From Stentor roeselii (lineage: Eukaryota; Ciliophora; Heterotrichea; Heterotrichida; Stentoridae), in contig RSEH01000087.1 of NCBI GenBank assembly GCA_006503475.1, positions 62,001 through 126,000 on the forward strand: a stretch of DNA of 64,000 bases, in the 5' to 3' direction. Under the pieces are notes generated by a model that was not told where the DNA came from, searched no databases, and saw only the letters and a list, made by a program, of their open reading frames with translations. The position numbers and the translations under genes were made by a program. Positions 1-64,000 of this stretch are shown here, in pieces; the first letter of the stretch is position 1; every line of letters begins with the position of its first letter.

Positions 1-1
1 A

Positions 2-2053
2 AGGATTTTTCTTCAAGCTACAAAAAATAACGAGGTTGATACAATTTTAGTTGAAATTGGAGAACAGCTGTTTTTAATGAGTCGAGAGCAGATCGTTATT
101 GAGTTTATGGTTTTAACACTTTTGCAACACATTAAACAGAACCCTGAAAAATTCTTGAAATTTTGCATTCATCTTCTGGACAACATAAAGAAAACTGACA
201 TTCATCTTTACGAAGTAGAAAATTTTGCTTATAATTCCAAAGTGGACTGGAAACTAAAAGTAGAACTTCTGATAAAATTCCACGAAATCTCATTAAACTG
301 TGAAGAACTAATCAATTCTATCATAGAAGATAACATCGAAACTGAAGAAGACAAAATAAAATCAATAGAATTTTACTTAAACTGCAATCCTCAGAAGATA
401 ACCAAAGACGACATTACCTTCGTATTCGAATTTTCAATCGCTACTCACGAAACCGCTTTAATCTCAGCTATATTAAAAAAAATCCCAAACAAAACCACAA
501 AAGAACTAAAAATTCTTGTCGCTACTGAAAGTGACTTCGCCCTGGAATGTCTTCTTTTCTTGAATTCTCTCGGAATACGTTATAAGTCCGGCCTTCTTCA
601 CGAAATTTCAAAACTTTTCGAAGATGAAGACTATTTTACCCGATTTTTATCAATAAAATGGTTGACTTTGACAATCCATCAAAAAATCGACATTTTTTCA
701 GAACTTGCGAAAGATCTCGAGTCAGGAGATCGAAAATCAGGAAAAAAGTACCCGAAAGTCCTGGAAACATTGAAAAAATTCATAAAGTCAGGAGGTTGGC
801 CAATGATTCAGTTGATGATAGACCAGACCCAATCGCGTATTCCTGTAAAAGTCGAGCAGCTTATATTGAAGCCTCCAAATAACAGTCTTCAAATAAGGAT
901 CTTGGCTTGTGAACTGTCCTCAGAAATCATTTTAAACAGCAACTCTTTATTTTCAACTAGTCTTGTAGATGCAGGTTTAGAAGTACTTTTAATGGCGATA
1001 GACCAACAAGAAGTGACCCTTCAGCTGGTAATGATCGGCTTCTTCGACAGCCTTCTGGCAACTCTCACTCTAGAAGCGGAAAACGAGATAAAAAGCAAAG
1101 GTCTTGTTTACATCCTAGACCCTCTTACTAAAATCCTCATGTCTTCTAACCTTTTGGTCAGAAATGCTTGGCTTGACTTCGTCAAGCGTTTAGTTCCTTT
1201 TCTTCTGAAATACTTAGACAGCAGTACATCTTTAAACTACATAAACAGCATTCTTCGTACTTTTTTCTCTCTTCTTTCTAAATCCCCTGACATGCGAATC
1301 TTGATATCTCTTCAAGACCTGACAAGAAAATTGATAGACATGACTGACAGCTTTGATTTATCAAAAACAGGAAAAAAACTTCTTTATTTTTTTCTTCAAA
1401 AGTTCATCGATTTAACAGGGTCGAAAAACGAGGAACAAATCATTTCAAAACAAATTCTTCGAGATATTTTTTCAAGTAATCCTCAAAAGTTCATTAAAAA
1501 AATCATTTCGTTGTGGGTTGAGGACTGCATGTACAGCACTGAAAACTCGGATATTCTTGAAAGGTATGTCGAAATCACGCAAGAGTTTGAACTTGACTTG
1601 TTTGAAATCTTTAAGAAGGTTAAAACGATTTTATGTAAAAATTTCGAGGTTAATTTGGAAAATGATCAAAAAGTTCTAACTGTTTCTTGTGCACTTACGA
1701 AGTTTCAGGAAAGACTGAAAACTAATAATGTGAGGATTTGGACTGAAGCGATTTTTGTGTATGAAAGGATTATTTCTATTAAGTTACCAGAAATTTGCTT
1801 TTTGGTTAGCTATTCTTTTGTCTTGCTTAAAGAGCAGGTTAGCTGGAAGAGCGTGACGAACGAGGAACAAATAGCTTTAGCTGGTATTGTGAAGACCTGC
1901 ATGCAGACTACTTTAACTAGTTTGAACTGTTCTTTAAATGCTTTCAAATTGCCTTATCCACTATTGAAGACCAACCAAAGAGTGCAAGTTTCTACCTTGT
2001 ACTTAGCTTTAATCAACTCTCACTTCCACAAAATCGCTCAAGATAGTAAATAA
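2..2053 (+). CDS. Alpha-helical repeat (ARM/HEAT-like) protein, 5' end outside window
   Basis: The frame is open from base 2 to a TAA at 2051-2053. The first in-window ATG is at 77, but 25 open codons precede it, so the gene very probably starts to the left of the window. About 680 residues are visible. They form amphipathic leucine-rich helices throughout with no transmembrane segment, which looks like an armadillo/HEAT-type solenoid; such proteins usually act as scaffolds or adaptors. I recognise no specific family. The stop lies 23 bp from the end of the convergent gene at 2077. The reading frame is certain; the fold is inferred from composition. Confidence 0.8.
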   Translation, partial: RIFLQATKNNEVDTILVEIGEQLFLMSREQIVIEFMVLTLLQHIKQNPEKFLKFCIHLLDNIKKTDIHLYEVENFAYNSKVDWKLKVELLIKFHEISLNCEELINSIIEDNIETEEDKIKSIEFYLNCNPQKITKDDITFVFEFSIATHETALISAILKKIPNKTTKELKILVATESDFALECLLFLNSLGIRYKSGLLHEISKLFEDEDYFTRFLSIKWLTLTIHQKIDIFSELAKDLESGDRKSGKKYPKVLETLKKFIKSGGWPMIQLMIDQTQSRIPVKVEQLILKPPNNSLQIRILACELSSEIILNSNSLFSTSLVDAGLEVLLMAIDQQEVTLQLVMIGFFDSLLATLTLEAENEIKSKGLVYILDPLTKILMSSNLLVRNAWLDFVKRLVPFLLKYLDSSTSLNYINSILRTFFSLLSKSPDMRILISLQDLTRKLIDMTDSFDLSKTGKKLLYFFLQKFIDLTGSKNEEQIISKQILRDIFSSNPQKFIKKIISLWVEDCMYSTENSDILERYVEITQEFELDLFEIFKKVKTILCKNFEVNLENDQKVLTVSCALTKFQERLKTNNVRIWTEAIFVYERIISIKLPEICFLVSYSFVLLKEQVSWKSVTNEEQIALAGIVKTCMQTTLTSLNCSLNAFKLPYPLLKTNQRVQVSTLYLALINSHFHKIAQDSK

Positions 2054-2076
2054 ATAAATACATTACTAATTACATC

Positions 2077-2772
2077 TCACATCTTATCAATCGGAGACAG
2101 TACAAGTCCAAGGTAATCAAACCCCTGAAATTCTTCCTCATTTAAAAAAATATTCTTTTCCTCGACTTTCCCCTTTTTTTTAATTTCCATTAAACCATCC
2201 ACAAGTTTTTCATAGTCAACATTTTTTCTCTTTCTCTTCGAAATCAACATAAGTTCCTGATTCATCTCCTTCACTGACGGGTCACTGCTTTTGACGAGTT
2301 GCCAGTTATAAAACAAGATACGAAAATTAGGTATTTTGAAACTGATAAGATACTCATAACAACTCGCATTTGGATTCAGGTCTAGCTTTGCCTGATAAGC
2401 TGTGATGTAAGACGTTAGAAGAGGGGCTACCGCAGGGATGCTTAATGATGAAAGCAACACTTGCCAGTAAGTGATTTCGACGAGGTTCATATGAAAAAGA
2501 TTGGTGATCTCGATTATCATTTTCAAGGTCTTGTTGTAGTCCCAGGATAGTCTTTTGCTCATTTTTCGAGATACTTCGAAGACTAGTGATTGACGTTTAA
2601 ATGGAATCGAATCTTGACGAAAGGCTTTTTCGAGAATTTTGTACTCCTCCGCCAATTCTTGGCTTGCATGGGGTTGAAGAGAGTCTAGTGAGGTCTCTCC
2701 TGGACTTAAACAGAAGTCGTGATGGAATTTAGAGGTTTCTATTGAGAGTGAAAAGTTTCTTCTTTTAAGCAT
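2077..2772 (-). CDS. Hypothetical protein, 231 aa
   Basis: The ORF runs from an ATG at 2772 to a TGA stop at 2077-2079, one of the clear uses of TGA as a terminator here. The protein is soluble and mostly helical. A basic stretch (SKRKRK) near residue 178 could be a nuclear localisation signal. I recognise no domain. The start has the ATAAATG context seen at many genes in this window. It is divergent from the ASNSD1-like gene, with 62 bp between the start codons, so the two probably share a promoter region. Confidence 0.75.
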   Translation of the reverse strand: MLKRRNFSLSIETSKFHHDFCLSPGETSLDSLQPHASQELAEEYKILEKAFRQDSIPFKRQSLVFEVSRKMSKRLSWDYNKTLKMIIEITNLFHMNLVEITYWQVLLSSLSIPAVAPLLTSYITAYQAKLDLNPNASCYEYLISFKIPNFRILFYNWQLVKSSDPSVKEMNQELMLISKRKRKNVDYEKLVDGLMEIKKKGKVEEKNIFLNEEEFQGFDYLGLVLSPIDKM

Positions 2773-2834
2773 TTATTTTTACTGGCGAATAGAGTTTGGA
2801 TTTTAGATTTTGCATTTTTAAAGATTTTTTTATT

Positions 2835-4496
2835 ATGTGTGGAATATGGGCTAGAGTTTTCCAGAATGTTACTGGGTCTGTACCTTGTGATGTAGAAACC
2901 TGCTCAAAAGACGATGAAATCAGGTGTCGTGGACCAGACCTTATAACCCAAGTAACTCTAGAAAACATAGAACTCCTAGGCTGCCTCCTTCATTTACGAG
3001 GATCGCCAACAGCTCAGCCATTCGGAAAAGACAAATCATGGCTTTTATGGAACGGTGAACTTTACGGCAACAACGTTTTCGGTTCAAACGAATTCAACCT
3101 GGATGAAAACGACACTGAACAAATCTACAATCATTTAAAAACATCATCTCCCCTTCAATTCCTTTCCTCAATAGAGAGCTGTTTCGCTTTCATCTACCTC
3201 TCCAACAACGAGTTATGGTTCGGCCGAGACTATTTAGGTCGAAGAAGTTTGATAATATCAAGAACCAGTTCTTTTTTCACAATCTCATCAGTCGGCCCCG
3301 GCACGCAGGTGCCAACAGGAGGAATTTTCAAACTCGACCTTCAATCCGGGCACTTCCATCAAGTTCCTTGGCCTTACCCAGAGCTAGTCACTCCTTCGCT
3401 TTTCCGCTTTTCAAGTTCACAGTCATCCACCCTTCCTTTCCCTGAGTCACTCGAGGTCAGTGTGCGAAAGCGTCTCGTGGGTGTTGGCGACATCGGAGTT
3501 TTATTCTCAGGAGGTCTCGATTGCAGTGTTTTAGCTTTTCTCATCTGTCAAAACTTGCCGAGTCACAGTCAGGTCTTTCTTTTAAATGTTTCTTTTGAAG
3601 AGAACTCACCTGACCGCCTCACAGCTTTGAAAAGTTTCGAAGAATTGAAAAAATTGCATCGTTTGACTCGAATCGTACTTGTTTTAATCGACGTCAGCCA
3701 GGCAGAGGTTTCTGAAGAAAAAGAAAGGATTATAAGACTTATCAGTTCGAATGACTCGAGAATGGACTTCAGCATCGCGACTGCTCTTTTCTTTGCAAGT
3801 CGGGGAAAAGGACGTGATTCCGACACAGGCTTGCCTGTGGAGTTTAATGGAAAAATACTTATGAGTGGCACTGGAGCTGATGAGGTGTTCGGCGGGTACT
3901 CAAGGTATAAGTCAAGCTTTAAACATTATGGACAAGAAGGAGTTGTGAGAGAAATGAGCCTGGACCTTGACAGGCTCTGGCATCGCAACATGGGAAGAGA
4001 CGATCGAATCGTTTCTTGTCATGCAAGAGAACTCAGGTTTCCTTATCTTGACTCTGATTTCTGGCTTTCACTTAAAAATTTCTCTTTGGATGAAGTCACT
4101 CGTGTTGACTGTCCTGGAAATGAAAAGCTTTTACTTAGGAACTATGCGAAAAGCTTGGGATTTAAAGAAACTGCACAGTTTCCTAAAAGAGCAATTCAGT
4201 TTGGAACTAGAATTTCACAGGTTTCTAATAGACAAGACTTTGGATCTAATAGGAAAGCGAAAGGATGGCAAAGTATGAATAAGTCGAAAAATCAGCAGAT
4301 TTCAGAAGAGGTTGAATTTTGTGTTAAGGCTTTAGAGGAAAAAAACAGGGATCAGGGAGAAATTGAAAAAATTGCTGAAGTTATTTTAAGGCTAAGGGAC
4401 CCGGATGTTTCTGTTAATGATAAGAGACACTTGATGAGGGTTTATCTTGGGGATTATGTGAGTTCTATTCAGCATTCAAATGAACTAGAAGATTAA
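2835..4496 (+). CDS. ASNSD1: Asparagine synthetase domain-containing protein (ASNSD1-like)
   Basis: Two domains are visible. The N-terminal class II glutamine amidotransferase domain begins MCGIW, which places the nucleophilic cysteine at position 2 and fixes the start at 2835; the frame extends upstream only with non-ATG codons. It keeps RGPD and NGELYG. The C-terminal synthetase domain has the ATP pyrophosphatase loop SGGLDCS and the motif SGTGADEVFGGY. About 553 aa, close to ASNSD1 and to ordinary asparagine synthetases. The Cys inserted in the SGGxDS-type loop and the diverged amidotransferase half fit ASNSD1 better than canonical AsnB/ASNS. The expected chemistry is glutamine-dependent amidation; the substrate of ASNSD1 proteins is not established. 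The next gene starts 13 bp downstream. Confidence 0.85.
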   Translation: MCGIWARVFQNVTGSVPCDVETCSKDDEIRCRGPDLITQVTLENIELLGCLLHLRGSPTAQPFGKDKSWLLWNGELYGNNVFGSNEFNLDENDTEQIYNHLKTSSPLQFLSSIESCFAFIYLSNNELWFGRDYLGRRSLIISRTSSFFTISSVGPGTQVPTGGIFKLDLQSGHFHQVPWPYPELVTPSLFRFSSSQSSTLPFPESLEVSVRKRLVGVGDIGVLFSGGLDCSVLAFLICQNLPSHSQVFLLNVSFEENSPDRLTALKSFEELKKLHRLTRIVLVLIDVSQAEVSEEKERIIRLISSNDSRMDFSIATALFFASRGKGRDSDTGLPVEFNGKILMSGTGADEVFGGYSRYKSSFKHYGQEGVVREMSLDLDRLWHRNMGRDDRIVSCHARELRFPYLDSDFWLSLKNFSLDEVTRVDCPGNEKLLLRNYAKSLGFKETAQFPKRAIQFGTRISQVSNRQDFGSNRKAKGWQSMNKSKNQQISEEVEFCVKALEEKNRDQGEIEKIAEVILRLRDPDVSVNDKRHLMRVYLGDYVSSIQHSNELED

Positions 4497-4509
4497 ATAG
4501 TGTAATAAT

Positions 4510-6282
4510 ATGTCTGAAGAACTGAATAGCTTCGATGTACTCGCTAAAATCAACCCGATTGACTGGATCAACATCCCTGACCCGCTTAGAAATGGCTTGT
4601 TTTGTCTTAAAGACTGCATTTTTAAGTTGAAGGAAATGATTTCGAATACTAATCTCTTGATTTTTAAACAGGCGGATGATGTCCAGAAACGATTTGAAGA
4701 GTCGGGTGAAACTTCGAATTTTTTAAAGAATATGATTGAGGCTTCTGATCATAATGCTAGAACTAAAATTATTGATGTTAGTGAAAACATCACAACTGAT
4801 ATTTTGTTGTTTAAGAAAAACCTTGCGCAGGATCTGGATTTTAAGCAAAAGTCAACCGATAAAAAACTCAGCATCATAGAAGAGTCAATGTTCACTACAA
4901 AAAAAATTGTCCAATGTTTAATGACTCCTAACGAAGTTGAAGAAAAAATAACAAGATCAATCAAAGAAGCTAAGCAAACAATCAAATCTGAAATAAACGA
5001 CTTTATGATTATCCCAGAAATCAGACAGATCAACGTCAGACTTGGGTTTCTTGGAGAAAGTCTCGATAAATCTCAAACATCTCTAGAAGATGTTATAGAA
5101 AAGTTCAAGCTTTCTGTAAGAAAAAATGAAGAAATAGTTGATGAAAAGGTTAGAAACATTGAAAGTCTATTGAATAATCTAAATGAGCAAAGGAATAAAG
5201 ATACAAAAAGCTATGAAAATTTTTTTAAAAATTTAAAAGCTGATATTGCTGGACTTGATAGTCAGACTAATAAAAAAGTGGGAATTATTAACTTGAGCTT
5301 AGAAAAAATTCAAAAACATTCAGGAGATTTTGATAAGAAAATCCATGAATTTAAGGATAATATTTTAAAAATCGATAAGGATTTACAAGAATATAAACAA
5401 AATCAGACTGAAATTTCACAGAAAAGAAAGGAAAAAAGGAAGAATAAGAAAAAAAAGGCAAAGAAAAGTAGAAAATCTTCAGTTAATGATTTAAGTCAAA
5501 AAAAAGAAGAACAAATCACAAGCCAACCAAGCAGAAGATCATCCAGACTCGAACTTCTAATTCCTCACCAATCCCCAGATCCTCAATTCCCATCTCCTAC
5601 TCCCGAGTCACGACTTCCATCAACCCTTTCAAAGCCAACAAAAAACTCAAGACAAAACTCTCAAAGTTCATTATCAAGTCCAATTCCACCAGATCCAAAA
5701 AACTCTTCTCCCCAAAATTCAATCGAAAACGAGAAAATCCCAGTAAAAAAGCAAGTCTTCTGCAAATCTCCAGAATTTAAATCCGAGCCGATGCCAGTAG
5801 TCCCATCAATCGACTCTGAACAAATCAATGAAAAAATAGAAAAGTTGGTCCAAGATCATATATCTAAAATGGAAAAATCGATAAATCAAAGCAAATCTGA
5901 TTTTGAAGCCGGAATTCGAGACATAAGAGACAAACTTTCATGGTTTCCTATGAATATTAATGAAATGAAAGGAAAAAACTTGAACGAGGCCAGAATTTTC
6001 ACGATAGAAGCTCGGATGAGGATGGAAGAAAACTCGAGAGTTGAACAATACAACCAAATCATTTCTTTGATCAATCAACTTAAGGCGGAAATTTCAGTAT
6101 CGACGCCAGTTTCTAATCTTCCTTATTTAAATCAGGGAAGACTTTCAGTGCGACATGAAAGAAGGCTCAGCTCTGATGGTTTTTCGGAATTTGTTAAAGC
6201 GATTCCGGAATCTGAAGGAAAACTTAACCCTTTTGTCCCGAAAGCTTTGAGAAGCATTAACAAGTATAGTAAAATAAATTAA
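4510..6282 (+). CDS. Coiled-coil protein with basic and Ser/Pro-rich middle, 590 aa
   Basis: The first ~300 residues are long charged helices with heptad-like spacing, predicted coiled coil. They are followed by a very basic patch near residues 300-322 (runs of K and R), a disordered Ser/Pro/Gln-rich stretch near 330-430, and a second short coiled coil (~440-540). No enzyme motif is visible. The architecture suggests a structural or cytoskeleton/nucleus-associated protein, but no family is recognised. The start ATG at 4510 is 13 bp after the ASNSD1-like stop on the same strand, so any promoter must be minimal or lie inside the upstream gene. Confidence 0.8.
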   Translation: MSEELNSFDVLAKINPIDWINIPDPLRNGLFCLKDCIFKLKEMISNTNLLIFKQADDVQKRFEESGETSNFLKNMIEASDHNARTKIIDVSENITTDILLFKKNLAQDLDFKQKSTDKKLSIIEESMFTTKKIVQCLMTPNEVEEKITRSIKEAKQTIKSEINDFMIIPEIRQINVRLGFLGESLDKSQTSLEDVIEKFKLSVRKNEEIVDEKVRNIESLLNNLNEQRNKDTKSYENFFKNLKADIAGLDSQTNKKVGIINLSLEKIQKHSGDFDKKIHEFKDNILKIDKDLQEYKQNQTEISQKRKEKRKNKKKKAKKSRKSSVNDLSQKKEEQITSQPSRRSSRLELLIPHQSPDPQFPSPTPESRLPSTLSKPTKNSRQNSQSSLSSPIPPDPKNSSPQNSIENEKIPVKKQVFCKSPEFKSEPMPVVPSIDSEQINEKIEKLVQDHISKMEKSINQSKSDFEAGIRDIRDKLSWFPMNINEMKGKNLNEARIFTIEARMRMEENSRVEQYNQIISLINQLKAEISVSTPVSNLPYLNQGRLSVRHERRLSSDGFSEFVKAIPESEGKLNPFVPKALRSINKYSKIN

Positions 6283-6303
6283 TTTTCCAATTTATCCTAT
6301 AAT

Positions 6304-7050
6304 ATGGGATTCGCATCGTCTAAAATTCCTTCGACTTACCCTGGACAGGCTTTGAAATTAGTTGGATTACAAGAAATTGATGACCTTTTGATTACTTTTG
6401 AACCTATGATAAAAGATATTGATTTTATTAGGACTGAAGTTGATCTTAGGTTTACTGATTTTATTAATACTTTAGGAGCGAATAAGTTTTGGGAGAGGGG
6501 GATTGGATTCAATGATATTGTAAGGATGCTTATAATAGTTCTAAGCATAAACCATGAAAAAGGTGTCGAAAGTATTGAATTTACTGAAGATAGCCCTTAT
6601 ATAAAATATGATTCTAAAAATGTCTCTTACAAAATTAGATGGCTTTATAGTGACTTTAAAGACTACGTTTCAGCTGTGGTTGAATCTTCAGAAAAACTAA
6701 AAAAAATTCAAGTTTCTCAAAATTTTGAAGAACTATCATCTACAATCCAATCTTTAAGTAATGAAATAACTGAAAAAGCGATTTCTTCTGAATATACAAC
6801 TGATGAATTAATTGAAAGTTGTGAGATTTTCGAAGCTGATTTAGGAATAATTAAAAAAGCTTCAAATAGCTTGAAAAAAATTATAAGATTAGCAGAAAAC
6901 ATTAAACTCGAAATTCGAGATATTATTGATGAAAGCTTTTCTACTTCGAAATTTCCGAAAATTATCCAGCAATGTGCTTTAGCTAAACATCAAGGTCTCA
7001 GCACTCCAGAAACAATTGTTCGTTTCTTTTGGCCATATCCAAACATTTAA
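6304..7050 (+). CDS. Hypothetical protein with N-myristoylation-type start, 248 aa
   Basis: The protein begins MGFASSK, which fits the MGxxxS consensus for N-myristoylation, so membrane attachment by a lipid is plausible. The rest is helical and soluble with no transmembrane segment and no domain I recognise; the helices around residues 125-215 are amphipathic. The gene follows the coiled-coil gene by 21 bp on the same strand. It ends with TAA and an AT-rich gap follows. Confidence 0.75.
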   Translation: MGFASSKIPSTYPGQALKLVGLQEIDDLLITFEPMIKDIDFIRTEVDLRFTDFINTLGANKFWERGIGFNDIVRMLIIVLSINHEKGVESIEFTEDSPYIKYDSKNVSYKIRWLYSDFKDYVSAVVESSEKLKKIQVSQNFEELSSTIQSLSNEITEKAISSEYTTDELIESCEIFEADLGIIKKASNSLKKIIRLAENIKLEIRDIIDESFSTSKFPKIIQQCALAKHQGLSTPETIVRFFWPYPNI

Positions 7051-7501
7051 TTATTAATTAGATAAGATGGACCTAAGTATTCTAAGATTTGATTAAGCAT
7101 TAATGATTACGTGGAAATAACTTTCTAATTGAATTTTTTATAAGTGTTAATTATTTGAGTGAAATATTGAAATTCTAGTTAAGATAAGTTTATATACAAT
7201 AAACTTCTTTGAAAAGTATTTACCAACAAAAGATAATAATAACTACCAGAAAATTACTTGAATCATTTAATGAAATAACTTATCCATATCTTAATCTCTC
7301 CGAATTCATCTAATATAAATCAATTGATTTTTTCAATTATCCATTAGTCCTGAAATCTAAACCTTTCACCCTTTCCAACTGCAAACCTTCCTACTCCCAA
7401 TCCAATATTCCCTTTTCTCATCACCTGAATTAACTGAAAATTTTTCAATCAGCCTTAATAAAAAATATCAAAATAAACGTTCAACCAACTAAATAAAAAC
7501 T
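7051..7501. other. Gene-free interval, AT-rich then C-rich/G-poor
   Basis: No supported gene. The first 300 bp are plain AT-rich sequence. The last ~150 bp before the start at 7502 are rich in C and A and almost lack G on the plus strand, the composition seen upstream of many genes here, so this part is the likely promoter and 5' leader of the next gene. Confidence 0.5.
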
Positions 7502-8038
7502 ATGGCTTTCTGTTGCTTTCCAAGACTCAAATGCTTTAAAACCAAAACCAAGGTCCGAACAGACAGTCTCGAATCAAACAAACCAATAAGAAGCAGCTCA
7601 TCTCTAGGAAAACTAAACAGTGCAGGACAGACCTACAAACAAGAATCTCAAATTCTTGAAAAGTCACTTCCAGAAATTTCAAAACCTCTGCAACAGTCAA
7701 GGTCTTTGTCGCACAAATCAATGATCGCTGTGAAGCGCGTTGACAGGTTTGAACCTTTACAAGTAAATCTAGAGAAAAAAGGAAATAATAATCAAATGGA
7801 CTCTTTGAGTATCTCAAGGATATCAAATGTTTCAGTACTTGATAACTCTGGAATTGGATTTCTTAATGAATTCAACATGATTGAACGGGCTGTCTTTCAG
7901 GATAATGGCAGAGTGCAAAAAATTCATAATTCTAAGAAATTTTTCAAAGAATTTGTGATGAAAAAAAGAGATGCTCCGCCGATGTTTTTAAGGAATCCTT
8001 GTTTTGGTAGTAGTGGGATGAGAGGAGATAATGAATAA
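7502..8038 (+). CDS. Small basic protein with cysteine-rich N-terminus, 178 aa
   Basis: The product begins MAFCCFPRLKC, with three cysteines in the first 11 residues flanked by basic and hydrophobic residues. This pattern fits S-palmitoylation and membrane anchoring. The remainder is Ser/Lys-rich and probably disordered, with no recognised domain. The start is the first ATG after an in-frame stop and lies in an A-rich context. It is a convincing ORF but functionally unknown. Confidence 0.65.
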   Translation: MAFCCFPRLKCFKTKTKVRTDSLESNKPIRSSSSLGKLNSAGQTYKQESQILEKSLPEISKPLQQSRSLSHKSMIAVKRVDRFEPLQVNLEKKGNNNQMDSLSISRISNVSVLDNSGIGFLNEFNMIERAVFQDNGRVQKIHNSKKFFKEFVMKKRDAPPMFLRNPCFGSSGMRGDNE

Positions 8039-8312
8039 GGGTTGTTAAATTAACATTTTAGATTCTTACTCAGATTTGACTTTTTATTTATTTTAATGAG
8101 TTTCCTTAATGATTAAAGGATTCACATTAAAACATCCAAATCATGAAATTTTATTTAAAATTTTTTTAGAATACTTGAAAATTTTTCAATACTTAATCCA
8201 ATAAACTCTATACTGCCCAAGTGAAAATCCACCAAAAAATCTACAAACCTTAAAAATCCATTCAACTATCAAAACAACCTTCAGAATTCATGTAAATTCC
8301 TTAAAAAGGAAA

Positions 8313-9032
8313 ATGTTAAACAATGCAAACTCTGAAGAAAATAGTTTATTTTCTTCTGAAGCTTTTCCAGAACCCTCGACTCCCAAAACTTCAAAAGTGG
8401 GAAAAATTTCATCTCCTTTTTCGCAGTTTTGTATGAATTCTTTGTCCCCGATTCAAATCCGAAGTTCATCGCCAGTGCTCTCTCCAACGATGCGATCCCC
8501 AAGTCACTTGACAAAGACTCGTCCAGCAAGACAGATTCAAGTGATAAACTTCGCGACTATTGATTCAAAGTTGTCCTTGCAAGCCAGTTGTGTGCCAGTC
8601 GAGATCAAAGTTATAACAGATCTTCCAAGAATAAGACCGCGAAAGCCGACCAATGACAAGTCAGTCTGTTGCAATTGCCAAAAGTCAAGATGCCTAAAGC
8701 TATACTGCGATTGTTTCGCATCAGGCCAATACTGCGAGAACTGCAGTTGTTCTGAATGTTTAAACCAAAGCGACTTCGAAGAAACCAGGAAAAACGCGAT
8801 GAATTCCATCCTAGAGAAAAATCCAGAAGCTTTCAACCCGAAGTTAGTGAATTTAGAAGATAAGGTGAAACATAGCAAAGGATGCAATTGTAAACGTTCT
8901 GGATGCACTAAAAGGTACTGTGAGTGTTTTCAAAGCGGAGCGAGATGTAATGATAAGTGCAAATGCGTCGGGTGTAACAACAAAGAAGCTCCAAGCAAGA
9001 GAAACAACAGAAAGTTAATTAAAAATATTTAA
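8313..9032 (+). CDS. Tesmin/TSO1-type CXC (CRC) domain protein, LIN54-like
   Basis: Two cysteine-rich CXC motifs occur at residues 116-151 and 188-222, each with the C-x-C-x4-C-x3-YC-x-CF pattern. They are joined by the conserved linker motif, here EKNPEAFNPK at 168-177 (family form R-N-P-x-A-F-x-P-K). This is the CRC DNA-binding module of LIN54, tesmin and plant TSO1, which binds CHR-type promoter elements and, in LIN54, is part of the DREAM/MuvB cell-cycle regulator. The N-terminal 110 residues are Ser/Pro-rich and probably disordered. At 239 aa it is much shorter than animal LIN54. The CENP-A-like histone gene starts 15 bp downstream. Confidence 0.9.
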   Translation: MLNNANSEENSLFSSEAFPEPSTPKTSKVGKISSPFSQFCMNSLSPIQIRSSSPVLSPTMRSPSHLTKTRPARQIQVINFATIDSKLSLQASCVPVEIKVITDLPRIRPRKPTNDKSVCCNCQKSRCLKLYCDCFASGQYCENCSCSECLNQSDFEETRKNAMNSILEKNPEAFNPKLVNLEDKVKHSKGCNCKRSGCTKRYCECFQSGARCNDKCKCVGCNNKEAPSKRNNRKLIKNI

Positions 9033-9047
9033 GGATCCCCTTTATAT

Positions 9048-9419
9048 ATGAGCTTTGCATCTATTGACTTTTCTTTCTCTGAAGGTGAAACTATTGACAA
9101 GTCAAGTGAAAGTTTAATGCAAAAAAATCCTGGGGATAAGCCTAAGGAACATGCTTTTATGAAACTTAAAGAGTTTCATGTTGTAATGCAAGGACTTTTT
9201 GAAGAGTTTGGGTACAAAGAATTCAAATGGGGCGAAGATGCTAGCAAAGCTTTACTTCATGGAGTTCATGAACATTTTATTGGAATTTTTGAAGATTCGT
9301 GGGCTTGTGCTGAACATGGACGGAGGGTCACTCTGCAGATTAGGGATCTTTTTCTTGCTAGAAAAATTCGCAGTAGATTTGAATGTGTTGTTGGCTCGAT
9401 GCAGTATTTGAATAATTAA
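9048..9419 (+). CDS. Divergent histone H3 variant, candidate CENP-A/CenH3
   Basis: 123 aa. Residues 40-112 align end to end with the H3 histone fold: IFEDSWACAEHGRRVTL (80-96) matches H3's LFEDTNLCAIHAKRVTI, and RDLFLARKIR (99-108) matches KDIQLARRIR. Loop 1 (FGYKEFKWGEDASKAL) is one residue longer than in H3 and carries Trp at 61, as CENP-A does (NWQ in human). The first 38 residues are short, acidic and Ser-rich, with none of the H3 tail modification motifs. A longer loop 1 and an unrelated tail are the usual marks of centromeric H3, but centromere function is inferred. The alternative is a specialised non-centromeric H3 variant. Confidence 0.8.
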   Translation: MSFASIDFSFSEGETIDKSSESLMQKNPGDKPKEHAFMKLKEFHVVMQGLFEEFGYKEFKWGEDASKALLHGVHEHFIGIFEDSWACAEHGRRVTLQIRDLFLARKIRSRFECVVGSMQYLNN

Positions 9420-9717
9420 TTTTTATAATTTTTTTGGAGGATTTGAAGTGAATGATGATACCTGGATTATAGTAACAATAATAATCTCTATAATTTGAAA
9501 ATTAGTTCCATATTTAATAAAGTTCGGAAAAATGGATTCCGGCACGTTCTGTTAATATTATCCATCATTATCCTTTACATGATATCTGCAACAAAATCCA
9601 TCCCGACAACTAAAAAAAATATTTTTCCTAACCAAAAATCCAATCCACCAATGCACCCTTCAAAAATATCTTCAAATTTTCAAAAACTATAAACTCTAAC
9701 AAAAGCCAATCTTATAA

Positions 9718-12027
9718 ATGTCTAGCCAGCATGCCAAAAATCTTAAAGCTACAAAAGCTTTAACTCTATCAACAAACCAGTTTTTAGTGAGTCTTCCAGG
9801 ATCATTAAAAGTGTTCATCTACAGTCTTTCATTCCTGCCATCTATCCCTTCTGACAACTCGAAGCTGAAGAAGTTTTTAGTGAATAAATCCAGATCAGAT
9901 CTCTCCAAGTATCTTGAAGGCTTCATTCATTGTGGAGAAAATATTTATTCAACAAAAGAAATTTTCACTGGAATTAAAGAACAGGGTGATGAGACCAGCT
10001 CATCTGAAAGACCAGAATTTTTCAAGTTTTTAATTGAACATGATGGAATCTGCTATGAAGGGTCTTTAGTGCCTTGTGGATCTCTGGAGTTTAATGGCGA
10101 AACTATCAGGGATGAAAGGGCTTTGCAGGTTTTAAATATTTCTTTGAGGAATAAATTAAAACTTTTGAGATTCGTCCAGTTTGGCACCTATAGAAATCAT
10201 TACAACTCCCTAGACAATAAACCAGTTCGAGGTTTCCCTGCAGAGATCTGGCCAGGTTTTTTCACAAGTATAAACAAACTAAAAGGTGGTTTAATGTTAA
10301 CCATTGACTCATCCTTCAAACTCCTAAGAACCGATAGCGTATTAGAAGTGATATCAGATCTTCTCCATCGTCACAAGCAAAATAAAAACAAAGTCAGATC
10401 CTTGTTAAAAAATTCAATAATCATGACTTTTTACGGTTCCCAAAACGTATACAGAATCGACGACATCTTATTCGAAGAAAATCCTCTCGACCCTTTTCCA
10501 GACGAGTCCAAAGCCAAAAACTATCTTCAATACTTCCACAACGTATACCAAGCAGCCATCAAATTCAAAAGCCAACCATTAATCCTAGCAAGAAGAAGCT
10601 TAAAAGACTCTCCAGTCCGTTTAGTCCCTGAGCTCTGCAGAATGACAGGCCCTGAGTCCCTCGGCAACACTTTAAAACTAAAAAAAGCAGTTTCCGAGAT
10701 AACCCGACTCAATCCAAACGAAAAGCTCGAAAAAGTCTGCTGCCTGGCAGAGCAGCTTCAACAACAACATGACCCAAAATGGCAGATGATCAACTCCGCG
10801 AATCCTGTGACAGTCAACGCGAAGCAACTTCCTTACCCAGAGGTTCTCACCAACAATCAAATCTGGAAAGTAACAGAAAAATCTGTTTTTAACCTGAAAA
10901 AATTCAGCCCTGTTAGAAGTCAGCCTTGTTCAAAGTGGATGCTTTTTTGTTGTGAAGGACTTAAAGGCCTGGCAGAAGATCTGATTAAAGGGTTGAAGTC
11001 TGCGAGTGGTTTTATGTCGCAAGAGTTGAAAGACCCTCTCAAGGTCTGCATTCCGAATAGTGAAGACGATTCTAGGCTTAGAGGTTTTCTGATGTCAAAA
11101 CTGAGAAGTGAGGCACAGCTGGTAGTTTTCTTGGTGCCTAAGAATTCTTCAATTTATGCTTTGATTAAATCAGTTTTGACGAAGGATTTTCCTATCGTTT
11201 CTCAGGTTGTTACGGATTATTCAGTGGAAAAAAACGATCCAAGTATCTATTTGAAGCTTTATACTCAGATATTGTGTAAAATTGGAGGAATACCCTGGAC
11301 TGTCAAACTCCCTTCACTTCCAAGATACACGATGATTGTAGGAATCGACGTCTGTCACAATAGTTTCACTGCAAAACAAAGCGTTCTAGGCTTTTGGGCT
11401 TCTTTAAATGCAAGTTGTACTAAAGGGTACTCAAAAGCTGTTTTTCATGGAGTGAATCAAGAAATATCTGATATTTTGACCCCTGTTTTTAATGAAAGTA
11501 TCAACAAATTCATAGAAGTTAACTCAGGTCACAAGCCTGAATGCATCGTTGTGTATCGAGATGGTGTAGGAAAGTCTCAATATGAAAAAGTAGTAAATTT
11601 TGAAATACCACAAGTGGTCGCTGCGATAAAAGAAATCGACTCTCAATGGAACCCTCAAATCGTGGTCATGGGTGTCAACAAGCGGGTTAATCAGAGGTTC
11701 TTTTTGAATGGCAGGAACCCTGGACATGGACTTGTCGTGAATGAAGGGGTTGTGCTAGATAATGCGAATTTTTACTTGATTAGTCATTTTTCTACGATTG
11801 GGTGCATCACTCCCACTCATTATCATGTCGTTGTTAATGAAAGTAATATTGATGAGCAGATTTTGTATCAACTCACTTATGATCTTTGTTATCTTTATTT
11901 TAATTGGCAAGGAGGCATCAGAGTACCTGCTCCTTGCATGTATGCGCACAAGATTGCTTATTTAGTAGGAAAACATACGGGAGTCCTTGTTGATTCTGAT
12001 TTATTGCAGAGCTTCTTTTTCTTGTAA
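9718..12027 (+). CDS. Piwi-clade Argonaute protein, catalytically complete
   Basis: 769 aa with N domain, PAZ (~200-300), MID and PIWI domain (~460-769). The slicer tetrad appears intact: D544 (in GIDVCH), E582 (in NQEIS), D615 (in YRDGVG) and H744 (in YAHKIAYLVG); spacing of 38, 33 and 129 residues is close to that of known Argonautes (40, 32, 138 in human AGO2). It ends in hydrophobic FFFL, like the terminal Leu of the family that inserts near the active site. Ciliate Piwi proteins carry small RNAs that direct DNA elimination during macronuclear development or silence genes in vegetative cells. Which role applies here cannot be told from sequence. The start has the ATAAATG context. Confidence 0.93.
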   Translation: MSSQHAKNLKATKALTLSTNQFLVSLPGSLKVFIYSLSFLPSIPSDNSKLKKFLVNKSRSDLSKYLEGFIHCGENIYSTKEIFTGIKEQGDETSSSERPEFFKFLIEHDGICYEGSLVPCGSLEFNGETIRDERALQVLNISLRNKLKLLRFVQFGTYRNHYNSLDNKPVRGFPAEIWPGFFTSINKLKGGLMLTIDSSFKLLRTDSVLEVISDLLHRHKQNKNKVRSLLKNSIIMTFYGSQNVYRIDDILFEENPLDPFPDESKAKNYLQYFHNVYQAAIKFKSQPLILARRSLKDSPVRLVPELCRMTGPESLGNTLKLKKAVSEITRLNPNEKLEKVCCLAEQLQQQHDPKWQMINSANPVTVNAKQLPYPEVLTNNQIWKVTEKSVFNLKKFSPVRSQPCSKWMLFCCEGLKGLAEDLIKGLKSASGFMSQELKDPLKVCIPNSEDDSRLRGFLMSKLRSEAQLVVFLVPKNSSIYALIKSVLTKDFPIVSQVVTDYSVEKNDPSIYLKLYTQILCKIGGIPWTVKLPSLPRYTMIVGIDVCHNSFTAKQSVLGFWASLNASCTKGYSKAVFHGVNQEISDILTPVFNESINKFIEVNSGHKPECIVVYRDGVGKSQYEKVVNFEIPQVVAAIKEIDSQWNPQIVVMGVNKRVNQRFFLNGRNPGHGLVVNEGVVLDNANFYLISHFSTIGCITPTHYHVVVNESNIDEQILYQLTYDLCYLYFNWQGGIRVPAPCMYAHKIAYLVGKHTGVLVDSDLLQSFFFL

Positions 12028-12103
12028 TAGATAGGTAATGGTTGGTTGGAAAATTATCTTTTTAAGGTTTTCATATGTGATTTTAACACTTCACCATTAA
12101 TAA

Positions 12104-14122
12104 ATGGAGCGAAGTTACCTTTACCTGTCTCCTTCGGCATACCAGCAACGAGCATCAGCTGATGGAAAATATCTTCATTGGATTAGTGATATTCATGATG
12201 AGCTTCCTATTTTCATGGGAACAGCTGACGCTCAGGCCTATCCCCCGAGGACTTTTAATGAGGTATTTGAAGAAGCAGTCAGAACTCATGGTGACCGTTT
12301 GGCTCTCCGTTATAAAGTAGACGGCCAGTGGGTGACTTGGACATACAAGGAATACCTGCGAGACGCAAAAGCATTTGCCAGTTCTCTAATTGCTCTCGGC
12401 CTGCCCCCAAAGTCGACAGTGAATATCATAGGTTTTAACTCCCCACAGTGGGTAATCGGTTTTTCCGGGACTTTGCTAGCAGGATGCATTCCTATCGGAG
12501 TTTACGCAACAAATGGAGTCGAGGCCTGCCACTACATCGCAAGTCACAGTGAAGCATCCGTAATACTAGTCCAAAACACTGTCCAGCTCAAAAAGTATTT
12601 GAGCATAAAACAGAGCGTGCACTCAATAAAAGCCCTGATAGTCTACTGGCCTGACAAAGACCTTCACAACCATCAAGCTTCATTCGTGCATACCTGGGAC
12701 AGTTTCCTAAAGTCCCACAAGCCAGAAGACCAATCATCCTGCATCGAAAGAATGAGACACGTGAAGCCAACACAAGTAGCAACAATAGTCTACACCTCAG
12801 GAACAACAGGTCCTCCAAAGGGCGTTCTTCTAAGCCACGACAACTGCACCTGGACTTCTAAAACAATGGTCGAAGCCAGTCAACTTCTTTCAGAAGACGA
12901 AAGAATGGTCTCCTATCTTCCCTTGTCCCACGTCGCTGCCCAACAATCTGACATCTTCGGAGCCATCGTCGCAAAAGTCGCAGTCACCTTCGCCGATGAA
13001 GGCGCACTTCAAGGCACTCTTGGCGAAACCTTAAAAGAAACAAGGCCGACCTTTTTCTTCGGAGTTCCTCGAGTCTTTGAAAAAATAGAAGAAAAAATAA
13101 GAGCTATTGGAGCGAGTAAGAAAGGCTTTCAAAAGTCAGTCGCTGACTGGGCAAAACGAGTTGGATTTGAAGGAAGTCTTAATATTCTTGCAGGAAAAAG
13201 CACAAGTTACACCTTTGCAATGGCAAACAAGGTGATTTTCAGCAAGATTCGGGAAGCCATCGGGTTAGACCAGTGCAAGATAATCATGGTGGGAGCGGCT
13301 CCTATTTCAAAAGCTTGTCTTGATTACTTTTTAAGTTTGAACATTCATATCCTGAATGCTTATGGAATGTCAGAGTCCTCTGCTCCTGCAAGTGCAAATG
13401 GAAACCGCTTTTGTAGCATTTATTCTGCAGGGTTCCCAGTCTTAGGCACTGAAATGGTCATCAAAGGACCGAAGGGCGAGGTCCTTCCTCGGGGCACTCA
13501 GGGCGAGATCTGCTTTAGAGGAAGGAATAAGTTCATGGGGTACTATAAAAATGAACAGGCCAGCAAAGAAACTATTGACAGTGACGGGTTTATTCATTCT
13601 GGAGATAAGGGATATATGGATGAAGCTGGATTCTTGTTTATCACTGGAAGGTTCAAGGAACTCATCATCACTGCCGGAGGAGAAAATATTCCTCCGGTTC
13701 TTATTGAAGATGCTGTCAAGGAAAAGGGAAAATTTATTAGCAATGCTTTTTTAGTCGGTGATGCTCGCAAGTACCTTGTTATGCTTATTAGTTTGAAGAC
13801 TACTGCAAGAGCTGATGGAGAGACTACTGATGAACTTGCACCTGAAGTTGTTAACTTTTTCCAGACTCAGGGAATCACTGTTAGGACTACTGGGGAAGCT
13901 TATGCTAATGATGGTGTCAGGAAAATTATTCAGGAAGTTATTGATGAGGTTAATAAAGCTGCTACTTCCAGAGCTCAGGAAATTAAGAAGTTTGCTTTTT
14001 TGAATCAAGATTTTAGTATTCCTGGAGGTGAACTTACACCGACTCTTAAGGTGAAGAGGAAAGTTGTGCAGGATAAGTATCAGGCTATTATTGAGAGCCT
14101 TTATCAAGAACCTAAGATTTAG
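12104..14122 (+). CDS. Long-chain acyl-CoA synthetase, bubblegum (ACSBG) type
   Basis: 672 aa member of the AMP-forming acyl-CoA synthetases: fatty acid + ATP + CoA gives acyl-CoA + AMP + PPi. Visible motifs are the ATP loop YTSGTTGPPKG (230-240), LPLSHVAAQ, NAYGMSESS, and near the C-terminus the adenylate-binding hinge region ITGRFKELIITAGGENIPP with a conserved Lys in the C-terminal subdomain. LPLSHVAAQ and GGENIPPV are typical of the bubblegum subfamily rather than ACSL1-6. No signal peptide or clear transmembrane anchor. It ends with TAG. Length is normal for the family. Confidence 0.92.
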   Translation: MERSYLYLSPSAYQQRASADGKYLHWISDIHDELPIFMGTADAQAYPPRTFNEVFEEAVRTHGDRLALRYKVDGQWVTWTYKEYLRDAKAFASSLIALGLPPKSTVNIIGFNSPQWVIGFSGTLLAGCIPIGVYATNGVEACHYIASHSEASVILVQNTVQLKKYLSIKQSVHSIKALIVYWPDKDLHNHQASFVHTWDSFLKSHKPEDQSSCIERMRHVKPTQVATIVYTSGTTGPPKGVLLSHDNCTWTSKTMVEASQLLSEDERMVSYLPLSHVAAQQSDIFGAIVAKVAVTFADEGALQGTLGETLKETRPTFFFGVPRVFEKIEEKIRAIGASKKGFQKSVADWAKRVGFEGSLNILAGKSTSYTFAMANKVIFSKIREAIGLDQCKIIMVGAAPISKACLDYFLSLNIHILNAYGMSESSAPASANGNRFCSIYSAGFPVLGTEMVIKGPKGEVLPRGTQGEICFRGRNKFMGYYKNEQASKETIDSDGFIHSGDKGYMDEAGFLFITGRFKELIITAGGENIPPVLIEDAVKEKGKFISNAFLVGDARKYLVMLISLKTTARADGETTDELAPEVVNFFQTQGITVRTTGEAYANDGVRKIIQEVIDEVNKAATSRAQEIKKFAFLNQDFSIPGGELTPTLKVKRKVVQDKYQAIIESLYQEPKI

Positions 14123-14318
14123 ACTATTTTATTTGGGATTAGATTAGGTTGAGGTTTTGGTTTGGTGAGTCGTTTAGAAATTTTGTGTGATTTACCCTTG
14201 ACCTCCAAAACCCTCAAAAAAAGCTCTCCAAATCCTAAACCCTTCCACTCCATTCAAAACCCATCCTTCCATGAATTCCAATCCCTTTAAATTCCATTAG
14301 CCACAAGTCTTCCAATAA

Positions 14319-15158
14319 ATGCAAAAGATAATCTTGCGAAAACTAGCGACAGCAGTTCAATCAGGTGAAGAAGCAAGTCGAAAATTCTGGAACACAATGT
14401 CCGACTTTTACCACAAGCACAGCCAAGAAGGAACCAAAAAGAACTACGAGGCAATAGCTCCATTCCTATCACTAAAATCAGCCTCTTCACTACTCGACGC
14501 TGGAAGCGGAGTGGGTGACGGTTTCCCGATCCTAACCGCGATATCTTCCCCAAATCTCAAAGTGACTCTTCTTGACATAAGTGACGAAAACGTGTCAAAA
14601 GCAAAGGCGAAATACGGCGATAAAGCTGAGATTAAAAGAGGAAATGCTGAAAGTCTTCCATTTAAACCGAATTCTTTTGATGCCTACATCGCGAACGGGT
14701 TACTTGAAAGTGTTGACAACCCTGACTGGGTGATCAATGAAGCCTTTAGAACCTTGAGGCCTGGAGGGAAGGCCGCCTTTAGTCTTTATGGAAGGATGGG
14801 GATTTGCAATGTTTTGAGGATTTATAGGATTATTAGCAACACCCTGAGACTTGAAAAAGGAAACTTTTTGGGAAAGTTTGAGTTGTCGGAACCTGAAAAA
14901 GTTGGGGTTTTGCTTAAAAATGCCGGATTTGTCAACCCCATGCAATTTTATGAACAGTATCATTATCCTCAGCTTAGTGTTGATGAACTCTTTAGTATGT
15001 ATTGTGATAACCCTGTTCTGCAGGAAGAGGCTAAGGCTAAGGGTAAGACCAAACAACTTGAAAAATTGATTAAAGATGAACTTGAGAATATTTTAGAAGT
15101 TAAACAGGAACCTTTGACGTTTGAGTCTCTTATTTTCATTGCAACTAAGCCTAGTTAA
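14319..15158 (+). CDS. Class I SAM-dependent methyltransferase (Methyltransf_11 type)
   Basis: 279 aa. The SAM-binding glycine motif LLDAGSGVGDGF is at 58-69. An acidic residue ends strand 2 (LLDISDEN), motif II-like RGNAESLPF follows, and LRPGGKAAFSLYG is the strand-4/5 signature of UbiE/COQ5-like small-molecule methyltransferases. A C-terminal acidic-basic helix follows. The substrate is unknown. The ~20 N-terminal residues could be a weak mitochondrial presequence (MQKIILRKLATAVQSG is basic and amphipathic). Upstream of the start lies a sharp change to C/A-rich sequence at about 14192. Confidence 0.85.
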   Translation: MQKIILRKLATAVQSGEEASRKFWNTMSDFYHKHSQEGTKKNYEAIAPFLSLKSASSLLDAGSGVGDGFPILTAISSPNLKVTLLDISDENVSKAKAKYGDKAEIKRGNAESLPFKPNSFDAYIANGLLESVDNPDWVINEAFRTLRPGGKAAFSLYGRMGICNVLRIYRIISNTLRLEKGNFLGKFELSEPEKVGVLLKNAGFVNPMQFYEQYHYPQLSVDELFSMYCDNPVLQEEAKAKGKTKQLEKLIKDELENILEVKQEPLTFESLIFIATKPS

Positions 15159-16618
15159 TTAATAGTCTAGATCGTGATGATTTTTAGAGTTTAAGAAAGG
15201 TTTGGGGTTAACAGTTTTTAAGGAAATAGAGTTTCGGTTCTGTATAGTATCTTCTTTGGCTTGGATTTAGGTTTGATGGCATTATAAGTGTTTTTATTTG
15301 AACATAGCTCTTAAATTATATGGTATGCATGACTTTTTACTTTTATATATTGTGTGCTTCTAATCGATATTTTCCAAGGGATTGAATTAGAAACATTTAT
15401 TTGGTTTACTGATAGTCGTTATTTATGGAATTAAGTTGATTGTTTTCATATTCTTCTTCATTTCTCTGATACGTCAGTGTTTATGGAGAAACAATTAGTG
15501 AAACTCATTCAAATACTTACTGATTCTAATCAACTTTGCTTGTATTAATAAGATCTGCACAAAGAAAGCATCTCTAATTCAAATAACTTGAATTATAAAA
15601 GATAGTTATGTCAGAATTCAAAATCTTCTCGAATAGAGATAATATTATTATCTGATGAATAGGTCAGCACCTTTCATTTTTTATTAAGAACTGTAGTAAC
15701 TTAACATATAATCTAATGCAAATCAACGATAGGAGTATTTTCAAACCTTATTTGCCATCTTCATTAAGGTTAATTTCATTGTGCCTTCCTCGAAATGATA
15801 TTGTTCATTCATCAATAGAATGATGTTTAATCTATCCCTTTTCAATCCTTTATTAGAACTACTTTAATGTTTTTAGTTTTTGAAAATCTTTGAATCAACT
15901 GATTTGATTAGGTCAGAAATAGAAATAATACTTAACTTTAATACTTCATAAAATATTTATATCCAATAATCCAAATATTTTATTCAAATAAATGTGCAAT
16001 CTTACTGCTGTAATTCCTATAATTACTCCTAAATACTGTAAAAGGCTCGTGAAGAAGATTTTATAAGGTATATTAGATTTAGTAGACAACGTTCTCAGCT
16101 CATATCTAAACTTAGTATATGTTAACTTGTGATTTATTCAAAGCGATTCTAATTTAATAGTTGAATTGTCTACTATGTCCATTCCAGGCATCATTTTATA
16201 CTCAGACAATAATAAAGTTAGAAAAAATCTCAGAATGATTTTTTTTATGACTGATCTTTGAGTATTAAATTTAAATTTCTATAGCAATCTATCTCTTAAA
16301 TACCAGTTGAAATCAACTAGACTTTCAATCTTTACATAAAAAAAGAGAATAAATTTTTCAAAATGAATACAAAATAATCTTTATTGAACTCATCGTTATG
16401 AATTTATTCGGTTAATATAAAATATAGTTATTTTGAATGAAGAAATTAGAGAAAATATGTATCTTTTTATTAATTTATTTTTATCCTCACTTTTTAGAGA
16501 ATCTAAAATTTTATCAATTGATTCAACAATCATTTTAGTTAAAGTATGAAAAATATAGAATATCAAGTAAATATTCCAATTTATCCAAAACCCATAAATT
16601 TTTACCAATTCTTATTAC
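15159..16618. other. Gene-free AT-rich interval
   Basis: About 1.46 kb with no supported gene. Short frames occur but have no coding character and no family resemblance. I see no tRNA, no repeat and no transposon. It separates the plus-strand methyltransferase from the minus-strand gene ending at 16619. Confidence 0.5.
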
Positions 16619-17146
16619 TTAATTTTGCTTAACAGTTTTCTTTAGCTCACTAATGATTGTTTCTAAAATTTTTGAAAAGGTATCATTTTTAACCATTTCT
16701 ATACAGCTGTTAATCTTACCATTCACATCCGTTATTTGAACCGAGAGCTTATTTTTCTTGTAATAATTCTCGAACTCCTCCTTTTTTGCCTCCTGAAACA
16801 GAGAAGACAATACCGCGATTGTAAAAAGATTGCAACCAGAAGTATCCGTATCTAAAAACGAAAGAAAACCCAACAAATCTTTAAACTGATCTTTAATATT
16901 ATCCGATATCGCAGTGTCATCCTTATAAACCAATATTTTATGTTTCTTCTTGCAACAAAAGCCAGCACTATAAGTGTTATCGTATTTTTCACTGCAGAGT
17001 TGAATAACTTTTTGTATTTTTTTTTCCTTTTCTTGAATCTTGCTCTGGTCTCTCATGATTTTTATCGGTTTGTACTCTGGCCTTGGAATAACGATGGCAA
17101 CGCTAGCTTTATGAATTGTAAATCCTTCATCACCTGACTCCGACAT
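16619..17146 (-). CDS. Hypothetical protein, 175 aa
   Basis: The first ATG is at 17146, giving a protein that begins MSESGDEGF; the frame continues upstream only through a TTG codon, so the shorter start is used. It contains a lysine-rich amphipathic helix, two cysteine pairs near the middle (FCCKKKHK) and a C-terminal helix. It resembles small profilin/longin-like alpha-beta proteins in length, but no family is recognised. Stop is TAA. Confidence 0.65.
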   Translation of the reverse strand: MSESGDEGFTIHKASVAIVIPRPEYKPIKIMRDQSKIQEKEKKIQKVIQLCSEKYDNTYSAGFCCKKKHKILVYKDDTAISDNIKDQFKDLLGFLSFLDTDTSGCNLFTIAVLSSLFQEAKKEEFENYYKKNKLSVQITDVNGKINSCIEMVKNDTFSKILETIISELKKTVKQN

Positions 17147-17325
17147 AATTATAGCTATAAAATGAAATCCTGATTCCAAAAAGAAATAAAAATCATTTTC
17201 ACTTAACCGAAACCTTTAAAAATTCCTTAAAATATCAAAATTTTCCTACTTTTCCCTTAAAAACAACAAACTTTCTTCACATCTTAAAATCCTAGAAATA
17301 TAGAATAAATATGCAAACCTTATTT

Positions 17326-18147
17326 TTAATTTATTATACAAACACAGTCAGGTGACTTTTTCGAGTGCGTTTTTGCTACAATTCTTTCTCGATACTGAAT
17401 ACTCAGTTGTTTGACAACAACTCCATTTCCAATCCCAGCGATCCAAACCGAAGTCTGGCCGAATTCAGGTAAAAACCCAGAACAAGTAAAATTCGATTTT
17501 TTCACACAATTTCCATTTCCACAACTAGAGACACTAACAAAAACTCTATCATTTCCATTATCAATAATCCCAATTTCCAACTCTTTGACATCATCTGAAG
17601 TTCCAACATTTTCAGGGACCTGGTTTTGTTTGATGAATTTAAACTTACCGCTTTCAGGGTCCAGATGAGCGAAAACGAAAAAAAGTCCTTTCAAATTCGC
17701 GTCTTTTACAATTTTTAGAACTGGAGTCTCATAAGTGACTGAGTTGATTACTCTTAGAAATATGTAAAAACTGCTGTGAAGAGTCAAAGTCAGGCGAAAT
17801 TTCAAGTCTAAGGCTAAGGATCTTAGGTTTGCTTGTATTGGGACTTGAAGTGCTCGGCCTTTTAGTTGAAGGCCTGAGTCTTCTGCGGCTAGGCTGAAAT
17901 TTTCCCAGTCACCTATAAAGGTGCAGTAAAAATCGTAGTCTCCTTCTTCATGGAATCCTCTTTGTTTCCAATCTGATAAGTCTGAATGAGTGTCGAAAGA
18001 TTGGGCCAGTAGCTGTTGACCCATAAACTGAGAATCATTCCTGATCCATTCATTATAACACTTTTCTTGCTCTCTCACATTGGAGCTGATAAGTTCTGAA
18101 CGATTTGAGTAAACAAAAGAAGATCGTTCAACCATTTTATTATTCAT
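17326..18147 (-). CDS. Hypothetical beta-rich protein with possible CaaX end, 273 aa
   Basis: The first ATG in the frame is at 18147 (MNNKMVERSS); another at 18135 is four codons later. Upstream the frame has only a TTG. Alternating hydrophobic residues over 90-260 suggest a beta-sandwich or lectin-like domain, with paired cysteines near residues 208-223. The C-terminus CIIN fits the C-aliphatic-aliphatic-X form of a prenylation box, though Asn is not a favoured last residue. The start codon overlaps that of the divergent gene at 18146 within one CATG tetramer. Function unknown. Confidence 0.65.
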   Translation of the reverse strand: MNNKMVERSSFVYSNRSELISSNVREQEKCYNEWIRNDSQFMGQQLLAQSFDTHSDLSDWKQRGFHEEGDYDFYCTFIGDWENFSLAAEDSGLQLKGRALQVPIQANLRSLALDLKFRLTLTLHSSFYIFLRVINSVTYETPVLKIVKDANLKGLFFVFAHLDPESGKFKFIKQNQVPENVGTSDDVKELEIGIIDNGNDRVFVSVSSCGNGNCVKKSNFTCSGFLPEFGQTSVWIAGIGNGVVVKQLSIQYRERIVAKTHSKKSPDCVCIIN

Positions 18148-18841
18148 GGATGGTGAGTTGCTGAACTTGCTTAAAAGAAGCCCAATAAAGTACCTAAAAC
18201 ACCAAAAACCCAAAACAAAAACTCTAAAAGACTTGGCAGGCTTCGTGATTGTTTTTTCTCTGAAAAACCTTTTAAATCGCGTTCTCAGAGCAGGTCTGAA
18301 TTCAATCAAAACCTCAGCCAAGTCAAAAAACCTTGAAAAATGTAGAGAAAAAGAAATTTTCTTTCTAATTCGTCCAGATTCAAAGTTCTTCAAAAGCGAT
18401 TTGATCAAAATGAAGGTCTCTGAACTTCTGAGCTCTTTTCGAGCAGGATATCAGGAAAACTTAAAACTTTTCGCTTTTAAAACAATGAAATTTCAAGCTT
18501 CGGGGCAAAAGGCAAATAAGTCGATTTTCACTGTGCTTAAATCTGTTTTGCTTTCGAGAGCGAGAAGTTATTTCAGCACAATGCAAGAGTACAGCATCCA
18601 GATCTATTACTTGCATAAAAGATTAAAAATTGATGCGAAAGCGCATAAAAAACGTTATAAGTCTGGTTTTACGCTGCTTTTAAATATATATAGGACGAGA
18701 AGCAGTAAAATGCTTTTGAAACTTTTTTCGTTTCAGAAGCAGCTTCCGAAGATTTCTTCTCTTTCAAGTCTGTTTACTCTTTCCCAACTTCATTCACGTT
18801 TGAAATTAAAAAGTATCTTAAATAAACTGAAACAATCATAA
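18146..18841 (+). CDS. Hypothetical very basic helical protein, 231 aa
   Basis: The product is unusually rich in Lys, Leu, Ser and Arg (net strongly basic) and helical throughout, with repeated KxLLxxF-type helices. It might bind nucleic acid or microtubules; no family is recognised. The start at 18146 overlaps the divergent gene's start. An alternative ATG at 18410 would give a 143-aa protein and remove the overlap. The C-terminal stop abuts a repeat-rich spacer. Confidence 0.6.
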   Translation: MDGELLNLLKRSPIKYLKHQKPKTKTLKDLAGFVIVFSLKNLLNRVLRAGLNSIKTSAKSKNLEKCREKEIFFLIRPDSKFFKSDLIKMKVSELLSSFRAGYQENLKLFAFKTMKFQASGQKANKSIFTVLKSVLLSRARSYFSTMQEYSIQIYYLHKRLKIDAKAHKKRYKSGFTLLLNIYRTRSSKMLLKLFSFQKQLPKISSLSSLFTLSQLHSRLKLKSILNKLKQS

Positions 18842-18860
18842 TCTTAAATAGTCTTAAATA

Positions 18861-19068
18861 CTCATCCTTTCAATTAAAATAACCTAAACATTAAACACAT
18901 AAAAAAAATCCTTAAATAAACTTAACATCATCCTTTCAATTAAAATAACCTAAATAATCCTTACTTAAAATAAAACCATCTTAAAAATCAAATCCTCATC
19001 CTTTCAATTAAAATAACCTAAACAATAAACACATAAAAAAAATCCTTAAATAAACTTAACATCATCCT
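18861..19068. repeat. Imperfect tandem repeat reaching into the kinesin 3' end
   Basis: A ~74-bp unit at 18861-18934 recurs almost exactly at 18995-19068 (134-bp spacing), with a third partial copy from about 18927. The core is catcctttcaattaaaata. The last copy includes the final codons and TGA stop of the minus-strand kinesin, so it probably arose by duplication of the kinesin 3' end and its downstream sequence. Confidence 0.85.
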
Positions 19069-22000
19069 CTCAACTGCTGAATCGTTTTACTCAACTCAGC
19101 GATTTTCCTCTGATAATTCTGAATAGAAGAATTCATATGATCCTGCATATTTTTCAGTTGCTCTTCAGCCATAGTAGCTCTAACACTAAGTTCACTTCTT
19201 TCCTTTTCCAGTTTTCTAAGGACTTCTTCCAAATAAGCAATTTTTTGCTGAGAGCTTCTTCCAGGAGGGTTGGAAAATCCAGGGTCTTGACTTTCATTGA
19301 CTCGCTTTCTGAGTCTTTGGACTTCATCTTGAAGAGCTTGTTGGTTCGGAGTCGATTTTCTCATCTCTTGATGAAGTCGGCGGATCTCTTCTCGCAATTC
19401 GTTTCTTTCTTTTCGTAAAACTTCCACGTCACTGGTGGTCGGCCTGGAATTTCCTTTCAAGTATTGAATTTCGTTCATGAGTTTTTGTTGAACATCGTCT
19501 TCTCTGATTGATTTAGACCGGGGATCATCGAAATTTAGTCTTGGGTCTTTTAAGGAACTCTGGTAAGTCCCTGGATTACGAGCTGGGACTTGACGAAATG
19601 GGTCGTTTTGGGAAAAGATTTGGGTTTGAAGTGTCCTGAGTTCTTGTTCTAGGTTGGAGTTCCTGATCTTTAGTCTTTCTACTTCTTGTTTGAATAGACG
19701 TGCAGTAGGTTCCAGCTCATCATTATCAAGCAGTAAAGGTGGAGGCAATGTAAGAACTTCAGGTAGAGGCTGTCCAACAGGTGCCCAATCCTCAGCAAGA
19801 TTTTTCAAACTCCTAGCATAAGACCTCAGCCCTCTAATAATTTTTAAACTCTGACTAGCTTTTGCAAGTTCTTTATTAAGCCTATCAGTAAGTTCAATTT
19901 CTTTTTCATTGAAACTTCTGATAAGTTCTTCTCTTGCAACTCGTGTCATTTCATCAAGGTTGTTTCCTTGATTTAAAGTCTGCACTAATTTAGTTCTAAA
20001 AGTTCCTCTCATTTCTTCAACTTGCAGAGTAAGCCGATGGACTTCTCTAGTCATTTCATTGTCATGGTTTTTATACTCTTTCAAGTTATCTTCCAATTCA
20101 ATCACCTTCCTTTGTGCGGACTTCAGCTGGTTCGAAAGCAATTCAATGTCACTTGAAAGGTTCTGATTTTCATGAAGGATTTTTTTCGTTTTCGATTCAT
20201 TCTCAGAAAGTTTTCCTGATAACTGCGCTTCTCGTGACCTGGCGATTTGAAGGTATTGTTTTTCCAAGTCAACTTTTTGACTATCGAACTCAGTGCGTAC
20301 CCTTTGAGAGTTCATGTCATATTTTATCAGCTCTTTACGAAGAAGTTCGATTTCTGACCTTGAAGCTAACAAAGCGTTTTCTAAGTCATTTACTTGTTTT
20401 TTCCATCTTTCATTATCAATGAGAAGACGTTCTTGTTCAATGCTGAGATTGCTTTTGACCTTGCCGAGGTGATCCGAGTCGGAAGAAAGGACTTTATTTG
20501 AATTTACGAGATTTATGACCTCTACACTGAGTTTATCATTTTTTCTCTGTTCTTCCTCGTAAAGGTCTTTAAATGTTTTCAGGTTTAACTTGAGTGTCGT
20601 GGTTTCGATTTCCATTTCTCTCTGATAATCCAGTGATTTCTTCAGTTTTCCTTGCATATCATTTAAAGCAGTAACTGCTTTTTCCTCTCTCATGCGACTA
20701 GCGAGGACTTCATTTTCATCCATGATTTCTTTTTTGCTTTTCTCATAGTTCGAGCCCGATAGTCTCTCCTGCAGAGCAGTATGTTCAACTTGTAGTTCAA
20801 TATACTGTTGTGTGAGTGTCAGTCTTTCCTCCTCACATCGAATCAAATCAGCTTCCAATTCAGCTTTAGCTTTGACTGCAGCATTATAAGACTCTTTCAA
20901 ATCTCTGATTTTATTTCCTAATTTCATTCTTTCCTCAGAGTACCTCAACTTATCAAGATCTCCTTCAACCAGTTCTTTCTCGAGGTCTGATATTTTCGAG
21001 TTAAACGATTCAATAGACTTGGGGCCGATAAGCCATAATTGATTCTGCAAATGCTTGATTTCAACTCGGTATCTCTGAAGCAGGCCGATTTGCCTGTTGT
21101 CATTTATCACTGGGAAATTTATGATGTTCTTCATGAGGCGCATGTAGGACAAGACTAAAGATGATCCAATAGTGTCTCCGTTTTGAAGGCAGAAGTAAGC
21201 CATCGTCAAACTGTTACCGCCGAGTAAGTCCTTCATCAAAGAAGTGACGACTGACTTCTCATAAGCTGTGTGGTCGTATTGGGACTCGGAGAGACTCCTG
21301 ATCACGTCAGCCAAGGCGTATATCGACTTGTTTAAGTTATCGCCTTCTTTCGCTCGCACACTTTCACTGTCTTGACAAAGCTTTTCCATTCCTGGAGTGT
21401 CAACTAGGTTCAATCTTGAAGCTAGCACCATCTGGTCACCTGATGTTTTGAAAACTTGTAATAACTCTAAGGTTAAGAAACTCGTGCTTTTCGTGTGGAA
21501 ATCACCGAATTCTCCGGAACTTACTGTTCGGTTTTTACGAGCCATTTTGAAAATCTCTAGCAAGTGTTGAGTACTTCCACAAGGTGCCCAGCTGACATTT
21601 CTAACAGAGTTACCTTCATATTCATCTAGAATCATTTTAAAGTTGCCTATTGCTTGTGACTTTGCCTGAATTAGGAGATCATTAATATCCTCTTCTACTA
21701 TTTCAACATATCTCATTTTAACTGAGTAGCTGTACTGCTCATCAGGCCTTGATCGGTACTTCTTATCCTGCAAAGCTGTAAAGATAGACTCAGCGAAGCA
21801 ATGAACGAACCCCGGGTAACTATCAGATCCTTCAATATTAAAAGTTTTTCCACTTCCAGTAGTCCCGAAGCCGATAACAGAAACATTGACTCCTTGAATA
21901 AGGCTATTCACAAATGACAAGCATGAAGACTGAAAAAAATTTTGCATATGAGTGCTTGTATCAAGTATTTCCTTACAAGAAAATTCTTCTCTTACTCGAT

Positions 22001-22151
22001 TATTGACGTCAAGTAAAGCGATTTTTCCTTGAGACAGTCGAAGGTCTTCTCGGTAGTACCCGGTGTTGGGTTTGACTTTGACCACGACTCGAACAGGTTC
22101 TCCGAGAGCCAAACTTTGAAGGTCATGTCTTGAGTTCTGATGACTGGCCAT
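19062..22151 (-). CDS. Divergent kinesin-like protein with long coiled coil, 1029 aa
   Basis: The N-terminal motor domain (~18-352) has the P-loop GFGTTGSGKT at 94-103, EGDNLNKS (268-275) and LLGGNS (308-313). Both nucleotide switches are altered: switch I reads NRTVSSGEFGDFHTKST (206-222) where kinesins have SSRSH, and switch II reads VDTPGMEK (249-256) where kinesins have DLAGSE. A nearly continuous coiled coil follows from ~360 to the end, broken by a Pro-rich stretch near 785-800 and a disordered stretch near 860-900. Force production may be reduced or lost, leaving a microtubule-binding or ADP-locked protein. The subfamily is not assignable. Stop is TGA. Confidence 0.88.
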   Translation of the reverse strand: MASHQNSRHDLQSLALGEPVRVVVKVKPNTGYYREDLRLSQGKIALLDVNNRVREEFSCKEILDTSTHMQNFFQSSCLSFVNSLIQGVNVSVIGFGTTGSGKTFNIEGSDSYPGFVHCFAESIFTALQDKKYRSRPDEQYSYSVKMRYVEIVEEDINDLLIQAKSQAIGNFKMILDEYEGNSVRNVSWAPCGSTQHLLEIFKMARKNRTVSSGEFGDFHTKSTSFLTLELLQVFKTSGDQMVLASRLNLVDTPGMEKLCQDSESVRAKEGDNLNKSIYALADVIRSLSESQYDHTAYEKSVVTSLMKDLLGGNSLTMAYFCLQNGDTIGSSLVLSYMRLMKNIINFPVINDNRQIGLLQRYRVEIKHLQNQLWLIGPKSIESFNSKISDLEKELVEGDLDKLRYSEERMKLGNKIRDLKESYNAAVKAKAELEADLIRCEEERLTLTQQYIELQVEHTALQERLSGSNYEKSKKEIMDENEVLASRMREEKAVTALNDMQGKLKKSLDYQREMEIETTTLKLNLKTFKDLYEEEQRKNDKLSVEVINLVNSNKVLSSDSDHLGKVKSNLSIEQERLLIDNERWKKQVNDLENALLASRSEIELLRKELIKYDMNSQRVRTEFDSQKVDLEKQYLQIARSREAQLSGKLSENESKTKKILHENQNLSSDIELLSNQLKSAQRKVIELEDNLKEYKNHDNEMTREVHRLTLQVEEMRGTFRTKLVQTLNQGNNLDEMTRVAREELIRSFNEKEIELTDRLNKELAKASQSLKIIRGLRSYARSLKNLAEDWAPVGQPLPEVLTLPPPLLLDNDELEPTARLFKQEVERLKIRNSNLEQELRTLQTQIFSQNDPFRQVPARNPGTYQSSLKDPRLNFDDPRSKSIREDDVQQKLMNEIQYLKGNSRPTTSDVEVLRKERNELREEIRRLHQEMRKSTPNQQALQDEVQRLRKRVNESQDPGFSNPPGRSSQQKIAYLEEVLRKLEKERSELSVRATMAEEQLKNMQDHMNSSIQNYQRKIAELSKTIQQLRG

Positions 22152-22183
22152 ACCTAAATAACAAGTTAAGTCAAAACATTAAA

Positions 22184-23062
22184 TTAAGCCCTTGAGCCCA
22201 GCTCGAATTTCTTATTTTTCTTGGATTTTCTCATCAGGCAAGGAAGACACACTGAAAAAGTATCGATGAGACATTCGTAAACTGAGTGGTCTTTGATGAA
22301 ACAGTAGACTTGAAGTACTCCTTGACTTCCTGAGAATATGCAGTGAAGCATTATAAGAGCCATGTGGTTTTCGGAAGGCGAGGATATCTTCACTATCAGA
22401 TGAAGAACTGGGAAGAACCAACAGATGAAGATTATCACTGTGAATGGTCGCAAACGGTTCAAGTATTTTATCATCTCTGAGGACTCTTCTGGGTTCGACT
22501 TTAACAGTCTTGTTGTTTTGATGAACTTTAATGAGTAAAAAGAAGTGAATACAAATCCTAGAACTATCAAAAGCCAGATCTGTAAAAAAATCAGGACTTT
22601 TCCTGAGGTTGTTGAAGGATCTATCCAACAGACTCCTAAATAGTCGGCTCGGGAAAAGGTACCTGTTGAGGCTGGAATCACTGAGGTCAGAAGTGGGAAT
22701 AAGTAAGCACTTTGAATGTAATATTTAAAGAAACGCTCTGGGGAACGTTTTTCGAGAATTGAGACTTTCAGTGAATGGATGATATTCAGTAGCCAGAGGA
22801 CTGTTGAGACTGAAAAATAAGAAATTAAAGTTGCTTGGACTTGACAGGAGATGGAGTCACTCGTGGAAGGCCCGATTAAAATACTGATATTGTAACCTGA
22901 TGATGAAATTGCTAAGAAAAATACCAGCTTGAAGGCAAATATTCTTATTTGTGGGTATCCGAGGTAGAGGACTATTATCAGGATTGAACCTAGTAGTCCA
23001 AAACTGTTGCAGATGTATTGACAGAGCATTATTGCTGACTTTTGGTTGTCTGACAAACCCAT
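22184..23062 (-). CDS. Seven-transmembrane receptor-like protein (cAMP-receptor/secretin-like)
   Basis: 292 aa with seven hydrophobic segments. It begins with a short extracellular N-terminus and has cysteines near the TM3 start (SISCQVQA) and in extracellular loop 2 (GVCWIDP), the usual disulphide pair. The TM6 region FICWFFPVLHLI resembles the C-W-x-P element of GPCRs. The C-terminal tail is short, basic and Cys-rich. This fits the Dictyostelium cAMP-receptor-like class, common in protists, but the ligand is unknown. It lies 32 bp upstream of the kinesin on the same strand. Confidence 0.75.
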   Translation of the reverse strand: MGLSDNQKSAIMLCQYICNSFGLLGSILIIVLYLGYPQIRIFAFKLVFFLAISSSGYNISILIGPSTSDSISCQVQATLISYFSVSTVLWLLNIIHSLKVSILEKRSPERFFKYYIQSAYLFPLLTSVIPASTGTFSRADYLGVCWIDPSTTSGKVLIFLQIWLLIVLGFVFTSFYSLKFIKTTRLLKSNPEESSEMIKYLNRLRPFTVIIFICWFFPVLHLIVKISSPSENHMALIMLHCIFSGSQGVLQVYCFIKDHSVYECLIDTFSVCLPCLMRKSKKNKKFELGSRA

Positions 23063-23933
23063 TGTTTGTATTAAGATTTGGTACTTTTTAGATGATTAAA
23101 GTCAAAATTTGAGATTTAGATGATTTAAAATCGGCGCTTTTTTGAAGGAATATCTTCAAGTTTTTACTTTAAGGTGAATATCTTATATTTATTTAGGGGT
23201 TCAATTTATAATAACTTTGTATTCGTGTGTTTATCCTATGAAATAAACTATTTAAATTTTAGATCGACTAAAAATGTTGGGCTTTTATCAGGGAAATTTA
23301 GAATAAATTTTTTGTGCAAATACCGAAAAAGTCTTGAATTTTTAAAAGATGTTAAGTTTTCGCCGAGTTCCTGTAAAATAAATTGACTAATTTGATCTTT
23401 GTTTAAAATTTTAGTGAGTATAGGAAAAAATTATATATTTAAAGATATGATTAAGTAAGTATCTCCTTAATTAAATTTGTAAACTAATCATTTACAGCAT
23501 CATCTAAATAGTTATCGATGGTGTGACTTTATTAAAGCACAAAGGCACATTTTCCCAAGATATCATTTAAAGTAATAAACAATTTATATAAGACCGAATA
23601 ATCATAATGGAGGCTTATTTAATAAATTTGCCAAATTTTTCCAAAATTCATGTTTTTTAACCCAAACTAGCCGAAATTCATAAGAAAATTTAAATTTTAA
23701 GGTGTTTTATCTGATTCTTTCTTCCCTAAGGCTCTGAATCAGTAAATCAACGATTACGAAAAAAATTCACAGGTTTTTTCTAGTCGCAGAAACCATTCAG
23801 ACCCTCTTTTCAGACATTTCAGATATCAAAAAAAATCAAAATTCTCAATTATTTTCGATTCTTTGCTATAAACTAGTAAGTTCAAAAAAATCGCCAACCA
23901 TTATCTGATTTCGCTGAAAAAAGAGAGCTATAA
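23063..23933. other. Divergent intergenic interval
   Basis: 870 bp between divergent starts (receptor-like gene, minus; TPR/RRM-like gene, plus). AT-rich with no supported gene. A frame at 23174-23386 lacks an ATG start and looks random. The 150 bp before 23934 contain T-rich and TTTTTC runs. Promoters for both flanking genes must lie here. Confidence 0.5.
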
Positions 23934-24833
23934 ATGTCAATCAAGACCTTACGTCCTGCTCAATTTCCGAGATTTGTGAACACTCAAATAAAAAGACACC
24001 CGAAAAGCCAAAAATCTTTCGAGGAATCAGTCAAGAGAACCTCACCGGAAGGTCACCGCAAGCCAGGTCTGCCCATTCCAAAAGGTGAGACTCCTTACGC
24101 GATGGCGAAAAATGCAGAATACAAATACAGAGACCTGGATAAGGCCGAGCACTACTACCGACAAGCCATATCCCAAGGAGACCGTCCAGAAAGTGCCGTG
24201 AAGGACTTAGCCTCCTTGATGCACCAACGAGGAAAAACCAAAGAAGCCTGCGAGGTCCTAGAAGACCATCGAGATTTATTTAAAAATGACTTCGAAAAAT
24301 ACACAAATCTTTACAATACTTTAAAAAAACAAATTGATTCGACAGGAAACTGTCAGAACAAATGCTTGAAAATGTCAGGACTTCTCCCAGATACGACCTG
24401 CCAAGACGTAAGGAGTTTCTTTACGAACTCTGTCAGGATCCAGGGAGTCGAACTTCACTGTCAGGAGCTGGACGGAAAAATAATTTTTTATGCACTGCTG
24501 AACTTCAATAGTCACTCTTCTGCAAGAAAGACTTTAGAAGGTTTTCATCATTGGGATAAGTTTAAGGTTGAATGGGTCTCACCTTTGGGGAATGTTGTTG
24601 GAGACGCTCATTATGCAAGACACAAAATGGAGGAGTATCGCAAACATCATCCTACTTTTGATTATATGATCTTTGAGAGAGATCCTCAGGGGTATGTGTT
24701 TAGTTTGCCTGTTGACTTGCATGATTATCTTTTTAGGAGAAATGATGATGATGAAAAAAGTGCGGAGATATTACTTGGATCTGGACTTTATGAAGCGATC
24801 TTTAAAGAGGATCTCTTTAAGGATTTAGAATAA
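23934..24833 (+). CDS. TPR protein with RRM-like domain, 299 aa
   Basis: Residues ~55-140 form two TPR-like helical pairs: AMAKNAEYKYRDLDKAEHYY, then SAVKDLASLMHQRGKTKEAC. A sequence with RRM-like strands follows at ~145-215 (LKMSGLLPDTTCQDVRSFF ... IIFYALLNFNSHSSARKTLEG), where the first strand and the second helix match an RNA-recognition motif but the RNP aromatic residues are weak. The C-terminal 80 residues have no known domain. A role in RNA-protein assembly is plausible, not shown. Start context is CTATAAATG. Confidence 0.75.
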   Translation: MSIKTLRPAQFPRFVNTQIKRHPKSQKSFEESVKRTSPEGHRKPGLPIPKGETPYAMAKNAEYKYRDLDKAEHYYRQAISQGDRPESAVKDLASLMHQRGKTKEACEVLEDHRDLFKNDFEKYTNLYNTLKKQIDSTGNCQNKCLKMSGLLPDTTCQDVRSFFTNSVRIQGVELHCQELDGKIIFYALLNFNSHSSARKTLEGFHHWDKFKVEWVSPLGNVVGDAHYARHKMEEYRKHHPTFDYMIFERDPQGYVFSLPVDLHDYLFRRNDDDEKSAEILLGSGLYEAIFKEDLFKDLE

Positions 24834-26424
24834 TTCGTAGTTTATAGATAAAGTTGGTTTGCATGTGATCAGTTTTAAATATTTTGGATTATTTGAATTG
24901 GGTCAGTTTTCATTTTAAGATTTTTTTGGTTCTAGGGGATGGTAGAGGTTTTGTGATTTTAGAAAGGCTTGATGAAGAGTAGCTTTGATTTGTTTACTGA
25001 AAGGTACTCAATTTCTTTAGATTTCCATTTTTACAAATATAGCTAATATAAATAAGGGAATAGTACACGAACAGTGATTAAATGAGTTGTTCTTCGAGAT
25101 TTTTTTTATTGATAGTTCTAAAAATGTTAAATATTTTTTATGAAGATCGCTAGGAGTTTTATGTTGACTTTTATCGAAAGCTCTATTGTCTTGATGTATT
25201 TATAAAAATTTTTAAATTTTATGCATTTGGAATATGATATTGAACAAATATAGAGATACTGTTGAAGTAGTCTTAATTTGGAATTAAATCTGCAAGTAAA
25301 ATATTTAGTTTTTTCAAAAACCGATATGTTTAATATTATTCCTATTCAGAGTCTCTAAAATATAGAGTTAAAACTTAGTTAAAGTTTAAATCAAATTATT
25401 TCATCACATTAATACCTTTATTTTAGATGTTGTTATTTAAGATTATAGTTTAAAATTGTCGTGGTTATGAGTATAAAATTTGCATAATAATTTTGAAAGT
25501 TTCATAATTGGTATTCATTTAGAGAAATAACTTAGTACCTGTTAAAATCAAAGAAATATCTTTCTTAAAATAAAAAATATCTTACAGTTCGAAGTTAAAC
25601 TTAATAGTCCTAGTATAAGGTTCAAGAAAATTACTTAAACCTTATTTCTATCATTTTTTGCCGTTTGAATCAATTCTTTTTTGTATATACCGAATCTATT
25701 TATCACAAGTATAAGCAATCCTGATTGATTTATCTCTGGAATAATGGTCATTTCGACCATAAATGAGAATCATCGTCTATAACCAAATTACTGGAGATAC
25801 TGTGACACATGCATTATTAGAATAATTCCTAAGCACTATATAAACATACTTTAGACTTAAAAATTCAGTTCATTCTAACTAAATCATGAAAATATACCAA
25901 ATCTTGAATAAACGCAATTAAACACCCTCAACTGCTTATACAGATATACCTGATGAAAACATCATTAGAATTAAGAATGAGAAATATAAATCTCAGGGTG
26001 AGTTACACAATAAAAGGCATAATTTTTGAAAAATAATCTTATTGACTTCGCCAGGATTATGATGAAAATATTTTTAACTTGATCTTTATGTATGTGCTCG
26101 CTTGAAGAATTTTATCGTTGTTGTAGTCAATCAGAAGAACTATATCAAGCGATTATTTGACTGTAAATAATCAAAACAGGCTGCATAATTTCACTTACCC
26201 TTGCTTATGACTTCATTGAAGCAGATGAAATATAAGTTTATTAAAAGGCTTCATATATTAACCTATTCCATAAGATTGTTTAAAGAATAAACTTATTTTT
26301 TAATGAAAATGATAAAGATTACTAATTTATCATATCAATATATCATCTTAAGCTAAAATACTGAAACAAACCTTAATAAAAATACCTTCAAATCACTAAA
26401 ATTCTTGAATTTTCTTGATAAAAA
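24834..26424. other. Gene-free AT-rich interval
   Basis: 1.59 kb without a supported gene on either strand. A small inverted repeat occurs at 25744-25760 (atggtc, 5-nt loop, gaccat). No tRNA, transposon or tandem repeat was recognised. It precedes the EF-hand gene at 26425. Confidence 0.5.
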
Positions 26425-26853
26425 ATGAACTCAATCTTCATGTCTCTTTTCTTAACACTATTGTTACCAGCCTTATCACAGAAGCTCTCTTTTCGTATTT
26501 TTCAGAATCTCGACCGTAACAACGATGGTATTTTGACCCACAGTCAGTTCATAGAAGGTCTAAACCGAGTTTTTATTGCAGAGGTGAGTCTTATATAGGG
26601 AGTAGAACAAGACAAAGTAAATACAAATAACTTCGGAAGAGAGTTTTTAGGAGAAAAACAGTCAGACGGACGGGTTTTCTTGAAGGATGTCAAATTATGG
26701 ATTAACTCTGGAGAGCTTTTGCGGGCTTTTAGAGAATGGAAAGTGATTAATGATGAGGGAGAAATTCATTTTGACCCAAAACATCGACATGGTGAGGAGG
26801 GAAGACCAAGGTTTAGAAGAGCTCCTGCCATGAAAATCAAAAAAGACTTATAA
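26425..26853 (+). CDS. Small secreted EF-hand protein, gene with one 15-nt intron
   Basis: Two exons: 26425-26583 and 26599-26853. Together they encode 137 aa. The intervening 15 nt carry an in-frame TAG, so the protein is continuous only if they are removed; splicing leaves phase 0 (…FIAE|GVEQ…). The N-terminus is a typical signal peptide (MNSIFMSLFLTLLLPALSQ). One EF-hand-like loop follows at DRNNDGILTHSQF (D-x-N-x-D-G-x-L, Gln in place of the last Glu), with a second weaker loop near KQSDGRVFL. The basic C-terminus ends KIKKDL, not a canonical retention signal. The dynein gene ends only 15 bp away on the other strand. Confidence 0.82.
26584..26598 (+). other. 15-nt spliceosomal intron
   Basis: Sequence gtgagtcttatatag has GT...AG ends and an in-frame TAG, and its removal joins two open exons. 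It has T8, T9 and A10 in common with the other intron at 48174-48188; A10 is a candidate branch point. Fifteen-nt introns are known from the heterotrich ciliates Stentor and Blepharisma. Confidence 0.88.
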
Positions 26854-26868
26854 GTTAGGAATAAGTAG

Positions 26869-29800
26869 TTAATCGTCGAGTTGAGTGAATAAGGCTACTC
26901 CTCTCTTTATCCAGTGAGAGGAATCTAAAAGAGATTTCAAATTAATTGAGAAGATGTAGTTGTTTGAATGACCTGTGGAGGTTAGCTCTCCACATCTTAA
27001 TAGGGTACGGTATACAGGACATTCATACATTCCTCTTATAAAAGAATCAGAATTCTGCACCGGCTTTAACCAAATAACAGGAAATTCTAAATAAAGCTGT
27101 CTTGGTTTGCTTTCCTCAAGAAATTCTCCATTCCATCCAGCTCCTTCCAAATAAAGACCATTCATAAAAGCTCCAAATTCAGGTGATTTTCCAGGAAATG
27201 AATCCAAGATTTCAAATGAAAACTTTAAAGTATCAATTGGAATTTTTCTTATTCTAGCAAATTCTTGAAGCACTCCAGTTAAAAAAGACTGAGTAAAAAA
27301 AAATCCTGAAATCCAAAAGACTGAAGGACGACCTCTGATGACCCAATCTTCAAAAAACTTGATTCTTTTATTTAAGTCTTCGATATAAGAAGGCAGGTTT
27401 TTGCATGTGTTGTAAGAAACTCTGTTCCAGACTTCTGGAATTTTGTTCTTGAGTAAACTTTCAGCTAAAACTTCATATTCCCAGGTTATAACTATCGCTC
27501 CTTCGTAAGCTTTTTTCAAAATCAGCAAAGTGTGCTTTATGGTATCGATCAGTTGATTATATCGGGTTAGTTCTTGAAGTAAAACTATTGATAAACTTTC
27601 ATGATATGTACCTGGGTACTTTTCACGGGCTTCTGCGAGATTAAAAGAATTTGAAATTTTTCCAAGTATGAAGGAAATCATCGAGAGAATGGTATTTTTC
27701 TGTTCATCAAACGAAATACTTACAGCTTGTGGCTGAAGAGCAAGTAACCTCGAGCATAATTCATTGCTTTCTCTGATAGACCTCGAAAGTTCTGCATTTG
27801 GATGCAATCCAAAGACTTCAGGACTCTGGACTTGAGGAAATTTTCTGATCTGGTCGACGATATCTTCAATTTTTTCAAACTGATGAATCTCATAACCTTC
27901 AACAGTAGAAACTTTTCCAGTCTGAATAATTTCATTGCAATAACTCTGCCTCAATAACTCATTTAGTGTCTTTCTATCCCAGTCATCAGTAACTCTTCCT
28001 CCATAGTTGCAGTTCGCGGTTAAATATTGAAGAGCTTCAAAGGGAGGCTCATCGAAGTTCTCAATCATTAAAAAGAGCTGTTTATATGATATTCTCAAAT
28101 CACTTTCATTGAACTCGTATTTAACGTTCCACCCAACAGGACCGAAAAGTCTTCTCTCCTTAATCACACAATGAAAAAAACAAAGTGCATAAAACATTTT
28201 TTTCCAAACTTCCGGCTTACTCGAACTATCATAAAACTCAGTTTCACTTCTCGAACTGACAACATACGAGTAAATATCAAGTAAACTACTACAAAGTCCT
28301 CCAGGTGGCTGAGCAACCAACTTGATCGACTTCTGAAGCAACAAAGAAGGAAACCCTTCAGCCGGACTCGAAGTAAGAATAAGTCTAAAGTCCTTATGAT
28401 AACAATCACTATTTTTCACGGAAAGTTCTTCAATCAACTTCTCAACAGTCGGAAGCCACGACAATGCGAGATGACAGTTTTGAACAAGTACCCAAAACCC
28501 AGAAACAACAGCTTCCCTGATGATTTTTTCTGCTTTTTCGCCCTGCCCTTTGCCGAGTGAGGCAGTTTTTAATTCCCATCCATTTTCAGCGACGTATCTT
28601 TTAATCATGCTTTGAGGGTCATTTCCTGCTGTTAGAATCATGATCAAAGGTCGAAGAGGACTTAATTCTTCAACTAAGGACTCGATTTTTAACATTTTTG
28701 GAACTAAGAATTGTTCTCCGAGGTATGATTTGATGAAACTCTTTACTGCTACTCCCATACTTTCAGGCTTCAAGGCCCGAAAGATTAGTAGGCGGGTTAT
28801 TGGAGTTGTGAATAAAAAGGACCTGGGAAGGATCTCTGAAAAGTCTTCGAATGAGGGAAGTTGTACCCAAGGCTTGTCGGTGTTGATGAAAGTTTTCCAG
28901 ATTTCAGGGTATTTTGTGATATGATCACGAAGCCCTTGAATCTGAATATCAAGTTGGCAAACTTCTCTCCACATCTTATCCGTCAAGAACTCAGTCGGAT
29001 TTTCTACTTCTTCTGTAACTCCACAAACCCCAGTCAAATAAAACCTCCACTGCCAAGGCTGCATTTCTTTTTCAAACAAAAGAACCCTAACACAAACAAG
29101 AAAAGCAAACAAAACACGGTCCTGATCCTGCAAAGAATGAAAAATTCCTTCAAAAACCAATTCCCTAAACTTAATCTTGATATTTTTAACCCTTTCATTC
29201 ACATCTTTCGACTTTTCCGCCTCAACAAGTCCCTTTTTAAAGATATTCACAAACCAAGCCATCGAATACTGATACATACAGTCAATATTCGCAAGATCAG
29301 CAATGCAAAAGTAAAGAACAGCACTAATTTTAGAAACAGGTTTATAAATCCCCTGAAAATTCGAGATTTTCTGTTCAGCATGTTTTGAATTTGCGAGTTT
29401 TTTCTCAACTTCATTAGAAACGACTTTAGATTCAGTTAAAGAATTAATCAACTCCTCGCTTTCCAAAATATTTTCGCCTCCAGACTGAAGCAACTCCAGA
29501 ATTTTCTCTTCCAAGAGCAGCATGTTTTTGATGTACTCGACTGATTGGACAACAAGTCGATTTCTTTCTTCAGTTTCTCTTGGAATTTCAAATCTGCAAA
29601 TAAGGTTTAATAGTTGTTCACTCAGAGCTTCTTCAGTGATTGAAAAGTTCAGAACTGTTGTTTTCGTGAAAAGTTCTGGTGAAAAGTTAGGGTTTGAGTA
29701 AGGTGTGAAGAGGAATAATGAGAATTTTTCATCGAATGGTCGAGAAATGTCACCGATTTTCACTACTTTCATTCCTTCGTGAATGAAAAATTGCTTTAGA

Positions 29801-32800
29801 AGAAGAGGGTCGAGTAATGGGTCGATTGTGTCTTTTACTTCTTCGATTATTAGAGTGGAACCTAGGAGTAATGAGTTGTCTAGGATGTAGTTGAAGTCGT
29901 TGTCGTCGAACCTGGTTTTGTAGAAAGAAGTTTTGGTTTGAGTTAGCATCTTGTTTAGCCATTTTATTGCTTGACGCTGTGGGTCGATGATTAGTGGGTA
30001 CATTATTGATAGTTGAATGATTATCGCGTTCTCAGTTGACACTTTATCACTTGGAAGACCATTAAGATTCCACTTCTGCACAGTAATCTGCTCCACAACA
30101 CTACTTGCAAAGCTAAACTCTTCATTACACAATATATTCCCATCATTTAAAATAAACGGAATCCACATTTCATGCACACACTTTTCACGATAACTCCAAG
30201 AAAAAGGTCCTAAATAAGTGATGCACGCTGCAGACAACAAGACATCACCCAAAAGATTTTCCATATCTTTTTCATATTGTTTTACTTTCAAAGTCCAAGA
30301 CTCTCTCTCTCCTCCAAGTTGATCAATCAACTTAACAGCACGGTCAAGTTGCAGTTCAACTCTCGCGATATCATCACTTAAAGCTTTTGTTTCAGCCATT
30401 TGAAGATTGAGTTTATTTTGCATTTCCGCAATTAACTCTTCAATTTTTACAAGTTCATCTTGCTTTATCTTAAGAATTCTTGATTTTTCTGTTAAATCGT
30501 CTTCCGCTATTTTTAAAGAAGCTTGCTTGGGCATGACTTCTTTGTTGACATGATAATATTTGTACATTGCCCGCACCCATTTGCACAGTCCTTCAGCAGC
30601 CCTTGAGGCATTTTTGACGATATCAGGGTAAAACTTCGGCATTTCTATAAAAGGAGTGATTTTATTGATTGTCTCTTCGTCAAGTGACCCTCTTTCAAAA
30701 GTTTTTAACTTTTGAATAAATTTCGGAACTGACAGAAATTTTTTTCCAGCTTCATAAAAATCGAGTTGAAATATTCCAGGGTTTTTAGGGTCGTTGATCC
30801 TGACAGGTTTCAGCTTGTTGATAATGGCCAAAGCCTCTAAGACCAATTTGATTGTATCAGGAGGCTCTCTCATTGATTTGACCTGGTCAATGTCATCTCT
30901 TTTTAGAGTGTCTAAAGCCTTTATAGCTGCTTCCAACTCGGGTAAAGCCTTGTCAAGTGCTTCTTGGCATTCTTTCTTTATCTGCTCAGCCATTAAGGTC
31001 TGCACTTGAGAAGCTTCTTGCTCGTTTTTTACGAATTCTCTTTTAACGTCAGCATCTAAGTTTTCCTTTTGGATGTTTTTGAGGATTTCGTGAGCGGCTT
31101 GAGTTTTTTGTTGAAGGACTGGCTTGAGTTCTAAGAGTTCTTTTCGAAGTTCTTGAACATGTGCTTGAGTTTTGTTTAATTTGCTGATGCCCATGGAGTA
31201 CTTGTGGCTTTGTTTTATTGTTGTTTCTTCTTTGATTTTGTAAAGCTTTTTTAGGGTTTTTAACTGCTGGATGTAGTGGGCTGGAGTTATGTAACACATT
31301 CTTCGAGATTCGGAGAAGTATTGGTCGGAAAGGTGCTTTATTGACTCGTGGAAGTTTACACAGATTTTTATTGAAGGAGTTTTTGACTTTTCGGGAACGA
31401 TTGACTCGGTTTGGAAGAAATATTCAGCGATTGCCTCTAAGCCATCACGTGGCCAGTCAAAAAACCAGTCAATAGTGCAGCAGTTAACCAATGATGGGTA
31501 CTCTCGAATGCGAGTTCTCAAAGTATCTCCTTCTGGAAACATGCAAATGACAATATGTAGGTTCCTTTTGATATTTGCTAGAAAAACTTCCCATCTTTCA
31601 TTGTTCGTCATCTGGTTGAGTTTTCGGTTCATCCTCATTGATTCGTTGATGCCTGAGATTTCTTCTTGAGTGAAGATGTCATGATAGTATCCTGTGGACA
31701 AGATGCAATTTATCACTTCTAAAAAAGATTCTTTTATTATTTCGTTGTTTCTTATCAGAAAGACTAGCTTCTTGTTCTCAAGACCTGTGATTGTTAAGAC
31801 TGATTTTATGTCCTCGGTCCATTCGTTAAAGTTGTAGGTTTTAGTTAGTTTTATCTGGTAAACTGAAAGTTTTAGCATGTATGCTGCTAGCTTTGTTAAA
31901 CTCGTTCTACCGCTACTACCTCCTACTCCTATTAATAGTAAGTTACCGTTGTTCCAGGCGAGGACTCGGGATATTCGGTTTATATGTTGAACTGCATAGT
32001 CAAAGAAAATCAAGTTAAGCTTATATTCAGGATTATCATGATTATAATCCTCTAAACTTTCCTTCAACACTTTTTTCGCTCTATTTAAACTAGGTACAAG
32101 CTGATACACATTTTCATACAAATAATTCAAAAAAACCGGTTCACTTTCAAAATTTCTCAAATCACATGAAAACTCATTCTCAAGTACTTCTTCTAAAATC
32201 TTTCTAAAAGTCATTAAATCATTTTCATTAATAAGTCGATCACTAAAGACTCTTAAACTTTCATGCATCCAAAGTTTCAATAAAATGATGGATTCCTGCA
32301 TTTTTCCAGGAGGTACTGAAAAAATTCCTTTGAGTATATTTGTCAAATCCCTGAAATTGAACACATAATGATTCTTCAAAGGAGTTGGAGGCAACATGAT
32401 CAAAGTTTTATGATAAAGTTCAATAGTTCCTTTCGCCATTAATTCAATGCAAGAAGTGATTTCAAGACTATGTCCTTCCAATCCGATGTTCAGTAAAGTC
32501 TTTAAAATGATGAAAAGTGAAGTGGCTTCATACTGAGAAAAAATACTGATGAAGAAATGTGATAGGCATCGAGGAGAAATGCCATTTAAGCCAGCCTGAA
32601 CCCCCATAGCAGCAACAAACTGCACATTTTCCAGTACCTTCAACTCTAAATTGCTACGATCATACAAAAAATTCCTATCAATAGCGGTTCTCAGCAGTTC
32701 AACGGCAGGTTGAGCTCCAAATCGTTCCTTACCCGGCATGCTAAGGTCATCAATCATGAAGACCCTGAACTTATTAACCTCAGGACTTAAAAATCCTTTC

Positions 32801-35800
32801 CTAATACGAGACAAGTTATTTTCCAAGAAATTCTGAACATCCCCAGAACTTGAGCTTCCAGTGAACATTGTATAAGCGACTTGAAAGCTTTTATCAAGGT
32901 CGACTAGAATATGCTTTAAAAGAACAGTCTTTCCAGTTCCCGTTTCTCCAGAGACAATGATGCTAACCTTTCTAGTAATCAACTCATTTATCAAGAACTT
33001 GTAAGACATCAGCGAGGCCGTCGGTACAAAAATATTTGAAATTTCTGAATCACGGACAGGGTCAAACAACAGGTCTTTAAAAGGTTTCCATTCATCAGAA
33101 ACCTCTGAATAAAAAAACTCTTCAAAGTCCCCAGGGACTTTAATAGTCTCTTCAGTCAACTTCTTCAAGAACTCAGCTAACATCTTTCTCTTCACTTCCA
33201 CAATTGACCCTCCTAAGGTCCAAAAAACTGAAAAAACAAAAAAATTTGTAAGTTTTTCCTTTTCCTTCTCAGTTTCACCTGGTTGAAGAATCGCTTTTAT
33301 TTCTTGTTGAAGAGCGTTTTTTGAGATAATTTTTTCTATAAGGTTTCCCTTTCCCGATTCAGAGTTTTCATCAGAATTATCAGGTTTTAACGAGTTTCGA
33401 CTGAAGTTTTCCTCAGAAATATCATGATCATGGTGTTTCCTAGATTTTCCCTTGGAAATGATAAGACATTCAAAGAGAGTAATCATATTTCGAGTCATGT
33501 GACTTTTAGACCACTCTTGGTTATCAAGTGCCCAGTGTTCTAGACAAGGCAAGAAAATCGATTCGTAAAGTTCATGAAAGAGTTTTTTGTACCTAGGAGC
33601 CAAGAAGTCCAAAGGCGGGTAAGAGCACCATTGACTGATCAACACATTAGGCCCTAGAACGTCTTCTGAGTCAATAAAAATCATTCCACATCGACTGATC
33701 GTCGCTGGACTCGCATTTGCCAGACTGTCAACTTCAATGATTATTCTGATAAGCTCAGTGAGTTTGATTATCTCGCCATTAGGAAGACAGAGTTTCTTAT
33801 TATCATCCATGACTGTGTTCATACTTTCAATCCACAAAGCATCCACTGGACCATCAAGCACAATCCACTTGAAACCTGCACTGTTCGAGTCACTGAAACT
33901 TCGAATTGACTGCGCTAAGATCCCGTCTTTCCAGTCAAGAGAAATCGGGTCTGGAGCTCCATAAAGCTCTGCTAAAGTTATCGACTTTGGGTTTATGTGA
34001 ATCGTTGATGTTGGGTTTTGGTAACTCAAAGCTTTAGACAGTACATTTAAAGCTGTCGATTTTCCTGCCATGCTTTGTCCAATAATCATCAGGCCATGCC
34101 TGATTAAAATAGTGGAATAAACCTGGATAACCTTCTCAAAAAACTTTTTATTTTCTACAAGTTTGCAGTCAATAATTGCAAAACTGATCAACTCTTCAAT
34201 AGGATCCTGTTGCAGATCTTGTGAAACTTCTGGAAATAAATCCTTGACAATTCCATCAAATAACGGTAAATCTTGATTAAAAAACTTAGGAATATTCGAG
34301 GTTTTAATAGCTTTCAACACGATTTTATCTTCAGAATCATCAGTCCGATGCTGTTTAAGCCACCCGGCGGCTTTGATGATAGTACTGACCGCTCTCATTC
34401 CATAGTCATAATGAACTTGAGTCGACAGTTGTTCACTTGCAAGTCTCAAACTATTCGTAATCTTCTGAGAAAGGACCCTAGCTTGTCTAAACCCGTAAGA
34501 ATAAAGACAGATTTCAGCAATCATTGCGTAATCAGGAAGCATCATCGCGACTGGTCGAAAAAGCGCTTTTAAATTATCAGGCAACTTCGTCCTTCCCGCG
34601 TAGTCCGGGTTCATGGTAATGAAAATGGCGCAGGAAGGGTCCAGTTGGGTGAAGTCTTCTTCCATGTAAAAAGACCTGGCTTGCTTTTGAACTGCTGTTT
34701 GGATGCTCAGGATCTGCTCTGCGATCACTGATAAAACTTCTAATTCAATTCGGTTGAACTCGTCGAAACATGCCCAGGCTCCACAGTAACAGAGACCTGT
34801 GAAGAACTTTGCCATGTAAATGTGGTCTAAACGGTCTGAACAGTTGAAAACTACACATTTTTTTGCTAGGCTTTTTGCTAGATCTTTGGTTGTCTCGGTT
34901 TTACCGGTTCCTGCTGGACCTTCTGGAGCTCCTCCTAGACTTAGGTTTAGGGCCGACATTAGGGTTCGGTAACAACGGTCGGTTAGCTCGGTGATGACCA
35001 GCCTAGAACTATTCCCAAGATATTCATATCCATAAGTCCTACAACAATCCAGCATTTTAATAACCATAGTCTTCTCATTCAAGTAGTACCTCATATGTGA
35101 AAACCAAGAAAAATCATCACAACTCTGAACCTGTCTTTGAATTAAGTTGCTAATAACATCCTTGCTATGCACATCAAGTACAACCATAGTACTAAAAGTA
35201 AGTCTTTCAAGTGGACTAAGTTCCCCTCTAACCGCATTGACCAAAACACTTAAAAATTCTTCTTCATTTTCCAAAAGTTGATTTAATCCATTCTCAAAAA
35301 TAGCTTTCTCAACATTTCCAGTCCAAACCGCCATGAGTCCAGTCTGAACAAGTTGAGAAGGCCAATTATTGACCCAAGTTCTAATATCAGCGACTTCAAC
35401 GTCTTCAAGAGCTCCGACCAGCTGTCCTCTGAGAGACTCTCTCATTTCTTTCTCGAGGTCAACCATCCAGACCTCGATACTTTTTATTTCGCCGTCGATG
35501 TAAAGTTCTACAAGTCGTTGAAACATCACTTGTTCACCTTCAGGAGAAATCATTCCAACTATCTGGCCTTGTTGGACTATTACACTTGATATCGCTTCGA
35601 AGCACTTTACGATGTACTTTTGGATTGTGACTATGTTTTGGGAATTGGAGAGAATCATTATTAGCTCTTCGTTTGAGAGGAAGTAGAACCGTGGAAAAAT
35701 CTTTCTTTTACACATTAGGTACTCGTTTAAACTCTTTAGGATTGAGTCTAGATGCTCGTTTCCTGTGAGAAGGGTTTCGTAGATCTTGGGACCGGATGTG

Positions 35801-38800
35801 CAGTAGTCGTAGACGTTTGGGTTGATACTCACATTATGCATAATAATCTCCCATTGCCCATTGATATTTTTAAACTTAGTAGCCGGAGCTGGTAATTGTT
35901 TCGTGATATCAACATTAGTAAATATAGGCTGAAGATACTGCCAATTTTTTTGAAACTTTTCCCATTCTTCTAAAACTTCCTGTATTTTCAACAAATTCAT
36001 CTTCCACATTGAAATTTCATTCTGAATAAAGCTAATATAAGGAGAAGCGGACATAGCAATAGTTCTCATCAAATGTTCATTTAAAGTTTCCCAAATAACA
36101 TCAGTATTCGTTAAAATAAACGAAGACTTATAAGGACTAAGCTGAAACTTAATCGAACCCCATTCATTTTCCATTTTTTTCTTCGCATTTTCAAGTCCCA
36201 TCTCTTTAGTAGCGAGGTCAGAAACCGCATCAAGATGTTCCAAATGATTCAAAATCTTCAAATTAATCAAGTCCCTAAGAGAAACATGACTAGACCTAGC
36301 AAGGTCAATCCCAGTGAGACTTTTCAATTCAAGCCAATGTCTTTCCTTCATTCCAGGGTTATTGACACATTTAATGACAGGTAAATAAGGTCGAAACTGA
36401 CTAAGTTTCGCCAGAAGTGTTTTAATGAGTTTTAAAGGCGCGAGTTCATGTTTCAAGACAGTCCTTTCAAGTTTTCCGAGTTCATTAAAGCAACTGACGA
36501 TTTCAGTGCCAATCGCTTCTCGATGCAAAGTGAAGATTCTGTCGTCGTACCATTTGGGAAGCCGGTCTTCGAAGTCTCTGATGAAAAACCAGATTTTGCA
36601 GTAAGGAGTGAATTCAGACTTGATGTCAGTCAATTGTGTGAAGTCAGTCACTGGCTGGAAGATGATCTGTTCACGGTTGTTGACTATTTTCGTTGTTTCT
36701 GAAGCAGCTTGTAGACCCACTTGAAGCTTTTGACATTCTAAAGCGAATTTTTCGTATTCTTCGTAGTTGTCTTGCTGTTTTAACTCTTGAAGAGAGCTGG
36801 ACATCAGTTGAATGTCTGCAAAAAGAGAAGATTTTTGTTGTTGGAGACTGGATGTGAAGGCAAGGATTAGATTTTCTAATGTTTTTAAAGAGTTTTCTTT
36901 GTAGGTCTTCAGGTTAGCTGAGAAAGATAAACAGTTCCAACATCTTTCATAGACGTCGTAAGGGATAAGTCGCCAATAATTCTCTAGAATTTCAATAATT
37001 ATCATTATCTTTTGAACACCCTCATCGATGAACTCAAGTTTCAAGCTAAACTCATTGAATAGAAAAGTTCTAACCTCTTCAAGTTCTTCCAAATCTTTCG
37101 GAATATGTTTCACGATTTTCACAACTTCTGAGTAAACCTCTTCAACTTCCCGCACATTTTTTAATGACTCGCCAAGTAAAATTTGAACCATTTCATCAAT
37201 ACCTCGATCTATAATATCACTAACAGCATTTAAAGTCCCTGCTGAAAAAATTTTCCAAATTCCTAAACTTTTTCCATTTTTTCCTAAAAGTTCATGAATG
37301 TCGACTTTTATTCTTTTTAGTCGAAAAATTTCGTCTTCTACTTTGTCGATGTTTAAATCGCCTTCGAACTTTTTGCTCATTTCTCCTGGTTTTATTTTTA
37401 GGATAAAGTTGAACTTTTCTATGGAATTCATGAAGTTCTGAAGAAGGCTTTGGTGAAGGGAAAGGTTTTGATAGATTGAGTTTAGGATTTTTCGCGTTTT
37501 TGATGGGAAGTCGCTTGAAATATTAAGAAATGATGGAGTTCGAGCAGGACCTGTTTGGGTTGTGTAAAGACAACTCAGGTTTGAAACCTTTTTGAAAGTG
37601 TTTTGAATGAATCTGGTAATAGTTGAACAGTAGTGAATACCTGGAGGCGAAAGTTTAAATGTTTTGGAATTTGAATCGATTCCTAAGTCGAGTTTGAATA
37701 GACCTAGGTTTAAAAGGCCTGAAAGCTCAAAGTCGTCTTTTTTTAATGGAACTCCTGAGGATAGTTTCCATGACAGAACATTAATCGGCTCAAGTAAAGT
37801 ATTATTCAGCTCAACAAGACTCTTAAAGATTATTTTACGTATCGAGTCTTCAAGTCTCAAGTTACACATAAATACAAACTTCTGATACAAGTCCAACATA
37901 CTTTGTGGCAGGTTTTCTTCAAGTTCTACAAATTGCTTGCTATAAGCCTTTGATTTAAGTTTCTGCTGATTTTTGTCAATTCTCTTCTGATCCTCTTGTG
38001 ATAAGTAGCTTTGAATTTCATATTGAATATCAAAAATCGCGTTTTGAGCTTCTTTCATGAAGTAATCAAAAGCTTTTTCATTCAAAATTCTAAGTTCTTC
38101 TAAGTAAATCGCTTTCTGGTACTTCGGAGTTATTCGCAGGTCTTCCCAAAGAAGAAGGATTTCGTTTAGCTTTTGAGAAACTAGGATGCGGGTCTTGTCG
38201 TTGTGCATGTGACTTTCGTTCACGTTTTTAAGACTCTCTATGAACTTTTCTCTGTTGTTTTTGGTTTCGTAAGACTTCGAAGGCCAGCAGGGTCTTAGGG
38301 GAATGTGGCGGGTTTTCTTCATTTTGTAGTCAATGTGTTTGCAGACTAGATTCCAATTATCTTTGTATTCGTTTACTAGAGTTTTTACTCTTTCAAATGA
38401 CACTTTTCGCATTCCCTGAAACACAAAAAGACTAAAAGGTTCACAATCCCTAATAATTTTATCCAGTACCTCACCAAACGATTCAAACCCTTTCCCCTGA
38501 AATTTTTCCACAACAAAATGAGAATTTTCATATTTCCACAAAAATCTTCTAGGATTATAAACCTCATGAGATTCCTTCAAATAAAACTCAAGAACCTTTC
38601 TATATTTTTCAAGTTCGACCCTATTTTTCCCCTGCATAAACTCAAGTATTTTTTCCAGAACCTTAACCGAAATCGGAGGTTCAACCTTGATAAAATTAGA
38701 GATGAACAAATTATACTGACAAGTATTTTCGACAGAATTTTTATATTTCTTCGCTTCCGAAATCCTCCTTTCAAACATTTCAGGGTCCTCATCTTCAAAC

Positions 38801-39471
38801 CTCAAATTAATCCTTGAAGCAAGTTTTTTTCCACCTTCCGGCCAAACAATGGTAAACTTCTGAATTTTTTCATCCCACTTATCAACGACGCATTTTTTCC
38901 AGATACAAGAGCCATCAGGAAGAAACCATTTCGAAAAAGCGTAAGTTTTCGAGTCAGGGGCTTTTTTTGCTTCAATCATCGACCTGGGGCTCTGCTCGTC
39001 AAGTACCGGGTCAAACATGCTGAGAGGCAAGGACTGGACCTGGGCTAAGGACCTGGCCTTTTCGAATTGATCTTGTTCTTCTTTTGCTTCAATTTTCAGG
39101 GTTTTTTTAGATTCTTTTAACTTTTCAAGTCTTTTCGTGGTTTTTAACACTTTTTTCTTTTGGGTTGGAAATATTTTTGATGTCATGTCTTGAGCGTGCT
39201 TTACTGAAAGGAAATTTGAAGGAAGTTTCTTTTTTTTTAAGGAAGGGAGGAACTTGTAAACTGTTTGGTCTTGGATCATGTCTTCTGTTTGATGAGGATT
39301 TGAAAAGGATTCTAGAAGATTTAGGTTTTCTGGCTTTTGGAGATGGAAGTAAGACTGTGAAAAGGAACCTGAGGACTTTCGCTGCTTGGAAGTTGAATGA
39401 GTTTTTGAATTCAGTCGTAATGCTTGTGTTTGGATTTCTTCTGATCTTTTTCGAGATAGGGTTCTTATCAT
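26869..39471 (-). CDS. Axonemal dynein heavy chain, single-headed inner-arm type, 4200 aa
   Basis: A complete, uninterrupted frame of 4200 codons. The N-terminal tail and linker occupy ~1-1480. The AAA ring has P-loops at AAA1 (GPAGTGKT, 1518-1525), AAA2 (GQSMAGKST, from 1798) and AAA3 (GETGTGKT, from 2175). The AAA4 loop (GVGGSSGRTS, from 2515) has one extra residue and Arg for the catalytic Lys. The coiled-coil stalk and microtubule-binding region follow near 2770-3060. The C-terminal part has RRLFGPVGWN, YLTANCNYGGRVTDDWDR and FWISGFFFTQSFLTG, shared by axonemal dyneins. Length and the C-terminal cap fit the DNAH1/3/6/7/12 group. It powers ciliary beating. Start context is CAATAAATG. Confidence 0.96.
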   Translation of the reverse strand: MIRTLSRKRSEEIQTQALRLNSKTHSTSKQRKSSGSFSQSYFHLQKPENLNLLESFSNPHQTEDMIQDQTVYKFLPSLKKKKLPSNFLSVKHAQDMTSKIFPTQKKKVLKTTKRLEKLKESKKTLKIEAKEEQDQFEKARSLAQVQSLPLSMFDPVLDEQSPRSMIEAKKAPDSKTYAFSKWFLPDGSCIWKKCVVDKWDEKIQKFTIVWPEGGKKLASRINLRFEDEDPEMFERRISEAKKYKNSVENTCQYNLFISNFIKVEPPISVKVLEKILEFMQGKNRVELEKYRKVLEFYLKESHEVYNPRRFLWKYENSHFVVEKFQGKGFESFGEVLDKIIRDCEPFSLFVFQGMRKVSFERVKTLVNEYKDNWNLVCKHIDYKMKKTRHIPLRPCWPSKSYETKNNREKFIESLKNVNESHMHNDKTRILVSQKLNEILLLWEDLRITPKYQKAIYLEELRILNEKAFDYFMKEAQNAIFDIQYEIQSYLSQEDQKRIDKNQQKLKSKAYSKQFVELEENLPQSMLDLYQKFVFMCNLRLEDSIRKIIFKSLVELNNTLLEPINVLSWKLSSGVPLKKDDFELSGLLNLGLFKLDLGIDSNSKTFKLSPPGIHYCSTITRFIQNTFKKVSNLSCLYTTQTGPARTPSFLNISSDFPSKTRKILNSIYQNLSLHQSLLQNFMNSIEKFNFILKIKPGEMSKKFEGDLNIDKVEDEIFRLKRIKVDIHELLGKNGKSLGIWKIFSAGTLNAVSDIIDRGIDEMVQILLGESLKNVREVEEVYSEVVKIVKHIPKDLEELEEVRTFLFNEFSLKLEFIDEGVQKIMIIIEILENYWRLIPYDVYERCWNCLSFSANLKTYKENSLKTLENLILAFTSSLQQQKSSLFADIQLMSSSLQELKQQDNYEEYEKFALECQKLQVGLQAASETTKIVNNREQIIFQPVTDFTQLTDIKSEFTPYCKIWFFIRDFEDRLPKWYDDRIFTLHREAIGTEIVSCFNELGKLERTVLKHELAPLKLIKTLLAKLSQFRPYLPVIKCVNNPGMKERHWLELKSLTGIDLARSSHVSLRDLINLKILNHLEHLDAVSDLATKEMGLENAKKKMENEWGSIKFQLSPYKSSFILTNTDVIWETLNEHLMRTIAMSASPYISFIQNEISMWKMNLLKIQEVLEEWEKFQKNWQYLQPIFTNVDITKQLPAPATKFKNINGQWEIIMHNVSINPNVYDYCTSGPKIYETLLTGNEHLDSILKSLNEYLMCKRKIFPRFYFLSNEELIMILSNSQNIVTIQKYIVKCFEAISSVIVQQGQIVGMISPEGEQVMFQRLVELYIDGEIKSIEVWMVDLEKEMRESLRGQLVGALEDVEVADIRTWVNNWPSQLVQTGLMAVWTGNVEKAIFENGLNQLLENEEEFLSVLVNAVRGELSPLERLTFSTMVVLDVHSKDVISNLIQRQVQSCDDFSWFSHMRYYLNEKTMVIKMLDCCRTYGYEYLGNSSRLVITELTDRCYRTLMSALNLSLGGAPEGPAGTGKTETTKDLAKSLAKKCVVFNCSDRLDHIYMAKFFTGLCYCGAWACFDEFNRIELEVLSVIAEQILSIQTAVQKQARSFYMEEDFTQLDPSCAIFITMNPDYAGRTKLPDNLKALFRPVAMMLPDYAMIAEICLYSYGFRQARVLSQKITNSLRLASEQLSTQVHYDYGMRAVSTIIKAAGWLKQHRTDDSEDKIVLKAIKTSNIPKFFNQDLPLFDGIVKDLFPEVSQDLQQDPIEELISFAIIDCKLVENKKFFEKVIQVYSTILIRHGLMIIGQSMAGKSTALNVLSKALSYQNPTSTIHINPKSITLAELYGAPDPISLDWKDGILAQSIRSFSDSNSAGFKWIVLDGPVDALWIESMNTVMDDNKKLCLPNGEIIKLTELIRIIIEVDSLANASPATISRCGMIFIDSEDVLGPNVLISQWCSYPPLDFLAPRYKKLFHELYESIFLPCLEHWALDNQEWSKSHMTRNMITLFECLIISKGKSRKHHDHDISEENFSRNSLKPDNSDENSESGKGNLIEKIISKNALQQEIKAILQPGETEKEKEKLTNFFVFSVFWTLGGSIVEVKRKMLAEFLKKLTEETIKVPGDFEEFFYSEVSDEWKPFKDLLFDPVRDSEISNIFVPTASLMSYKFLINELITRKVSIIVSGETGTGKTVLLKHILVDLDKSFQVAYTMFTGSSSSGDVQNFLENNLSRIRKGFLSPEVNKFRVFMIDDLSMPGKERFGAQPAVELLRTAIDRNFLYDRSNLELKVLENVQFVAAMGVQAGLNGISPRCLSHFFISIFSQYEATSLFIILKTLLNIGLEGHSLEITSCIELMAKGTIELYHKTLIMLPPTPLKNHYVFNFRDLTNILKGIFSVPPGKMQESIILLKLWMHESLRVFSDRLINENDLMTFRKILEEVLENEFSCDLRNFESEPVFLNYLYENVYQLVPSLNRAKKVLKESLEDYNHDNPEYKLNLIFFDYAVQHINRISRVLAWNNGNLLLIGVGGSSGRTSLTKLAAYMLKLSVYQIKLTKTYNFNEWTEDIKSVLTITGLENKKLVFLIRNNEIIKESFLEVINCILSTGYYHDIFTQEEISGINESMRMNRKLNQMTNNERWEVFLANIKRNLHIVICMFPEGDTLRTRIREYPSLVNCCTIDWFFDWPRDGLEAIAEYFFQTESIVPEKSKTPSIKICVNFHESIKHLSDQYFSESRRMCYITPAHYIQQLKTLKKLYKIKEETTIKQSHKYSMGISKLNKTQAHVQELRKELLELKPVLQQKTQAAHEILKNIQKENLDADVKREFVKNEQEASQVQTLMAEQIKKECQEALDKALPELEAAIKALDTLKRDDIDQVKSMREPPDTIKLVLEALAIINKLKPVRINDPKNPGIFQLDFYEAGKKFLSVPKFIQKLKTFERGSLDEETINKITPFIEMPKFYPDIVKNASRAAEGLCKWVRAMYKYYHVNKEVMPKQASLKIAEDDLTEKSRILKIKQDELVKIEELIAEMQNKLNLQMAETKALSDDIARVELQLDRAVKLIDQLGGERESWTLKVKQYEKDMENLLGDVLLSAACITYLGPFSWSYREKCVHEMWIPFILNDGNILCNEEFSFASSVVEQITVQKWNLNGLPSDKVSTENAIIIQLSIMYPLIIDPQRQAIKWLNKMLTQTKTSFYKTRFDDNDFNYILDNSLLLGSTLIIEEVKDTIDPLLDPLLLKQFFIHEGMKVVKIGDISRPFDEKFSLFLFTPYSNPNFSPELFTKTTVLNFSITEEALSEQLLNLICRFEIPRETEERNRLVVQSVEYIKNMLLLEEKILELLQSGGENILESEELINSLTESKVVSNEVEKKLANSKHAEQKISNFQGIYKPVSKISAVLYFCIADLANIDCMYQYSMAWFVNIFKKGLVEAEKSKDVNERVKNIKIKFRELVFEGIFHSLQDQDRVLFAFLVCVRVLLFEKEMQPWQWRFYLTGVCGVTEEVENPTEFLTDKMWREVCQLDIQIQGLRDHITKYPEIWKTFINTDKPWVQLPSFEDFSEILPRSFLFTTPITRLLIFRALKPESMGVAVKSFIKSYLGEQFLVPKMLKIESLVEELSPLRPLIMILTAGNDPQSMIKRYVAENGWELKTASLGKGQGEKAEKIIREAVVSGFWVLVQNCHLALSWLPTVEKLIEELSVKNSDCYHKDFRLILTSSPAEGFPSLLLQKSIKLVAQPPGGLCSSLLDIYSYVVSSRSETEFYDSSSKPEVWKKMFYALCFFHCVIKERRLFGPVGWNVKYEFNESDLRISYKQLFLMIENFDEPPFEALQYLTANCNYGGRVTDDWDRKTLNELLRQSYCNEIIQTGKVSTVEGYEIHQFEKIEDIVDQIRKFPQVQSPEVFGLHPNAELSRSIRESNELCSRLLALQPQAVSISFDEQKNTILSMISFILGKISNSFNLAEAREKYPGTYHESLSIVLLQELTRYNQLIDTIKHTLLILKKAYEGAIVITWEYEVLAESLLKNKIPEVWNRVSYNTCKNLPSYIEDLNKRIKFFEDWVIRGRPSVFWISGFFFTQSFLTGVLQEFARIRKIPIDTLKFSFEILDSFPGKSPEFGAFMNGLYLEGAGWNGEFLEESKPRQLYLEFPVIWLKPVQNSDSFIRGMYECPVYRTLLRCGELTSTGHSNNYIFSINLKSLLDSSHWIKRGVALFTQLDD

Positions 39472-39589
39472 TTATTGGATTTTTTGTTGGGCGTTTCGAT
39501 GTATGATGGATTTTTAAGGTGAAGAAGGAGGAGCTTTTATTTTGGATTGGTTTGGAAATTCAGGTTACTAACTAGAAGTTATCTAAGGA

Positions 39590-41467
39590 TTAGGAAATGT
39601 ATGAATCCAGCCAGTAAAAATCTTCACCTAGTAAACCGATGAATGGGCCTCCATACTTCATATCTCCACATTTCGCTTCTAAGAAACTTACTTCAAAATA
39701 GTCATTAGGAGTAAATTCGTATTTATTTTTCTCAATTCTTTGTGAATTTTTTTTCCTTTGATAGTATTTTCCTGAAGCAAGTTTTATATTGAAAAAGAGT
39801 GGATTTGTATTACATTCGATTGGAGTGTAAAAGTTTAAGATTAGGTAGTTTTCATGGTAATAAACATTAAAAGGAAGTTGCTTTTCTCTATTAAAAATAG
39901 AAATTTCATTAATATCACCTTTTACACACTTTCCAAGAATGATTCCACAAATTAAAAAGTGTACATTAGACTCAATTAATACTTGAAAAGTAGATCCTTT
40001 ATCATACCAAAAGTTTAAACCTGTATCACTGCTGGGAATGATTTGATCTGGTAAGTTAAAAATCTTAGTTGAGTTTTCTTTCATATTAAGCAAAGAGAAT
40101 CGATAACTTAAAGGTAGTGATTCAAATTTATTCAACAATTTCAAGAGTTTTTGGCAACCTTCACTTCTTTTTGTTAGAATTTCTTTGATTTTTACTGATA
40201 CATCTAAATAAGTGCTTCTATAGAATTGAGAAACTGGACAACTCCTGCACAGTGTCTTTATTTCATCTCCTTCTATCTTCCATTTATGAACTGGTTTATT
40301 ATGAGTGGGACACATGATTTCTAAGAATTCCAAAATTCTTTTCAATTCTAAATTTTCAATGCAACTTTTACTCTCAATATTTGAATTACATTTTCTACAT
40401 CTATCAATTTTTCCTGATTTATAACATTCTGAGCAGATATTGTGAGAGCATTTCGCTTGATAAGGTATTATATTATTACAAACAGCAAACCATTGATTTG
40501 AGTCGTGTAAATGGCAGAGTAAATCTAACTCATAAATAAATTTTGGATATATAAACTTGTTTGTTCTTATGATAGGCTCTCCATCAATAGGACAACAAGT
40601 ATTTTGATCAGTTTTTTTAAGACATTCTGAACAGATTTCATGTTTTTCTGTATCATGAACAGGGTAAGGTAATCTTAAAACGTTAAAAGGAAGTTCACAA
40701 AACAGACAAATTGAGCTCTCAGTCAAGTTAGAGTTTTTTGAATCAATTAAATCTTTCATTTCATACAAGAAGTTGTAAACAGTTCTATGATCAATGTTAC
40801 GATTTTTTAAGTATTTTAATATAACTGAATTAAAAGCAGCTGTTTTTGCTTCTTTACAATGATTTTTAGCTTCTTCCAAAATAAAGGCAAATTGATTCAT
40901 ATCTTTTAAGTCACAAAGGTTTTCTTCAGGTGTACAAAGCTTGCACTTAAATTCAAATTTATTTTTACTAAACAAGTATTCATCTGATAGCCTTAAATGT
41001 TTCATGCAATAAGCATATGAGTCAACGTAGCACAAATACTTTCTAAGCTGGAAGAGTATATCATCGACACTCATATCATGGGATTTTAGCAGTTTTTTCT
41101 TGATTTCGACAGGCAAGTCAGGCCTTTGAAGGATCATATCAGCAATAGATATCAAATTGGGTCTTGGGAGGTTATAGTCTAACCAAAGTAAGTTTTGATT
41201 GTTTAATTTACAGTTCACACAATAAACAACAAGGGAAGTTTGATCGAAAAACTTACCAGGTGATTTTTTACCATCATTTGGACAATCACATGTCGAGGTC
41301 AATAGTTCATTTTGATAAATTTTCATTTGTTCACTGCTTATGTCAGCTGATTGATAGTTCTCGATACATGATTTACAATAAAGATAGCCTTGATAATCTC
41401 GAGGATAAAGTTTTTGAACTAGTATTGAGGTTAATTGTTTGCAGCCTGTACACTTAAATTGATCCAT
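39590..41467 (-). CDS. Multi-zinc-finger (RING-like) protein with C-terminal beta domain, 625 aa
   Basis: The N-terminus has C-x2-C pairs (CTGC, CKSC) like a treble-clef finger, then CDCPND and CVNC. A RING-like finger at ~250-295 (CLFCELPF...HEICSECL...CCPID) is followed by a second Cys/His cluster (CSHNICSEC...CRKCNS), and then a CPTH...CRSC pair resembling a B-box. The C-terminal ~140 residues form a beta-rich domain that begins FWYDKGSTFQV and ends YGGPFIGLLGEDF, perhaps PHR-like. A ubiquitin-ligase role is plausible. Its closest visible relative is the gene at 44165, with which it shares architecture and motifs throughout. Start context is TTATAAATG. Confidence 0.8.
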   Translation of the reverse strand: MDQFKCTGCKQLTSILVQKLYPRDYQGYLYCKSCIENYQSADISSEQMKIYQNELLTSTCDCPNDGKKSPGKFFDQTSLVVYCVNCKLNNQNLLWLDYNLPRPNLISIADMILQRPDLPVEIKKKLLKSHDMSVDDILFQLRKYLCYVDSYAYCMKHLRLSDEYLFSKNKFEFKCKLCTPEENLCDLKDMNQFAFILEEAKNHCKEAKTAAFNSVILKYLKNRNIDHRTVYNFLYEMKDLIDSKNSNLTESSICLFCELPFNVLRLPYPVHDTEKHEICSECLKKTDQNTCCPIDGEPIIRTNKFIYPKFIYELDLLCHLHDSNQWFAVCNNIIPYQAKCSHNICSECYKSGKIDRCRKCNSNIESKSCIENLELKRILEFLEIMCPTHNKPVHKWKIEGDEIKTLCRSCPVSQFYRSTYLDVSVKIKEILTKRSEGCQKLLKLLNKFESLPLSYRFSLLNMKENSTKIFNLPDQIIPSSDTGLNFWYDKGSTFQVLIESNVHFLICGIILGKCVKGDINEISIFNREKQLPFNVYYHENYLILNFYTPIECNTNPLFFNIKLASGKYYQRKKNSQRIEKNKYEFTPNDYFEVSFLEAKCGDMKYGGPFIGLLGEDFYWLDSYIS

Positions 41468-42479
41468 TTATAAGCATCTAGAATATGAGATTGTGTTTAG
41501 GACTCTAGAATAAAAGATGAAATCGTTTGGAATGGATGTGAAATTATTTAAGATTTTTGTTTTGGAGTATTTATTGTCAGGCTTGGCTTGAAAAAATGAT
41601 TTATGTAGATTTGCATTCTTAGGATTTGAGAGTTTTATTATTTGATGTACTAAAGAAATCTTTATAGGCTTGTTTGATTTTAGGATTTCTTTGTTTGAAC
41701 CATTTTATTATTGTAGACATTATGATAATTAGATTTAGATATTAAACTTTTAGGGATTTTATGAGTTTTATGGATTATTCGTGCTTGGAAGAAAGATCTT
41801 TTGACCCAAGATTATGATTTAGCAGCTAAATAGTTATGCATATAATTAATGAATTTAAAAATATAATAGTTATGAACTAATTTTTATTGAATCCATATAA
41901 AATAGTGAAAATATAATAGTTTTGAACTAATTTTTCTTGAATCCATATAAAATAGTAAAAATATGTTATAAAATTAGATAGTTATTTTGGAATAATTATA
42001 CTATACAGTGTTTGATTATATCATAAACAAATATAGTTTTAAATTTAATTATATATCCTATTATTTATGTAAGATTGTAGAGATTGAGATTATTAAGCTA
42101 TCAATATAAAGTAATACTTGAAGTATTTATAAAGAGATAAGTATTGGATTTAAACATAGTAGTCCAATCCTCCTTAAATTTATAATCTTTGAATAATTCC
42201 ACGGATATAATTAAGGTACATGAATAATTTCCAACTCAAAAATTACTTTAGCATAGAAATCGAATGAAAGAACTTCGAATTCATAGAACTTCTTACTGAG
42301 ATAAAGAATGATCAATTTTTAAGTTATTCATTTATCGAAACTAATATTGAATCTTTTTCATAATCTTTGAAGTTTCCTCTACACGATAATCCTAAATGCA
42401 ATATAAAATATATTTACACTACTAACCAAACAGATGTAGTCAAATATTTGAAATAAAAAATTATAATACTCAAAAGTTT
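41468..42479. other. AT-rich interval upstream of the zinc-finger gene
   Basis: About 1 kb with no intact gene. The only structure seen is the 50-bp tandem duplication at 41861-41960. The lower end may hold further decayed sequence of the pseudogene that begins near 42480, but I cannot align it by eye. Confidence 0.45.
41861..41960. repeat. 50-bp tandem duplication, two copies
   Basis: Unit 41861-41910 is repeated at 41911-41960 with three differences in 50 bases. Each copy holds atataatagt and gaatccatataaaatag. Non-coding and AT-rich. High identity suggests a recent duplication. Confidence 0.85.
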
Positions 42480-43850
42480 ACTCTAAAAGCTCTTTATTAT
42501 CATATTTCTTGACAAAATAATTATTTGGTCAAGTATTACAATAAACTTCATCTTTGGAAAGCATCTGCTGAAACTCTGGATCATGAGGTGATGGAAATTT
42601 CTTACAATTAGCACAGATTAAACAATCCAATTATAGAATATGTATAATTAGTATGATTAAAGAAATGTGATTATAAGAAGAAGTTATTTTGAATAGTAAT
42701 TAACTTGAAGAATTTCACGATTATGAATTTTAAATAGTTTTCTTGGTTTATTATGAGATGGGCAGATAAATTCTAAAACCTCCTATTTTTTATAAACTTT
42801 TGTTTCTACACAAATTTTATCGTCAAAATCGATTCTCACATCTAATTTTTATTCTAATTATCACAAAAGGTAGATATTATCAGAAAATTTGTTTGTAATT
42901 AAGAATCAGGTTAGCTATTGAGAACCATTCACTATTTTCATATGAATAATAGTTGCTCTTCACTTCATATAAAAATTCTGGGATAATAAAACTGTTTATC
43001 TTGATAGTTATCTCTCCATCAATTAGGACAGCAAGTCTGTGAGTCAGATCTTTGAATGCATTTCAGCTGATTTTTAAGTGATGTGGGAGGGTAAGGCAGT
43101 AGTTTATAGCTAAAGGTTACTCATATAAAAGACAGATATAATTCGCAGAAATTCTAATATTTAAAACAATATAAAATCTTCATCTCATACAAAAAAATTG
43201 AAAATAGTTCAGTGATCGAGGTTATCATTCTTAATAAACTTAAAAATCTCGGTTTAAAGCATTAGTCTTCGCTTTTTGTAGTGATTTCTGCTGATTCAAA
43301 CACTGTGCTACAGTCTTTGGTATTTCCAATTCCATCAGAGTAGCTTTTTATCACAACGGTAGCATTTGAACTGTGGATAGTCAATATTTATTAGATACTT
43401 GTGACTCCTATGCAAGTGGGTGATACAAAAAGCGTCTTTTTGAGTGTAAAACAAAGTCTTACTTAAATTAAAAAAGAAATCATCAACTCCCATAACTTTA
43501 TTGTTCATAAAAGTTTTTCAAAGTAAGAGGAATGGTTTTTTAAAGTATTCGTCGATCAAGTGTTTCAAATAGTTCTTGAAAGATTGAAGTCTAAACAGAA
43601 AACATTTTGGTACTTGTACACAGCTTTTGAAGTATAAGTAGAAATATTCTCTATCTAAATATTTCCTATATTTTTGGAGAGGTAGTCTTAGGTAGAAGAA
43701 AGTTATTCAAATTTTAATGAAATCACGAGTTTTAATGAAGTTTCAAATGTTTATGATAAATAGGAGTTCGATGCGCTGAAGAACAATCTAAACAGTAGAG
43801 TTCACCCAGGGAAGTTTTATGTGGTAGCTTGATTTATATTTTCAAAGTTT
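42480..43850 (-). pseudogene. Decayed paralogue of the zinc-finger proteins at 39590 and 44165
   Basis: Short segments in the same order and orientation as the 39590-41467 gene, offset by about 2.42-2.45 kb (rising toward 2.57 kb at the 5' end), retain recognisable similarity. The clearest is 43000-43070, where the minus strand reads CIQRSDSQTCCPN then QDKQFYYPRIFI, against CLKKTDQNTCCPID and RTNKFIYPKFIY in the intact gene. Around 42540-42620 the minus strand reads CANCKKFPSPHDPEFQQ, close to NCKNCKFPGADISIQE of the 44165 protein. Frames are broken many times by stops and indels; no long ORF survives. The limits are approximate and the C-terminal beta domain was not found. Confidence 0.75.
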
Positions 43851-44164
43851 TTTAAGGAATATCATGTAAGTAAGTCTATCTAATTTAATGTAGACCTTAT
43901 TTAAGAATGGGTTTTAATAGTCTCGATCAGTTGGACTTGAAGTATAAAGTTTAAGCTAGATGTTCGATGGGTTTAGATCTGGGTAATCATCTTTAGAGTT
44001 TATAATCCTCACTATAAAAGAATAACAAAGCTAAAACAATCTAAAACTCCCCTGATTCAATCAAAAATCCTAAAATAATCCAAAATAAATCTAAACAATC
44101 CAAAATCTACTTTCAATAGCAGCCCTCCTCTGAAACCCAAAAAAAAATCCCAAATTCTAGATAA

Positions 44165-46189
44165 ATGTCATTGAGCCTCAAGTGCAATATCTGCAAAAGG
44201 ATCATGAGCGTCTTTGATTCAAATCTTTATCCCTTAATCGACCGAGATAATAAAATTTCCGTCTGCCAAGGCTGCGTTACTGAAAAAAGCCTTCAAAATT
44301 GCGAGAAATCTAAAGACGCTTTACCTTTTTATCATAATCAGAACTTGAAACCAAACTGCGACTGTCCAAATTCAATTGAATCAGGAGGATATGTCTTAAA
44401 TCAACTCACTCTCGAGATTCAATGCATCAACTGCAGAGTTAAATGCAATGAATGTGAAATAAGCACTGGAATAAATTTTGACTGTCAAATATGCAAGGAA
44501 ATCATTCAAAGTAGAAACCTTTTCGATTTGACTAAAGAATCTCCCAGAGATTTACTTTTGCAGAAAAGAGGACAACTCTTAGAAGAACTTTCAATTCCTT
44601 TTGTACAGAGAAAGTCTCTGGCTTCAGCTCCGATTGATGCTTTACAAGATTTGTATAAAAAGATAATAGAAGCAGATGCATATACGATAAGACCAGATCA
44701 AGAAGCAACTTATAAATGTCTTCGACACTTTAAAGCAACTGATAAACTGAATGATGAAAATTTTGAATTTGTTTGCAGTTCATGTAATTCAAATGAATCC
44801 TCAACTTTCAGTATTAATGACACTGAACGTTTAAGAATCTTTAATACAAAGATTTGTGAAATCATATATTATATGCACAGTTGTTACTTTACAGAATCAA
44901 TTTTAGTCTTTTATGTTTCGGACACCTGGTGTTATAAAAAATTTCGTAATATGTTGTATGATTTCAAAGAAATTTACAGTCAAATGAAAATCGATCACTC
45001 AAGAAACTCGGTCAATTTTAAACCGGATTCAATATGTTTACTCTGCTTCGAACAATTCAATTTTAATAATCCTCCAGTGAATCTTCATGAAGGAGCTGTT
45101 CATGCTATTTGCAAAAAATGCATAAATTCCAAAAAAATTAACCATTGCCCTATTGATAGATTTCCTTTAAACTCAATAAAAATCATCAGCCCTGATTTCC
45201 TTTTACAAAAAATCGATCCGTGTTGTATTGAAAATTGCTCTAAACGTTTCAATACTCATGAACAGGTTTTTCCTTTTCTCACACAATGCATGCATAATAT
45301 CTGCTCAGAATGTCAGAAGAACATCACCGGAAAATGTAGTAAATGCAATAAAATTATTGGAACAAATTACTGTAAAAAAAATATCGAACTAGTAAAAATA
45401 ATCAAATTTCAAGAGATTTATTGCGGGACACATGGATTAATTGTAGATAAATTTTTTAAAAGGAATGAAAAAATATTAATGAATTGCAAAAATTGTAAAT
45501 TTCCTGGAGCAGATATCAGTATTCAAGAATTGAACAAATATTTTAATTCAGAAATAACAAAAATTCCAAAAAATGACCCAATTTCTGTATTGATTAAGGA
45601 AAATGCTGATTTCATTCCTTTGAATATTAAAAAGAAATTCATTGAAAATCATGAAAATAATTCTAATCCGAATCAAATAAAAGTAATAAGATTCAATAAA
45701 TATCTTCCTGATGTGCAAGGAAGTGATTTTTACTGGTATGAAAGTGAAATGAACCATACTTTTCAAATTGAATCAAATGTATCTTGCAATATAATCGGTA
45801 TTATTATTGGAAAATGTCTAGAGGCTAGTAACAAGGATGTTTTTTGTGAATTTGAGTTTGATCAAAATAATAAATTTATTTGGAATATTCATCAAAATTA
45901 TCCAATTAATGAAAATTATATGATATTGCATCTAGGTAGAAAAATATTTTTTGATGGAAAAAATACATTTTACCATATAAGATTTGGAAAAGGAAGATAT
46001 TTTCAAGGGATAAAAGATCAGAACGATTATTCTGCTTACTTTGGATATGAGGAATATTTTTACTTTCATTTCACAAGTAACACTAAAGACCGTGAAACTC
46101 TATCACCGATGAACTTAGGTGGCCCTTTTTTTGGTTTGATTATAGAAGATGTGTATGTCCCTCATGAATACTTACCAATCATAAATTAG
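44165..46189 (+). CDS. Multi-zinc-finger (RING-like) protein with C-terminal beta domain, 674 aa
   Basis: Paralogue of the 39590-41467 protein. N-terminal CNIC...CQGC, CDCPNS, CINC and CNEC pairs come first. A RING-like finger follows at ~288-335 (CLLCFEQF...HAICKKCI...HCPID), then CMHNICSEC...CSKCNK and CGTH...CKNCKF. The C-terminal beta domain runs from FYWYESEMNHTFQIES to GGPFFGLIIEDVY. It is longer than its relative because of an extra Cys cluster near residues 90-115 (CNECEISTG...CQIC). Likely an E3-type or scaffolding protein of a ciliate-specific family. The 5' flank is A/C-rich and almost without G. Start context is AGATAAATG. Confidence 0.8.
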   Translation: MSLSLKCNICKRIMSVFDSNLYPLIDRDNKISVCQGCVTEKSLQNCEKSKDALPFYHNQNLKPNCDCPNSIESGGYVLNQLTLEIQCINCRVKCNECEISTGINFDCQICKEIIQSRNLFDLTKESPRDLLLQKRGQLLEELSIPFVQRKSLASAPIDALQDLYKKIIEADAYTIRPDQEATYKCLRHFKATDKLNDENFEFVCSSCNSNESSTFSINDTERLRIFNTKICEIIYYMHSCYFTESILVFYVSDTWCYKKFRNMLYDFKEIYSQMKIDHSRNSVNFKPDSICLLCFEQFNFNNPPVNLHEGAVHAICKKCINSKKINHCPIDRFPLNSIKIISPDFLLQKIDPCCIENCSKRFNTHEQVFPFLTQCMHNICSECQKNITGKCSKCNKIIGTNYCKKNIELVKIIKFQEIYCGTHGLIVDKFFKRNEKILMNCKNCKFPGADISIQELNKYFNSEITKIPKNDPISVLIKENADFIPLNIKKKFIENHENNSNPNQIKVIRFNKYLPDVQGSDFYWYESEMNHTFQIESNVSCNIIGIIIGKCLEASNKDVFCEFEFDQNNKFIWNIHQNYPINENYMILHLGRKIFFDGKNTFYHIRFGKGRYFQGIKDQNDYSAYFGYEEYFYFHFTSNTKDRETLSPMNLGGPFFGLIIEDVYVPHEYLPIIN

Positions 46190-46536
46190 TTAGTTAAATC
46201 CAGATTCACGCTACTCACCATCTCTAAAATTTTCATTCTTAAATCCTTTAAATCCTCCTTCTTTCAAAAAAATGAAATCCTTTCTCCTTCATACCCAAGA
46301 GAAATACTATTCCCAATCCTAAATAATAATAAAATCCTAAATTCTACAAATTTTCTAAAAAAAGAGATAATCAAAAAATCCAAAATTTTTAAAAAAATCC
46401 CCCAAACCCTTGAATCTCAATCATAAAACCTCAAACCTTAATCCTTCAAAAATTTCACCATTCCAAGCCCGATTTAATAAAAAAAGTCCGTCTCTATCAA
46501 AACAAATAATAAGCCCTACATATTTTCCTAAATTTA
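46190..46536. other. A/C-rich, G-poor spacer
   Basis: 347 bp between two plus-strand genes. It contains C runs and AAATCC-type words and almost no G on the plus strand, the same bias as other 5' flanks in this window. No gene seen; probably promoter and leader of the gene at 46537. Confidence 0.5.
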
Positions 46537-47475
46537 ATGGATATAAATATGAAACCTAATCGCCTCACAAGATTCCTCTCAACTCCAAAACTCGTCTCTT
46601 TGAGATACTCAGACCTGAACTCAAAGCATCCGATTTCCGACAAGATTTATCAGGCCTTTAGCAAGGAAGGTTTAGGAGTTTTGACAATTTCTGACATTCC
46701 CAGACTGGCCTCGACGAAGTCTCGGCTTTTGGCGCAGTCAAGTAAGTTGCTTGGTCTTTCGAAGCAAGAGAAGAGTAAGCTGGTCAGTCATCTGTCGGGG
46801 TTTAAAATTGGCTGGAATGAGCAAAAGTCACCTTTTGGTGATATTCAAGCTTCTTTTCTAGCTAATCCGCAGGAAGATAGTCTTGGAGATCAAAGGCTTT
46901 GCAATCTCTGGCCGAATAGCTTGCCTTATTTTAGGTCACAGTTCAGGGATGTTGGACAGATTTTAATTGAAACGTGCCTTTTGCTGTCTAGTCATGTTGA
47001 CTTTTTTTTAGAGATGGACTTTCCGTATTCTTTGATACCTCGATTCGAACATACAATTCAATCAAGTCTAAACCACATGGGTTGCTTAAGCCATTCACGA
47101 GTTCAAAGCCAGACCATCAAGACCCTAAAGCCCTGGCAAAGTTCTTCTTCAATATTTTCAGTACTGATACCTCCCACATACCTATGCGAGTCAAGTTCAG
47201 ACATGAAATCAAGTGACCAATTACTATGCATAAAATACGGTCAACAAGAAATTCCGATATTAACAACTCCAGACTCAGTATGTTTCTTAATCGGCAAAGA
47301 AGGTGAAAAGATATCTGAAGGTCTTCTCGAAAGCAAGTCATTCATCGACACTCACGACGAAAAAAATTCAACCCTTATCCGAACAAGCTTCTCTCTTTCA
47401 GTGAACAGTTCAGATCATCCATTTGAATCAAATCAAAAGGTACCTTTAACTCGGGTATATGCAAAAATTAATTAA
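46537..47475 (+). CDS. 2-oxoglutarate oxygenase-fold-like protein, possibly inactive, 312 aa
   Basis: The layout resembles the isopenicillin N synthase-like Fe(II)/2OG oxygenases. The N-terminal part has AFSKEGLGVLTISDIP, like the AFxxxGFFxIxNHG region, then helices carrying LLGLSKQEKSKL. The C-terminal jelly-roll-like strands include PDSVCFLIGKEGEKISEG, corresponding to PGAFVVNIGDxLEIxTNG. An R-x-S-like RTSFSLS follows, where 2OG is bound. The HxD...H iron ligands cannot be placed, so it may be non-catalytic. Similarity is weak and rests on pattern alone. Its stop is 10 bp from the end of the convergent WDR48-like gene. Confidence 0.55.
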   Translation: MDINMKPNRLTRFLSTPKLVSLRYSDLNSKHPISDKIYQAFSKEGLGVLTISDIPRLASTKSRLLAQSSKLLGLSKQEKSKLVSHLSGFKIGWNEQKSPFGDIQASFLANPQEDSLGDQRLCNLWPNSLPYFRSQFRDVGQILIETCLLLSSHVDFFLEMDFPYSLIPRFEHTIQSSLNHMGCLSHSRVQSQTIKTLKPWQSSSSIFSVLIPPTYLCESSSDMKSSDQLLCIKYGQQEIPILTTPDSVCFLIGKEGEKISEGLLESKSFIDTHDEKNSTLIRTSFSLSVNSSDHPFESNQKVPLTRVYAKIN

Positions 47476-47485
47476 TTCAACTTAA

Positions 47486-48907
47486 CTAGTCATCTTTTCT
47501 CACTTTTTTTAATTCAGGGACAATTTCTTTGACCCAGGCGGGAACTTCATCGATTTGATTCCTGCTGAACTGAGAAACTCGACTCATCCAATAAATTTCG
47601 ATTTTTTCCATCAAGTGCTGCTTGATTATCAGGAAGTTTCGCTCGAATTGCCCTGATCTGTCTGAATCTTGAGAGATTAAACTAGAAAAAAGCTCTTTTA
47701 ATAGAATTTCAATGAAAAATACCTGCTCTTGGCCACGTTGTTCATTTGCTGATATTGAATCGTTTCCATTGAAGTCTAATGCAAGGCAACCCAGACGGAG
47801 ACTTGTTGAAAACCATGAAGGGTTTGTTTTAGAGGATGAGAACTTTGATAGGGTTTCTTGGAAGTCGAATTGGGAGGATTCTAGCTTGTTGCTTAGGATG
47901 TCGTAGATGTGGATTGAACTGTCGCTGGATTTTGTTACTATGAATTTTTTGTTGTCTGTTACGCTGAATTGGGTCATTCGGGACTTGCCATGGATTTTTC
48001 TTTGAACTTCCATCATGTTGTATGAAACTAGAGATGAGTCGCAGGTGGAAACCCAGACCTCATCCCCAATCTTTTCAATATCCAAAACCGGTGAAGTTTC
48101 CTTACAAATCTGCTCAGTCATATGGCTTCTAATATTAACCTGATACACAAACCCTTCCTTATCTCCAGATATGCTGCCTAATCTTTACAACTTTCCACTC
48201 TCCCATAAGCACTTCAGTGCAAAAACAGAAGTTCCATGAACATGAAAGCTATCTTTGACCTTCCTCATGCCCAAGTCCCATAACTTGACGAATCCATCTG
48301 AACTGCAGGTTAAAATTTCTGTCTTATCTGGACTTAGTAGGACTTTTCTGACGATTCCTGAATGTCCTTTGAAGTCACTTTCTGGTTTGTTTCCTCTCAT
48401 ATCAAGTAGCTTGAATGTCTGAGTAGTTATCACCTTTGAAGCAAGGGCAATTACTTGAATATTATCTTGGCAGTCTAGGTCCCATATACTTGAAGCAAAG
48501 CTCCAAGATTTTGATGGCTTGTAGTCGAGCTGTGTTTTAATTAAAAGCCCATCTTCTCCCCCCGAGTAAAGGAAGTTTTCGTTTAATTTTAGCGCATGAA
48601 CTGAATCCTTATGATAAACCAATGACTGAACAGGTTCAGTAATTTCCCATCTCCAAGCAAGTATCCTCGAATCAGAAGAAGCCGAGAAAAAGATCGAATC
48701 CGAGCACGCAACTGAGTTAACCCAATGAATGTGTCCATTATAAGCACAAGTCAATCCCCTGTCTAAAGTATTATACTCCCTAACAACCCCATCACGAGAT
48801 CCAGCAACCAAACTCGTAGAAGTCGACGCAAGACAATTAATTCCATTTGAACTCATTTCCAAATCATCTCTAACAACAATACCAATTTGTTTAAAACTTT
48901 CCTTCAT
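47486..48907 (-). CDS. WDR48: WDR48/UAF1 homologue (WD40 protein), one 15-nt intron
   Basis: Exons 48189-48907 and 47486-48173, with a 15-nt intron at 48174-48188 between them; joined they encode 468 aa. The N-terminus IGIVVRDDLE...NGINCL matches human VSYVIRDEVE...NGVNAL, which fixes the start at 48907. WD repeats follow in the same order as in WDR48, including VKLWDLGMRKV and SPVLDIE (human APVLKME). The splice junction restores ESGKFISGDKEGFVYQVNIR, a repeat strand. The C-terminal region has DEVPAWVKE. WDR48 activates the deubiquitinases USP1, USP12 and USP46. The animal SUMO-like C-terminal domain looks shortened. The start overlaps the upstream gene's stop by one base. Confidence 0.88.
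48174..48188 (-). other. 15-nt spliceosomal intron in the WDR48 homologue
   Basis: On the coding strand it reads GTAAAGATTAGGCAG. Unspliced, the frame stops at TAA just inside the intron region; removing the 15 nt (phase 2) yields a continuous WD40 sequence that matches WDR48 on both sides. It shares T8, T9 and A10 with the intron at 26584-26598. Confidence 0.9.
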
Positions 48908-49656
48908 TAATTATAATTTATTTTAAAGCACTCTCCTTCAGTTTGACAGATTTTACAGTTATCCATCGATTTACACCTAAAACAAGCAGGATGTCCACAA
49001 GGAACCCAGATATAACTGACGATTTCATTACAAGAACAAGTTGATTTTTCACTTAAATCTTTGATTTCTTCCATTTTTCTCATGATTTCGCTGTGAACAT
49101 TGTTAGAAACTCGTTTTACCTGATCATTCTGATCCAGGGCTTCTTGAAACTTAGAGATAAGCTGTTCTTCATATGAAAAATTATGTAAAAAAGGACACAA
49201 GGACTCATTAGGGCATCCTTCAGAAGTAGTTGAATAAGGACAAGTTGATTTTTGGTAGATGTCAGGATGATAAAGGACCTCATTTTCATTATGTGCACTT
49301 TTACAAGTCTCTAAAAAGCAGGACCCTGCTGAACTGCAGAGGTTGGCAGAGTACTCATAGTACTTATGAATCCTTCTTCTTTCACCTTTAAAGTGATAGT
49401 AAAGGCAAAAAGTATCATTACAGTCTACTCCTAAACTGCATGGAAAAGCTTTGAAGTAGTCCATGATCCAAGTTGGTGACTCGATGTTGTTGATTTGGAG
49501 GATTTCGTTTTGGAGGACTTGCTTTATGTTGTCTAGTTCAGGGATTTCTTTCATTAACCGGCTTATGTAAAGTCTCGGGATGTCTGGAAACTCTTCTTCT
49601 AACTGTGGTTGAATATTCGGGATCATATAAGGAGGCCTACGTGGTTGTACATACAT
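48907..49656 (-). CDS. CCCH zinc-finger protein with C-terminal RING, 249 aa
   Basis: Three CCCH-type fingers: C73-C79-C84-H88 and C107-C113-C118-H122 (both C-x5-C-x4-C-x3-H), then C139-C148-C154-H158 (C-x8-C-x5-C-x3-H, canonical). Between them, RRRIHKYYEYSANLC resembles the RRRDPRKYHYS spacer of Unkempt and plant tandem CCCH proteins. A C-terminal RING-HC uses C207, C209, C220, H222, C225, C228, C234 and C237. Unkempt has the same order of CCCH array then RING and binds mRNA to control translation, so this could be a reduced Unkempt-like RNA-binding protein and ubiquitin ligase. It overlaps the WDR48-like start by one base. Confidence 0.85.
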   Translation of the reverse strand: MYVQPRRPPYMIPNIQPQLEEEFPDIPRLYISRLMKEIPELDNIKQVLQNEILQINNIESPTWIMDYFKAFPCSLGVDCNDTFCLYYHFKGERRRIHKYYEYSANLCSSAGSCFLETCKSAHNENEVLYHPDIYQKSTCPYSTTSEGCPNESLCPFLHNFSYEEQLISKFQEALDQNDQVKRVSNNVHSEIMRKMEEIKDLSEKSTCSCNEIVSYIWVPCGHPACFRCKSMDNCKICQTEGECFKINYN

Positions 49657-49947
49657 TTCCTATTATTCTCTTATGAGTCGTCAAGTACCCACAATCCAAC
49701 TAAATCAATCTTATTAACCTCCACCCTTCAAATCTCCAGACAATCTTCAATCACCTTCAAATATCAAAACTCAAAACATAAAAACCTTTAAAACTTTTTT
49801 TATCATTCTTTAAAGTCGTTCAACCCTGACCTCCACTTTTCCATTCCTTCTAAAAGTTGAAACAAGCACCCAAATCCAAGCCTTATGCAAGGTTAAGCTT
49901 AAAACATTCTCAAATCATTAACCTATTCCCAAAGAGCGAATATTTAC

Positions 49948-50289
49948 TTAACTAGTTGTTGCCTTCGGCTCTTCTTCCTTTCTAAAGACTCTGGGAGGAG
50001 GGGCCCTGGTCCTTCTAACCTCGACATTTCTGACTCTGACGACTCGTAAGTGAATGCCACATGAAATACAATATTGCAGTTTCGTGTAAAGTTTGGGAAT
50101 GCTGAAATTCTCGAAAGCTCTGTGGTCCTTGATGTCTCTCAGACTTGAAGCGTCAACCATGTTCCTCACTGTGTACCTTTTCACGGCCTTGTCTTTTGGA
50201 ACTTGTCTTCCGCAGTGAGTGCAAGAAACTGGCTTGGTATGCCCTCTGTTCTTTTTGCTTCGTCCACCATTCCTTCGCTTTTTCGGCAT
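49948..50289 (-). CDS. RPS26: Ribosomal protein eS26
   Basis: 113 aa from the ATG at 50289. MPKKRRNGGRSKKNRGH matches the eukaryotic N-terminus MTKKRRNNGRAKKGRGH. The zinc-binding pairs CTHC and CISC, PKDKAVKRYTVRNMV and the C-terminal TRAPPPRVFR are characteristic. An upstream in-frame ATG at 50307 would add six residues with no counterpart in the family, so the shorter start is preferred. It is a component of the 40S subunit near the mRNA exit channel. Length is normal. Confidence 0.96.
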   Translation of the reverse strand: MPKKRRNGGRSKKNRGHTKPVSCTHCGRQVPKDKAVKRYTVRNMVDASSLRDIKDHRAFENFSIPKLYTKLQYCISCGIHLRVVRVRNVEVRRTRAPPPRVFRKEEEPKATTS

Positions 50290-50960
50290 TTCTTTTATTA
50301 GAATCATGGATTTTTTTTGGAATTTGATGAGAGTCTTTTAGAAATTTTTAGGGATTAGAGAGGGAGGATTGGCAAAATTAGGAGGGATGGAAATGAAAAG
50401 GATTTGAAAAGTTTTTTGAATTTTTTTGTGTTTTAGATGATTGGGCTAGGCTTTTAAGTTCTTGAAAATCTTGATGACTGAGGATTAAATGAAGCATTTG
50501 GAAGGATGGAAGGGCCAAAAAAGGGTCTAAGATAAAAAATGGGACCAAAAATTAGGATTTTCATGTTTTTGGATTCAGAAAAAAAAATGAGGAAACAAAG
50601 AAAGATTTTTTAATATCTTACTTAAAACAACTACTTCTCACCATTCAAATATCACAAGATTCGATTATTTTATTAAACAACCTTCCAAAATGTGTGAGAA
50701 ACTAGGAAAAAGTATCTTTTCAAGCAGAAAAAAGTAGTTTGAGGACAAAATCACTTGAAAATTAAAGCCAAATCTTCCAAACCATTCATAATTTTCTACT
50801 TCAAAAGCTCTTGAACTGAATTTTCATAATCGAAGTTCTCAAAAAGCGACTTTCTTAACTTCAATAAAATCTTATCAAATCATATTCAAACTTTTCCAAT
50901 CAAACCTAATATAAACCCTATCATTCCAAGTTCTCCCCAAAACTCTTAAAACTAATAAAA
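50290..50960. other. Divergent intergenic interval (eS26 / membrane protein)
   Basis: 670 bp separating divergent starts. The first ~240 bp are G/T-rich on the plus strand (C/A-rich on the eS26 coding strand), and the last ~250 bp are C/A-rich on the plus strand, so each half shows the 5'-flank bias of the gene it serves. No gene, tRNA or repeat was seen. Both promoters must be here. Confidence 0.5.
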
Positions 50961-51509
50961 ATGTTCTTCGTCTTGTTTTTCTTTCCTTTTTTCTCTTCAG
51001 GCCAAGTATTCCCAGAAGATTCAAAACTTGAGAGGTTCAACGCATGTTACCGAATCGTGAAGTTAAAGCTTTCTCAAGAAAAAGAAGAAATAGACGAATT
51101 CAGCGAAAACTTCGAGAATCCCGATCAAGTAGTGAATAGAATTTCGACTGACATGCTGATAACTTGTTACTCGTCGATTTCAAAGAAAACAGCTGAGGAT
51201 GTTTTAAGTTTGGGAAAAGAGTTGTACTTAAAAGACGAGTTTCATGATTTAACTGGCCTTGACTTGGAGTCTTACGTGGATGAAGACTTGACCCTCAATC
51301 ACCAACATCTCAGGTTTTACGAAGAAATCAAGAAAATCAAAGAACGAGCAGAGGATAACGAATTTCAAGACATTCCCCCATTACCTGAAGTAGGAAACTG
51401 GTACGTTTTTTTAGTTATTTCTGCATTTTCATTACTTTTGTACTACTTGATCTCAAAAGTCCTGCCAAGTCTTCAGCGCAATTCGAAAAAAAACTTAAAA
51501 AAACACTAA
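50961..51509 (+). CDS. Type I single-pass membrane protein, 182 aa
   Basis: A hydrophobic signal peptide (MFFVLFFFPFFSSG) is followed by a ~125-residue acidic helical lumenal part with cysteines at 29 and ~70, a transmembrane segment at ~148-165 (WYVFLVISAFSLLLYYLI), and a short basic cytosolic tail ending KKNLKKH. The tail is lysine-rich but lacks the exact KKxx spacing of a COPI retrieval signal. Size and layout recall small ER-associated proteins; no family is recognised. It is convergent with the Rab gene 21 bp away. Confidence 0.75.
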   Translation: MFFVLFFFPFFSSGQVFPEDSKLERFNACYRIVKLKLSQEKEEIDEFSENFENPDQVVNRISTDMLITCYSSISKKTAEDVLSLGKELYLKDEFHDLTGLDLESYVDEDLTLNHQHLRFYEEIKKIKERAEDNEFQDIPPLPEVGNWYVFLVISAFSLLLYYLISKVLPSLQRNSKKNLKKH

Positions 51510-51530
51510 AATCATATAAACATTACTTTC

Positions 51531-52181
51531 TTAGCATTCACATCGAGGTACTTCTCGAATTCCCTTAACTTCTTTATTTAAAACCACCTCTTCCTTTGTC
51601 GTGTGATTTTTGTATATCTGGCTGATAACAACGTCTAAAACAGTTTCAACCCCTCCAGAGACTCCATCTTTCGCGATGTCAGCTTCTCGGTTCCAAAGAG
51701 CTGATGTCTCAAAATAATAAAACCCTTGCAACTTTGCATAGTTTAAAGCTTTTTCTCTTTCAACAGAGCGAATTGCTAAATCTGCCTTATTACCAAGAAG
51801 GACCACAACACAGCCTTCAGGAGTATAGTTCTTGATTTCAGTCACCCAGTGCTCGACTGAGTCAAAAGAAAGAGAGTCGCTCAGGTCGAAGGTGAGAAGG
51901 CAGATGTCGGTTCCTCTGTAGTAATGTTTTGTTACACTTTTGAACTTTTCTTGACCTGCCGTGTCCCAGATGTGAAGCTGGATACGACTGCCTGATGACT
52001 TTTGAGTCACTACTCGCTTTGTGAACTCTACACCCACTGTTGAGGTTAGGTTCGAAGGAAGCTCGTTTATTACGTATCGGTAGACGAGAGCTGTTTTTCC
52101 GACGTTACTTGCACCTATTATTACCACTGAATTTAACTTACCTTTGTAGATATCTGAAAAGGTTTCTGGGTCACTTGACAT
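51531..52181 (-). CDS. Rab-family small GTPase, 216 aa
   Basis: All five G motifs are present: G1 GASNVGKT (23-30), G2 Thr within STVGVEF, G3 WDTAGQEKF (72-80), G4 NKAD (131-134) and G5 ETSAL (158-162). It ends CEC, a double-cysteine geranylgeranylation signal of Rabs. YYRGTDICLLTFDLS and the Rab-type switch II support Rab over Ras, Rho or Arf. The first residue pair of the P-loop is altered (Ala for Asp and Asn for Gly in GDSGVGKS), and the insert WNREADIAKDGVSGG near 163-177 is unusual. It should control a vesicle-transport step; the Rab class is not clear. Confidence 0.93.
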   Translation of the reverse strand: MSSDPETFSDIYKGKLNSVVIIGASNVGKTALVYRYVINELPSNLTSTVGVEFTKRVVTQKSSGSRIQLHIWDTAGQEKFKSVTKHYYRGTDICLLTFDLSDSLSFDSVEHWVTEIKNYTPEGCVVVLLGNKADLAIRSVEREKALNYAKLQGFYYFETSALWNREADIAKDGVSGGVETVLDVVISQIYKNHTTKEEVVLNKEVKGIREVPRCEC

Positions 52182-52623
52182 AGGTTTGGATTATTAATTT
52201 TTTTTTGGGTTGGATTTTTAGGATTTAGTGGAGAAAGAATGGGTTTTGGGATTTTATTTGAGTTGAGATGGATTTTTAATGTGGAGGAGGAATTTTGTTT
52301 TTGTTGAATTTTGTTAAGGAGTTTAGTGAATTGATTTATAATGAGGAAAAGAGGGAGATAATAATCAAATTTCTGCTTTTGATATTGAAGGAAATCACAA
52401 AGTTATTATATTGAAGAAATAATAACACTGAATTAACATAAAAACTTATGTTATTATTGATTCCATCCTTACGCATCATAATCATCAATTGTGATTGAAT
52501 CCACTTGATATTAATAAAGTCTCTTTCATATAAACTTTACCACCTTTGAGTAAACCACTAAAAGTGCTTAAACTAACTAAATAACAATCCTAAAACAAAC
52601 TAAAAACTTTTGTGTCTTTTAAG
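52182..52623. other. Spacer between the Rab and MFS transporter genes
   Basis: 442 bp. The half next to the Rab start is G/T-rich on the plus strand, so it is C/A-rich and G-poor on the coding strand, as other promoters here. The other half is plain AT-rich 3' flank of the transporter gene. No gene seen. Confidence 0.5.
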
Positions 52624-54036
52624 TTAACCACTAGTATAACTTAAATTAACTGGAGTGTTATCTTGTGATAAACTATTATCCAGTATAACATCTTTCGTAT
52701 CAGTTTTCAAAATCAAAGTATCAACAATAATCCCCACTGATAATCCTGCAACTGCCACAAAGATATACAAATGCGAGACTTTCATTATCGAGAAAAATAT
52801 CGTAGGACTGAAAACACTGAAAATTCTGGCAACACTATTACAAAGTGCAAGACTAGCAGTTCTGATATTTGTCTTATACAATTCTGTAGTATAAGGAAAA
52901 ATAACGGAAAACATTCCTCCAAAAGATCCATAAGCTAAGCTAGTTCCCCAGAAGAAGCTGAATCCGCTTTCTGACACATAAGCAACTCCACTAGAGACAG
53001 CACCAATAGCAGAACACAATATCATAGTATTCTTTCTCCCCATACAACTCATCTCAATCAATCCAATAAGCCCAAGTTCAATAACAACCTGAATCCCAGT
53101 ACACATAATCGAGACTAAAATCACATCATGACGATCAGTTCCAACAGCAACTAAGAACGGAAACGCGAAATAAAGCCCATAATACCCAAAAACAATAAAA
53201 ATCCACAAAATCGAGACCATTAAATGTTTTTTCCACAACTTCCCCGAGCACAAATATCTTAAACTAACACCCTGATCCTCACAAACATCCATAAAAACAA
53301 TTTTTTTCTTTTCCAATTCAGAGCAAGTATCTTTCCCATTAGTCCTCGCAATAAAATCAAGTATTTCAACAGCTTCATTTTTTCTGTCTTTCCTCACCTG
53401 AAACAAGGGACTTTCCGTTAAAAAGAAATAATTTCCAATCAACGAAAGAAATCCAGGAACCGCTGCAATGATTGACACTTCTCGCCAGTTGTCTTGGTCC
53501 AGGTTGGGGTTGAAGAAAAAGATGACGAGAATGATCCACATTTCGCCGAGACATTGAATGAACCAGTACCCGACTGAAATCGCTCCTCGGATGCTGGTAG
53601 GGGTGATCTCGATGATGTAGACTGAAGACGAGTATATTGACAGGCTTATGGAAATTCCGTTTATTAGCCTGAAAAAAGCTTGGGAATAAACTTCTTGGCT
53701 TAAAGAACTTAAAATTGCGGAAAGGCTCAGCAGGAATAAAGAAATGTTCATCGTTGTTAGACGACCAAATCGGTCACCGAAGAACATCATGTAAAGGCAT
53801 ACTAAGAGACCTCCTGATATGAAAACTGAACTTAATAAAGATACTTCTAAGTCTTCTAGCTTCCATATGTGGGATAATATAAAGGGAAGAGTCGTCATCA
53901 CTGAAAAATTCGCGCCTAATGAAAAACTTGAAAGGCTTACGATTATGAAGGCGCGAAGTTGGAATGATCCGAAACCGACCCGGTCTATCACTTCATTGAC
54001 GTGATTTTTATGATCCAAAAGAAATTCTTTAGACAT
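52624..54036 (-). CDS. Major facilitator superfamily transporter (organic-cation/SV2-like), 470 aa
   Basis: Twelve hydrophobic segments in two groups of six with a central loop (~205-260). The MFS loop 2-3 motif appears as FFGDRFGRLTTM, and a second related motif, MGRKNTM, follows TM8. The N-terminus VIDRVGFGSFQLRAF is typical of the SV2/SLC22-type transporters (family form xGFGxFQ), which carry organic ions and metabolites. Substrate unknown. ITPTSIRGAISVGYWFIQCLGE after TM4 and TELYKTNIRTASLALCNSVAR after TM10 are also conserved in this group. Start context is CAATAAATG. The tail is short and hydrophilic. Confidence 0.88.
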   Translation of the reverse strand: MSKEFLLDHKNHVNEVIDRVGFGSFQLRAFIIVSLSSFSLGANFSVMTTLPFILSHIWKLEDLEVSLLSSVFISGGLLVCLYMMFFGDRFGRLTTMNISLFLLSLSAILSSLSQEVYSQAFFRLINGISISLSIYSSSVYIIEITPTSIRGAISVGYWFIQCLGEMWIILVIFFFNPNLDQDNWREVSIIAAVPGFLSLIGNYFFLTESPLFQVRKDRKNEAVEILDFIARTNGKDTCSELEKKKIVFMDVCEDQGVSLRYLCSGKLWKKHLMVSILWIFIVFGYYGLYFAFPFLVAVGTDRHDVILVSIMCTGIQVVIELGLIGLIEMSCMGRKNTMILCSAIGAVSSGVAYVSESGFSFFWGTSLAYGSFGGMFSVIFPYTTELYKTNIRTASLALCNSVARIFSVFSPTIFFSIMKVSHLYIFVAVAGLSVGIIVDTLILKTDTKDVILDNSLSQDNTPVNLSYTSG

Positions 54037-56037
54037 TTATTGCTGATCACAATTTTATCATTCAGGATTACCGCGGTTCTGAAAATGGATTCATATAGTT
54101 TGAATATGAAAAAGTAACCTTTTTGATATTACTTTTAATAATCATATAGATAGACTAATACCCAATCCCCATTTCCAACACCTAATAAAAACCAATAATT
54201 TATATGTGAATACGAAATAAAAATTTAAATTAATCGTCTCCAAATTTGGCAGTGGCTGATCATGAAGTAATTTCAATGACTTATTCAAATCAGACCTATA
54301 AGTCCCTCAAGTAAATTCAAATAACTTCCATATTTCCTGGTGACCTAAACACTTAAATCAAAAAACTTTTTTACTAAACTTATCTATTACACCTATAAGA
54401 AATTCATCTCTCTTTACTTCGATCCATATAGATTTCTTTATAATATAAGATTACTTATCGTGTCAATCATGATGATAAAAACATTATTGAGAATGGATTA
54501 ATATTCCACCTAGCATAATAAACACATAAGAAGTGGAGAATTTCATCAAGTATTTAATAGCGCAGGTTTGAATAGGCTTTAGACTCTGGAAAGTATATTT
54601 AGCACTCCCTGTTTCGGAGAAGTTACAGCATATAAGACCTGACTTTGTACCATAAAATATATTTGTATAAATAAAGGCCAGCGAAAAGTCCCAAAAGATC
54701 TAATAAGTGAGACTAATTGTCAAATTGTACAATCTACGATGATTGCACGGTGAGACATACTCAAACCTAGCGAAACACTTTAAATTATTGTGATTTTCTG
54801 CTAAAGTACTTAATTTCAACCACGATGATCAGAAACCTCAAAGAGAGCCTAACTGGTACTGTGAATGATGCCTATAACAACAACATTCAACCTAGCAATG
54901 CAGTGGGCAACTAAAAGGTGAAAAAAAAAATCCCTTCATACCCTAAGAGAATGACAATGCAAACGAAAAAAAATTGATGCATTTCTAATCAAGTCGTTGC
55001 CAATTGTATTTTCCATGCAAAATCATCAGTTCTTTCCTTTTCCGAGCACATCTGCATCTAAGTAATGCAGAGAATCACTTTCACCGCCTCATCTTTCACT
55101 CATTCCTTTCCAAAACAATTGACTTTCAAAACACCCGGTAGTTCCGAGCAATGCGAAAATTATATCAAGAAATAAAAAGATCATTTTTTTTCTGTTTTTT
55201 ATCAAAATTTAGGTTAAAAAAAAATAATCAAAACCATTACTAAAATTTTTTCTTAGCTTTGAATCAACAAAGGAAGAAGTAGGCTGCTGGCCTTTGTCGA
55301 AAAAGTTCAACAAGTAAAACTGAAGCTGATTGAAAGAAATGACCAAGGCAAGCCTTTAAGAAACGAGTTAGAATTTTGGGTGGTTTTAGACTGTAGACAG
55401 AAAATTATTAAAGCGCGGACTAGAAAAACTCATGTTATGAAGGATGAGATTAGAAGAGACACTTTTTAGTCTTTGAGTCTCCAGAGGTACTTTTGAATGA
55501 TGGGCAGTGTTGTCAGAAGTCCCAAGTCGTGAATGGATATTCTTTCAGGGCAAGAATTGCCAAGTACTTAAAGTAGAAAATCTCTAGGTTTAGAGGGTCA
55601 CGACTTCGTTTACATGGATACAGAGATTGGTTAGGTTTTCTTCTGAGATATTGACTTTACAGTCCATTTAGAACATCTCCACTTTTAGTTGTAAGAAAAA
55701 CTATTTATTTTAGACCTAATGATTGGGAGGAATAGATATTGAATATACTCTCTATGTTTGAAGTATCTATAATTTATTATTACTTTCCGCATCAATAAAA
55801 GACATTAAAATTAATGCTTAATTGAAGATATCTTTAAAAATTCAATCTATCCAAATCCATCAATTTAAAATAGTTAAATTAATACTTAAATGAATAGTTC
55901 AATAATATATTAATTATTATAAAATCACTGAAAAACTGAGAACCATAAAACTGATCATTCAATAAATTTACGATAAAAAATTAATAATAATCTCACCCAA
56001 CAATAAATGATGCAAAACACATCAAATAACTTTTCTT
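54037..56037. other. Two-kilobase interval without intact gene
   Basis: The first ~500 bp and the last ~350 bp are plain AT-rich DNA. From about 54560 to 55700 the composition is less AT-biased than other spacers, and part of it (55263-55680) looks like broken coding sequence (separate entry). No snRNA, SRP RNA, tRNA or transposon end was recognised, though a diverged non-coding RNA around 54560-54960 cannot be excluded by eye. Confidence 0.45.
55263..55680 (+). pseudogene. Possible fragment of a decayed gene
   Basis: An open stretch at 55263-55469 (68 codons, no start ATG) encodes a peptide with coding-like character, including VEKVQQVKLKLIERND and NELEFWVVLDCR. Downstream, in shifted frames, short stretches such as GYSFRARIAKYLK and GHDFVYMDTEIG look coding as well. 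I recognise no family. It may be a decayed gene, or a live gene with several tiny introns that I cannot resolve. Confidence 0.3.
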
Positions 56038-56580
56038 TCAATAAACCCTACCCAAAACCAGTGCACAATAAGGACATCTATGTAAAATCCCAAGATTTTC
56101 ATTACTTCCACAGCACATCGCAAAAGCCTGAGTAATTTTCTTAAAATAGTTAAAACTGGTCTCATCAGGTGCCTCAACAAGACTCTGCACATACTTCTTG
56201 CAACATCCACAAAATACTGCACAAGGAGAGCATCCTAAAAACCCTTCAGAGTACTTAAACTTTTCAGGAGAATGCATCGACGCGAGTCTGAACTCAGTGA
56301 TCGAAGTCCCAACACTAGACTTTGCATCATCAGTGACTCTTCGACTTGCAACATTACTTAAATTCGCAGAGTTCTCATCAAGTTTCCACAAACCTTTCAT
56401 CCTTGTCCCTCTTAAATGAGGAGAAAGAAGCTCTTCAGAGCTAGCTGAGTTATCGGGATGAATTTCTTTTAATGAAAACATTTGAAGTTCATAAGATTCT
56501 GTCAAATTTTCGCTATTTGTGAAGTCAGTAGGCAGGTTCACCCTGAAATTATCAAAGCGGCCAGCTCGTCCGTTAAGCAT
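56038..56580 (-). CDS. LITAF-like zinc-ribbon protein (tentative), 180 aa
   Basis: The start is taken at the ATG at 56580 (MLNGRAGRFDN); an upstream in-frame ATG at 56730 would add 50 residues that read like translated AT-rich spacer. Residues ~1-110 are polar and probably disordered. The C-terminal ~70 residues are cysteine-rich: LGCSPCAVFCGCCKKY, then AFAMCCGS and HRCPYCALVLGRVY. The H-x-CPxC end and paired upstream cysteines resemble a LITAF domain, a membrane-associated zinc ribbon of endosomal proteins. The hydrophobic insertion of true LITAF domains is weak here, so this assignment is uncertain. Confidence 0.55.
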   Translation of the reverse strand: MLNGRAGRFDNFRVNLPTDFTNSENLTESYELQMFSLKEIHPDNSASSEELLSPHLRGTRMKGLWKLDENSANLSNVASRRVTDDAKSSVGTSITEFRLASMHSPEKFKYSEGFLGCSPCAVFCGCCKKYVQSLVEAPDETSFNYFKKITQAFAMCCGSNENLGILHRCPYCALVLGRVY

Positions 56581-56902
56581 TTTTATCTTAAGTAATCTTA
56601 AAAGATTTAAATGTATTAAAACAATTTGAAGGAAAAGATCATGATTATAAAAATTTCTAAGAAAATCTTCGAATTCAAAGTGGCATAAGTTTAACACCCT
56701 GCTATTAAATATAAGAAGGTAAAAAATCATAAATTATAAAAACTTCAAAGAAAACCTGTTAAAATTCAAATCATAATTTTAACCCTGTTATTAAAAAATA
56801 AAGCAAAAAATAACCAAATCATAAAACCTCTAACAAAACCTTTAAAATCCAAAGTACCTAATTTTAACACCCAATATTAAATAATTTTAGAATTCTAGTT
56901 AA

Positions 56903-57433
56903 CTAAGGAAATGCCCTCTTGGTCAGAATGGTATAAAAGTCTTCCCTGGTAATCTCATGACCATTCGAGGCAGCTCTTTCCAACATTTCATTAAGTTCAT
57001 CAACAGTCATAGTTTCCCCAAGTTCCTTTGCGACTCTTCTAAGATTATTCAAATTGATAGATCCAGTCTTATCATCGTCAAACAATTCAAAAATCTTTTC
57101 AATGCCAGACCTGCTCTCCTTATCCCCAAGCTTATCAGTGATGGCATCAAGAAAAGTATCAAAGTCAATCGCAGATCCAAGTCGATCCAAGTCAGCAATC
57201 ATCGCATAAATCGTCGGGTTCTTCGACTCAAAGCCCAAAGACTGCATCGCCGCTCGAAGCTCTTTCGGGTCAATTGTGCCTGACCCGTCAGTGTCGAAAA
57301 GATTAAAAGCTTCTTTAATCTCTTCTATTTCGTCTTCTGTCAGTCCTCGCTTTTCTGCTCCTCTTCTGCCGGAAGGTGATTTGCTTTTAGAAGCCACGTT
57401 TCTTGAGGCTGGTTCGTATCCTCCACGCTTCAT
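56903..57433 (-). CDS. Centrin-like EF-hand protein, 176 aa
   Basis: A 30-residue basic N-terminal tail is followed by [25 protein letters not shown], the centrin signature. EF1 (D47-E58) is canonical. EF2 (from D83, [10 protein letters not shown]) is one residue short and should not bind calcium. EF3 ([12 protein letters not shown], 119-130) matches centrin's DDDKTGKISFKN closely. EF4 ([11 protein letters not shown]) has lost its acidic ligands. Centrins act at basal bodies and in contractile fibres; heterotrichs have many paralogues, some in myonemes. It is most likely one of these diverged copies. Confidence 0.93.
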
Positions 57434-58027
57434 TTAAATATAGCCATCATTTTTTTAAATTTCTTGGGATTTTGGTTTTGAAATTTGGAGATTTTTGGGT
57501 TTGGTTTGGGTTTGGGTCGAAGGAAGTGGATTTGAGGATTATTGGGGTTTGGATTTTGGAGATTTTTTTAGTTTATTGAGGATTTGGGGATTTGGGGAAT
57601 GGGAATGAATGGCAGGGTAAATGGTTGTGGATTAAATAGGTTATGTTTGGAGGTTTATTTGGTTGGTTTTAAGGGATTTAAATTTTTTATGATTTAGGTT
57701 AGGTTTTGTGGATGGTTGTTGGTTTGATCTTGATAGGAAAATTGTAGGAGAAGGATTGATTGATGCCTTGTTTTAATTGAAATCATTATGAACTAGTTGA
57801 AACTCTATAAAAATAATCTGTGGAAAATATGATTTAATAAATTCTTATACAGTAATTTCATTACTTGTGAAAAACTATTAAAATCACCTTTGAATAAAAC
57901 ACTTTGATCATTAAATAACTAAATCAGATTCTTGATTTTTTCACAAACTTCATTAACAAAATCACCAGGCTATTCAACCATCCTTGCAAACCAAAAATGA
58001 ATCCAAACAATAGCCAGTCCTATAAAA
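57434..58027. other. Divergent intergenic interval (centrin / PX protein)
   Basis: 594 bp. From the centrin start to about 57750 the plus strand is strongly G/T-rich (GGGTTTGG-type words), so the centrin coding strand is C/A-rich. Nearer the PX start the plus strand becomes C/A-rich. Both promoters are expected here; no gene seen. The C-rich words are non-tandem and do not form a telomere-type array. Confidence 0.55.
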
Positions 58028-58714
58028 ATGTCTTATGTGATAAAAATCAAAGAATACGAACTAGTTGGAGAGCATATCGAGTACATCATCGAAGTAACAC
58101 ATAAAGAATCAGGAGATTCTTGGAGATTCCGCAGGCGATACAGTCACCTTCGCGACTTGCACAAGCAGCTGAAGTCCTTCGACAATCGAGTGCCTGAATT
58201 CCCTCCCAAGAAAATCTTCGGCAGTAAAAACCCGAGGTTCTTAGCTCAGCGCAAGTCAGAACTCGAAGACTACTTCAACGAAGTCGCAAAGCTTGGAAAA
58301 CTACTGGAAAGTCAACCTGGCAAAGAGTTTTTCAAGCCAAAAGACGCGAATATCACTAAATCTTCCCCTGTTCAGAATGTCCCGACTTATAAAAAACCAA
58401 AGCAAGGACCTGAAATGCAAAATTTCGTCAATCAGTTGAATGAAGTAGTTTCCAGCAAGTTTTTTGACCTTTCAGCACAACCGAGTCCTCCAGATGAAGA
58501 TGATGTGAAACGACAGGCAAGAGCTTTTGAGTCACTTATAAAGAATTTGAGGGTAAGTTTAAAGGAAAACTTGCCTGAAGGAAGTCATATCAACCAGCCT
58601 TACTTTTCAACGACTCTTGTTAGGCAAAAGTGGGTCAGACATGCTTTTAAGGAAACTAAGAAAGGTCTGAATGATGTGGAAGTACAACAGCACCTGCTTA
58701 TTTCGTTTAAGTAA
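58028..58714 (+). CDS. PX (Phox homology) domain protein, 228 aa
   Basis: The PX domain spans residues 1-105. RRRYSHLRDLHKQL provides the phosphoinositide-binding basic/aromatic patch, FPPKKIFG is the conserved PPK loop, and RFLAQRKSELEDYFNEV is the following helix. PX domains bind PtdIns3P on endosomes. The C-terminal half is helical without a recognised BAR or other domain, so this is a short sorting-nexin-like protein. Start context is CCTATAAAAATG. The next gene follows within 90 bp on the same strand. Confidence 0.88.
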   Translation: MSYVIKIKEYELVGEHIEYIIEVTHKESGDSWRFRRRYSHLRDLHKQLKSFDNRVPEFPPKKIFGSKNPRFLAQRKSELEDYFNEVAKLGKLLESQPGKEFFKPKDANITKSSPVQNVPTYKKPKQGPEMQNFVNQLNEVVSSKFFDLSAQPSPPDEDDVKRQARAFESLIKNLRVSLKENLPEGSHINQPYFSTTLVRQKWVRHAFKETKKGLNDVEVQQHLLISFK

Positions 58715-58800
58715 GTTAATAGAGAATTACTCAAGGTTTTTGGAAGGTGTTTTAGAAAATTTGATCTTTATCCCGAATGGCAAAATTTATTATAATTCTA

Positions 58801-59481
58801 ATGGGATGCTGTGAAGTCCACAGTTCTGACAACTACCTCTCTGTTACTCGACTTCATCCTTCGATTCTCATGAAAGAGAAAAGAAACTCAAGCCAGTCTA
58901 AACGGGTGAGATTCGAGATATCCTTCAACAACTACAAGAATTTAACTATTCAGGAAGAAGAGCCTCCTGACTGGTACTCTTCAATCTTAAGTACTGACTT
59001 TTCAACTTGGGAAAAATATTCAAATAGCACTTTCGCTGATTTGTACTACATAGTGAATGATGGAAAACTCTTCACTGCTGTTAAGGTCGAGCTTACTTTT
59101 GAAATTAATCATGAAACGATTATTTGTCTTATAAATAATCCAAAATACAGAATCGCTTGGGACTTGAATCTTCGAAAAATGGAAATTTTATTTGGAGACT
59201 GCAGCCTTGACGCCATGATCGAGATGATAGAGATGGGCAATGAATCTATCAAGCTTCTTGAAAGAAAAGTTCGGAAATTCGGAGACTCTGTCTGTTGTTT
59301 TTATGTTCCTCTTAAAGATGAAACCCTTGACAGTTACTTTTTAGTTTCGTTGATTGAGAAAAAAACAATTGTTTGTTATTTCAAAGAAAACTTAGAAGAG
59401 GACTTTTTGCCTCTTGTTAACCAGAAACTCTTGTGGGCCACTCGGCTCATTGAAGAGGTTTTAATCTATAAAAAGAATTAA
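58801..59481 (+). CDS. START-like protein with MGCC lipidation start, 226 aa
   Basis: Two starts are possible. The ATG at 58777 would give MAKFIIIL before MGCC. The ATG at 58801 gives MGCCEVHSS, a Gly-Cys-Cys start typical of dual myristoylation and palmitoylation, and is preferred. Residues ~85-210 recall the START lipid-transfer fold: FTAVKVELTFEI, then NNPKYRIAWDLNLRKMEILFGD (the R-x-x-WD region), and a C-terminal amphipathic helix LLWATRLIEEVL that would close the pocket. The START match is weak. The TAA stop is followed without spacing by the ATG of the phosphatase gene. Confidence 0.6.
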   Translation: MGCCEVHSSDNYLSVTRLHPSILMKEKRNSSQSKRVRFEISFNNYKNLTIQEEEPPDWYSSILSTDFSTWEKYSNSTFADLYYIVNDGKLFTAVKVELTFEINHETIICLINNPKYRIAWDLNLRKMEILFGDCSLDAMIEMIEMGNESIKLLERKVRKFGDSVCCFYVPLKDETLDSYFLVSLIEKKTIVCYFKENLEEDFLPLVNQKLLWATRLIEEVLIYKKN

Positions 59482-60567
59482 ATGAATAGAATTTTAAGTT
59501 CTCAAGAATTAGCTCAAGTTTTAAAGGCTGGGGCAAGACCTTCATTTAAAGATTTGAAGGAAATGAAAGGAATTGTTGAGGTTGTCGTCACTTTGATGAT
59601 GGAAACTGAAAATCTTTCAGAGATTCGACAAGGGGTTGATGAAATTGGAGCTATTTGGAGGATTTTTTCGATTAGAGCTGTGAACTGGGAACTTCTTCGT
59701 GATTCGGAGATTTTTGAAGGTGTTTTGAATGGACTTGAATTTGTGTTGAAGGTGTTAAGGGAAGGGAAAAAGGTTTTTGTTCATTGTGCTGCTGGATTTC
59801 ATAGGACTGGATTTTTTTTGTATGTTTTAATACGACTTATGGGATTGTCAGTCAATGAAACTTTAAAGACTATTCATGAAATACGACCTTTAGTCCTTTT
59901 GAAAGCTGGGAAACATCGACTTGAACTAGGTGAAAAATTTTACCAGTTTTGTAATTACCAGTCTGTACTCTTTCCTTTTTATCGAGTGCCGGATATTAGA
60001 CTAGGAGATTTTTTGAACCCTGAATTGCCAGTTTTCGCTTTTTTTAAAGTTTTCTTTGAAGATGACTTTGAGATGAACGAGTTTACAAATATTGAAAAAC
60101 CTGGAAAATTAGTAAAAATTCAATACTCTTGCACAACTTTTAACTTTTACAAGTTCGTTCTTGGAGGTGAACTTTATGTCAGAACAGGTGAAAACTTTTG
60201 TTGGAAAGGAAAAAGAAAAGTAAGTCAAAGTGGAAATTCAGAATTTATAGTAAGAGGAACTCAGTCTGTCCAAAACAAAGAAGTCCAAAGATTTGACGGT
60301 GAAGTGAAAGAGATGGAAGAAGCTGATTTGATTTTAGATGAATTTTTGACGAGTTCCACTGAAAATACTGAAATTGTGCTTGTTGGGTATCAGTCTTTCT
60401 TTGATCTTGAGTTTTTTTCGAAGTGCTGTCCTCGGGTGCATCGAAGGTTAAACTCCAGGATCATTGATTTGAAGACTTTCAGGATTTTTGGAATGACTGG
60501 CAAGTGTTACAATATTTACGATGACTTGAGAATGTGCGTAGATTTAAGGAAATTGATTTTAAAATAA
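59482..60567 (+). CDS. Dual-specificity-type phosphatase with C-terminal exonuclease-like region, 361 aa
   Basis: Residues ~1-155 form a DSP/PTP domain with the catalytic loop HCAAGFHRTG: C102 and R108 are the HCx5R pair. IHEIRPLVL follows, as in DSPs. Residues ~185-361 resemble a DEDD exonuclease fold: EDDFEMNE (Exo I-like D-x-E), GYQSFFDLEFF (Exo II, compare HNxxFDLxFL), RIIDLKTF and YNIYDDLRMCVDLRKL (Exo III, Y-x3-D form). This second assignment is by pattern only. If right, the protein couples phosphatase and nuclease folds, a combination I do not know from other organisms. Start is directly at the stop of the previous gene. Confidence 0.75.
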   Translation: MNRILSSQELAQVLKAGARPSFKDLKEMKGIVEVVVTLMMETENLSEIRQGVDEIGAIWRIFSIRAVNWELLRDSEIFEGVLNGLEFVLKVLREGKKVFVHCAAGFHRTGFFLYVLIRLMGLSVNETLKTIHEIRPLVLLKAGKHRLELGEKFYQFCNYQSVLFPFYRVPDIRLGDFLNPELPVFAFFKVFFEDDFEMNEFTNIEKPGKLVKIQYSCTTFNFYKFVLGGELYVRTGENFCWKGKRKVSQSGNSEFIVRGTQSVQNKEVQRFDGEVKEMEEADLILDEFLTSSTENTEIVLVGYQSFFDLEFFSKCCPRVHRRLNSRIIDLKTFRIFGMTGKCYNIYDDLRMCVDLRKLILK

Positions 60568-60816
60568 AGACAGTTGAATATATTTAAATTTGTTGAATTT
60601 TAACGAATTTTTGAAGGAATTCAGAAATTTAATTGAATTTTAGGAATTTACTAAATTTTGGATTAAAGCAGCAGGACTTTTCTTAAAAGTAACAAATTTG
60701 ATTTGTTTTAACTTAGTTTTAATTAAGAATTCACTGACAAGCCATAAAATTGAATATTTTCCCTCACAAGATAAGCTTAAGTAATCTCATTTTTTCAGTG
60801 GCTCAGTTTGAAATAA

Positions 60817-62130
60817 ATGAAAATATTATCAGTCCTATTCCGCACTCTGTTGATCTCAAGCATCCAGTCCTTCATAATCGGTCTTCAAGTGATCCTGTCA
60901 TCTGTAAAACTCGGGCAAGTCGGCGAAGAAGAAGAAAAAATGCTACTAAAAACAGAATTTCTGCACTTTTTAGGTTCAATTTCCGCCCTTCTGTTTATAT
61001 CCATGCAAACCTCATCAAGCTGTAAAAACCCCATCACAACTTTTTCAATACTAATGGTAATCTCTATTCAGCTCGTGACTTTCATTCTCTTCTTCGTATT
61101 GTTACCTTTAAACCACTCTTTCTTCGAATTTTCCTTCATTTTCTGCATACTTTTTGAAAGGTTCTTCGAAGGTGTTTGGCTTATATCAAGTTTTTCACTA
61201 CTAGTTCTTGAAAACTGGGAAAATTCAGGATTTTTTTTAATCTTTTTGTCATTTTTGGTGAAAGTTTGTTATCTTGTAGGAGTGAATTCTTTTATCATCA
61301 TCTTAGAAGGTTTTGAATTTTCAATCATTTATCCTTTAGCTGTTGTTATTTTCATCTTTGGGATAGTCACTTGTTCGACGTGCATTCAAGACCTGATCAA
61401 TTCAAGAAACCTTGAAGAAAAAGACCCAGCTACTTGGAATCAAATAACAAGATGCACAGTAATTCATATTCAGGGCTTCAATTTTAACTTAGCAAATCTT
61501 TTTTACTCGTTTTTCTGTTACTTCTTGATAATCATCTGTATCGAAAAAGAAGAAGAATCCTTTTCTGACTTAAAATTTTACAAGTTTTTTGGAACTTTCA
61601 TTGGAGTCTTCTTCGGCTTGATGATTGTTTTCTTTTTACTCAGGACTTGTCTCAGGTTTAGAATTTTAGCGAATTTTGGAATGATTTTAATGGGAACTTC
61701 TGTAATTGTTTGGAGTTTCGTTGATTCTAATCAATTTCAAAAGGTTTCTTTTTATGTCGCTCTTTTGGCGACTACTGGGTTTTTAATGAACGCGATTTTG
61801 ATTATTCGAGATATTTTTACAAATTGCAGAAATCAGATGATTTTTACGAATTATTTACAGCTGAGCTTGAAACTTTCAGCGATTTTTTATGTTTCTTTTG
61901 TGTTTGCAGAGAGTTTGGCTTATTCTTTACATTATTTGAATCCACAGGTGGTTAAAGTTTATTTTTTTAAGGTTTTGGCGGCATTTTGCTTTGCTTTAGC
62001 TGTTGTTGCTGAGATTAAAAATCGTGGCTTTTTGGAAAAGAGGGAGTTAAGGATGTTTGCGAGGAACTCTAGTAGTATTGGAGAGCTTGTGATTAAGGGA
62101 AGCGAGGTTCAACTTGAAGATGGTAAGTAG
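60817..62130 (+). CDS. Multi-pass membrane protein, about 11-12 TM segments, 437 aa
   Basis: Hydrophobic helices cover most of the sequence. The first hydrophobic segment is near 9-28, and the larger loops contain CIQDLINSRNLEEKDPATWNQITR (~195-217) and the short IEKEEESFSDLK (~247-258). The C-terminal 35 residues are polar and cytosolic-looking. Count and length fit an MFS- or permease-like carrier, but the MFS signature motifs are absent and no family is recognised. Start context is AAATAAATG. It ends with TAG. Confidence 0.75.
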   Translation: MKILSVLFRTLLISSIQSFIIGLQVILSSVKLGQVGEEEEKMLLKTEFLHFLGSISALLFISMQTSSSCKNPITTFSILMVISIQLVTFILFFVLLPLNHSFFEFSFIFCILFERFFEGVWLISSFSLLVLENWENSGFFLIFLSFLVKVCYLVGVNSFIIILEGFEFSIIYPLAVVIFIFGIVTCSTCIQDLINSRNLEEKDPATWNQITRCTVIHIQGFNFNLANLFYSFFCYFLIIICIEKEEESFSDLKFYKFFGTFIGVFFGLMIVFFLLRTCLRFRILANFGMILMGTSVIVWSFVDSNQFQKVSFYVALLATTGFLMNAILIIRDIFTNCRNQMIFTNYLQLSLKLSAIFYVSFVFAESLAYSLHYLNPQVVKVYFFKVLAAFCFALAVVAEIKNRGFLEKRELRMFARNSSSIGELVIKGSEVQLEDGK

Positions 62131-63678
62131 TTTGATTATTAAATTAGTTAAATTTAGAGAAATATTGGATTTATTGAGAAATTTTTGATTTTTTGGAAGT
62201 TTAGATTTTTGCAGTTTGAGATTGATGAAGTTTTTTTGGATCTGAAATCTTTTTGGAAGCTTTCATTCAATATGTAATGAGGATTTAAATATAATATGTG
62301 TTTTTATTAAAGCTCAAGCAACTTGTTATGCTAAAGCTTCACTTCTTTGTCGAATAAGAAAGCCTCCAAGCTGATATTCCTTGTTACCTTATCTAGTGAA
62401 TGAATTTCATTGGTGCATTTGAATTAGTGAAAATTAGGACTTTTTAATCTATTTGATACAGTTTTATAATTTTTCATATTCCATAATTGTGATATGATTC
62501 AAAACTTCTGTGATAAAAAGGCTGCTAGGGTTTATTCAACAATAAGTAAAAATTCAAGAATTCAACAAGAAAACTTAAAGAATAGCAAAATCATGATACA
62601 CCCTTTTAATACTTTTTTACCCTAATGCTCTTCATGTACTTAACAATAATATATAAGGTTCAGATGATTTCTTACTGAATACAATAAAAAATTATAAATA
62701 TAAAATATTGAGCACAAATTTCTTTAATCTATTTCAAGTCAAAGCCTTTATTCAAGCTAAAAATTGAAAATTTTTATAATTTCAACTTTTCTAACTTGAG
62801 GATGTTCAAAAGTCGCTGTTAAAAATCCTATAATTGATTCCTGATAAAAAATTACATGATTAGTATAGATGACTATTATCAAGTAAATAGCAAGTGTCAA
62901 TATATAATTCAACATTGTTTATTTCACTTTGAGGAAAATCGAGTTATTATCACTCATCAGCATTAAGGTTGAAGACTTAAAACTATTTCAGAGTAAAATT
63001 CATTACTAAATATCTTTTCAAATCTGTTGTTTGAATAGACATTAATGTTAATTTTATTCACAAGATTTTCATGAAAATTTGAGTCAATTGCCAGATGGTG
63101 GCACGCTTGATGTTTAAAGGAGGCAATCTTTAGTTTAAGCCCATAGCTGAAATACTATTAAATCAGCCTGTACATTATTTTTTCTCTAGTGTCAAGTAAT
63201 TACTTCTGCTTCTATTTAGGTGTAGGTTTAAGATTTTCTTGAAGGTTCTTTTCAAGTTAATCTCTAGATATGATTGAGTTGTTAAATTCATTAGACAACA
63301 ATCAGTTCATTCATTCTTGATAAATACAAATCAATCATATACCATAAAGATTCTGTGTAACGATATCAATATTCTTGAATCACTTAGAACATCCATCATA
63401 ACAACTCTTTAAAATAACTATCTTATGCATTCAAGTTAACTAAAACCCTTGCAAATAAATAGAAAATGACAACTACACCTTTAATAAAACTCTAACCTAA
63501 ACATAAAAACATTCAACCTAAGAATTTCCAAATTTCTTTAATTTCAGTAATCTTCTCATAAAAAAGACAACAAAATAACCTTCTAGACATTCTTTCACTT
63601 TCCTAGCAATCATGAACCATTAAATTTTCCAGATAATCAACATAAAATCTCCTTTCGATCAACACAAAGTCTAATAAA
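62131..63678. other. Gene-free AT-rich interval
   Basis: 1.55 kb with no supported gene on either strand. The last ~200 bp before 63679 are A/C-rich and G-poor on the plus strand, as upstream of other genes, so promoter activity is expected there. No repeat, tRNA or mobile element was recognised. Confidence 0.5.
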
Positions 63679-64000
63679 ATGGTCAGTGCCGACACCTACA
63701 TAGTAATAGTGATGGTGATGTCAGTATCCTACACCCTAACCTTCGGTTTTTGCATGTACCAAACAAACAAATTCAACTACTTCAACGACGACTGGCGCCA
63801 CACGAAAGTCTTTTACATCTCAGTAATAATCCAAACATTTATCCGAATGACGACCTTCGCCCTTCTTACATTTGCAGTTCCACGTTCAGACAGAGGAAAT
63901 CTTCTGATAGTTCTAATGCGTTCAATTCCAGACACCCTTTTCTTCATAAACTACACACTTTTAATCTACCAAACACTCAACATTTTCTATCATTCTCATA
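63679..64000 (+). CDS. TOM1/TOM3-like multi-pass membrane protein, 3' end outside window
   Basis: The 107 visible residues begin MVSADTYIVIVMV with a first TM helix, then a cytosolic stretch (YQTNKFNYFNDDWRHTK), a second TM (VFYISVIIQTFIRMTTFALL), and SIPDTLFFINYTLLIYQTLN, close to the LPxLLFFxTYTLLxxFWAEI element of plant THH1/TOM1/TOM3 proteins, which are 7-TM endomembrane proteins related to GPR137. The gene runs off the right edge with no stop. Start is preceded by TAATAAA. The family match rests on this one motif and the spacing. Confidence 0.6.
   Translation, partial: MVSADTYIVIVMVMSVSYTLTFGFCMYQTNKFNYFNDDWRHTKVFYISVIIQTFIRMTTFALLTFAVPRSDRGNLLIVLMRSIPDTLFFINYTLLIYQTLNIFYHSH

Follow-up and report, generated by a model that had tools for sequence, protein, structure and literature searches.

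Histone H3 genes that have diverged strongly from the canonical form raise the question of whether they encode the centromeric H3 (CenH3), which in ciliates serves the micronucleus (PMC4770206), or an H3 variant of another kind. This question is posed by an ORF on the forward strand (9048..9419) of a 64,000-nucleotide stretch of DNA, referred to here as the window, which a preliminary description had read as a CENP-A-like H3 with an acidic tail. The ORF encodes 123 amino acids followed by a TAA stop; its frame is intact, and the predicted protein has a pI of 6.06. The frame can extend at most 15 bp upstream of the ATG, where the in-frame TAA at 9030-9032 closes an upstream gene for a CXC-domain protein. 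Codon usage in the frame of the H3-like ORF amounts to 0.45 bits per codon in the tail and 0.42 in the core, compared with 0.07-0.29 in the remaining five frames. This lends the ORF weak support, because the measure fails in a control at the start of the CXC gene, whose first 96 codons score 0.26 in frame and 0.55 in a reverse frame.

A Pfam-A search assigned residues 57-108 to the Histone family (PF00125) with an E-value of 7.4e-9 and 36.3 bits, at a cut-off of 26.4 bits for this family. The only other family listed was TFIID-31kDa (E=0.19, 12.3 bits). In a phmmer search against PDB chains, residues 43-109 aligned to H3 with a best E-value of 1.7e-7, and among the 60 best of 172 sequences at E<=1 a single chain was labelled as CenH3, a Cse4-Scm3-H4 fusion (8.2e-7). 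Combined with a hand-made alignment, these searches locate an H3-type histone fold, comprising helix 1, loop 1, helix 2, loop 2, and helix 3, at residues 43-108 (9174..9371, +). The Pfam and PDB matches, together with the kept residues R116, T118, H113, and D123, indicate that the protein belongs to the histone H3 family, as the preliminary description had proposed. Its further claim of an end-to-end match to H3 applies to the fold and less so to helix 1, since Pfam aligns only the C-terminal 52 positions of its model. The protein lies outside canonical H3, whether replication-coupled or replacement, in that an ARTKQTARKS-type basic tail is absent and the core, with 33% fold identity to the host H3, is far from near-identical.

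Structure prediction adds little, as both AlphaFold models are of low confidence. The single-sequence model (mean pLDDT 48.1) contains helices at residues 40-53 and 101-121 with strands between them and no clean histone fold, whereas the model built with four H3 rows (mean pLDDT 44.9) places three helices (32-53, 65-89, and 98-122) at histone-fold positions. The four rows were drawn from eight eukaryote-like H3 loci inside MAGs, which were found in genome contigs with canonical H3 as the query and are useful just as alignment rows. The same query gave no match in viral contigs. A search for relatives of the H3-like protein yielded 27 pattern matches in prokaryote genome contigs and 2 in viral contigs, and 0 were confirmed in either set.

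Loop 1, GYKEFKW (residues 55-61; 9210..9230, +), is one residue longer than that of H3, in agreement with the preliminary description; its placement rests on the hand-made alignment, with which MAFFT agrees. In this alignment, Trp61 falls on Phe84 of H3 and the corresponding Trp of CENP-A, so that the Trp noted earlier at the CENP-A position is indeed present. The other informative residues occupy positions that we take to be DNA-contact or H3-H3 four-helix-bundle sites. Within the bundle, C110, H113, R116, D123, L126, A127, and I130 are the same as in H3, and two residues are changed (A114 to G and R129 to K). The helix-1 arginines for DNA contact are gone (R69 to V and R72 to Q), and two further contact positions are altered (Q85 to G and M120 to Q); R83 to K and K115 to R are conservative, and R116, V117, and T118 are kept. 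CENP-A and Cse4 agree with each other against the host H3 at tabulated positions 78, 84, and 110. The H3-like protein matches them at 78 and 84, but its Phe78 also occurs in human-type H3 and its Cys at 110 is the H3 state.

The first 38 residues, described beforehand as acidic, are mildly so, with 7 D/E, 4 K, a net charge of -3, and a pI of 4.70. More telling is the neutral character of the fold (net charge 0, pI 7.14). Positive charge is lost across the entire protein, and its loss within the histone fold is the most unusual trait of all. By comparison, the genome's five canonical H3s have a pI of 11.03 and a second divergent H3, C495, has a pI of 9.96. We know of no acidic CenH3.

On the N-terminal side, residues 18-28 (KSSESLMQKNP; 9099..9131, +) may represent a remnant of the end of the H3 αN helix, for which the evidence is moderate. 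Six of the 11 residues are identical to those of the αN end KSTELLVRKLP, and as good a score was reached by 14 of 4000 shuffles against αN alone and by 174 of 4000 when the comparison took in the entire H3 tail as well as αN. The tail had been said to carry no H3 motifs; this is correct for the canonical basic tail, while residues 18-28 qualify the statement. An apparent insert of 14 residues (29-42; 9132..9173, +), derived from the alignments and an intron scan, would separate the αN-like stretch from helix 1, and the scan detected no 15- or 16-nt GT-AG intron within it. When the αN register is extended by hand, R49 becomes S, K/R53 becomes T, and R63 becomes Q; in the ungapped register, R63 corresponds to Lys. 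If the match reflects homology, the protein would have a near-absent N-terminal tail, an αN without arginines, and the 14-residue insert before helix 1. In human CENP-A, R49 is weakened to K and αN is shorter, features through which CENP-A nucleosomes are described as holding their DNA ends loosely (PMC7475651).

At the other end, an extension of residues 109-123 (9372..9416, +; SRFECVVGSMQYLNN) contains hydrophobic residues, with RFECVV following helix 3. It is absent from the five canonical H3s of the host and from C495. The hydrophobic C-tail of human CENP-A is reported to bind CENP-C (PMC7475651). A six-frame search of the genome for the CENP-C cupin domain (PF11699), which was run with no CENP-C positive control and is weakened both by its six-frame design and by divergence, returned 0 candidates.

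The histone complement of the host was surveyed in its 44.4-Mb assembly of 522 contigs. There were 39 matches to PF00125, of which 30 were read as loci and five further ones are H4-type; the weak sub-cut-off matches on C519, C331:38881, C22, and C146 were left out of the reading. Among the matches read, seven H3-type genes were recognized, namely five canonical ones (C50, C490, C331, C70, and C38), C495, and the gene in the window, which is single-copy. Being the sole divergent single-copy H3 of the genome, a supporting and non-defining mark, does not apply to the latter, since C495 is a second. C495 (G000:C495:186080-186430, +) encodes a basic protein of 117 aa, is likewise single-copy, and carries Trp84 and the stretch HCKRKTLF, which has the form HxxRxTLF as in CENP-A. 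It has no loop-1 extension, and its loop-1 region is shorter than that of H3 to an extent that depends on the alignment. It also has neither a C-terminal extension (it ends in RIRGEN) nor a canonical tail, and its αN is not recognisable. The fold of C495 is 44% identical to the host H3, 45% to CENP-A, and 28% to the H3-like protein. Used as a query, C495 retrieved 8 matches: itself, the five H3s, the gene in the window, and one weak match. The genome contains four ordinary-looking H4 loci, and no divergent stand-alone H4 was present among 14 PF15511 matches.

The survey also brought up histone folds in other contexts. At L060 (G000:C231:2715-2903, -), a near full-length H4 (KGLGKVGAKKRHRRIARENITG...KKQGRVFYGF) lies in frame inside a larger ORF of 873 aa (translation L060:1027-3189:-), 721 of which were read and which matches VWA_3 (von Willebrand factor A domain) at E=4.9e-21; the arrangement resembles an H4 gene that has been taken up into a gene for a VWA protein. 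At L029 (G000:C440:158501-158833, -; translation L029:1429-3285:-), an H2A-type fold forms the C-terminal part of a 619-aa protein, with Pfam Histone at 485-595 and a long front part left unmatched by Pfam at E<=0.001. Five proteins, L013-L017 (on C281, C68, C6, C283, and C127), have a LPLARVKKIMKTDEDVKMISSETP-type histone fold, which we take to be NF-YC/archaeal-histone-like.

In the hand-made alignment, the fold of the H3-like protein is 33% identical to the host H3 (22/66), 31% to CENP-A (21/67), and 28% to Cse4 (19/67). The phmmer scores are 34.0 bits for the host H3, 26.5 for C495, 26.4 for Cse4, and 24.9 for CENP-A. A phylogeny was computed from 7 rows and 68 columns (the H3-like protein, C495, CENP-A, Cse4, and three H3 rows), and it leaves 4 of 4 inner branches open. 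The branch of the H3-like protein is very long (2.67). The best topology separates it, together with C495, CENP-A, and Cse4, from the three H3 rows with a support of 49/77, which is not significant. Grouping it with CENP-A and Cse4 alone (p-AU 0.147) or with C495 (p-AU 0.15) is not rejected, and in terms of path length the H3 rows lie closest to it. According to Postberg 2010 (PMC2939574), tree position cannot assign uncharacterised divergent H3s to an H3-like or a CenH3-like function.

The ciliate context assumed for the gene is supported by the telomere repeat, code use, and a likely tiny intron. A triple repeat of CCCTAACA was counted 220 times in forward and 327 times in reverse orientation in the assembly, with 0 occurrences of the reversed-pattern control; among the matches listed, the forward repeats lie in the first 80 bases of contigs and the reverse ones at high coordinates. 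This telomere unit is reported for Blepharisma, which, unlike the host, reads UGA as Trp (PMC9942806). When TGA is read through, the window has 28 frames of >=250 codons, of which 18 contain no TGA at all. Five others hold 7-11 TGAs each (2855-3847, 2941-3729, 5211-6122, 8093-9028, and 10103-10888) and share their DNA with a conserved gene or a longer open frame, and in the remaining five the read-through adds 2 to about 41 codons at one end. TGA as Trp is thereby ruled out as a common sense codon here. At 48184 (-), a WD40-type frame is interrupted by a TAA that lies within 15 nt bounded by GT and AG (GTAAAGATTAGGCAG). Removing these 15 nt restores the frame on reading by hand, and they are likely a tiny intron of the heterotrich type. 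Stentor is described as having the standard code and introns of 15-16 nt (PMC9505925), which makes a Stentor-like heterotrich the most likely host. Elsewhere in the window, a dynein heavy chain ORF runs for 4200 codons without interruption (26869-39471, -; AAA_6 E=3e-141), and there is a 2.7 kb region of low G+C (41468-44164; about 0.27-0.29) with no kept ORF of >=100 aa and no Rfam match. The bacterial SSU model RF00177 gave no match.

The immediate neighbours of the gene are a 239-aa protein of the two-CXC (TCR/tesmin) type upstream (8313..9032, +; TCR/CXC domain E=3.6e-22) and an Argonaute/Piwi protein 298 bp downstream (9718..12027, +; Piwi E=8.3e-68, PAZ E=1e-17). The gap of 15 bp between the CXC gene and the H3-like ATG, already pointed out in the preliminary description, is real, and the two ORFs share a frame with the TAA between them. 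This neighbour and its spacing look ordinary and carry little weight, because the genome has at least 39 CXC matches and because, across the window, 6 of the 21 intervals separating same-strand ORFs of >=100 aa, counting this one, measure <=32 bp; the ORF list behind this count is mechanical, and a few of the short gaps may be split genes. As the genome also holds 12 Piwi matches including the neighbouring one, no significance was attached to the CXC and Piwi neighbours.

Our preferred reading, to which we assign a probability of roughly 45%, is that the gene encodes a single-copy, strongly diverged, specialised, and loosely DNA-binding H3 variant of a heterotrich ciliate, without an assigned role. 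Such a protein would pair with ordinary H4, consistent with the four H4 loci of normal appearance, and form an H3-type tetramer joined through the kept bundle; both steps are most likely, given that helix 2 and loop 2 are retained along with most residues of the four-helix bundle. Its grip on DNA would be weak and the wrapping loose, because other residues stand in for the arginines of helix 1 and probably of αN, and the protein as a whole carries a slight negative charge. It may thus mark nucleosomes with loosely wrapped DNA, suited to a special chromatin state, and serve in one nucleus or stage, such as the germline micronucleus or the developing macronucleus, with centromeric use as one candidate role among others. 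Relative to the canonical H3 of the same genome, it is alike in its fold, loop 2, helix 3, and most bundle residues, and differs in having no basic tail, replaced helix-1 arginines, the insert before helix 1, the longer loop 1, Trp84, an acidic character overall, and the C-terminal extension. By published description, strongly diverged H3s are likewise found in other ciliates, including the micronuclear or developmental H3.7, H3.8, and H3.9 of Stylonychia and Oxytricha, some with demonstrated nucleus- or stage-restricted use (PMC4122937, PMC9958989), and H3v1 and H3v2 of Paramecium (PMC4770206). Several considerations weigh against the specialised variant. Both AlphaFold models are of low confidence, and the single-sequence one lacks a clean histone fold. 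The near-neutral fold may mean that the protein is absent from nucleosomes altogether; the longer loop 1, Trp84, and the extended C-terminus point more specifically to CenH3 than to some variant; and the best tree, unsupported as it is, sets the protein on the CenH3 side.

The strong rival is that the protein is itself a CenH3, either the only one or one of a pair, with a role in mitosis and meiosis of the micronucleus, which we regard as possible yet doubtful. The longer loop 1, Trp84, the divergent N-terminus, the RFECVV-bearing C-terminal extension, and a probably weakened contact between αN and DNA are shared with CenH3, CENP-A, or Cse4; the C-tail, K49, and shorter αN of human CENP-A run in the same direction (PMC7475651). 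The two CenH3s of Paramecium, CenH3a and CenH3b, comparable through their published description rather than their sequence, also have a longer loop 1, a divergent N-tail, and a C-terminal extension, and low constitutive expression is reported in Paramecium (PMC4770206); the best tree, at its non-significant 49/77, groups the protein with C495, CENP-A, and Cse4. However, a divergent N-terminal tail is also reported in non-centromeric divergent H3s (PMC4770206), and the marks of a centromeric H3 named in the preliminary description, while present, do not single out the protein, as Trp84 is common to C495. Its phmmer scores against Cse4 and CENP-A fall below the one against the host H3. It retains Cys110 of H3 despite its agreement with CENP-A and Cse4 at 78 and 84, is acidic, and comes from a genome in which the six-frame cupin search, run with no positive control, found 0 CENP-C candidates. 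Above all, the label exceeds the evidence because C495 exists in the same genome. C495, which lay out of sight of the preliminary description, is basic, and its identities of 44% to the host H3 and 45% to CENP-A surpass those of the H3-like protein and are comparable to the fold identity of 44% reported for Paramecium (PMC4770206). The two proteins are alike in single copy, divergence, Trp84, and the lack of a canonical tail, whereas C495 differs in its charge, shorter loop-1 region, missing C-terminal extension, and unrecognisable αN. On sequence grounds, each carries some CenH3 marks that the other is without: C495 is the better candidate by similarity and the best alternative CenH3 of the genome, and the H3-like protein is the better one by loop 1 and C-terminus. 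Since Paramecium has two CenH3s (PMC4770206), a second divergent H3 does not exclude membership, and the CenH3 label is a possible one, a fair hypothesis that goes beyond the evidence. CenH3 is described for Tetrahymena and Paramecium, while for Oxytricha and Stylonychia the reports concerned mention candidates only (PMC9958989, PMC2939574); among the papers listed on ciliate or Stentor CenH3, from a largely open-access literature, no title or abstract opening describes a heterotrich CenH3.

An H3-fold protein that stands outside nucleosomes and DNA packing, for instance as part of a complex for transcription or a chaperone complex, would account for the neutral fold, the pI of 6.06, the loss of R69 and R72, and the weak secondary TFIID-31kDa match. 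We consider this unlikely, as loop-2 DNA contacts (R at 115, R116, and T118) and most of the four-helix bundle are kept, and the TFIID-31kDa match is generic, being also obtained with canonical H3 (E=0.12). Identity with TAF9 in particular is ruled out by the genome's own clear TAF9 on C14 (70.1 bits) and by the 12.3 bits for TAF9 against 36.3 for Histone. That the gene is a decaying, functionless duplicate of H3 or CenH3 is highly improbable: the branch length of 2.67 and the scant room that 15 bp leave for a promoter of its own would fit decay, but the frame is intact, loop 2 and helix 3 are conserved, codon usage exceeds that of the other five frames by the measure that fails at the CXC gene start, and gaps as short as this one are ordinary in the window. 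It is scarcely credible that the ORF forms the C-terminal half of a CXC-histone fusion produced by stop read-through or splicing. The shared frame and the 15-bp distance suggest such an arrangement, yet a shared frame is a one-in-three chance, gaps of this size are not rare, and 18 of the 28 long frames run unbroken to TAA or TAG. A fusion through a tiny intron is ruled out by the intron scan, in which no 15- or 16-nt GT-AG intron spans the TAA and the sole GT-AG stretch across it, of 20 nt, would shift the H3 ORF out of frame on removal.

A bolder form of the loosely binding variant, which we judge quite improbable, holds that this acidic H3 builds H3-H4 tetramers that barely hold DNA and acts as a second, non-wrapping H3 beside a basic CenH3, C495. 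If this were true, the CenH3 job would be split between two proteins in one ciliate, and a non-wrapping H3 would be used, for example, at micronuclear kinetochores or in opening chromatin for DNA elimination. With two candidates, the gene in the window and C495, the germline-centromere mark of a giant ciliate becomes directly testable, and an H3 with a pI near 6 would probe the extent to which a nucleosomal H3 can dispense with positive charge.
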